NCBI GenBank assembly: GCA_024281315.1
Contig: JAJSAE010000036.1
Location: forward strand, 1-42,353
From: an archaeon
GTDB lineage: Archaea > Thermoplasmatota > Thermoplasmata > JAJSAE01
Direction of reading: 5' to 3'
Length of the DNA stretch: 42,353 nucleotides
Below are positions 1 to 42,353 of the stretch, piece by piece (the first letter of the stretch is position 1; every line of letters starts with the position of its first letter). A program made the translations under genes and the position numbers. The notes under the pieces are model-generated. The model made no database searches, was not told the DNA's origin, and was given only the letters and a program-made list of their open reading frames with translations.

Positions 1-222
1 GGGCTTTTTCTCCTCCGTCTCCGCTTTCTTTTGCTTTACCGGGGTAATCTTCAGGGTGGCAAACATGGTCTCCACATCGTCCTCTATGAAGTGCTGGGCC
101 AGTTCTTCTTTCGTGCTCTTCTTGAGTTTTCCCAGGGTATAACCCGCATCGGCTATTTTCTCCGCCAGAGCGGATTTTATCCCTATCTTTATGAGCGCAT
201 CAACGGTATCTTTCTTGGCCAT
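1..222 (-). CDS. 5' part of the gene following rpoA1, probably RNA polymerase subunit A'' with an N-terminal helix-hairpin-helix-like region (truncated by window edge)
   Basis: ATG at 222-220 directly follows the rpoA1 TAA; reads MAKKDTVDALIKIGIKSALAEKIADAGYTLGKLKKSTKEELAQHFIEDDVETMFATLKITPVKQKKAETEEKKP and is open to the window edge; rpoA2 is expected here by synteny. Confidence 0.5.
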   Translation of the reverse strand, partial: MAKKDTVDALIKIGIKSALAEKIADAGYTLGKLKKSTKEELAQHFIEDDVETMFATLKITPVKQKKAETEEKKP

Positions 223-2988
223 TTAATCACCCCCTTCCTCGTCATTTTCGATGTCAAACTCATCCGTATCGAAGCTCTCCATGTCTCTGTCATAGGTCCC
301 GTAGCCGGCCATGGAGAGTTCTATCATCTCGTCGGTAACTTCGTCACCCAAAACCTCCCTGAGAACATCATCGACTCTGACCGCATCCCCCTGAACACTT
401 CTCGAGGGGTCGGTGCCGTCCTCTCCGTACAGGAACTGGATTATGGTGCCCGCCGTGTTGACGACCCTTCCATTCTTAATAACCTTCAGGTCCTCCAGTG
501 CGTTTATAAGCCTTCTCTGCATATATCCGGAACGGGATGTTCTGACTGCGGTATCCACCAGTCCTTCTCTTCCTCCCATACTGTGGAAGAAGAACTCCGT
601 GGGCTCAAGACCGCTTTTATACGAGTTCTTTACGAATCCCTTTGCCTCGGACCCTAAGTCGCCTTCCTTGAAGTGAGGGAGAGTTCGTCCCCAGTATCCT
701 CTGGACAGTCTCTCTCCTCTGACGGCCTGCTGGCCGATGGATCCCGCCATCTGGCTTAGGTTGAGCATAGAACCTCGTGCACCGCTTCTGGCCATTCTGA
801 CCGCTGCGTTATCCATTCCGAGAAACTGACCTGCAATCTGTCCCGCTTCGTCTCTCGCCCGCCCCAGAACGCTCATAGCCCTTACTTCCAGAGTTTCTTC
901 GAGGCTCCTTCCCGGCATCGGTTCAAGAAGTCCGTCATGATAGGCCTGTACCAGATCGTCCACCTCTTTCTTTGCATCTTCCAGCATTGCCTCAATCTTG
1001 TTCTGTGCCTCTTTTGGTATGTCCTCGTCGTCTATTCCGGTGGTGAACCCTCGCACCATTATTGCACCGAGTGCAATCTGGGTGGCTTGATCAAGGAATT
1101 CCCTTGCGGCATCCGAGCCGTAGTCTCTGGCTATCTTGTCCAGCAGTTTCCCCTTGAAGGCCCCGATTGCGTTCTCGTCAATCGTCCCCACCAGCAGTTT
1201 TCCCTCTTTTATTCTCACATAAGCGTCATACTCGCACTTCTCTCTGGTACAGACATCGCACTTTTCGCAGATGGACGAACGAAAACTCATGTTAAGATCG
1301 TTGGGAAGAATGAGGGAGAAGAGCTCCTTACCTCGCCAGTATTCCACACCATCTATGATTTCGGACGGTTCCGGCAGGTCTAGCAATTTTACCTTACTGA
1401 GTATTCTGACCGATTCGTCCTCCGTAAAGAGCGGGTTTTTGTATGTAAGCATAAAAGCACCGCTGATGTGGTCGTGTATTCCACCTATGACAGGACCGCC
1501 GAATCTCGGAGAGAGTATGTTCTCCTGCACTCTCATGATGATTTTCGCCTCGGCCCTCGCCTCCTCGCTCTGAAGCACATGAAGGTTCATCTCGTCTCCG
1601 TCAAAGTCCGCATTGTATGGCGGGCAAACGCAGAGATTGAACCGGAAGGTCTTGTGGGGCATAACCCTGACCTCGTGAGCCATCATGGACATCCTGTGGA
1701 GAGAAGGCTGTCTGTTGAACAGAACAATATCACCGTCCATTAACTGCCGCTCAACCGTGGAACCAATGGTGAGGTTTTCGGAGACGGTTTCCCTGTTCCT
1801 TTCGGTCACCTTGATTCTTCTTCCGTCGGGTCGTATAACATAGTTCACTCCGGGTATGTACTTCACGCCCTCCGGGCTCGGCCCTCTTCTTACCATTTCT
1901 TTTGCAAGGTCAATGGTGTTTGCGGTAACCCTGAACGGGACCGTGAGTTCTCTGGACGCCGCTTCCGGCACACCCACCTGATTTATGGAAAGAATGGGGT
2001 CGGGAGATATTACTGTTCTGGCCGAGAAGTTTACCCTCTTTCCTGAAAGATTGGACCTGAACCTACCTTCCTTCCCCTTTAGCCTTTGAACGAGGGTTTT
2101 GAGCGGTCTTCCGGACCTGTGCCTTGCGGGAGGTATCCCAGCGGTCTGATTATCGAAGTATGTTGAAATGTGGTACTGCAGCAGTTCCCACAGGTCCTCG
2201 ACAATTAACTGCGGGGAGCCGGCGTCCCTGTTCTCCCTGAGCCTCTGATTGATTCTCAATATGTCCACCAGTTTGTGAGTGAGATCATCCTCTGAACGGT
2301 CTCCTGATTCCAGAGTTATGGATGGCCTTACCGTTACGGGTGGAACGGGCAGGGAGGTCAGAATCATCCATTCCGGTCTTGCCGTTTTGGGGTTGATTCC
2401 AAGAGCGGGCAGGTCGCCGTCTGGTATTCGTTCCAGCCTCTCCCTTATTTCCTTCGGTGTGAGTTTGTGCCCCGCTTCTCTGAATGTGGTGGGTTTGTCA
2501 AGAGTAATCTTCAGCTGTTCGGCACCGCAGTGCGGGCATATCCTCCGGGTGGCGGCGTCTTTTGCAATATCTTTGGTAAGGACCGACATATCTATGGCAT
2601 CCGCTCCGAGTTCTTTTGTTTTCGAGATGAGTTCCATGTATTCCTTGATTTCTTCGTTCGTGAGAAGGAGTCTGCCGCAGGAGCCGCATGTGCCCTGAAG
2701 CAGCTTTTTTATGTCCTTTATAAAACCAACATGTACTACGGGCATTGCCAGGTCGATATGGCCGAAGTGACCGGGGCATTCTTCCACTCTTTTTCCGCAT
2801 GTTTTACATCTAAGCCCGGGTTCTATAACCCCCATGTGCGGGTCCATTAATCCCAGTTCAATGGGGAATCCGTCGTCCCCGTAGGTATCGGCGGTAATAA
2901 CCTTCGTTGCGGACATCTTCCTTATCTCGTCAGGGGATATGAGGCCAAATTTAATGCTGTCTATGGTCTTTGAGATTCCTCGGGTCAT
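223..2988 (-). CDS. rpoA1: DNA-directed RNA polymerase subunit A'
   Basis: 921 aa; [12 protein letters not shown] catalytic motif, N-terminal zinc-binding cysteines, [43 protein letters not shown]. Confidence 0.98.
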
Positions 2989-5900
2989 TTCAAATCCTCC
3001 AGTTGAAGCCTCATGGCCACTCCAAGCGAGAGCAGCTCGTCTATGAGCAATTTAAATGCGTAACTCGTCTGGACGGGGTATATGTTGGTGGTGTTTCCGC
3101 AAACCGGGCATCTCATGGCCCCCCTCCTGTCCACGATGGCGACATGTCCGCACTTGGAGTTCCCACAGATATATTGAATCGTTCCGTCGGACTCGTCCAG
3201 AAGCCTGTCTTTTATCACCATGGCTGCCCCGTGCCCGATGAGAGTGTCCCTTTCCATCTCGCCGAATCTGAGGCCTCCCTGTCTTGACCGCCCCTCTGTG
3301 GGCTGTCTTGTGAGTATCTGTACCGGCCCCCTGCTCCTCATGTGCAGTTTTCCGGAGACCATGTGATGCAGTTTCTGATAGTAAATCATTCCCATAAAGA
3401 CCTCGGTCTGTACCATGCGACCGGTCTTTCCGTCGTACATGACCTCTCTGCCAGTACTCTTGAATCCGTTCTTAACGAGAGCGTCTCTAATGGCCGCCTC
3501 TCTCTCTCCGCTGAATGCGGTTCCATCTATAACTCTTCCTTCCATTGCCCCCACCTTTCCTCCGATGAGCTCAAGAATGTGAGCAACAGTCATACGGGAC
3601 GGAATGCCGTGCGGGTTTACCAGAAGATCAGGAACCATCCCCCTGCTAGTAAACGGCATGTCTTCCTGCGGCACCAGTATTCCTATCACGCCCTTCTGGC
3701 CATGCCTCGAAGCAAATTTGTCGCCAAGTTCCGGAATCCTGAGGTCTCTTACCCTTACCTTTACCAGTTTGCTTCCGTTATCTGATTCGCTCAGCATGAC
3801 GCTGTCAACCCAGCCTTTCTCTCCGTGCCTTACCGTTATGGATGTTTCCCTTCTCTTCTGCGGAGTAAGAAAGTCCGTCTCCTCTTCAAGAAATCTCGGC
3901 GGCGATGTCTTTCCGATGATCACTTTTCCGCCGTGAACAGAGCATTCCGGGCTTATAAGTCCGTCTTCCCCTAAATCTGCATATGCCTCATCCGCCCTTG
4001 CGCCGGCGGTTTCCGGGCCGGGAATCTCCAGCCTATCCACCTGCCCTCCCGGGTATCTTCTCTCTTCGGCTTTGTATGTTCGGAGGAAGCTGGAGCGGCC
4101 AAGTCCCCGGTCTATTGAGGCTTTGTTTATGACCAGCGCGTCCTCCATGTTATATCCGTGGTAGGAGAGAACGGCGACTACGAAATTCTGCCCGGCCGGC
4201 CTCTCATTAAAGTGCATGTAGTTCATGGCCAGCGTTCTTGCAAACGGTAGCTGCGGGTAGTGCAGAAGGTGCCCTCTTGTGTCGGTTCTTATCCTGTAAT
4301 TGGCGGTGCTGACACCCAGCGACTGCTTCCCCATTCCTGCTCCCATGGTAACTCTCGGGGACGAGTTATGTTCAGGATAGGGGACAAGACTTGCGGCCAC
4401 ACCGATGATATTCAGTGGGTCTATCTCGAGATGTGTGTGCTCCTTCGTTAGCTTCTTTTCGACAGCGAACTCTCCCCCGCACTTATTGCATTTAAGCGAG
4501 ACTTCATTGTCATCGCTCCCCATATTTACCCAATCAACATCGCTCTTGGAAATGGGTGCCTTACAGAGAGGGCACTCCTTCGGGGTGTCATAGGCATAAA
4601 TAGCGACAAAGACATTTTCCTCCTCTTCGGCATCAACCCATTCCACCATACCATCGTTGAGGAGGCTGGACCACTTCAATTTCCCCTCCCTCGCATCAAG
4701 GATATGCTGATATGTCAGTGCGGTTCTGCCGTTCTTGACCACCAGTAGCGGTCTTCTAAGTCTACCTCCGTCGCAATTTATTATTATCTCGTTCATGTTC
4801 GGGTCGTACCTTATATTGACCTCGTTGGAAAGCAACCCGGCCCTTCTCCTCTGCCTTATCTCGTTGATAAGGTCCTCTGGCTTTTCATGAAGACCCACAA
4901 GATCGCCGTTAACATAGACCCTTACGCCGGCGGATTTCTCATCCACGCCCTGAAGTCCCAGTTCTTTGAGAATCCAGAGAACTTCATCCTCATCCACGCC
5001 TTCGGAAACATTTACCATCAGGGCCAGATTCTTCACCAACCCGCAGTTTTGCCCCTCCGGTGTTTCGTTGGGACACAGTCTCCCCCACTGCGTCGGGTGC
5101 AGGTCCCTCGCTTCGAAGTGCGGTTGACTCCTTGTCAGAGGAGAGGTAACCCTCCTCAGGTGGCTGATTGCACTCAGATTGGATGTACGGTCCAGAAGCT
5201 GTGAAACCCCAGACCTCCCACCGACCCAGTTCCCGGTGGAAAGCGCGTGCATCAGCCTGTTCGTTAGCAGGTCGGGCCTCACCGCAGAATTAATCTTCAT
5301 TCCCTTCTTCTTCCAGCCCCGTTCCAGCTGATATTTCATATCCTTCACAAGGTTTGTAAAAGAGACCCTGAATATGTCCTCCATCAGGTCTCCTGCCAGT
5401 TTCAATCTCTTGTTGGCATAGTGGTCTTTGTCATCCTCCGGTCTCAAATCAAGAGCCAACTCCAGAACACTTCTGGCGATTCTTCCCAGAAAAACCGCCT
5501 TCTTGAGCCTTGCCTCTGCCGTATCACCCAGATGCGGGAGGAGAGAGCGGTCTATTACCGATTCCACCTTCTTTACTCTGTAATCTTTGGCCTGTCCCGT
5601 GGCAAACTTCTTCTCCAGATAGTTCAATGCGTCCTCGGTTGTGAATATACCAGTAGGAGGGTACTTTTCCACATTCTGCGCATCTTCTATATTAGTATAT
5701 ACTATATTTGCCATTTCCGGTTCGGAAACAATGGTGTTGTAGATATCCTCATCGTTATCCATGCCAAGGGCCTTCATCAATACGACAAGCGGAATGCTGC
5801 TGGCCGTGGGAACCTCCACCTGAAGTATGCCGTCATTCTTTTTCTCCATAAGGGTGAGCGCACGATATCCCTCTCTCTGAGAGAATACCTTTGCGACCTC

Positions 5901-6566
5901 CATGGGCGTTCCATATCTCTCATCTCTCTCCACCAAAACTCTGTTCGGAGCAAGGTCTTCAAGGGTTATCAATGCCCGCTCCGTACCGCCTATTATGAAG
6001 TATCCGCCGGGATCCAGCGGGTCCTCCTTCGCATCAATGAGAAACTTCCGGAAGGCCTCGTCGTTCAGACCTTTTTCCAGTTCCAGCTGCCTTCTGTTAA
6101 GATTGCAAAGGGTTGATTTGACCATGATCGGTAGGTCACCAATGTATACGCGGCTCGGTTCCTGCTCTATACCGTCTATTGTGAGGGTTATTTCCAGTTC
6201 CATTGGGGCCATATAAGAGATATTTCTGAGTCTGGCCTCCATGGGAGTCAGAGTATGTTTTGCACCGTTCGCTTCCTTTATAGATGGTTTTCCCACAAAA
6301 ACAGTTCCCTTTTCATCAGGCAGAATCTTGCCGTCCGGGCCTCTTCTCCTTCCTATTCTAACCCAGACTTCTTTTCCCTCGGTTTTTTCCGGGTCCAGCC
6401 TGAACATGCCTCTTTTGCCATCATCCGGGCTCACCTTGACATTGTCCACAATACGCTGCATCCTGCTGTTCTTGTTCCACAGTGTGGGCAGAAAGTCGTC
6501 AAAGGAGGCAATCTGGTGATTGACTATACTCCTTTCCTTGAAGTAAATATCCACGAGTTCTCTCAT
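2985..6566 (-). CDS. rpoB: DNA-directed RNA polymerase subunit B (unsplit)
   Basis: 1193 aa; [23 protein letters not shown]-terminal zinc-binding cysteines; overlaps rpoA1 start. Confidence 0.98.
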
Positions 6567-6570
6567 TAAA

Positions 6571-6825
6571 TCAACCTCTTATGAGAAGTCTGTATATAAT
6601 CGTCTGACCGGCAGTCTGGCTTTCCCTTATAATTCTGACAATCCTGCCCTCTTTTACATCCGTTTCTATTCTTCTGAGGATTCTTACGGCAGGGTCCGAC
6701 ATTCTTAGTTTGGGTAATTGGTCCCTTGTTATATTAAGCTGTTTCAAAACCTCTTTTTCTTCCTCCAACGACAGGAGATAGTGTTCAGGAACCATTTGAT
6801 GTTCCAAGACATTGAACCGGGCCAT
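6571..6825 (-). CDS. rpoH: DNA-directed RNA polymerase subunit H
   Basis: [40 protein letters not shown], typical RpoH, immediately upstream of rpoB; the ORF could start 4 codons earlier (6837). Confidence 0.95.
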
Positions 6826-6872
6826 ATCATACCTCACCTCTTTTTTTTATTGGGATTCCATCTTCTTTCCCG

Positions 6873-6978
6873 CGGGCCCGAGGGGGTTCGAACCCCTGGC
6901 CACCTGGTTAAAAGCCAGATGCTCTTTCTAGAAGATAATGCTGGCTCATTATTCTTTACCTAGCTGAGCTACGGGCCC
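6873..6978 (-). tRNA. tRNA-Lys(TTT) with a 32-nt D-loop intron; 3' CCA not encoded
   Basis: Minus strand: GGGCCCG acceptor pairs with CGGGCCC; anticodon arm TCTGG-CTTTTAA-CCAGG (anticodon TTT); T arm AGGGG-TTCGAAC-CCCCT. The D arm becomes canonical (GCTCAGCTAGGTAGAGC) only after removing 32 nt. Confidence 0.93.
6926..6957 (-). other. Predicted BHB intron inside tRNA-Lys(TTT), D-loop position
   Basis: Intron AAAGAATAATGAGCCAGCATTATCTTCTAGAA. CTAG (exon)/CTAG (intron) 4-bp central helix, 3-nt bulges GTA and AAA, intron stem AAG(A)ATAATG/CATTATCTT. Confidence 0.8.
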
Positions 6979-7026
6979 AGAGACTGCGGGATAGAGATGG
7001 GTTTTGGGAGTAAAAAGCCACTCATA

Positions 7027-7035
7027 TTTAAAGAT
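7027..7035 (-). promoter_or_regulatory. TATA-like box upstream of tRNA-Lys / rpo operon
   Basis: CTTTAAATAT on the minus strand about 50 nt upstream of the tRNA 5' end. Confidence 0.4.
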
Positions 7036-7383
7036 TGCGGAGAGCGATAGCCTAATCTAATCCAAGTCTGCAAAAAGCGCCTTCCTTTCCATTCAGACTT
7101 CAAGGGTTTTCATTTATTTCACGACTCTGTTTCATAACATAATTGACTATCTAGTATTTGTATGTTTTGGTCGGGGATACCACATGTAGAGTACGGGAAT
7201 TATTTCGCCAAAGTTTAAAGAGGGAAGAAACTGATTGGGGCCGCACAAGCGGGTTTTTCGCCTATAATAAACCTGCAAACCGATACAATCATAGAACTCC
7301 TCTCTGCCGATGGCCGAAACTAGTAGAAAAACGAGGCGTTTTTTCTCAGAAAAGCACTGCGGAAGGCCTTATCTAGCCCCTTC

Positions 7384-8283
7384 ATGACACCGACTGAACA
7401 ATATGGAAACAGGAAGGCGATGGATTTAGATATGCGAAAAAATAATCCGACTCAGGACGGAAGGCTGATATATGCGAAAAAACATACGGAAGCGATGGCA
7501 AAAGAAAATGCGGAGCGCAACATTCGCCGCCTCAAAGAATATCTAGAAGGGTTCGGAAGGCCCCTTATCATTGCATTCTCTGGCGGTGTGGATTCCGGGG
7601 TTCTGGTAGCCGTGGCAACCGGAGAGGATGTGGAGTTTTCAACCGTTACCGCAGTTCATCAGGCCACACCCGAGACGGATACGGAGAGGGTTAAGAACGC
7701 AGGCAGAGCTATGGGTTTTTCCCCGGGCTTCATAAATCTGGATATTCAGACCATCCCGAATTTCATCACGAATCCTCCTGACCGGTGCTACCACTGCAAG
7801 AGAGAAATGATGAAAAGGATATCGGAATATGCCGCAAAAATATACGATTCCCCTGCCATTATTGACGGAACCAACGCCGACGACCTCCGGGACGGCAGGC
7901 CAGGAATAGCCGCTTTGAGGGAACTGGGTATAAAAAGCCCGCTTGCAGAATTGAATATAAACAAGGAAGAAGTAAGAAAAATGGCGAAAGCCCTCGGCAT
8001 ACCCCACGAGACGCCTGCCCAGCCCTGTTATGCAACGAGAATACCGTACGGAGAACGAATAACGGAGAAAAAAATACGGATGATAGCGGAGGCCGAGGCC
8101 GCAGTTAGAGAGAAGGGCGCCAGCGAGTGCAGGGTGCGGTTCATAGAGCCGCCATATACTGCCAGCATAGAGATTTCTCCAGATTACCCCGGCGATTTCC
8201 CCCTGAGCGATGTTGTCGGGCGATTGAAAGAGATAGGGTTCGGAAGGGTGGTGCTGAGCGAAAAAACTCTTAAAAGGCGGTGA
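7384..8283 (+). CDS. larE: ATP-dependent sacrificial sulfur transferase LarE family (PP-loop)
   Basis: IIAFSGGVDSGVLVAVA PP-loop, PDRCYHCKREM, DGTNADDLRDGRPGIAALRELGIKSPLAE, QPCYATRIPYG. Confidence 0.9.
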   Translation: MTPTEQYGNRKAMDLDMRKNNPTQDGRLIYAKKHTEAMAKENAERNIRRLKEYLEGFGRPLIIAFSGGVDSGVLVAVATGEDVEFSTVTAVHQATPETDTERVKNAGRAMGFSPGFINLDIQTIPNFITNPPDRCYHCKREMMKRISEYAAKIYDSPAIIDGTNADDLRDGRPGIAALRELGIKSPLAELNINKEEVRKMAKALGIPHETPAQPCYATRIPYGERITEKKIRMIAEAEAAVREKGASECRVRFIEPPYTASIEISPDYPGDFPLSDVVGRLKEIGFGRVVLSEKTLKRR

Positions 8284-8290
8284 AGATACG

Positions 8291-9049
8291 GTGTCCATGA
8301 ACCGCAGGAGAATCGAAGAGATTCTGGCCGGAATACATGACGGCTCCATGAATGTTCGGGACGGTGTGGAAGCTCTGCGCCGCCTTCCGTACGACGATAT
8401 CGGATTCGCAAAGATAGACAATCACAGAGAATTGAGGAGGGGGGAGCCCGAAGCCATTTACTGCCCCGGAAAGACTAACGAGCAGATACGGGCAATCATG
8501 GAAAGAAACATTGTCGAAGGGGCCAGTGTCTTTGCCACAAGGGCGACGCGTGAAAACCACGAGGCGGTGAAGGACCTTGGAGTCGAATTCTTCGAGGAGG
8601 CGCGAATAATCTTCCACGGAGAGCGGCGGAAAAGGATTGGAATGGTTGCGGTGGTTACCGGCGGAACATCGGACCAACCCGTGGCGGAGGAGACCGCAGT
8701 GGCTCTTGAGATAATGGGCAACAATGTCCTTAGAACATACGATGTGGGAATTGCCGGAATACACCGCCTTTTGAAGCATCTGGATGAGATTAAAGAGGCT
8801 AATGCCATAGTTTGCATAGCAGGGATGGAAGGAGCTCTTCCGGGGGTTCTTGCGGGACTCGTGGATATACCGGTGATTGCGGTGCCGACCTCGGTGGGTT
8901 ACGGGGCCAGTTTTTCCGGCCTCACCGCACTTCTCGGAATGCTCTCTACTTGTTCTCCCGGCGTTGCCGTGGTCAACATAGACAACGGATACGGTGCGGC
9001 CTACTTCGCATCTGGCATAAATAGAAGAATTGCAGGAGGGGAGGGATGA
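8291..9049 (+). CDS. larB: LarB (pyridinium-3,5-biscarboxylic acid mononucleotide synthase, AIR-carboxylase-like)
   Basis: VVTGGTSDQPVAEETA, DVGIAGIHRLL, VCIAGMEGALPGVLAGLVDIPVIAVPTSVGYGASFSGLTALLGML; start GTG 8291 or ATG 8297; 7 nt after larE. Confidence 0.9.
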   Translation: MSMNRRRIEEILAGIHDGSMNVRDGVEALRRLPYDDIGFAKIDNHRELRRGEPEAIYCPGKTNEQIRAIMERNIVEGASVFATRATRENHEAVKDLGVEFFEEARIIFHGERRKRIGMVAVVTGGTSDQPVAEETAVALEIMGNNVLRTYDVGIAGIHRLLKHLDEIKEANAIVCIAGMEGALPGVLAGLVDIPVIAVPTSVGYGASFSGLTALLGMLSTCSPGVAVVNIDNGYGAAYFASGINRRIAGGEG

Positions 9050-9537
9050 TATACACATACGGGAGAAAGGATGTAATTGGCCGCTTTCTCATGTATCTTA
9101 TATTTGCCATCACGGCCAGTCTGTTCTTTCTACTCTATCCTTCCGGGCCGTGGGGCCTTCTTTTTCTTCAGGTTCTCTATTTTTATGCTTTTCTTTTGCT
9201 CACTCCTGCCTTCACGCACCACTCTCTAACGAAGGACTGGCTCATAATCCGACATGGAGCTGGAGCGAGGATAGAGCTTCCTCTGAAGAGCATCGAGTCA
9301 TGCGGACCGTATACCGGTAGCGTAAAGAAGCTTCGAACCGGCGTATATTCTCCGTGGAAGCAGAAGAGAGCGTATGTAATTGCAGAGCCGAAATCGGCCG
9401 TTATCGTGGAACTTGCCGAACCGGTAAAATTACCCGCGGTGCTGTGGAAAGAGGTGGATTCCATTGTTTTCGATGTGGAACAGAGGGATATCTTCCTTAA
9501 AAACCTTAGGACTGTTACGAGATGTGAGGAGGAGTGA
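9046..9537 (+). CDS. Small membrane protein (about two TM helices plus a soluble C-terminal domain, possibly PH-like)
   Basis: Hydrophobic segments near residues 10-60; start overlaps the larB stop (ATGA). Confidence 0.6.
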   Translation: MIYTYGRKDVIGRFLMYLIFAITASLFFLLYPSGPWGLLFLQVLYFYAFLLLTPAFTHHSLTKDWLIIRHGAGARIELPLKSIESCGPYTGSVKKLRTGVYSPWKQKRAYVIAEPKSAVIVELAEPVKLPAVLWKEVDSIVFDVEQRDIFLKNLRTVTRCEEE

Positions 9538-10422
9538 TTACTCCCTCCAGTCCAGCCCTATCGTCCTCATTCCAACCTTCGGGATGAGCGGCATCTTTCT
9601 CTTATGAACGCTCTTTTTTACCATGCTGTCCACCTTTCCGACCAGTTCGATTGGCAGGCCGTTTTCCTCCGAGATCTCTTCGCATGTTTTCAGCATCTCG
9701 ATGCCGTGAAGGATGGTATCCAGTGTTCCGTAGTCCATTCCGAGTTCATCCTCGTCCGTCTGGCCCGCCCATAGACCCGCACTCGGCTTTCTCTTTACGA
9801 TGTGGTCGGGAACTCCCACTTTTCGGCCCATCTCCCGTACCTGCCTCTTGTAAAGGTCTCCGATAGGTGCAAAATCGCACCCTCCGTCTCCGAACTTGGT
9901 AAAGTATCCTGTAAGAAGCTCGCTCTTGTTTCCGGTCCCCATGACAACCCTGCCTTCGGTAGCCGCAACATGAAAGAGGAAAATCATCCTAACTCTTGCC
10001 TTTATGTTGCCCAGAGCCTTTTTCTTTGCATCCTCATCAAGAACATCATTCTGGAGGAGTCTTTCCAGAACTTTAACGGCGGGACTTATGTCCTTTTCCT
10101 CGTATTCTATGCCTGTTTCCTCTGCAAATCCGAGAGCTATCTCCCTGTCCTGCGGGTCAGAGTCGTCAGTAGGCATGATCAGAGCCTTCACTCTCTTCTC
10201 TCCGATGGCCAGTTTGCAGAGCATCGCTACCAGTGCCGAATCAATGCCCCCGCTGAGACCGAGAACAACACCGTTCGCTCCGGCCTCATCCACCTTCCTG
10301 CGTATGAAATCCGTAATAACAGTTTCTGTCATAGGGGGAAGCTTCAGGGCCGACGAACCGGGCCGGGAATTGCTGCTGTTCATGAGACCCCATTGGAGCG
10401 ATGTAATATTAACTTTTCCCAT
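9538..10422 (-). CDS. nadE: NAD+ synthase
   Basis: GLSGGIDSALVAMLCKLA, GTGNKSELLTGYFTKFGDGGCDFAPIGDLYK, KPSAGLWAGQTDEDELG; start may be internal (e.g. MTETVITDF). Confidence 0.95.
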   Translation of the reverse strand: MGKVNITSLQWGLMNSSNSRPGSSALKLPPMTETVITDFIRRKVDEAGANGVVLGLSGGIDSALVAMLCKLAIGEKRVKALIMPTDDSDPQDREIALGFAEETGIEYEEKDISPAVKVLERLLQNDVLDEDAKKKALGNIKARVRMIFLFHVAATEGRVVMGTGNKSELLTGYFTKFGDGGCDFAPIGDLYKRQVREMGRKVGVPDHIVKRKPSAGLWAGQTDEDELGMDYGTLDTILHGIEMLKTCEEISEENGLPIELVGKVDSMVKKSVHKRKMPLIPKVGMRTIGLDWRE

Positions 10423-11593
10423 TCGCCCCTTTCATTTTGTAGTCCTCTACGACCTCTTCATAGAGTTTCAGGAGACGCCGGGCGCACAATCGCCTGGAGT
10501 AGTGTTTTGCCGTCTCTATTCCTGCCTTTATGATGCTTCCGGGAGCGTCCGCCGCCTTCAATGCCGCATTGGCGCAGGATTCCGGGCTGTCGTCAAACAG
10601 ATATCCGTTTTTTCCATCCTCAATGAAGTCTGGGATCGCCCTGTATTTTATTCCTGCAACCGGCGTTCCGACGGCCATTGCTTCCAGAGCCACAAGTCCC
10701 TGCGTCTCGAACTTGGATGGGAAAACAAAGGCATCGGCCATACTATAAAAGGCTGCGACCTCTCCGTCGCTAACGAAACCCGGGAAGCGTATTTTATCGT
10801 CAACGCCCACCTCTTCGGCGTATTTCATGCATTTCTTTCTTGAGGGGCCGTCCCCAACCATTACCAGAACAGAGTCCGGCCTCTCTTTGATAATCAGAGG
10901 GAGTGCGTCTATGAGAAGTTTCAGGTTCTTTTCTTCCCCCATCCTTCCCACATAAATAAATACGGTTTTGTCCTCAAGCCCGAGACGCATGCGCACTTTC
11001 GAGCCATCCACCCCCTCGTGAAAGCGCTCTGGATCTATTCCTGACGGTATTATTGCGCCTTTTTTGATGTTCGGAGCCAGTTTTCTTATCTCTTTCAGTA
11101 TAGGGGAGGAAGGAGTTATTACAGCGGACGACCTTTGAAGAAAAACTCTGAGATACAGGTTACTGAGCGGCTCCACAAGCTCGTATGGAATTATCGGGAA
11201 GTAATACTTCAGCCCCTCGGTTACCATGGTGTGGAATGTAAGAACCACGGGGATGCCCAGCTTTCGCCCCTGCATCATGCTCTTGAATCCCATGAATGCG
11301 ATTCCGTGGCTGTGTATTATATCAACACCGAGAGAGGAGAGTATTCTCTTCAGGTCCGTTGGGAAAATAGCCATTCTGTATTGGGGGTACCAGTAGAATT
11401 CCCTCGCCTTCAGGAGATAAACATGGTCGTCGTTGTATTCGTCGGCCATCCTGCGTTTTACATCTTCGGGCGCAAATATGAATACTTCATGCCCCATATC
11501 CCTGAGTTCTTTCACTGTATTGGTCATGGAGGTTATTACCCCGTCTCTTGTCGGATAATAGGTATCGGTGAACATCGCTATTCTCATGGTCAA
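10409..11593 (-). CDS. Glycosyltransferase, GT4-like
   Basis: FTDTYYPTRDGVITSMTNTVKELRDMGHEV, YVGRMGEEKNLKLLIDAL, ADAFVFPSKFETQGLVALEAMAVGTPVAG. Confidence 0.9.
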   Translation of the reverse strand: MTMRIAMFTDTYYPTRDGVITSMTNTVKELRDMGHEVFIFAPEDVKRRMADEYNDDHVYLLKAREFYWYPQYRMAIFPTDLKRILSSLGVDIIHSHGIAFMGFKSMMQGRKLGIPVVLTFHTMVTEGLKYYFPIIPYELVEPLSNLYLRVFLQRSSAVITPSSPILKEIRKLAPNIKKGAIIPSGIDPERFHEGVDGSKVRMRLGLEDKTVFIYVGRMGEEKNLKLLIDALPLIIKERPDSVLVMVGDGPSRKKCMKYAEEVGVDDKIRFPGFVSDGEVAAFYSMADAFVFPSKFETQGLVALEAMAVGTPVAGIKYRAIPDFIEDGKNGYLFDDSPESCANAALKAADAPGSIIKAGIETAKHYSRRLCARRLLKLYEEVVEDYKMKGANGKS

Positions 11594-11664
11594 TGCCCTA
11601 TATACGATGAAGATATTTAAAGGTTCGATGATACTTATTTATACGGGAGCGTGCATTCGTCGTT

Positions 11665-12837
11665 GTGTCATCGTTCAAGCAAAGTTCGAGAAGCGTCTTC
11701 AGCGACCGCAGCATGCTTGCATTCGAGTATGTGCCGAAGGAGCTGGTTCACAGGGATAACGAGATGCAGAGGCTCTTTGCGATAATCTCTCCCCTTCTGG
11801 AAACCGGTGGAAGATCCGCGGCATTGACCGGCGGAGTCGGGACGGGAAAAACATCCCTTGCCAAGAGGTTCTGTACCGATTTCTCCGACTATGCGGCGGA
11901 CAGGGGGAAATGCGTGGAATTCGCGGTTGTGAACTGCAGGCAAAAAGCAAGTAACCCAGCGGCCATGCTCAAAATCCTGCGATATTTTGACCCTCATTTT
12001 CCGGACAGAGGTTTTTCGGTCCCGGAGATGCTGGAGATACTCAGGAATCACATCAGGAACAGGGAATGCCACTTCGTCGTCGTCCTTGACGAGGTGGATG
12101 TTCTGGCAAGGCGCAGCGGAACCGACCTCATATACAATCTTTCGAGATTCGAGGAGGATTCGGTCGGAGGGAGAAAGAATCTCTCACTCATACTCATCTC
12201 ACAGCATCTTCCGGCGGAGTTTCTGGACGAAGCCATTCTCAGCACGGTGAAGAGAAGTAACACTATTCATTTCAGGCCCTATAATGCCGATGAGCTCTAC
12301 GATATAACCATGCAGAGGGCAGCCCTTGCACTCTACCCCGGAGCCGTGGAAGAGGAGGCCATACATCTAATATCCGAGATTGCCGCCGAGAAAGGGGATG
12401 CCAGATTCGCCATAGAACTACTTGAAACCGCAGGAATGCTGGCTGATGAAAGGGGCATGGAGAGGGTTGGTGTTGAAGAGGTGAGAAGTGCCAAGGCGGA
12501 AACATACGGACTTATAACCGCAGACAGGCTTGCGGAGCTGGAGAAACACAAACTTCTCGTTCTTCTGGCAATCTCCCGCATTATACGGGGACGAATTCAT
12601 GTGACCACAGGAGAACTTGAAAAGGAATACGGGGCGGTCTGTGAGGAGCACGGGGAGGAGCAGCGGGGGCACACCCAGTTCTGGAAATATCTGAACGACC
12701 TGGAGATTCTCGGCATTCTGGACCGGCGAATTTCCGGAAAGGGACAGGCGGGAAATACCTCTCTTCTTACAATAAGGGATGTGGCGGCAGAAGACCTGAG
12801 TGAAGCGGTAAAAAGCATCCTGAGTGGAAAGAAATAG
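11665..12837 (+). CDS. cdc6: Orc1/Cdc6-type replication initiator
   Basis: AAA+ Walker A GGVGTGKTSLAKRF, Walker B VVLDEVDVLARRSGTDLIYNLSR, C-terminal winged-helix region; probable GTG start; ends in tandem TAG TAA. Confidence 0.92.
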   Translation: MSSFKQSSRSVFSDRSMLAFEYVPKELVHRDNEMQRLFAIISPLLETGGRSAALTGGVGTGKTSLAKRFCTDFSDYAADRGKCVEFAVVNCRQKASNPAAMLKILRYFDPHFPDRGFSVPEMLEILRNHIRNRECHFVVVLDEVDVLARRSGTDLIYNLSRFEEDSVGGRKNLSLILISQHLPAEFLDEAILSTVKRSNTIHFRPYNADELYDITMQRAALALYPGAVEEEAIHLISEIAAEKGDARFAIELLETAGMLADERGMERVGVEEVRSAKAETYGLITADRLAELEKHKLLVLLAISRIIRGRIHVTTGELEKEYGAVCEEHGEEQRGHTQFWKYLNDLEILGILDRRISGKGQAGNTSLLTIRDVAAEDLSEAVKSILSGKK

Positions 12838-12960
12838 TAAAAAAACATGGGGTCTTCTGCGCATATTTGTCTTATGAAATTAACATCGCTATAATTTGTG
12901 ATAGTACGAGGATAACCCTTATATAGGGCAACAGGTGATGGATGAATTGCGGAGGCATAC

Positions 12961-13494
12961 ATGAGTAAAAAAAGCGATCCCGAACTGGAATCCGGAGTAA
13001 CCTATCTCATCAAGGAGGCGAAGCCCTACCTCTCTACGAAACTGTTTCAGAGCGTTATTAATAGCGGTCTCCCCGGCCTCACGGTCACACGCCTCTACCC
13101 GGAGAAACTTGAAGAAGAGTACGAGATAGGAAAGGAAGGGGTGCACAGCATCTGGCTCAGCAGAGCGCTGGGGGAGAATAATATGGACCCGGTGAAAATA
13201 GGGCCGCTGGCAATGAAGATCGAGAATTTCATAAATGAGCACGATTCCTCTATAATTCTTCTGGAAGGGATAGAATATCTTATGCTCGTAAACGGATTCG
13301 ATGTGGTTCATAGGTTTGTGGAGTATGTACATGAAAGGATTGTCAGCTCCGACTCCATACTGATTATCTCCGTGAGTCCAAATGCCTTCGAAGAGAGAGA
13401 AATGGCCCTTCTGGAGAGAAACAAGGAGATAATAGATATGCCCCTCATAACATTCTCGGAAGGCGACGCCATACTTGACCTGTTGAAGCAGTAG
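12961..13494 (+). CDS. DUF835 domain protein
   Basis: SIILLEGIEYLMLVNGFDVVHRFVEYVHERIVSSDSILIISVSPNAFEERE resembles archaeal DUF835. Confidence 0.7.
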   Translation: MSKKSDPELESGVTYLIKEAKPYLSTKLFQSVINSGLPGLTVTRLYPEKLEEEYEIGKEGVHSIWLSRALGENNMDPVKIGPLAMKIENFINEHDSSIILLEGIEYLMLVNGFDVVHRFVEYVHERIVSSDSILIISVSPNAFEEREMALLERNKEIIDMPLITFSEGDAILDLLKQ

Positions 13495-13642
13495 AATAGG
13501 ACTCTTCATAAGACAAACAGAAAAAAATGGAACCGGAAGGAAAGCTTATGGATTTAAATGCAAAAATAAGCTCACTCAATGTATGCCTTCCTTCAAAAAC
13601 AATTAAATATCCCGCCTCCTTCCGTTTTTCCAAGGTGTGAAG

Positions 13643-14530
13643 ATGTCCGAAGAACTCAAAGGCCCAGCCCTGCCCCCCTGCCCCCTCTCCAGAAGGATTA
13701 CACCGGAGGAGAACATATGCTCGGACTGCCCGGTGAGCCGGGATGATAAGCCGAGGGATGCGGTTCTTAAGTGCCTTGACCATCTCGCCGGATTCGAGCT
13801 TTTTTCAGTAACGGATTGGGTTCTTTCCAGTCCCCTTTCGGCCGTCCACGGCGTTCTGCTGGAGGTGAACACGGCTATTGACCACGGTGACGGCAGCCTT
13901 AAAGACATAAGAGAGAGATTCTCCGGCCCGGTGCGGGAGATTGCCGCTTCTCTGGACCGCGCCGCCGCCTTTTCCGGTCCGGAACGCATCATGCTTCTGG
14001 GAGATTCCCTCTTTTTCACGCTCAATTACGGGGAGGCCCTTGAGTTTTACAGTGAGTATTCGAGGCAGATGCCCGAAGACCCGGTAGGCTGGAACAACTG
14101 CGGCCTCGCCGCTTCACGGGGCGGGAATGACGCGCAGGCGGTGGAGTTCTACAAGAAGGCGGTTTTTCTCGACAGGGAATACTCCATAGCGTGGTTCAAT
14201 CTCGCCAAGGCCCTTAGCCGTATGAAGGATTATGAAAGGTCCGCAAAAGCATTTGAAAAGGTGGTGGCCCTTGATCCCGAAAACATAAGCGCATGGAACA
14301 ATCTCGGCGTGATGTATAGCAGGCAGGGGAGGTATCAGGAGGCGGTTCGCTGCTACAATAAGGCCGTGAACATAAAGGACGATTATGTGTGGGCGTGGTG
14401 CAACAAGGGGATTGCGCTAGCCGCTCTCGGTTTTCCCAAGCGGGCCAGAAAGGCGTTCATAAAGGCACTGGAAATTGACCCGGACTTCAAAGGGGCACAG
14501 GACGGCCTCAATACGCTGGCCGGCAACTGA
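13643..14530 (+). CDS. Tetratricopeptide repeat protein
   Basis: Repeated TPR units (WNNCGLAASRGGNDAQAVEFYKKAVFLDREYSIAWFNLAKAL..., AWNNLGVMYSRQGRYQEAVRCYNKAV); N-terminal Cys cluster. Confidence 0.88.
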   Translation: MSEELKGPALPPCPLSRRITPEENICSDCPVSRDDKPRDAVLKCLDHLAGFELFSVTDWVLSSPLSAVHGVLLEVNTAIDHGDGSLKDIRERFSGPVREIAASLDRAAAFSGPERIMLLGDSLFFTLNYGEALEFYSEYSRQMPEDPVGWNNCGLAASRGGNDAQAVEFYKKAVFLDREYSIAWFNLAKALSRMKDYERSAKAFEKVVALDPENISAWNNLGVMYSRQGRYQEAVRCYNKAVNIKDDYVWAWCNKGIALAALGFPKRARKAFIKALEIDPDFKGAQDGLNTLAGN

Positions 14531-14566
14531 GTTTTGTCTTTATTGTACCCTTATGGCACCGTTTCC

Positions 14567-15394
14567 TCAGAATGTCCTTCTCACATAATCCACTATGGAT
14601 TCGAAGATGGCCCTGCCGGCTCCCTCCGCTATTTTCTCCCGTGTCCAGTCCGGGTGCGTATAGGGGGTGAAGACCCTTTCGGGATGGGGCATCATTCCCA
14701 GAACGGTTCCAGACGGGTTTGTGATTCCAGCAATGTTTCCCTCTGTTCCGTTGGGGTTCCACGGATAGCCAACGTCCTCGTTCCCCTCTGGATTGACATA
14801 CCTGAACACTATCTGGTCGTTATCCTCCAGCCTCCGCATTATCTCGTCCCTCTTTTTAGGTGCGAATGTCAGCTTCCCCTCTGCATGGGCCGAGGGTATG
14901 AGCCTTATGTCGCCATACGGTATTTTGCTTGTAAATTTCGAGTTACCTCTGTTCACATGCTTTAAGAGAGTGGGCCGGCATTCGAACCTTGAGGAGTCGT
15001 TGGTGAAGAGTGCGGCCTCCGGCTGCTTTGCCACCGCGCTGTCCAGCCCGGGCAAGATTCCCAGCTCCACCATTACCTGAAAGCCGTTGCATATCCCTAT
15101 CATTGGGTATCCGTTCTATATGTACTCCTTCAGGTCGCTTTCCAGCTTGCTCTTTATCCTTGCGGCCAGTATGGCTCCCGCTCTTACATAGTCTCCCGCG
15201 GAAAACCCTCCGGGGAACATGACAATCTGATAATCGGAGAGCTTTCTGGCATCCCTTATACCGCTGACCGTGAGCTGCTTGAGGTGCACATATTCCGGGG
15301 CCGTTCCAAGGGTCTTGAAGGCCTGAAACGACTCGTCCTCGCAGTTCGTCCCCTCGATTCTGAGAATTGCAACCCTTATATCTTCAACATTCAT
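14567..15394 (-). CDS. purQ: Phosphoribosylformylglycinamidine synthase subunit PurQ, interrupted by in-frame TAG at 15116-15118
   Basis: Two ORFs in one frame (15116-15394 and 14567-15103) join as ...[37 protein letters not shown]...; nucleophile GICNGFQ and MMPHPERVF both present. Confidence 0.88.
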
Positions 15395-15398
15395 TCTA

Positions 15399-17729
15399 TC
15401 ACCCCATCAGCTCCCAGAGAGTATTCTGCCAGGCCTCTCTCGTCCCGTTTACATCAGTATCAATCAGCAGCCGCTCACCATTCCGGACGATAATTTTTTC
15501 TCCTGCCGTTCTCCCTATTTCCGCAGCATCGGGCAGTATGGCCAGCAGTCTCTCCCTGTTCTCCGGGGCAACTTCAATAAGCCATCTCGTTGGGGATTCC
15601 GAGAACAGGAGCACATCGTCCAGGAGGCCCGCTTCTTTCATGCTGGACAGGTCTATCTCCGCTCCGATATCGCCTCCGAGACACATCTCCGTAATGGCCA
15701 CGGCCAGCCCCCCGTCCGATATGTCGTGGGCCGATTCTATGAGCCCTTCATTCATGGCCTTCAGCATACCCTCGCCCGTATTTTTCAGGCGTTCCAGATT
15801 CACATCCGGAACCTTTGCGGACGAGCCGCCGTAAAGTCTGTAATAGAGGCTCCCTCCCATCTCTTCTCCGGTGTTTCCCACCATGAATATTAGTTTTCCA
15901 TTGCCCTTCATATCCGTTGTAACGGCCTTTCTTATGTCGTCGATTATTCCCGTGCCCAGAACGGTTATTGTGGGGAGTATGGAGCCGTCGTGGGACTCGT
16001 TGTAGAAACTCACATTGCCCGAGGGGACAGGTATTCCGAGATATGCGCACGCCTCCCCCAGCCCTCTCACGGCCTCTCTGAACTCCCACATCCTTTCGGG
16101 CACCTCCGGATTTCCGAAGTTCAGGCAGTCGCTTATGGCCTTCGGCCTCGCACCCACAGCTATGAGAGCGCGATAGGCTTCGTCCATTGCCAGTTTTCCT
16201 CCGCGATACGGGTCTATTGCGGTGGTCCACGGGCTCGTTGCCGTGGATACGGCCAGCCCTCTGTATGAATTGGGGAGCGGTTTAAGAACGGAGGCATCTC
16301 CGTGGGACCATTTACCAGTCTTTCCCTGAAGCGGTTTTATCACGGTGGCGGCCCTGACCTCGTGGTCGTACTGCCTTATTACCCAGTCTCTGCTGGAAAC
16401 ATTCTGGTCTGCGAGCATTTTCATAAGGGCTTCGGTGTAATCGCTCACGGCGGGCCTCTTTTCTTCTATCTTCGTCTCCGGCCGTCTTGCAGGCCTGTCG
16501 TACGCGGGGCATTCGGTGAAGAACTCCAGATCTATCTCGGCCACCTTCACCCCTTTGAAATTGATTTTCACAATCTTTTCCGGTATCACTCTTCCAACCA
16601 CATTGGCCTCCACATCGTACAGGTCGAAGACCTCCATCACCTTATCGAGATTGTCTGGGTGAATCGCAAGCATCATTCTCTCCTGAGACTCGGATATCCA
16701 CATCTCCCACGGGAGCATGTCGTCCTCCTTCAGAGGAACCTTATCCAGCTCAACCTCCGCACCGTAGCCTCCGGCAAGGGCCATCTCGCCGATGACGCAA
16801 GAAAGCCCGCCGCCGCCGAGGTCCTTCATCCCCTGCAGAAGGCCCAGGTCGGCAACCTCAAGGCACGCATGGATTACCGGTTCCTCCGTTATTGGGTCCC
16901 CTAACTGAACAGCGCCTCTGGATTCCGTTTCGGACTTTTCCGTGAGGACGGTGGATGCGAAGGTGACGCCGTGGATCCCGTCCCTTCCGGTCCTTCCGCC
17001 CACAAGAACGAAGAGGTCTCCCGGCTCTTTAACCGCATTCTTCTGGATGTTCTTCTCCTTCGCAATGCCGACACACCCCACATTTACAAGGCAGTTTCCG
17101 GTGTATGAGTGGTCGAAATAGACACCGCCGCTTATGGTGGGGATTCCCAGCCTGTTGCCGTAGTCCCTGATACCGCCAACCACGCCTGAAAAGAGATACC
17201 TCGGATGTTTGATTCCCTTCTGGAGTTCCTCCGGTTTCGTGTCCAGAGGGCCGAAGTATATCGGGTCTATGAGGCCGATTGGCTGAGCCCCCATACAGAG
17301 GACATCCCTTACGATTCCGCCGATTCCCGTGGCAGCCCCTCCATAGGGCTCCACCGCAGAGGGGTGGTTGTGGGATTCAATCCTCAGGGCGTAGCCGTGA
17401 CTCTCGTCGAAGCGCATCACTCCAGCATCTCCTCTGGAGAGGACATCTTCGTTATCTATGCCGCCGAAGTACTTCACCAGAACGGCCTTGGAGCTCTTGT
17501 AGCACGCGTGCTCGCTCCACGCCTGTCCGAGGGCCTGCATTTCGAGGTCACTGGGATTTCTCCCCTCGTTTCTGAAATAGGCTTGTGCCCGCTTCATCTC
17601 GTCGAGATTGAGGCCAAGCTCCATCTTCTCGCTGATCTCCATGAGTTTTTCATCGCATGCATCCAGGAGTGAGACATCGAAGAACGGAAACGGAGCGTCC
17701 CTTTTTATGTAAAAATCATCCATCATCAT
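15399..17729 (-). CDS. purL: Phosphoribosylformylglycinamidine synthase subunit PurL
   Basis: WSEHACYKSSKAVL, RIESHNHPSAVEPYGGAATGIGGIVRDVLCMGA; start ATG overlaps purS stop. Confidence 0.97.
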   Translation of the reverse strand: MMMDDFYIKRDAPFPFFDVSLLDACDEKLMEISEKMELGLNLDEMKRAQAYFRNEGRNPSDLEMQALGQAWSEHACYKSSKAVLVKYFGGIDNEDVLSRGDAGVMRFDESHGYALRIESHNHPSAVEPYGGAATGIGGIVRDVLCMGAQPIGLIDPIYFGPLDTKPEELQKGIKHPRYLFSGVVGGIRDYGNRLGIPTISGGVYFDHSYTGNCLVNVGCVGIAKEKNIQKNAVKEPGDLFVLVGGRTGRDGIHGVTFASTVLTEKSETESRGAVQLGDPITEEPVIHACLEVADLGLLQGMKDLGGGGLSCVIGEMALAGGYGAEVELDKVPLKEDDMLPWEMWISESQERMMLAIHPDNLDKVMEVFDLYDVEANVVGRVIPEKIVKINFKGVKVAEIDLEFFTECPAYDRPARRPETKIEEKRPAVSDYTEALMKMLADQNVSSRDWVIRQYDHEVRAATVIKPLQGKTGKWSHGDASVLKPLPNSYRGLAVSTATSPWTTAIDPYRGGKLAMDEAYRALIAVGARPKAISDCLNFGNPEVPERMWEFREAVRGLGEACAYLGIPVPSGNVSFYNESHDGSILPTITVLGTGIIDDIRKAVTTDMKGNGKLIFMVGNTGEEMGGSLYYRLYGGSSAKVPDVNLERLKNTGEGMLKAMNEGLIESAHDISDGGLAVAITEMCLGGDIGAEIDLSSMKEAGLLDDVLLFSESPTRWLIEVAPENRERLLAILPDAAEIGRTAGEKIIVRNGERLLIDTDVNGTREAWQNTLWELMG

Positions 17730-17971
17730 CCCTCGATGCTGTTGCTGTAGTTCTGAATCACCGGGTTGGCCAGCAGTTTCCGGCACATCTCGTCGGCGTC
17801 CCGCGCGGCCTTCTCCCTGTCATCGGTCTCCATCTCAACCATGAACACCTTCACTGTCCTGACGGCCTTTATACCGTCAAAACCAAGGAGTTCCAGCGTC
17901 TTCTTCACATTCTTTCCCTCGGGGTCTGCCACCCCTTTCTTGAGTTCTATTCGTATCTCGGCCCTGAGCAT
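17726..17971 (-). CDS. purS: Phosphoribosylformylglycinamidine synthase subunit PurS
   Basis: MLRAEIRIELKKGVADPEGKNVKKTLELLGFDGIKAVRTVKVF, typical PurS; upstream TATA-like CTTAAATATC. Confidence 0.92.
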   Translation of the reverse strand: MLRAEIRIELKKGVADPEGKNVKKTLELLGFDGIKAVRTVKVFMVEMETDDREKAARDADEMCRKLLANPVIQNYSNSIEG

Positions 17972-18010
17972 GAGGTCACCGTTTCGGGGAAAGGAGAGGA
18001 GATATTTAAG
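17937..18010. repeat. Direct repeat copy 1 (functional purS start and promoter)
   Basis: 74 nt aligned without gaps to 18332-18405, 9 mismatches by hand. Confidence 0.9.
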
Positions 18011-18075
18011 AGTGCGCTGGAATTTCATTATCGAATTGAAGCAACCCATTTTTCCTATTAAAAGTACTATGACCT

Positions 18076-18267
18076 TTACTGCTCTACCTTCATCGTCAGA
18101 AGGGCAATACTAGCAAGGATGCTTCCAAGTATAAACAGGCCGAAAATCTCACTCGAAGAAAGATTATTAAAAAGAAGAGCATCACTTACAGCACCCAGAA
18201 CGATAGCAGCTATTCCGCCGATTGCTGTGTAATACAGAGCCAATCTTAACTCCTTTTTGTATTTCAC
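18076..18267 (-). CDS. Small predicted membrane protein (63 aa, two hydrophobic segments)
   Basis: MKYKKELRLALYYTAIGGIAAIVLGAVSDALLFNNLSSSEIFGLFILGSILASIALLTMKVEQ; lies between the two purS-start repeats. Confidence 0.5.
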   Translation of the reverse strand: MKYKKELRLALYYTAIGGIAAIVLGAVSDALLFNNLSSSEIFGLFILGSILASIALLTMKVEQ

Positions 18268-18331
18268 CCAGGGCCTCCATCTTCATTTTTCGGAATGATC
18301 TCATCTCTTTTATTACTTCATGCTCAGAGCC

Positions 18332-18405
18332 TTCTTGAGCTTAATTCGTATCTCGGTCGTAAGCATGAGGTCATCGTTTCAGGGAAAGGGGAGGAGATAT
18401 TTAAG
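18332..18405. repeat. Direct repeat copy 2 (truncated purS 5' end and promoter remnant)
   Basis: Minus strand encodes MLTTEIRIKLKKALSMK*, matching the PurS N terminus MLRAEIRIELKK. Confidence 0.9.
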
Positions 18406-18517
18406 GGGTTTCTTTTGGGTGCGCCTTTAAAATAGAAGTTCAAAAGAATAATTGGTTACTGATAGGCTCTTATCGCAGACGATGGCTAAAGGAGTACGCT
18501 TTCCATCAGACACAACA

Positions 18518-19120
18518 CTATTTATTTAGAAGCTTTTCCAACTCATCTGGAACAATAATCTTAATGCCCGTTTTCTCTTTCTCATAGAATATTATCTGCC
18601 CTTCTATGCTCTCAGAGAGCATGTCTTTAGAGGAATAGGTTGTAGGTTTTATGCTGATAGGGATTCCCTTTATAAATCCATCAATGCCTTTGCTCTCCTC
18701 TTCTGGCGTTGAGACCCTATAATCTACACTGAGTTGCTTGGCAACCTTCTTTATAATCGCTTCTTGAAATTTAAGGCCAAGAAATGTTTTAACAATGACT
18801 AAATCTCTCACCCATTTGCGGACCATTTCCTCATCTATTTCGGTAATTGCTCCCTTGAGATTTTCAACCATGTATAGTATTTTTTTGGTTGCAATACCTA
18901 TTGCCTCTGGATGTTTTTCTATATACCATTTCTCCCACTCATCTAATGTCTTATCGGGAAATTTTTTTATCAATTCGCTCATCTGTCCCACAACTTTTGG
19001 GCGTGTTCGCTGTGCATTTTGATTGGCTAGGTTCAAAATCTGTGTTACATATTTCGGAAATTCTGGAGTTTCCACATCCATCAACATCCGAATCTCTTCG
19101 GTTTTAATCTTAATTTGCAT
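18518..19120 (-). CDS. Type II restriction endonuclease, MjaI-like (predicted CTAG)
   Basis: QILNLANQNAQRTRPKVVGQMSELIKKFPDKTLDEWEKWYIEKHPEAIG resembles the MjaI REase family; GIDGFIKGIPISIKP possible PD-(D/E)xK-type site; downstream of the MTase. Confidence 0.72.
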   Translation of the reverse strand: MQIKIKTEEIRMLMDVETPEFPKYVTQILNLANQNAQRTRPKVVGQMSELIKKFPDKTLDEWEKWYIEKHPEAIGIATKKILYMVENLKGAITEIDEEMVRKWVRDLVIVKTFLGLKFQEAIIKKVAKQLSVDYRVSTPEEESKGIDGFIKGIPISIKPTTYSSKDMLSESIEGQIIFYEKEKTGIKIIVPDELEKLLNK

Positions 19121-19132
19121 TTTATGGGCCCC

Positions 19133-20434
19133 CTATTGAACTTCCGTAACTGCCTCATCCCTAACAATTTTGATTAACTCTTCATATGTCTTATCTGCCT
19201 TCATAAATTTGTCCTTCATATCATATCTACTTTTTCTGTTTGCTGAAGCATAACCCTGTTTTATCAGGTAGTAGTTTATGAATATCTTATTTTTGAGATA
19301 CACATAAGCCTCTACGCAGTTTTCATCAGCAACATAATCTTTGTCGAAGCGGAGATAAACTTTCTTATTCAGTAAATAGTCATTGAGGTATTTTTTTGTT
19401 TTTTCCACATCTTTTATTATTAAGCCACGAAATTTAACCAGTAATCCGTTGTCTAGTTTAATTTCACCGTCATCGAAAACCTCATACACTCGATACAAAG
19501 GCTCTTTTTTGAATCTTAACTTATCCGGCTCAATTTTTGGGGCGGCATCATTAATTCTTGGTGTATAATCAATTTTCTCAATTTCAGGATGCTCAGTTCT
19601 CAGAATAATTTCAATTTCCCTTTCAAAAGAGATTAGATTAGTAGTTTTTATTTTCTTTTTAATAATGTCTAAAAAGCTCTCGTTAATTTCATAGCCAATA
19701 GTATTTCTGCCCAAGTCCAATGCAACTTTAGCTGTCGTCCCACTCCCTAAAAAAGGGTCCAAAACGGTCTCTCCAGCAAATGTAAACATTTTAATGATTC
19801 TTTTGGGCAACTCTTCAGGGAACATTGCTTCGTGTTCCATTTGTCTTGCACCTCCAAAATGCCAGTGGCCGTAAAAGTATTCTTTCCACTCCTCCTTGCT
19901 GAGTATAGATTGTTCTTTAATTTCTTTGGGGACTTTCTCACTTTTTCCGGGTTTTTTGAAGATTAATATATGTTCGTAGTCAATTTCAACCATACCATTT
20001 GGGGGATATGGATATGAACCCATTACATTGGCCCCACCAGTAGTATTCATTGTTGTTTTTTTCTGCCAGATTATAGACCCCATATAATCAAACCCAATAT
20101 TCTCACATTCTGCGATAATTTCTGCGTGCAGAGGAACTATCTTATACCTCCCGTAAATTATAGCTCTGGCAAATTGATCACCAATATTTATTACAAGCCT
20201 TCTCCCGGGTTTAAGAACTCGGTAACTTTCCCTCCAAACTCGGTATAAGTCTCTTAAATACTCGTGTAGGCTCTGTCCATATCCTATCTGTCCCTCTACA
20301 TTATAATTTTTTATCTGCCAGTATGGAGGGGAAGTAACTATTAGATGGACATGATTATCCTTTACTTCAAGCATTTTTCGGCTATCTCCTATTATTATCT
20401 TTGCTTGGCCGCTCATTTTCATCACTTCATACAT
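19133..20434 (-). CDS. Site-specific DNA methyltransferase (beta class, m4C-like) with C-terminal SNase-like domain
   Basis: Motif IV VTSPPYWQIKNY, motif I DPFLGSGTTAKVALDLGRNTIGYE; C-terminal KFRGLIIKDVEKTKKYLNDYLLNKKVYLRFDKDYVADENCVEAYVYLKNKIFINYYLIKQGYASANRKSRY resembles the staphylococcal nuclease fold. Confidence 0.88.
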   Translation of the reverse strand: MYEVMKMSGQAKIIIGDSRKMLEVKDNHVHLIVTSPPYWQIKNYNVEGQIGYGQSLHEYLRDLYRVWRESYRVLKPGRRLVINIGDQFARAIIYGRYKIVPLHAEIIAECENIGFDYMGSIIWQKKTTMNTTGGANVMGSYPYPPNGMVEIDYEHILIFKKPGKSEKVPKEIKEQSILSKEEWKEYFYGHWHFGGARQMEHEAMFPEELPKRIIKMFTFAGETVLDPFLGSGTTAKVALDLGRNTIGYEINESFLDIIKKKIKTTNLISFEREIEIILRTEHPEIEKIDYTPRINDAAPKIEPDKLRFKKEPLYRVYEVFDDGEIKLDNGLLVKFRGLIIKDVEKTKKYLNDYLLNKKVYLRFDKDYVADENCVEAYVYLKNKIFINYYLIKQGYASANRKSRYDMKDKFMKADKTYEELIKIVRDEAVTEVQ

Positions 20435-20606
20435 ATATTCTCAGCACATCCCATTATACATTATCAAGTGTCTCACATTTTAATAACTTTGTCATGCTCA
20501 TCTCAAATCCTGTCTCTCTTCTTGAGGTTTTGTGCTCAGGAAGCAGTATGTTGTCATGCCTTTTAAATTTTTGCATACGCCTGCTGCTTATTCATCTCAC
20601 CCTAAC

Positions 20607-20616
20607 TTTGATATAT
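20607..20616 (+). promoter_or_regulatory. TATA-like box for the DHH gene (leaderless geometry)
   Basis: TTTGATATAT centred about 25 nt before ATG 20637. Confidence 0.45.
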
Positions 20617-20636
20617 CTTCCCTCCATCTCTGCCCC

Positions 20637-21605
20637 ATGCCTGTGCCGGAGGAAATACTGGAAAGATTGAAATAGGGCCGCAATCTGGTCCTTGTCCACG
20701 GAAATGCGGACCCGGACGCTCTCAGCAGCGCATTCGCCCTTGTCTCGGCCTTCCCCCAAACCGATGTCCACGCACCGGAGGGCCTTGACAGAATAAGTAA
20801 GATTCTTCAGGAAAGGTATGGCCTGAAATTAAAGGAGGAGGTGGACCTCTCCGATTACTCGGCCATCATAGTGATGGATACCTCGTCACCGGAGCAGCTC
20901 GGCCCGGTGGGAAAGCATATTGCAGGGGATGAGCGGCTGATTGTTATAGACCATCATGCAACCAGCGGCGACTGGGGGGCTCCATTATCGTTTATAGAGC
21001 GGAGAACTTCCTGTGCGGAGATTGTCTGGTCCCTTCTTGGGGAGTGGGGCATGCAGTCGGAGGTGAGTCCGGAAAGTGCCGGGCTGCTGCTCGCCGGAAT
21101 AATCACGGACACAGGCCACTTCCGGTTTGCGGACAGCGGAACATTCCTTGCGGTGCACGAGATCATGGAATCCGGGGGCGTTGACCTTCAGGAGGTTCTA
21201 GCGGCCATATCCGCCCGGACCGATCCATCGGAAATCATTTCCGTTTTGAAAGGGGCCCAGCGCCTGCGCTTCGAGAGGTGCTGCGGCTATATTGTGGCCC
21301 AGTCTAACGGCAGCGCATTCGAGGCCTCTGTTTCCCGTGCGATACTCAATCTCGGAGCGGATGTTGTATTTGTCGGCTCCCAGAGAAAGGGAGAGTTCAG
21401 AATCAGCGCAAGGGCCAAATATCCGCTTGTAAAGAACGGTTTCAATCTTGCGCAGCTCTTGTCGGAACTCGGTTCGGAGACAATGAGCGACGGTGGGGGA
21501 CATGCGGGTGCTGCCGGAGTTTCGGGCACCGGGGATGCGGATGCGATGCTGCACATGGCCGTTGAGAAGACAAAGGAGTGGCTGAGAGAACACAAAAAAG
21601 CCTAG
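20637..21605 (+). CDS. DHH/DHHA1 family phosphoesterase, interrupted by in-frame TAG at codon 13 (20673-20675)
   Basis: MPVPEEILERLK-TAG-GRNLVLVHGNADPDALSSAFAL...IVMDTSS...VIDHHATSG...GIITDTGHFRFADS...MSDGGGHAGAAGVSG. The supplied ORF starting at 20841 lacks motif I. Confidence 0.85.
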
Positions 21606-21702
21606 TCCTTCTTTCTCCGGTCTGGCCCAGCAGTATTCCAACTCCTATGAAAAGCAGTATGATGCCCGTGAATATGCCGCCGGGCATGGTGTTTTCGCTC
21701 AT
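21442..21702 (-). CDS. Possible small TM protein overlapping the tyrS stop (ATGA)
   Basis: MSENTMPGGIFTGIILLFIGVGILLGQTGE...; convergent overlap with the 3' end of the DHH gene, true C terminus unclear. Confidence 0.35.
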   Translation of the reverse strand: MSENTMPGGIFTGIILLFIGVGILLGQTGERRTRLFCVLSATPLSSQRPCAASHPHPRCPKLRQHPHVPHRRSLSPNRVPTRAAQD

Positions 21703-22748
21703 TTTCGGGCCATCTCCATCATCTTTTCCAGATTCTCCGTTTTACTCTCAAAGTATTCTCTCACAGGGGCCAGCAATTCCACCAGCGCGCCTGCAACCCC
21801 GCTCTTCAGGTCCATGGGGTGCAGCTCCTTCCTTATGAATATGTCTTCTAATTCTTTATAGGAGGAGAATTCCATGTTTCCTCCCCACTTTTCCGGTCTC
21901 TCTATTATCAGGTGCCCTGCCTGCGAGAAAATGATGTACCTGCAGATCTCCATCACCGGATTCCCTTCCGTCTCACCCTCCGGGCAGTAGGCCTTTTTCA
22001 GCTTCCGTTTTATGTCCTCCGGGGAGTCGTGAACGAGTATGGCTGCGTTCGGGTCGCTCTTCGACATCTTTGCGTCCACAGGGTCCATCCTGTTCCCGCC
22101 TTTCAGGCCGGATATGAGCGGAGTATGAAGTGCAATGGGCTTCTTCCAGCCCAGTTTTTCCCCAGCATCCCTAGCGAGCATGTGTGCCTTCCGCTGGTCC
22201 ATTCCTCCATATGCGAGGTCAACATCGAGAGCGTATATGTCAGCGGCCTGCATCGGGGGGTATATCAGTTTCGAGGCGTCCATCTCCTCGTCCCCCTCCT
22301 TGCGGCCCATTATTGTGAGCGCTCTTTTTATTCTGGAGAGGGAGGATACCTTGGCAATCCTGAGAACCTTCTCCCAGTAGTCCGCATTGTCTATGAGGTC
22401 GGAAGCCCATACGAAATCGGTCTTTTTCGGGTCAACACCAAGGGCGAGAAACGCATCCTTCATGTATTCTCCGGCGGCCCTTATCTTCTCTATGTCCCCC
22501 CCCATCTTGTCGTTTATGAACGCATGCCAGTCTGCCAGAAGCACGGTGACATTGAAGCCCGCTTTTTCGAGGTCCTTAATCTTGTCGGCGCATATCATGC
22601 CCTGGGCTATGTGAACGAGGCCGGACGGCTCAAAGCCTATGTATGCCCTCGGCTTTCCCTTTTCGTCCAGCAGTTTTTTCAGTTCTTTTTCGGTAACCAG
22701 TTCGCTTGTGTTTCTCGATACCAGTTCCATGCGCTCTTCCGTGTTCAT
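21699..22748 (-). CDS. tyrS: Tyrosyl-tRNA synthetase
   Basis: YIGFEPSGLVHIAQGM, AYGGMDQRKAHMLARD, AKMSKSDPNAAI. Confidence 0.93.
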   Translation of the reverse strand: MNTEERMELVSRNTSELVTEKELKKLLDEKGKPRAYIGFEPSGLVHIAQGMICADKIKDLEKAGFNVTVLLADWHAFINDKMGGDIEKIRAAGEYMKDAFLALGVDPKKTDFVWASDLIDNADYWEKVLRIAKVSSLSRIKRALTIMGRKEGDEEMDASKLIYPPMQAADIYALDVDLAYGGMDQRKAHMLARDAGEKLGWKKPIALHTPLISGLKGGNRMDPVDAKMSKSDPNAAILVHDSPEDIKRKLKKAYCPEGETEGNPVMEICRYIIFSQAGHLIIERPEKWGGNMEFSSYKELEDIFIRKELHPMDLKSGVAGALVELLAPVREYFESKTENLEKMMEMARK

Positions 22749-22876
22749 GGGCGTTTAAAAGACATAATATGATAAAAGAGTTTCCTTATCCTTATGTCGC
22801 CTGTATATCACATGACATGACACATGATATATTTTAGAAACGAAAGCAATAAATAGAGAATACCCAATGCCCCCGC

Positions 22877-22902
22877 CACCTAGGGGGATACTCTAGGAGG
22901 TG
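22877..22902 (+). promoter_or_regulatory. Potential hairpin sequestering the gdhA Shine-Dalgarno
   Basis: CACCTAG (22877-22883) can pair with CTAGGAGGTG (22893-22902), which contains the GGAGGTG SD before ATG 22908. Confidence 0.4.
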
Positions 22903-22907
22903 AAAAT

Positions 22908-24260
22908 ATGAATGCAAACGAATATGTGGAAAGCGTGATCCAGAAGGTGGAAGAAAAGAACGCTGGCCAGAAGGAATTCTTGCAGGCAGTGAACGAGGTA
23001 CTGCACACTCTGACCCCTGTTATCGAGAAGGAACCCAAGTACATGAAGCACAAGATTCTTGAGAGAATCACCGAGCCGGAGAGGCAGGTAATGTTTCGCG
23101 TCACCTGGGAAGATGACAACGGAGAGATACAGGTGAACAGGGGATACAGAATAGAATTCAACAGTGCCATAGGCCCCTACAAGGGTGGACTGAGACTTCA
23201 CCCCAGCGTGAACATAGGAATCATCAAGTTCCTCGGTTTCGAGCAGGTATTCAAGAACGCTCTGACGACCCTCCCGATGGGCGGCGGTAAAGGCGGCTCC
23301 GATTTTGACCCCCACGGCAAGAGCGATGCTGAGGTCAGGAGATTTCTGGAGAACTTCATGATGGAACTCTACAGGCACATCGGCCCCAACACGGATGTTC
23401 CCGCAGGAGACATAGGTGTCGGCGGAAGGGAGATCGGATATATGTTCGGTACATACAAGAAGATAACCGACAGATTTGAGGGCATCCTTACCGGAAAAGG
23501 CCTCAATTGGGGCGGCTCTCTGATAAGGCCGGAAGCCACCGGATACGGTGCCACTTACTATCTCATGGAAATGCTGAAGTCCAAGGGTACCGACCTGAAC
23601 GGAAAGAAGGTTGCCCTGTCAGGCAGCGGCAATGTCGCTCAGTTTGCGGCGGAGAAGGTCGCAGAGCTCGGCGGTACAGTGGTGACGCTGTCCGATTCAA
23701 AGGGTGCTGTTTATCTGCCTAGCGGTCTCACGAAGGAGATGTGGAACGGCGTTTACGAGACAAAGGCCATAAAGCACGGCAGGCTCTCCGAGTGGGCCGA
23801 GAAGTTCGGCGTCGATTTCTTCCCCGGCAAGAACGCGTGGCAGGTTGCCGATAAGGTTGATGTCGCATTCCCCAGCGCAACACAGAACGAGATCACACTG
23901 GACGATGCCAAGATGCTTGTGGATAAGGGAACAATAGCTGTGGTAGAAGGCGCAAACATGCCGTCCACGCTGGATGCCATCAAGTTCTTCATGGACAACG
24001 GCGTTCTCTTCGGACCCGCAAAGGCTGCCAACGCAGGCGGTGTCGCAGTGTCCGGCCTTGAGATGTCCCAGAACAGCCTCAGGCTGCAGTGGACCAGAGA
24101 AGAGGTTGACAAGAGGCTCCACGACATCATGGTCAGCATCTACAACACCGGCGAGTACTATGCCAAGAAATACGGCCATGAGGGCGACCTGCTCCTCGGT
24201 TCCAACATCGGCGGCCTCGTGAAGGTTGCCGACGCAATGATAGATCAGGGTATCTATTAA
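22908..24260 (+). CDS. gdhA: Glutamate dehydrogenase (NADP-type, about 450 aa)
   Basis: GPYKGGLRLHPSVNIGIIKFLGFEQVFKNALTTLPMGGGKGGSDFDPHGKSDAEVRRFLENFMMELYRHIGPNTDVPAGDIGVGGREIGYMFG. Confidence 0.97.
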   Translation: MNANEYVESVIQKVEEKNAGQKEFLQAVNEVLHTLTPVIEKEPKYMKHKILERITEPERQVMFRVTWEDDNGEIQVNRGYRIEFNSAIGPYKGGLRLHPSVNIGIIKFLGFEQVFKNALTTLPMGGGKGGSDFDPHGKSDAEVRRFLENFMMELYRHIGPNTDVPAGDIGVGGREIGYMFGTYKKITDRFEGILTGKGLNWGGSLIRPEATGYGATYYLMEMLKSKGTDLNGKKVALSGSGNVAQFAAEKVAELGGTVVTLSDSKGAVYLPSGLTKEMWNGVYETKAIKHGRLSEWAEKFGVDFFPGKNAWQVADKVDVAFPSATQNEITLDDAKMLVDKGTIAVVEGANMPSTLDAIKFFMDNGVLFGPAKAANAGGVAVSGLEMSQNSLRLQWTREEVDKRLHDIMVSIYNTGEYYAKKYGHEGDLLLGSNIGGLVKVADAMIDQGIY

Positions 24261-24347
24261 AACAAAAAACAAACCCTTTTTCTTTCCATTTTTTCTTTGC
24301 TTCTCTGCGAACGAAAGTAAAATATACTCCGGGCACAATAAGGTTTC

Positions 24348-26231
24348 ATGAAGAGGTGGCCGGCGGTACTGATATTCTTTCTCCTTCTGATGCCCGTATT
24401 TTCCATGCCGGTGAGTGGAGATGGGTGCGCGATAACCGTTGTTGACGGCTACTCGACCCTCCGGGAGAACAGACAGCTGGCCTATGTTTCCGTCGGTGAG
24501 AACGAAGAGACCCTGAGCCTCTTTTTGAGCGTCGTATCTCTTGACCCGGGGCGGCCCCTGACCATAGTGGTTCCGCTGAAGACGCGGCCCGCAGCCCTTG
24601 ATGTGAGCAATACCTCTGAGTCCCAGTTCATGAAAGCATACAACTTTTATGACATTCGGAGAGAGGCCGTAAGGCAGCACGAAGGTCTAGCGCAGATTGG
24701 GAAGGATCTTTCTTCCGCCGCTTCTCCCATCGCCGGAGTTGAAATATTCGGCGCACCGATGCTTTTATATTATTCTATGATGGGCATGACCGCTTCTATG
24801 GGGGGCGATACATATGGGAATCCGTATGTCCACTACGGGCAGCCCGGCCTTTCCGTTGATGTATATTCCTTTAACTCTTCCGCTTCTCTCGGAGAGTTTT
24901 ATCAGTCCCTGAATGTTAGTGTGCCCCAGAATGTCGGTGATATCCTAACAAAGTATCAGGACTATTCTGTCGCCGTAATAAACACCGTGACAAAGCCCCC
25001 TATTAAAGAGAGCGATTTCGACAACCTCACAACGGCGGAACCAGGAGTAATGGCCGATTTCAAGGAATATGTAAGCACCCATTCCCAAATCAGCGTTTAC
25101 GGTTATTCTTATTTCGAAGACAAAGAACTCAATAGTATCATAGGCAGGATATCTGATTACGAACTCAGAAGTACATTCTATGACCTTATTTTTGCCACCT
25201 ACGGCATCGGACCGGCAAATGGCTTTCAGTTATTAGTGGACCTTCCCCTTGCCAATGGAAACGAGTGCTATTTCCCTCTCGGCACAAGCCCATCATGGAA
25301 TTCTATCACAAAAACAACCGTAATCTTCGACCTTTATGACGACAAGGAGGCGAATTTCAATGTTCCAGGGAAGCAGGTTTTCATGGACGGCCGGCACTAC
25401 TATATATGGGATTTCGAGAACGAAGCGCCAGATTACGACATAAACGGCATCCAGAAAGAAAAGGGCATGGGAACATCATGGGCCGAGTTCTCGGCCGGAA
25501 TGAACGGCTGGGCATACGACAATTCGAACAAACTTGCCGTCCTGATTATGCTGCTGTTTTTCACCCTGATATGGGCCTCGGCATTTATTCTTTATTCCCG
25601 GCGCGTGGGGGGCACTCTTTCCCCCGTAATCGCCGCAAAATTCCTTATGTTGGGCCTATTTCTGGCCCTCTTTTCCTTTCTGTTCTCCGTCTTCCTCATG
25701 CTCCCTCTTGCGGTCAGCCTTATGAGAAAGAATTCTGACTACTTCAAGCTCCCCCCTCCGGATGACGCACATAAGGTCTCTCCTTTACTTGACAATCTCG
25801 GATGGGTCTGGCAGCTGATTCTTCTTGTTCTTCTACTCTCTCCCATGATTTTCAGCCTATCTTACATTTTTGCCGTCACTTCTACCCGTTCCTCTATTCC
25901 AATATCATTTTTCATTGCCTGTGCCTATGCCTTTATGCTGTCACTTGTGTTCTTCCATGCCTATGTGAGATACCGCCTGCGCACCGGCGGGCCAGTGGTT
26001 AAGGAGGAGCCTGCGTCTCTTGAGGTCTCTTTCCTGAGACTTCAATCGTTTTTCGGTCTTGCTCTGGCAGTTGCCGTTTTGATCATCTTTACTATAATCC
26101 TCTTCCCCATCTTTCATGGTGAATTTGAGAATAACCTCTGCCTACTTTTGCAGGCGGCCTACATCTCCCTTGGCATTTCCGTTTCACTGGCCATTCTGAT
26201 TTATAGTAAAAGGGGACTTCTGACGCGCTGA
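24348..26231 (+). CDS. Exported/membrane protein: signal peptide, large extracytoplasmic domain, C-terminal multi-TM region
   Basis: N-terminal hydrophobic signal MKRWPAVLIFFLLLMPVFSMPVSG; several TM helices after about residue 395. Confidence 0.8.
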   Translation: MKRWPAVLIFFLLLMPVFSMPVSGDGCAITVVDGYSTLRENRQLAYVSVGENEETLSLFLSVVSLDPGRPLTIVVPLKTRPAALDVSNTSESQFMKAYNFYDIRREAVRQHEGLAQIGKDLSSAASPIAGVEIFGAPMLLYYSMMGMTASMGGDTYGNPYVHYGQPGLSVDVYSFNSSASLGEFYQSLNVSVPQNVGDILTKYQDYSVAVINTVTKPPIKESDFDNLTTAEPGVMADFKEYVSTHSQISVYGYSYFEDKELNSIIGRISDYELRSTFYDLIFATYGIGPANGFQLLVDLPLANGNECYFPLGTSPSWNSITKTTVIFDLYDDKEANFNVPGKQVFMDGRHYYIWDFENEAPDYDINGIQKEKGMGTSWAEFSAGMNGWAYDNSNKLAVLIMLLFFTLIWASAFILYSRRVGGTLSPVIAAKFLMLGLFLALFSFLFSVFLMLPLAVSLMRKNSDYFKLPPPDDAHKVSPLLDNLGWVWQLILLVLLLSPMIFSLSYIFAVTSTRSSIPISFFIACAYAFMLSLVFFHAYVRYRLRTGGPVVKEEPASLEVSFLRLQSFFGLALAVAVLIIFTIILFPIFHGEFENNLCLLLQAAYISLGISVSLAILIYSKRGLLTR

Positions 26232-26284
26232 CCTTTTTATTATCAATCCTGAGAACCTCTTCCGTTCTTATAAATACCTTCCAT

Positions 26285-26298
26285 CGCATCTCGATGCG
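26285..26298. promoter_or_regulatory. Perfect 14-bp inverted repeat between TATA-like box and start of the H-NOX gene
   Basis: CGCATC-TC-GATGCG; upstream TTATAAATACC at about 26267-26277. Confidence 0.4.
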
Positions 26299-26306
26299 GT
26301 GAAAAC

Positions 26307-26828
26307 ATGAAAGGTGTCATACTTCAGGCCTATATGGACTTTGTGAAGGAGAGATTCGGAGAGGAAGCATATCTCAGTCTTATCTCAAATAGGACAATAC
26401 TCGCAACACACAACTATGACGACGGGGAGTTTATGAAGGTTCTTAAGGAAACTGCTGAATTGACTATAATAGAAACCTCCTCCATCCTTCGGGAGTTCGG
26501 CATATACTTCGTGGATGTCTTTGCGGCTCGAAAGTATCGAATGTTTTACAGAAATAAGGACTTCCTCTCCTTTGTGCTGGATATAGATCGGATACACGAT
26601 ATAGTCACGAGGACCATGCCCGGCGCATCTCCCCCTCATTTTACCTATGAGAAGCTCACAGATGGAGATCTGATTGTCACATACCACTCGCCTCGAATGC
26701 TGGATGACCTTGTTAGAGGCCTGTTTGAAGGTGTGGCCCTGCACTTTGGGGCAAATGTGGACATTAAGCGCGAAAAGCTGGGGAGGAACTCCATAAAATA
26801 CCGCATTTCCCTGCTGCATTCCTCATGA
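26307..26828 (+). CDS. Stand-alone H-NOX (heme-NO/O2-binding) domain protein
   Basis: MKGVILQAYMDFVKERFG; IDRIHDIVTRTMPGASPPHF (proximal His); TYHSPRMLDDLVRGLFEGVALHFG (YxSxR). Confidence 0.85.
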   Translation: MKGVILQAYMDFVKERFGEEAYLSLISNRTILATHNYDDGEFMKVLKETAELTIIETSSILREFGIYFVDVFAARKYRMFYRNKDFLSFVLDIDRIHDIVTRTMPGASPPHFTYEKLTDGDLIVTYHSPRMLDDLVRGLFEGVALHFGANVDIKREKLGRNSIKYRISLLHSS

Positions 26829-26961
26829 ACCCCCCGCCCTCTTCCCCAGACATCGGTTTTTCACTCCAAATAAAAACACGCCGTATCGATAGAAAAACAG
26901 GAATTAATGTGTTTTTGCCGGAGAAAAATAGTGCTCCGTGTTAGAATTTGTCCAGCACAAT

Positions 26962-26970
26962 CTTTAAATA
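26962..26970 (+). promoter_or_regulatory. TATA-like box for the nuo operon
   Basis: CTTTAAATA, followed by SD AAGGAGGC before ATG 27029. Confidence 0.5.
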
Positions 26971-27028
26971 ATCTTTCGGTATTGCACGGTTATGGGAATC
27001 TCCCACATATAATAAGGAGGCACAAAAT

Positions 27029-27382
27029 ATGGACCTTCTGAGCACCATAACTGCCGTTGTCCTTGATGGACTCCTCACGGGTATTTTAATACTTGTCATA
27101 GCCAGAATACTTGTGAAGTCCAGATATGAGGATATGAAGTATGAGTCTTACGAATGCGCGGACAGATCCGTGGGAAGCAACAGGCCGAGGCATGACTTTC
27201 ACTTCTACGCCTACGCCTTTATGTTTCTGGTCTTTGATGTGGGTGCCATATTCTTCGTTATATGGGCGGCTGCGCTGGACCTCTTCGAGTTCTTCGTTCC
27301 ACTCGCCCTTTTCACGGTTCTTCTGCTTCTCGGTCTTCTGTATTCCGTGGCCCACATAGGAGGGAGAGAAAATGGCGCGTGA
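27029..27382 (+). CDS. nuoA: Complex I-like subunit A
   Basis: KYESYECADRSVGSNRPRHDFHFYAYAFMFLVFDVGAIFFVIWA. Confidence 0.93.
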   Translation: MDLLSTITAVVLDGLLTGILILVIARILVKSRYEDMKYESYECADRSVGSNRPRHDFHFYAYAFMFLVFDVGAIFFVIWAAALDLFEFFVPLALFTVLLLLGLLYSVAHIGGRENGA

Positions 27383-27848
27383 AGTTCCGGAGGGGGTGAA
27401 CCTGAAGGAAATAATGAGTGTCCTGTCGTGGATCAAGGGCTCGTCTTTGTGGAATCTTCACTTCTGTTTCGGCTGCTGCTCCACCGAGATAATGGCCACC
27501 ATGATGCCGAGATTCGACATAGAGAGGTTCGGTTTCGTTCCCGCAGACACTCCGAGGCAGGCCGATGTTCTGGTGGCTAACGGCCCTATCTCCAGAAAGA
27601 TTGTTCCGAGAATTCAGAGGCTATGGGCCCAGATGCCCGACCCGAAGTATCTCATTGTCATAGGTGCCTGCCCAATGAGCGGAGGGCCGTATCAGGGCTC
27701 TTATAACATCGTTACCGACATAAGGGATGTTCTGCATGTGGAGCCGGCCGCATACATTCCCGGCTGCCCACCGAATCCGGAAGGGATACTGGAAGCGTTT
27801 ATAATGCTAAAAAACAGGATAAAGGAGGGTTCCTATGGCAAGTTTTGA
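27372..27848 (+). CDS. nuoB: Complex I-like subunit B
   Basis: HFCFGCCSTEIMATMMPRFDIERFG, IGACPMSGG, YIPGCPPNPE. Confidence 0.96.
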   Translation: MAREVPEGVNLKEIMSVLSWIKGSSLWNLHFCFGCCSTEIMATMMPRFDIERFGFVPADTPRQADVLVANGPISRKIVPRIQRLWAQMPDPKYLIVIGACPMSGGPYQGSYNIVTDIRDVLHVEPAAYIPGCPPNPEGILEAFIMLKNRIKEGSYGKF

Positions 27849-29385
27849 GAAAATCGCCGCCTCTCCGGAAACACTTGTGGATACGATGAGGGGGCTGAAG
27901 GCTTCCGGTTTCACTTTTCTAGAATTCATGTCCGCCGTTGACTATATTCCGAAAAATAGGGTGGAGCCCGGTGCGAACAGAATTGATGCGACATATATGC
28001 TCTGGAATCCCGCCGCCAACGAGCAGAAAATGGTCGTTGTTCCGCTCTCCCGCGATAATCCGTCCGTTCCCACGGTAATGCCCGTGTGGGAAGGGGCCAA
28101 CTGGCATGAAAGGGAGGCGCATGAACTCTTCGGAATCGACATAAAAGGCCACCCGAATCCGCGGCATCTTCTCCTTGCGGAGGGATGGAATGATACATAC
28201 CCCCTCAGAAAGGACTTCAATGTGGACGATGTGGAGATTGACTGGAATGTGCCCACCTCAAAATTGGCCGAAGGAAATCCCGAGAGGGTCTATCACTTTG
28301 CCGTCCAGCATCCCGGTGCTCACGGGCCCCAGGGGTTCGACCTTCTTTTGAACGGGAATACCATCGTAGACGCGGAAGCCAGAATCGGTTATGTCCATAG
28401 AACCCTTGAAAAGATAGGGGAGCAGAGAAATTACTACCAGAATATTCTCAATATGGAAAGAGGCTGCATCATGTGCGGCATGCCGTACATCGATGTGTGG
28501 GCCAGAGCCGTGGAAGAACTGCTTGGTGTTGAAGTACCGGAAAAAGCGAAGTATCTTCGACTCATTGCGGTGGAACTGAACAGACTCTCAAGCCATCTTC
28601 TCTGGATGGGGCCGCAGCAGGGCGGAGACTTTGCATACATGCCCGTAATGATGTGGGCCATTGGGGACAGAGAAAAAGTTCTGGACCTTCTCGAGGCTCT
28701 GACCGGCGGAAGGATTACATTTGCTTACATACGGCCCGGCGGAGTCAGATGGGACATCCCGGAGGGATTCCGGGATATGGCTGAGAAGAACCTCCGGTAT
28801 CTTGAATATAGGCTTCCTATGTACGAGGAAATGATGTTCAGGCAGCCTATTATTAAAGAGAGGCTTACAGGTCTTGGTAAACTGACCCCTGGGGAGGCCG
28901 TTGGGCTCGGCGTAAGTGGGCCGTCTTTAAGAGCAACGGGTGTTGCTCATGACACCAGAAAGGATGCACATATTCCGATTTATGAGGACCTCGGCTTCCG
29001 GATTGTCACCCAGACCGGCGGCGACGGGTGGGCCAGAGGTATGGTGCGGCTCGGCGAAATGAAGGAGAGCATACGCCTTATTCTTGACGCTCTTGACAGA
29101 CTTCCGCCCGGGAATTCGGAGGCGGACCTCTTTAATAGAAAGGCAATGCCGTGGATGAAGGTTCCGGTGGGCGAGACATACGCGGTTACTGAGAGCTGCA
29201 GAGGGCGCCTTGGCATACATCTGGTATCGGATGGAACCAATAAGGCGTACAGAACGAAGATAAGGGGGCCGTCTTTCTCCAACATGTATGCGGTGGAACA
29301 TATACTCAAGAAGGGCTCGTATCTATACGACATCCCCGCCCTCATAGGGAGCATGGACACTTGTCCTGCGGATATGGATCGGTGA
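27835..29385 (+). CDS. nuoCD: Fused complex I-like subunits C and D
   Basis: NuoC-like REAHELFGIDIKGHPNPRHLLLAEGW followed by NuoD-like HPGAHGPQGFDLLLNGNTIVDAEARIGYVHRTLEKIGEQRNYYQ. Confidence 0.95.
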   Translation: MASFEKIAASPETLVDTMRGLKASGFTFLEFMSAVDYIPKNRVEPGANRIDATYMLWNPAANEQKMVVVPLSRDNPSVPTVMPVWEGANWHEREAHELFGIDIKGHPNPRHLLLAEGWNDTYPLRKDFNVDDVEIDWNVPTSKLAEGNPERVYHFAVQHPGAHGPQGFDLLLNGNTIVDAEARIGYVHRTLEKIGEQRNYYQNILNMERGCIMCGMPYIDVWARAVEELLGVEVPEKAKYLRLIAVELNRLSSHLLWMGPQQGGDFAYMPVMMWAIGDREKVLDLLEALTGGRITFAYIRPGGVRWDIPEGFRDMAEKNLRYLEYRLPMYEEMMFRQPIIKERLTGLGKLTPGEAVGLGVSGPSLRATGVAHDTRKDAHIPIYEDLGFRIVTQTGGDGWARGMVRLGEMKESIRLILDALDRLPPGNSEADLFNRKAMPWMKVPVGETYAVTESCRGRLGIHLVSDGTNKAYRTKIRGPSFSNMYAVEHILKKGSYLYDIPALIGSMDTCPADMDR

Positions 29386-29389
29386 TAAT

Positions 29390-30397
29390 ATGCTGGCAGA
29401 TTCACTACTCTTCAAGCTGTTTGTGTTTCCGGGAACGGTTTTCTCCTTCATCATCGTACTGTTCCTGTTCTGGTGGTGGAGAAAGATAGGGGCTTCTATC
29501 CAGAGCAGATATGGGCCGAAACATGTGGGTCCCGCCGGAACCCTTCAGACCATAGCGGATGTGGTAAAACTGATAACAAAGGAGTCCATAGTACCGGAAC
29601 GGGCGAGCAGATGGTTCTGGTTCATGCCCGTATTTTCCTTTGTCCTATCCTTCCTCTTCCTGTCGCTCATACCCTTTAGCGATCACTGGGTAATAATAGA
29701 TTTTGACGCGAGTCTTATCATGCTATTTGCGGTCATGGCCATTGAACCGCTCTTCATATTCCTTGTCGGCTGGGTCTCATATAATAAATATGGGGTCGCA
29801 GGCGGGGAGAGGGCAGGAATTCAGATGCTTGCTTATGAGGTCTTCCTAGCCCTCACATTTGTTCCGGTCATAATGCTCTCTCACTCATGGAGCCTTGTGG
29901 GAATTGTCTACGGTCAAGGGGTTTCCCCGACATGGGCGAGTCCGGTCCTTCACACATTCGTTGACAGAGGAGTATGGTTTGGCCTTGTTCAGCCTCTTGC
30001 CCTAGTTCTCAGCATCATTGCGGTGATGATGGCCACGGAGAAGAAGCCGTTTAACCTTCCTCACGCCGAACCGGAGGTTATTTACGGCTCAAGCACCGAG
30101 TATGGGGGGCCGTTCTACGCCCTTCAGATGCTCAGTCAGTTTCTTATGGGATTCCTTGGTGCGGGACTTATAACGACGCTCTATCTCGGGGGCTGGGCGC
30201 TTCCGTCTGTGCCGCCGGCCCTGGGCTTTGTCCTGAAAACACTGGTGGTGGGAACGATTATCATATGGTTGGAGCATTCGCTTCCTGCAATGAGGGTCCC
30301 GCATCTCCTTGAGGTGGCGTGGAGAAAACTCGTTCCGCTTGCGTTCCTGAATATTTTCATAACACTTATCATAATGGAGGTGCTCGGATGGGCCTGA
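29390..30397 (+). CDS. nuoH: Complex I-like subunit H
   Basis: RKIGASIQSRYGPKHVGPAGTLQTIADVVKLITKE, PFNLPHAEPEVIYGSSTEYGG. Confidence 0.95.
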   Translation: MLADSLLFKLFVFPGTVFSFIIVLFLFWWWRKIGASIQSRYGPKHVGPAGTLQTIADVVKLITKESIVPERASRWFWFMPVFSFVLSFLFLSLIPFSDHWVIIDFDASLIMLFAVMAIEPLFIFLVGWVSYNKYGVAGGERAGIQMLAYEVFLALTFVPVIMLSHSWSLVGIVYGQGVSPTWASPVLHTFVDRGVWFGLVQPLALVLSIIAVMMATEKKPFNLPHAEPEVIYGSSTEYGGPFYALQMLSQFLMGFLGAGLITTLYLGGWALPSVPPALGFVLKTLVVGTIIIWLEHSLPAMRVPHLLEVAWRKLVPLAFLNIFITLIIMEVLGWA

Positions 30398-30795
30398 TTA
30401 AACCGCTGTTGTACACCCTCAGAGAGCTGTTCAAAAGACCGATAACCGTGAAATATCCCTACGAAAAGAGAGACATATCTCCCAGGGTCAGAAACATACA
30501 TACGCTGGATCGGGATACCTGCCAGCACTGCGGCATATGTGCGAGAATGTGCCCCAACAATGTGCTTAAAATGGTCGATGGCTATCCCACGGCGGATTAT
30601 AGGTACTGCAGTTTCTGCGGAATATGCCTGGATGCCTGCCCCACCGGCTCCATTCAGATGATTCACACTCAGGAGCACAATATTGTAAGGGCCTATCAGA
30701 AGGACCTTTATATGGAACTCCTGAGTCCAGACGGTACGATTTACAACCCAGATGCCCCCCATTCCGAGGATAACGAAACGGGAGGTGTATTGTAA
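30388..30795 (+). CDS. nuoI: Complex I-like subunit I (2x[4Fe-4S])
   Basis: CQHCGICARMCPNNVL and CSFCGICLDACPTGSI. Confidence 0.94.
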   Translation: MGLIKPLLYTLRELFKRPITVKYPYEKRDISPRVRNIHTLDRDTCQHCGICARMCPNNVLKMVDGYPTADYRYCSFCGICLDACPTGSIQMIHTQEHNIVRAYQKDLYMELLSPDGTIYNPDAPHSEDNETGGVL

Positions 30796-31271
30796 TGGCT
30801 CTGAATATCGAATGGTTTATGGATTTTCTGGCCTTTGTTATGGTCATTGCCGGCGCAATAGGAATGATGGAATCCAAAAGGATGGTAAGAAGCATTATGT
30901 ACTTCCTCCTGCTGGTTCTGGGACTTGCCCTGTACCTCTTCGTGGAGCATGTCTATTACCTCTCCCTCTACCTTATTGTTGTGTACAGCGGTGTGGCCAT
31001 GATATTCATACTCTTCATGGGGATGTTTCTGGGAGATAAAGAGATGAAAGAGGGGGGTGCCGCTTCAAGCCTCGCCGGCTGGGCATTCGTTGGGATACTC
31101 TTCTTCCTGTTATCAGGTTTCTCCGTTGCGTTCAACTTCCCTGTGCTTACGATGCATGACATAGCAGGAACGATATTCGGGCAGTACGGCTTTGTCCTGC
31201 TCCTTCTTGGACTTCTGATATTCTCGGCGCTTGCCAGCGTCTTTTCCATGATAGAGGAGGTGGAAGAATGA
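30795..31271 (+). CDS. nuoJ: Complex I-like subunit J
   Basis: YYLSLYLIVVYSGVAMIFILFMGMFLG; position in operon. Confidence 0.88.
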   Translation: MALNIEWFMDFLAFVMVIAGAIGMMESKRMVRSIMYFLLLVLGLALYLFVEHVYYLSLYLIVVYSGVAMIFILFMGMFLGDKEMKEGGAASSLAGWAFVGILFFLLSGFSVAFNFPVLTMHDIAGTIFGQYGFVLLLLGLLIFSALASVFSMIEEVEE

Positions 31272-31531
31272 TGGAATACATCCCGTTCTTTTTGCTCGCC
31301 GCCGGGCTTTACGGCCTCACTCGCAGGAATGCCCTGAAAGTCCTTCTTTCGGCGGAGATGGTATCCCTCGGCGCTATAATTCTGGTTGCCGGTAGTCAGT
31401 ATCAGGCTCTGGCCCTGTTCCTGCTGGGTGCAAGTGCGATAGAGGCCATGGTTGGTTTCACCGTACTTCTCTGGCTCTATAAGACCTTTGAAACCGTGGA
31501 CCTTGATGTTATAAGGGGGTTGAGAGGATGA
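31268..31531 (+). CDS. nuoK: Complex I-like subunit K
   Basis: AAGLYGLTRRNALKVLLSAEMVSLGAIIL; position in operon. Confidence 0.9.
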   Translation: MMEYIPFFLLAAGLYGLTRRNALKVLLSAEMVSLGAIILVAGSQYQALALFLLGASAIEAMVGFTVLLWLYKTFETVDLDVIRGLRG

Positions 31532-32973
31532 TACTTCTGCTTTCCATTCTGATACCCGTGTTGGTCGGCCTCGGAATCTATCTGTTCGGGAAAGGCATGT
31601 CTAACAGGCTGCTTGGTGCGATAAGTGCCGTATCGCTGCTGATACCGCTTGCGCTGCTCATGCTGGTTTACAGTACGGATACACTGGAGACATATGCATG
31701 GATTACTCCGCTGGGGATTAACTTCTCCCTCTATGCCGACGGGCTCAGCTGGCCCATTGCCCTAGCAATACTTCTACTCGGAACTCTTGCCAGTATATAC
31801 AGCATTGGCTACATGAAGGGAGAGCACGCCCTCCATTCCTACTACGCCAACCTGATATTCTTTGTGGCTGCGATGTACGGCCTCGTCCTTGCAGCCGACC
31901 TCATAGAGTTCTATGTGTTCTGGGAACTGATGCTGATACCGAGTTATCTGCTCATATCCTTCTGGGGGCATGAAAATGCCAAGGGGGCGGGCTATAAGTA
32001 TATTATTTACACGCACTTCGGTGCTATATTCCTGCTGATATCAATATTTATGCTCTGGCTCTATTCGGGGACTACCAACATGTTCGATATCACAGCAATG
32101 CTTCACGCTCCTGCATGGGCCTTCCAGTTAATCATTGTATTCATGCTGCTGGGCTTTCTGATAAAGATGGGTGTATTTCCGCTCCATACATGGCTCCCGG
32201 ATGCTCATGCCAATGCTCCGACCCCAATCAGCGTGCTGTTGAGCGGAGTCATGGTTTCCACCGGCGGTTACGCCCTCATGAGGTTTGCCGGGTTCATGCT
32301 TCCACAGCTGCAGCAGTATGCTCCGATAATGATGCTCCTTGGCACTGTTTCCATAATCTACGGCGGACTCATGGCTCTGATGCAGACCGATGTTAAGAGG
32401 ATGTTCGCTTACAGTTCGGTCAGCCAGATGGGATATATCATGTTTGGTGCCGGAACCCTCACATACTTCGGTTTCCTCGGCGCCAACTACCATATCTTTG
32501 CCCACGCTCTCGGAAAAGGTCTGTTATTCATGGTGGCCGGTGTGATGATAACTCAGATGGGGACCCGCGATATGCGGAAGATAAGCGGCCTGGCCAAGAA
32601 GATGCCGGTGGTGGCCACATCCGCCCTGATTGCGGTGTTCAGCCTTGCCGGTACCCCGCCAATGGCCGGTTTCATATCGGAGTGGACCCTGTTTGCCGGA
32701 GGAATCCAGAGCGGGAATTTCCTGCTCACTGCTGTAACGCTCGTCCTTTCCCTGATAACCGCTTCCTATATGCTGTGGTTCATAAGGAGGGTCTTTTTTG
32801 GCCCCATGTCGGAGGCGGTGGAAAATGCAAAGGTGCCTCCGGCAAGTATGAGATATGCAATCGCAACTCTAGCGGTGCTCTCCATACTCTTCGGCCTCTT
32901 CCCCGGCTTCCTGCTGGATGTACTGGTTCCGGCGGTAATGCATATCCTTGGAATTGTGGGGGGGGTGTTTTAG
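31528..32973 (+). CDS. nuoM: Complex I-like subunit M (stop TAG)
   Basis: Proton-antiporter-like subunit; FPLHTWLPDAHANAPTPISVLLSGVMVSTGGYALMRF. Confidence 0.93.
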   Translation: MILLLSILIPVLVGLGIYLFGKGMSNRLLGAISAVSLLIPLALLMLVYSTDTLETYAWITPLGINFSLYADGLSWPIALAILLLGTLASIYSIGYMKGEHALHSYYANLIFFVAAMYGLVLAADLIEFYVFWELMLIPSYLLISFWGHENAKGAGYKYIIYTHFGAIFLLISIFMLWLYSGTTNMFDITAMLHAPAWAFQLIIVFMLLGFLIKMGVFPLHTWLPDAHANAPTPISVLLSGVMVSTGGYALMRFAGFMLPQLQQYAPIMMLLGTVSIIYGGLMALMQTDVKRMFAYSSVSQMGYIMFGAGTLTYFGFLGANYHIFAHALGKGLLFMVAGVMITQMGTRDMRKISGLAKKMPVVATSALIAVFSLAGTPPMAGFISEWTLFAGGIQSGNFLLTAVTLVLSLITASYMLWFIRRVFFGPMSEAVENAKVPPASMRYAIATLAVLSILFGLFPGFLLDVLVPAVMHILGIVGGVF

Positions 32974-34845
32974 ATGGCAGTCAATACGAATGAAATGCTC
33001 GTCTATCTCGCAATCGGCATTCCGATTCTGGCTGCCGTGATGAGCCTTGCACTGAAATCGAATAGGGCAAGGAATATCTTCGCCGTGATTATCGGGTTGA
33101 TAACGGCAGCGGATGTTCTCGCCCTTTATCCGCGCCTCGCAAGTGCAGAGCATGGAATAACGGTTTCTGTGCCGTGGCTCGAATCACTGGGGATTACCAC
33201 TAATCTTTATGTGGACCAGATAAGCTTCATATTCGCCTTTGTGGCTACATTCCTCGGCTTCCTGATACTGCTCTTCAGTGTGGAATACATGTCCCATGAA
33301 AAGAGTACTCGCAGGTACTACTTCCTCATGATGCTGTTTATCGGCGGCATGGTCGGTGTTGTCTTCTCCGACTCGCTCCTGCTGATGTATGTGTTCTGGG
33401 AGATTATCGGTATATGCAGTTATTCTCTCATAGGATACTGGTACGAGGACAGGGATAACGCAGAGGCAGGAATGAAATCGTTCATAGTCACAAGGAGTGG
33501 TGATGTGGGCCTCCTTCTCGGCATACTTGTCATATTCTTCTATACCCACACATTCAGCATTCAGTCCCTCATAGCGCAGGGAAACCACTGGGCCGTCCTG
33601 ATTCCGGCCGCTCTGCTGGCCTATGTCCCGTTCATGCTTCTTACGGGTGCGATAGGCAAGTCCGCTCTGTTTCCGTTCCATGTATGGCTTCCGGATGCCA
33701 TGGCAGGTCCGACCACCGTTTCCGCACTCATACACGCGGCCACACTGGTCAATGCCGGGGTTTACATGGTGGCCAGAACCATGCCATTGTTTGTTTCCAT
33801 AAACGCCGCAGACTACTTTACCGCTGTTGCAATAATCGGTGCCTTCACAGCATTCATGGCCGCCACCATGGCTCTTTCGGCCATAGAACTCAAAAAGGTT
33901 CTGGCGTATTCGACCCTCAGTCAGATCGGTTATATGTTCATGGCCCTCGGTGCGGCGGGGCTAATGGCGAATCACGATGTGGGCCTCTTTGCGGCCATGT
34001 CCCATCTCATGTCTCATGCCTTATTCAAGGCTCTGCTTTTCCTTGATGCCGGTGTCATTCTCCACATATTCGAGACCAAGTACATGACGAAGATGGGCGG
34101 TATGAGATGGGCGGTTCCCGTGGTATTCTGGACATTCATTGTGGGCGCCCTCTCGCTCTCGGGTGTTCCACCCTTTTCCGGTTTCTTCAGTAAAGAGAGT
34201 ATTCTGGAAATAATGCTGCAAGCCGATCTTGGCAATCTGGGACTCGCTCTTTATATCGTTGGCACGGGAACAGCAATACTTACGGTGTTCTATATTTTCA
34301 GGGCAATCGGGATGACTTTCTACGGACCGGCGAGAGAAAAGGTAAAGGTCTCGTATTTTCTTTCCGTTCCTCTGATTATTCTTGCTGCGGTTTCTCTTCT
34401 GATATGCCTTCTTTGCCCTGTTTTCTGGAGTTTCTTCGGCTTTGAAGGAGCCCGCCCCCATCCCGGCATGACATCAGTCTATATCAGTCTTGGCATCTTT
34501 GCGGTTGGCGGCCTCCCTGCATTCATGATATACATCGCCGGAGACTGGAAGATTAACACGGGGAGAGGGGTGGCCGGTGTTCTGAATAAATTCCTGTTTA
34601 ATAGATGGTACATCAACAAGGCCTACTATGTCATCATCGTCGGCGGGATTCTCGGGCTCGCCAGGGGACTTCAGTTCTCGCTGGAGTGGGGGCTGAACGG
34701 ATTTAACCGCGGCATAAACTACTTCTCCAATCTTGCGGCGGAGGGCATGTCGATGGCGCAGACCGGAAGGATTTCCACCTACCTCTACTTTGCAATCGGC
34801 GGCCTTATGATATTCCTGATATTCTTCAGGATGGGGGTGTTCTAA
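32974..34845 (+). CDS. nuoL: Complex I-like subunit L
   Basis: ALFPFHVWLPDAMAGPTTVSALIHAATLVNAGVYMVARTMPLF; long C-terminal region. Confidence 0.94.
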   Translation: MAVNTNEMLVYLAIGIPILAAVMSLALKSNRARNIFAVIIGLITAADVLALYPRLASAEHGITVSVPWLESLGITTNLYVDQISFIFAFVATFLGFLILLFSVEYMSHEKSTRRYYFLMMLFIGGMVGVVFSDSLLLMYVFWEIIGICSYSLIGYWYEDRDNAEAGMKSFIVTRSGDVGLLLGILVIFFYTHTFSIQSLIAQGNHWAVLIPAALLAYVPFMLLTGAIGKSALFPFHVWLPDAMAGPTTVSALIHAATLVNAGVYMVARTMPLFVSINAADYFTAVAIIGAFTAFMAATMALSAIELKKVLAYSTLSQIGYMFMALGAAGLMANHDVGLFAAMSHLMSHALFKALLFLDAGVILHIFETKYMTKMGGMRWAVPVVFWTFIVGALSLSGVPPFSGFFSKESILEIMLQADLGNLGLALYIVGTGTAILTVFYIFRAIGMTFYGPAREKVKVSYFLSVPLIILAAVSLLICLLCPVFWSFFGFEGARPHPGMTSVYISLGIFAVGGLPAFMIYIAGDWKINTGRGVAGVLNKFLFNRWYINKAYYVIIVGGILGLARGLQFSLEWGLNGFNRGINYFSNLAAEGMSMAQTGRISTYLYFAIGGLMIFLIFFRMGVF

Positions 34846-36269
34846 TGAACTGTGCAGTATATTCGCTTGCGCTTATCGCAGTACTGGCTGTGGTTATAAC
34901 AATGTTCAACAGGGTAAAGAACGAGATGGGAAAGGCGGAGTTCGGCCTGATAATAGGCGGCATTCTTGCCGCTCTCGGCCTTGCGATATTCTCTTTCAAT
35001 CAGCCGGCAGGACTGTTTTCGGCCTCATATCATGGGATTTTCATACAAATGTATGTCACCCCTTTGGCCATATTCTTCGAGATACTCGTTCTCACTGCAG
35101 TCCTGATGCTTATTCTGGCCTCATGGGATTACACCAGAAAGACAAGGTACTACGGCCTCTTCTTGCTCAGCACAATGGGCGTTCTCCTGCTCCCATTTTC
35201 AAGGGACATTCTGACGCTCTATTTCGCATGGGAACTCATGACTGTGCCGACCTATGCTCTGGTTCTATTCAGCCCGTCGAAGAAGTCGGTTGAAGGGGGC
35301 GTGAAATACCTCATATTCGGCATCCTGTCCTCTGCTCTCATGATATTCGGCATGATGCTTCTCATAGTTACTAGCGGCCATACGGACCTTGCGGGTATCG
35401 GTCAGTATCTGGGCCTTCCAACTAACAGAACCGACCTCACATTCCTTACGGGCGTCCTTTTGGTGGTGGCCATGGGAATTAAAATTGGTCTTGTACCGTT
35501 CCACATGTGGATACCGGATTCCTATCAGGGAGCCCCCAGGCTGGTTGCCGGCTATCTCAGTGCAGTTACCAAGAAGGCCGGAATAATCGCCCTGATCATG
35601 GTGGTGTTCGTAGCAGCGGTCTTTTCGCAGAGTCAGTACGCCTCGGTCTTCCTATTCCTCTCCGTAATAACCATGTTCTGGGGGAATGTGGCGGCGCTTA
35701 AGCAGAAGAATGTGGTCCGCATGCTTGCCTACTCGAGCATCGCACAGATGGGTTACATACTGATAGGGTTCTCGGTGAACATACAGTTCGGCCTTGAGGC
35801 GGCCCTCTACCATGCGCTCACTCATGCGGTTATGGACGCCCTCGCCTTCATTGCAGTCTTTGCCATATTCCACAGTACCGGAGCATACATGCTGGATGAC
35901 TATAGAGGGCTTGCCAGAAGAGTTCCGAAGACGGCGCTTGCACTATCCCTGGGCCTTTTCGCCCTTGCGGGAATGCCCCCGCTCGCAGGATTCACCAGCA
36001 AACTGTTCCTGTTCAAGGCGGGCCTTGACGGCGGCCTGTGGTGGCTCTCGCTCCTCGGGCTCGGCTTCTCCGTATTCTCTCTCGCATACTACCTGAAGCC
36101 CGTGATGGCCATGTACGGACACGAGGAGGGTGAAGTTACAGACGATGATGTGTATGTGCCTCCCGCAACGGGAATTGCTATGGGAATCGGCGTCATACTT
36201 CTGTTTCTGCTCGGCCTATACCCCAATTTCTTCATGGAACTGATAGCGAGAGCCGTTGCTCTCTTGTGA
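34845..36269 (+). CDS. nuoN: Complex I-like subunit N
   Basis: VPFHMWIPDSYQGAPRLVAGYLSAVTKKAGIIAL; last gene of operon. Confidence 0.92.
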   Translation: MNCAVYSLALIAVLAVVITMFNRVKNEMGKAEFGLIIGGILAALGLAIFSFNQPAGLFSASYHGIFIQMYVTPLAIFFEILVLTAVLMLILASWDYTRKTRYYGLFLLSTMGVLLLPFSRDILTLYFAWELMTVPTYALVLFSPSKKSVEGGVKYLIFGILSSALMIFGMMLLIVTSGHTDLAGIGQYLGLPTNRTDLTFLTGVLLVVAMGIKIGLVPFHMWIPDSYQGAPRLVAGYLSAVTKKAGIIALIMVVFVAAVFSQSQYASVFLFLSVITMFWGNVAALKQKNVVRMLAYSSIAQMGYILIGFSVNIQFGLEAALYHALTHAVMDALAFIAVFAIFHSTGAYMLDDYRGLARRVPKTALALSLGLFALAGMPPLAGFTSKLFLFKAGLDGGLWWLSLLGLGFSVFSLAYYLKPVMAMYGHEEGEVTDDDVYVPPATGIAMGIGVILLFLLGLYPNFFMELIARAVALL

Positions 36270-36660
36270 ATTAAAAACCTTTCACTCCTTTCTTTTATGG
36301 CAGAAGACGGAGCTTTTTTCTAATATGCTATTGTCTTCCCACCCCGACTGAAGAACAGTGTGCGCCTCAAACTTTTTTATCCTCGACCATATTCCGTTCC
36401 CTTAGCAGTTTTACAACTTGAAGTTATCTCTGCCATATTACGGGATTTTTCTGCAAAACCGCGCATGTTTAAAGAGAGCAATCTCTATTAATAACACCCT
36501 ATCGGAAAGGCCCCAAATCGTGTTACGCCATATCATGCGGAGAGAAAAACCGATGCCGCTTTTTCACCGTTGTTGACAAACCACGCATCAAAAGTGCCGT
36601 GCCAACATGTGACTTCGGAAAAGTATTTATGCCTGAAAAACCATCACCATATTGATAATC

Positions 36661-38544
36661 ATGTCGGCCGAAATACCTGTCCTGCTTGCAGTCGCCTTTC
36701 CCGTACTTATGGGGATTTTGTGTTACGCACTGCGTAACCGGCGCAGCATTGCCGCACTATCGTTCATATCGTCTGCGGTGCTGATAGCCACATCCCTCGT
36801 TCTATTCTGGATGGTACGGGACAATGGAGGCGGAATACGCCTGGATATGAATGAATTTGCCGGAATACCGGTGAGCGAACTGATTATGGTGCTGGACTCG
36901 TTTTTGATGTTCTATTTCCTTTATATAGGAATAAAACTCAAAAATCTTCCTACCATTATCTTTGCGGTTCTTCAAATGATCCCGCTCTTCTGGTTCGAGA
37001 GCCAGCATCAGGGGGCAGTAACACCCTCATTCTATATCGACTCTCTGGCGGTAATAATGGTGCTCATAGTCTCCATTATAGGCTCGTTAATAGTTATCTA
37101 CGCTATCAAGTACATGGAGCATGACAAAAAACAGGCGAGATTCTTCTTCTTCATGCTGCTCTTCCTCGGAGCCATGAACGGCGCTGTTCTTTCAAATAAC
37201 CTGCTCTGGCTCTTCTTCTTCTGGGAAGTAACCACTCTGTGCTGTTACGCCCTCATAAGACACGAGGAAACAGAAGAAGCGATAAAATCGGCAACACGGG
37301 CCCTTGTGGTAACCCTTGGCGGCGGCGTTGCCTTCGCATTGGCGATTCCACTGATATTCGAGTACTTTGGCTCAGTATCCTTCATTGACATTCTTGCGAT
37401 AAGCCCTGCGCTCGGTCTTGCATTTATACCAGTGGCACTCATTGCTCTGGCGGCCTTCACAAAGTCGGCTCAGATACCGTTCCAGAGCTGGCTTCTCGGT
37501 GCGATGGTTGCTCCGACACCGGTTTCGGCTCTTCTTCACTCTGCGACCATGGTAAATCTCGGAGTGTATGTTCTCATCCGCAGCGCACCCGCTATCGGAC
37601 TGGCCCCTTGGCTCTCATTCGTGATAGCGGTTGTAGGCGGCTTCACCTTCTTTGTAACGGCTCTGATGGCGGTTTCTCAGGTAACGATCAAGAGAGTGCT
37701 GGCATATTCGACAATCGGTAATCTCGGCCTGATAGTCATGTGTGTCGGAATAAACACCCCGCTATCGCTCTCTGCGGCCATCCTTCTCCTCTTCTTCCAT
37801 GCCATGTCCAAGGCCCTGCTCTTCCTTAGTGCGGGGGTGGTGGACCATGAGGGACACACGAAGAAGATAACGGGAATGGAGGGAATGATACGCTCCATAC
37901 CGGTCCTTGCGGTCACAGTGGTCGCGGCGGTAATGACCATGATGATGCTCCCCTTCGGAATGTTTATCGGGAAGTGGGTTGCACTGGAGGTAAGCACCAC
38001 AAGGCCCGAGCTTCTCCTGCTGACTGGTTTTGTCATATTCGGCAGCGTTCTGACCAGCCTCTATTATACAAAGTGGCTCGGTCTTGTGCTATCGGCTCCG
38101 GAAGAGCCGGAGCACCCCCCGAAACCGCACCCCCTGTCGAAACTCTACACTATACCCATGTTTACACTGCTCGCTGGTGCGATATTCTTCAGCGTCTTTA
38201 TGGGGCCGGTCATAAGCGAACTGATAGGGCCTGCAGTTGCTCCCTATTATGGACTTACGCCCATGACATCCGATAACATAACCTTCTTCACGCCGATGGG
38301 CTGGGTTCCGTCACTTCTGATATTTGTCCTTATCGTGGTGGCCATATTCCTTCCGCTGAAGATGTTCAAATCCATTCCGAAAGAGGCCGTGAAACCGGTT
38401 TATCGCTGCGGTGAGGACTTCGAACAGTTGCGCCTAAAGGGTTTCTTCTACGAAAGAGAGGTTCCCGACGACAGGATAACCAGATACGCAAATCCCATTG
38501 CCGTAATTCTCCTAGTCATCATGCTGGGGGTGATTTTCATATGA
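36661..38544 (+). CDS. echA: Ech-type hydrogenase subunit A (NuoL-like antiporter module)
   Basis: IPFQSWLLGAMVAPTPVSALLHSATMVNLGVYVLIRSAPAI; first gene of ech operon; ATG 36661 preferred to TTG 36652. Confidence 0.88.
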   Translation: MSAEIPVLLAVAFPVLMGILCYALRNRRSIAALSFISSAVLIATSLVLFWMVRDNGGGIRLDMNEFAGIPVSELIMVLDSFLMFYFLYIGIKLKNLPTIIFAVLQMIPLFWFESQHQGAVTPSFYIDSLAVIMVLIVSIIGSLIVIYAIKYMEHDKKQARFFFFMLLFLGAMNGAVLSNNLLWLFFFWEVTTLCCYALIRHEETEEAIKSATRALVVTLGGGVAFALAIPLIFEYFGSVSFIDILAISPALGLAFIPVALIALAAFTKSAQIPFQSWLLGAMVAPTPVSALLHSATMVNLGVYVLIRSAPAIGLAPWLSFVIAVVGGFTFFVTALMAVSQVTIKRVLAYSTIGNLGLIVMCVGINTPLSLSAAILLLFFHAMSKALLFLSAGVVDHEGHTKKITGMEGMIRSIPVLAVTVVAAVMTMMMLPFGMFIGKWVALEVSTTRPELLLLTGFVIFGSVLTSLYYTKWLGLVLSAPEEPEHPPKPHPLSKLYTIPMFTLLAGAIFFSVFMGPVISELIGPAVAPYYGLTPMTSDNITFFTPMGWVPSLLIFVLIVVAIFLPLKMFKSIPKEAVKPVYRCGEDFEQLRLKGFFYEREVPDDRITRYANPIAVILLVIMLGVIFI

Positions 38545-39443
38545 ATACTATTGATATAGCCATAAGGATCCTGCTCTTCGTACTGGCACCGGCATTCGGC
38601 TGTCTGTTCTTCGGGATAGACAGAAAACTAACTGCGAGGATGCAGAACAGAGTGGGACCTCCGCTTCTTCAGCCCTGGTACGATTTCAAGAAGTTAATGG
38701 GCAAGACCGAGGAGATAGTGAATCACATACATCTGGTATTCGCCTTTGCCTATGTGGCTTTCATAATGCTGGCACTTGGAATATTCCTGATGGACGGAGA
38801 CCTTATCGTAATATGCTTCTCTCTTGGAGCTTCTCAGGTATTCCTTGCCCTCGGGGCATTCAGTGTGCGCTCCCCTTACAGCCATGTCGGGGCTCACAGG
38901 CACCTTCTTCAGATGGTTGCCGTGGAGCCCCTGCTGATTCTGGCCGCCGTAACGATAAAGTTGCAGACGGGCAGTTTCGTGCTGAGCGATATCTATGCCC
39001 GGAGCACATACCCGTTCTTCGGAATCAACACGATCCTTCTGCTCTCGCTGCCTGTCGCCTTCTTTATAGTAATTCTGGCGACCATAGTCGACACTCAAAA
39101 ATCTCCCTTCGACATCTCGACGGCCCACAGCGAGATAGTTTCCGGGACCTTCGTCGAGTACTCCGGCCCCTATCTGGCAATAACGAAACTGGGGCACTGG
39201 TTCGAACTCTCCCTGCTCTTTGCGTTCGTGAGCATATTCTTCAGCTCTGATGTCCTTTGGATATCAATAGCCGGGAAACTCACACTGGACTTTGCGGTCT
39301 TCCTGCTCATCCTAGTGATAGACAACTCCACCGCGCGTCTGACCATAGATCGACTGGTGAAGTTCAGTGTCAGAATAGGTCTCCCTCTGATAATCATAAA
39401 CATAGTTTTAATTGTGATAAGCAGCATGGGGGTGATTGCATGA
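38541..39443 (+). CDS. echB: Ech-type hydrogenase subunit B (NuoH-like)
   Basis: RKLTARMQNRVGPPLLQPWYDFKKLMGK, KSPFDISTAHSEIVSGTFVEYSGPYLA. Confidence 0.92.
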   Translation: MNTIDIAIRILLFVLAPAFGCLFFGIDRKLTARMQNRVGPPLLQPWYDFKKLMGKTEEIVNHIHLVFAFAYVAFIMLALGIFLMDGDLIVICFSLGASQVFLALGAFSVRSPYSHVGAHRHLLQMVAVEPLLILAAVTIKLQTGSFVLSDIYARSTYPFFGINTILLLSLPVAFFIVILATIVDTQKSPFDISTAHSEIVSGTFVEYSGPYLAITKLGHWFELSLLFAFVSIFFSSDVLWISIAGKLTLDFAVFLLILVIDNSTARLTIDRLVKFSVRIGLPLIIINIVLIVISSMGVIA

Positions 39444-39892
39444 ACGGTACGGAGAAATCGAGGCTCAAGTCTCCGTGGATAACCCACATCAATACTGGAG
39501 GCTGCAACGGATGCGATATAGAGATACTTGCCTGCCTTACACCGAAATACGACATAGAGCGCTTCGGCATCCTCAATAAGGGGAATCCGAAGCATACCGA
39601 TGTCCTGCTGGTGACCGGACCGGTAACGAAGAAATACATACATGTCCTGAAGAATCTTTACGACCAGACCCCGGGTCCCAAAGTTGTTATAGCTGTCGGA
39701 ACATGCGCCTGCTCCGGTGGTGTCTTTAAAGACCTCTATAATGTTGAAGGCGGCGTGGATCAGGTTATACCGGTGGATGTCTATATCCCTGGCTGTGCCG
39801 TCAAGCCGGAAGCCATCATAGACGGAGTGGTTCTGGCCCTTGAAAAGCTCAAGAAACTTCAGGAAGGAACCTGGAAGGAGGTGGGAGAATGA
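39440..39892 (+). CDS. echC: Ech-type hydrogenase small subunit
   Basis: NTGGCNGCDIEILACLTPKYDIERFG, GTCACSGG, VYIPGCAVKPEAI. Confidence 0.93.
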   Translation: MNGTEKSRLKSPWITHINTGGCNGCDIEILACLTPKYDIERFGILNKGNPKHTDVLLVTGPVTKKYIHVLKNLYDQTPGPKVVIAVGTCACSGGVFKDLYNVEGGVDQVIPVDVYIPGCAVKPEAIIDGVVLALEKLKKLQEGTWKEVGE

Positions 39893-40227
39893 ATGTGATA
39901 CCGATAACATGGGAAAATTTCGATGCGGAAATGGATAAGAAAGCAGAGGAGAAGGCAAGGCTCATCTGCATCTCTGGGCTGGATACGGGGGAAAGGACAA
40001 TGGAGGTGAACTACCACTTCGTGATAAACAACGGAGATGTCGTAACCCTCAGACTCACCAGAGGTATAAAGGAGGAATTCAAGAGTGTAGTCGATAAATT
40101 CCCCGCTGCCGTGCTGGTAGAGAAGGAACTGGTGGAGATGTACGGCATAGAGATGAAAGGCGTGGAGGGCCATCTTCTTCTGGCAGCGGATGCGGATATA
40201 TATACACCACAGAGGCGGTCACCATGA
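39889..40227 (+). CDS. echD: Ech-type hydrogenase subunit D (NuoC-like)
   Basis: Short protein between echC and echE; KELVEMYGIEMKGVEGHLLL resembles the NuoC family. Confidence 0.82.
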   Translation: MNVIPITWENFDAEMDKKAEEKARLICISGLDTGERTMEVNYHFVINNGDVVTLRLTRGIKEEFKSVVDKFPAAVLVEKELVEMYGIEMKGVEGHLLLAADADIYTPQRRSP

Positions 40228-41300
40228 AAGTAGTTAATATTATTCCGTTCGGCCCGCAGCACCCGGTGCTTCCGGAGCCCATTCATCTGGACATGCAGAC
40301 CGAGGGCGAGATTGTCACGGATGTCAAGGTTGTTGTAGGATATGTCCACAGGGGCATTGAGAAGGGGCTGGAGAATGATTACGAGAAGAATATGTTTCTG
40401 GCGGAGAAGATATGCGGCATATGTTCCGGTGTTCACACATCCACTTATTCGATGGTAATAGAAAGTATCATGGGTGTAGAAGTTCCGCAGAGGGCGGAAC
40501 TTATCCGGGCCATCATTCTGGAGCTGGAGCGCCTGCACAGCCACCTGCTAATAATCGGCCTTGTTGGAGATGCTATCGGGTACGAGAACTTCTTCATGCA
40601 GACATGGAGGGACAGAGAGATTGTGATGAATCTCCTAGGCACTCTTACCGGAAACCGCGTTCATTACGGAATAAACAAGGTGGGCGGTGTGAGAAGAGAC
40701 CTGACAGATGAAAGAATCGCGCTCATAAAAAAAGCCATGGCGGAACTGCGGCCCAAAATAGACGATATAGCCGATATAGTGTATCACGATTACACTCTCA
40801 AAAAGAGGGGACGCGGCGTTGGCGTGCTGAAAAAGAGCGATGCCATCGCTCTTGGTATAGTTGGCCCCAACGCAAGAGCTAGCGGAGTGAACTACGACAT
40901 TCGCTCCACGGGGTACGGTGCATACAAGGACCTGCACTTCAAGCCTATACTGGGCGAAGCGGGAGACTGCCATGAAAGAACATCGGTCCGTGTTAAGGAA
41001 CTCTACCAATCAATGGATTTGATAGAAGAAGCCCTTTCCCTGCTGAAGCCGGGTGAGATAGCCGCAAGGCCAAAAGGATTCCCGAAAGGCGAGGCGGTGG
41101 CCCGTCACGAAGCACCGAGAGGAGAACTCTTTTATTATGCTCGCGGTGTGGGGAAAAAGGAGATGTATCGCGTTAAAGTAAGAACGCCGACCTATGCGAA
41201 CATACCGGGGATTCCTCCGCTTGTGAAGGGAATGCAGATTGCGGATGTGCCGTACATAGTGGTCTCTCTTGACCCGTGTATATCCTGTACGGAGCGTTAG
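40224..41300 (+). CDS. echE: Ech-type [NiFe] hydrogenase large subunit
   Basis: Both Ni-ligand motifs present: EKICGICSGVHTSTYS and DPCISCTER at the C terminus. Confidence 0.95.
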   Translation: MKVVNIIPFGPQHPVLPEPIHLDMQTEGEIVTDVKVVVGYVHRGIEKGLENDYEKNMFLAEKICGICSGVHTSTYSMVIESIMGVEVPQRAELIRAIILELERLHSHLLIIGLVGDAIGYENFFMQTWRDREIVMNLLGTLTGNRVHYGINKVGGVRRDLTDERIALIKKAMAELRPKIDDIADIVYHDYTLKKRGRGVGVLKKSDAIALGIVGPNARASGVNYDIRSTGYGAYKDLHFKPILGEAGDCHERTSVRVKELYQSMDLIEEALSLLKPGEIAARPKGFPKGEAVARHEAPRGELFYYARGVGKKEMYRVKVRTPTYANIPGIPPLVKGMQIADVPYIVVSLDPCISCTER

Positions 41301-41311
41301 GGGGTGAAAAA

Positions 41312-41821
41312 ATGGGAATGCTAAAAAATACCCTGAAGAACCTCTTCTCGAAACCCGCAACCATCCTGTATCCAGTAGAGCCAATCCCTCCTCTTCCCGA
41401 CTTCAGAGGTCAGTACACCATGGACCACTCCAAATGCATATACTGTCATCTGTGTGAAAAGAGGTGTCCGGTGGGGGCCATAAAGATAGACAAGGAGAAG
41501 AAGCAGAACGAGATTTACCTCTCTCTCTGCATCAACTGCGGTGTCTGTGTGGAGGTCTGCCCCAAGGACTGTATCACTCTGGAAGAGGTATATACCCCTC
41601 CGTCTTATACACGAGAGGTGCGTGTATTCCACACGGAGCCGACGGAGCACCAGTTAAAGGTTCAGGAACTGCCTCATTACGCCGAAGAAGGGAAATTGTG
41701 CATCACCAAGACGGAACTGGAAGCTATGAAAGGAGAGCTTACGGAACATCAATATCGCGTTGCCGTCCTGCCCTGTTACAGACGAGACAAGAATGACAGC
41801 AAGGAAAAGAAAGAGGCCTGA
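41312..41821 (+). CDS. echF: Ech-type hydrogenase polyferredoxin subunit
   Basis: CIYCHLCEKRCPVGAI and CINCGVCVEVCPKDCI; ATG 41312 with SD GGGGTG. Confidence 0.92.
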   Translation: MGMLKNTLKNLFSKPATILYPVEPIPPLPDFRGQYTMDHSKCIYCHLCEKRCPVGAIKIDKEKKQNEIYLSLCINCGVCVEVCPKDCITLEEVYTPPSYTREVRVFHTEPTEHQLKVQELPHYAEEGKLCITKTELEAMKGELTEHQYRVAVLPCYRRDKNDSKEKKEA

Positions 41822-41865
41822 AGCATATATTATATAGAAGAAGCACATCACAGGCTGGTGACATA

Positions 41866-42353
41866 ATGCACAAGATAGTGGATATTGCACTGGAGGCCGA
41901 CATGCTCAGGGCCAACAGAGAGCTTGCCGATGAGAACCACGAACTGCTGAGAAAGCACGGCATCCGTTCTTTCGACTTTCTCGGATCTATCGGTTCCGGA
42001 AAGACCCTTCTTATCGAGAAGATAATAGAGAGGCTGAAGGCCGGCGGAAAGAGGCCAGCTGTTATTGCGGGGGACGTCTCAGGAAACGACGATTATATGC
42101 GTTTTCTGTCCCACGGAGTGCAGGCGGTCAATCTGAATACCGGAAAGGAATGCCATCTGGACGCACACCTTACGGACCATGCTCTTGAGAATCTAGACCT
42201 CGATAACACAGATGTTCTTTTCGTGGAGAATGTTGGTAATCTCGTATGCCCCGCAGATTTCCCCCTCGGAACTGATATGCGGATTGTCGTAATCTCTGTC
42301 ACGGAAGGGGATGATATGGTGCGGAAGCATCCGATAATGTTCGGCGGTGCGGA
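41866..42353 (+). CDS. hypB: Hydrogenase nickel incorporation GTPase HypB (truncated by window edge)
   Basis: FLGSIGSGKTLLIEKI, NTGKECHLDAHLTDHALENL, DVLFVENVGNLVCPADFPLGTDMRIVVISVTEGDD; open ORF to the window end (absent from the supplied track). Confidence 0.93.
   Translation, partial: MHKIVDIALEADMLRANRELADENHELLRKHGIRSFDFLGSIGSGKTLLIEKIIERLKAGGKRPAVIAGDVSGNDDYMRFLSHGVQAVNLNTGKECHLDAHLTDHALENLDLDNTDVLFVENVGNLVCPADFPLGTDMRIVVISVTEGDDMVRKHPIMFGGA

Follow-up and report, generated by a model that had tools for sequence, protein, structure and literature searches.

NO signalling through H-NOX proteins is described for bacteria and animals. The 42,353-nucleotide stretch of DNA analyzed here (the window) raises the question of what such a protein senses in an uncultured archaeon of the Thermoplasmata, and through which partner its signal could be passed on. 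The gene concerned is an exact ORF with an ATG start (26307-26828, + strand) encoding 173 aa, which the first-pass annotation had read as a stand-alone archaeal H-NOX heme sensor without the distal tyrosine. The archaeal setting held, and contamination of the contig was rejected, since archaeal RNA polymerase subunits are encoded on it. The codon-position GC of the gene was like that of its neighbors.

Searches and modeling bore out the stand-alone H-NOX assignment. The suggested HMM search gave a full-profile match to Pfam HNOB (PF07700; E 3.7e-33, 115.2 bits with a curated cut-off of 25.5 bits, profile positions 1-162 of 163), and phmmer against the PDB returned H-NOX/sGC chains only, with Shewanella 4u99 as the best match (7.6e-11). 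A PDB search with a 27-sequence profile again retrieved only H-NOX/sGC chains, with E values down to 6.7e-54. The AF2 model, calculated from the window protein and 26 homologues, had a pLDDT of 91.3 and a pTM of 0.86, and its best Foldseek matches in the PDB were all H-NOX proteins (Caldanaerobacter, Shewanella, K. algicida and Nostoc; TM 0.75-0.82). The stop codon at 26826-26828 leaves no C-terminal MCP signaling domain, and an H-NOX-MCP fusion receptor was therefore rejected; the protein has neither an output domain nor a DNA-binding domain. The V4R and MetOD1 domains of signaling proteins are distant HNOB kin with a conserved Cys cluster (PMC5847659). The 173 residues include no cysteine and the modeled fold is that of H-NOX, so that membership in V4R/MetOD1 was rejected and the V4R-like non-heme fold considered in the first-pass annotation was not what the model revealed. 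The window protein is a distant yet regular member of the already known H-NOX family, and an ordinary one by the standards of that family.

The heme-contact residues could be placed by alignment with the Caldanaerobacter protein, in which H102, P114-P115, Y131/S133/R135 and Y140 correspond to H97, P109-P110, Y126/S128/R130 and L135 of the window protein. This agrees with the earlier reading of the proximal His, of the YxSxR motif (YHSPR, Y126-H-S128-P-R130) and of Leu at the position of the distal Tyr140, which is absent. H97, P109-P110, Y126, S128 and R130 were invariant across 27 aligned sequences. H-NOX proteins without Tyr140 bind NO, and CO too; from this family knowledge and the absence of Tyr140, NO (and CO) sensing by the window protein can reasonably be inferred. 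Among 40 H-NOX proteins compared, Tyr140 was restricted to seven rows of the MCP-type clade, the same rows carried Trp9, and the remaining rows had neither. Position 9, which is Trp in the MCP types and L/V/I/T/F elsewhere, is Tyr in the window protein alone, an assignment that is firm because the alignment is gap-free from M1 to residue 9, and Phe68 occupies the position of Caldanaerobacter Asn74; the first-pass annotation mentioned neither residue. Tyr140 of the Caldanaerobacter protein is hydrogen-bonded to Trp9 and Asn74 (PMC7356049), which places position 9 on the distal side, and Tyr9 may, judging from the sequence, put a new hydroxyl into the distal pocket. The earlier statement that H-NOX proteins without the distal Tyr generally bind NO and CO but not O2 agrees with the missing Tyr140, yet the exclusion of O2 is less certain for the window protein because of this possible hydroxyl.

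The window protein was at most 36% identical to any relative and formed a long branch (1.79 changes per column) outside both the MCP-type and the stand-alone anaerobe clades, and tests of its grouping did not reject ANME-1 plus UBA9212, all stand-alone types, or family f49 (p 0.10-0.12). A first search of genome contigs with the window protein as single query gave no match, and no relative was found on viral contigs. When 400 genomes of the class were surveyed at the HNOB profile cut-off, seven proteins exceeded it, and the window protein alone combined every heme motif with an archaeal context; the other matches comprised one probable contamination, one false match to aIF2-alpha, one degenerate HNOB-like protein and three divergent HNOB proteins from one genus. 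The probable contamination, of bacterial origin, is a Clostridial-type H-NOX-MCP fusion in a Thermoplasmata MAG (L006/L056/L082); its contig is just 3.3 kb long and also carries a Tex-like gene. Within the class, weak HNOB matches were set aside as false where the frame encoded an aIF2-alpha-like protein (L003, L010, L012, L013 and L021) or were judged V4R-like (L004, L005 and L011). Genus g72 of the same class has divergent HNOB proteins (L007, L008, L009 and L023), two of them in one genome; at least three retain the His, but the Arg of YxSxR has been lost.

A scan of the phylum gave matches in 17 of 390 at E 1e-6, chiefly in family f49 and additionally in Thermoplasmata UBA9212. In the latter (L066:1863-3496) genes for desulfoferrodoxin and rubrerythrin come after the H-NOX gene, which gives it an oxidative-stress neighborhood. 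In seven of eight f49 loci (L040-L046) the gene after H-NOX, which has the same orientation, encodes a conserved protein about 200 aa long (419 aa in L041) that combines a charged coiled coil with two likely membrane helices and a helical segment at the C-terminus. The three of these adjacent proteins tested had no Pfam match, and the protein is a candidate for a new H-NOX partner.

A scan of named genomes yielded 30 H-NOX loci, many from anaerobic bacteria and eight from the methane-oxidizing ANME-1 archaea (Methanophagales, some labeled Methanosarcinales). Chemotaxis genes lay beside H-NOX in all seven ANME-1 contigs with sequence on both sides. Four of these had cheA directly 3' of H-NOX (L063, L068, L069 and L070), as in the one-strand order cheW, receiver, cheX, cheB, H-NOX and cheA of L063:3347-8215 (cheA at 6605-8215), while L060, L064 and L065 had upstream che genes only. 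The presence in L070 of ATPase genes reading as archaeal A-type disfavors contamination of this contig. H-NOX as a putative NO input of an archaeal chemotaxis operon in ANME-1 has apparently not been described before; among the open-access papers searched, none was devoted to archaeal H-NOX.

The host assembly (1.75 Mb, 107 contigs, 91% complete) encodes no HNOB protein other than the window H-NOX. A profile search for HATPase_c and receiver domains found no kinase or receiver genes on the contig itself, and the genome-wide search for partner kinases proposed earlier located CheA and two further histidine kinases elsewhere. Kinases and receivers were concentrated on contigs 16 and 91, of which one carries CheA (L098:5811-7865), CheC/X, CheD, an MCP and a receiver, and the other CheR, a dCache-HAMP kinase, a PAS kinase (L099:8951-10417) and receivers. 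Host CheA was 38-41% identical to ANME-1 CheA over the core. The genome also encodes a hybrid-cluster protein, a candidate NO reductase; bacterial members of this protein group act as NO reductases, whereas the archaeal role is unsettled (PMC10210160). Neither a heme-copper oxidase nor cytochrome bd was found in the host genome, as expected for an anaerobe. AhbD (for which MoaA was the best match), an AhbA/B-type decarboxylase and ferrochelatase were not found in the 91%-complete genome either, so that heme synthesis is probably absent or encoded in the missing part, and heme is probably acquired by uptake rather than made by the host. How the sensor of an anaerobe without recognized heme synthesis is loaded with heme is a question posed by this finding.

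The surroundings of the gene bear on the earlier proposal that the sensor might control the adjacent respiratory operon. The upstream neighbor (24348-26231, +) encodes a membrane protein of 627 aa whose N-terminus resembles a signal peptide and which matches no Pfam family. Downstream, ORF reading indicated a complex-I-like operon (27029-36269, +; NuoA, B, a CD fusion, H, I, J, K and proton-antiporter-type subunits) in which no NuoE, F or G was recognized, followed by an energy-converting, group-4-like [NiFe] hydrogenase cluster (36652-42351, +) that ends with hypB and includes a product with CGIC and CxxC motifs (40224-41300). Elsewhere in the window a low-GC stretch (18518-20434, -; 37%, the usual value being about 51%) has the look of a restriction-modification island that was acquired: it holds a gene resembling DNA methyltransferases, with an SNase-like tail, and another gene next to it. 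It is conceivable, though unlikely, that the H-NOX serves energy metabolism as a sensor of CO or NO, protecting or tuning the adjacent complex-I-like enzyme as well as the group-4 hydrogenase encoded 10 kb downstream. The H-NOX gene precedes nuoA by 200 bp on the same strand, H-NOX proteins without Tyr140 take CO in addition to NO, and in Moorella stamsii (L071) an H-NOX gene adjoins hyp genes inside a group-4-like hydrogenase cluster whose large subunit is 40% identical to that of the window. The Moorella case is a lone one, however, and linkage to nuo or hydrogenase genes was absent in the archaeal relatives examined, the ANME-1 neighbors being chemotaxis genes. The 200-bp gap, the missing DNA-binding domain and separate TATA-like boxes, called by consensus only, likewise leave operon control unsupported: TTATAAATA (26266-26276, +) is located some 40 bp upstream of the H-NOX start codon, for which a short leader is expected, and TTTAAATAAT (26962-26972, +) precedes nuoA 3' of the H-NOX stop. 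The perfect 6-bp inverted repeat CGCATCTCGATGCG, which lies between the first of these boxes and the H-NOX gene, was rejected as an operator because on a simple expectation many such repeats occur in 42 kb, and a sigma-70 promoter scan is uninformative for archaeal DNA.

The residues of the pocket and the heme supply speak to two further readings. That the protein binds or responds to O2, with Tyr9 replacing Tyr140 as hydrogen-bond donor, would fit the gap-free placement of this residue, unique among the 40 proteins compared, at a position lining the distal side (Trp9 in Caldanaerobacter, PMC7356049), but Phe68 in place of Asn74 and Leu at position 140 speak against this reading, which is quite improbable. 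Slightly more doubtful still is the idea that heme is not the cofactor in vivo, and that the protein senses free heme or another ligand or is a decaying copy; the lack of recognized heme-synthesis genes and the long branch are consistent with it, whereas every heme-contact motif has been kept at 36% identity to the nearest relative, which argues for selection on heme binding.

The interpretation we favor, as fairly probable, is that the protein lets an anaerobe sense NO (perhaps CO) and works in trans, on CheA or on a cytosolic kinase. As a soluble heme-based gas sensor, the H-NOX would bind NO (and CO) at an Fe(II) heme held by H97, NO binding would weaken the His-iron bond and shift the N-terminal lobe, and the H-NOX would then modulate a kinase distinct from itself, the likeliest candidates being host CheA and the host histidine kinases, by which the cell would respond to NO. 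A partner in trans is suggested by the absent output domain and by the precedent of Vibrio, in which H-NOX, once it has bound NO, inhibits a kinase that is a protein of its own (PMC6759604). Three observations favor CheA: the gene order in ANME-1, the fusion of H-NOX to MCPs in Clostridia-like bacteria and the che set of the host; with kinase and receiver genes absent from the contig, and hence no linkage there, CheA would be the partner by analogy only. More tentatively, and with less than even probability, archaea might feed NO into CheA through a diffusible stand-alone H-NOX, encoded among che genes in ANME-1 and unlinked in the present Thermoplasmata lineage, which has a che set and in which the distal pocket would be rebuilt with Tyr9 for Tyr140. 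The occurrence of H-NOX in several archaeal lineages together with the repeated cheA link in ANME-1 offers a concrete and testable route for archaeal NO sensing, among others in organisms controlling methane release.

Compared with known systems, the window H-NOX is of moderate interest for its archaeal setting, the che linkage in its relatives, its odd distal residue and its heme supply. It shares the fold, the proximal His, GA(S/T)PP and YxSxR with the Caldanaerobacter (Thermoanaerobacter) H-NOX (PDB 1u4h), which in contrast is MCP-fused and carries Trp9/Asn74/Tyr140 where the stand-alone window protein has Tyr9/Phe68/Leu135. The Shewanella oneidensis H-NOX (PDB 4u99), the best PDB match by sequence, is likewise stand-alone and without Tyr140 but only 26% identical, with Leu at position 9. 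Bacterial stand-alone H-NOX genes often adjoin the gene for their kinase or cyclase (PMC9500659), whereas the window gene has no such neighbor. Also close are the stand-alone H-NOX proteins of ANME-1 and diverse anaerobic bacteria (L058-L080 and L086), which are also about 173 aa long without an output domain, have Leu/Phe/Ile at position 140 and are 28-36% identical to the window protein; they differ from it by Leu (or V/I/T) instead of Tyr at position 9 and, in ANME-1, by being encoded among chemotaxis genes.
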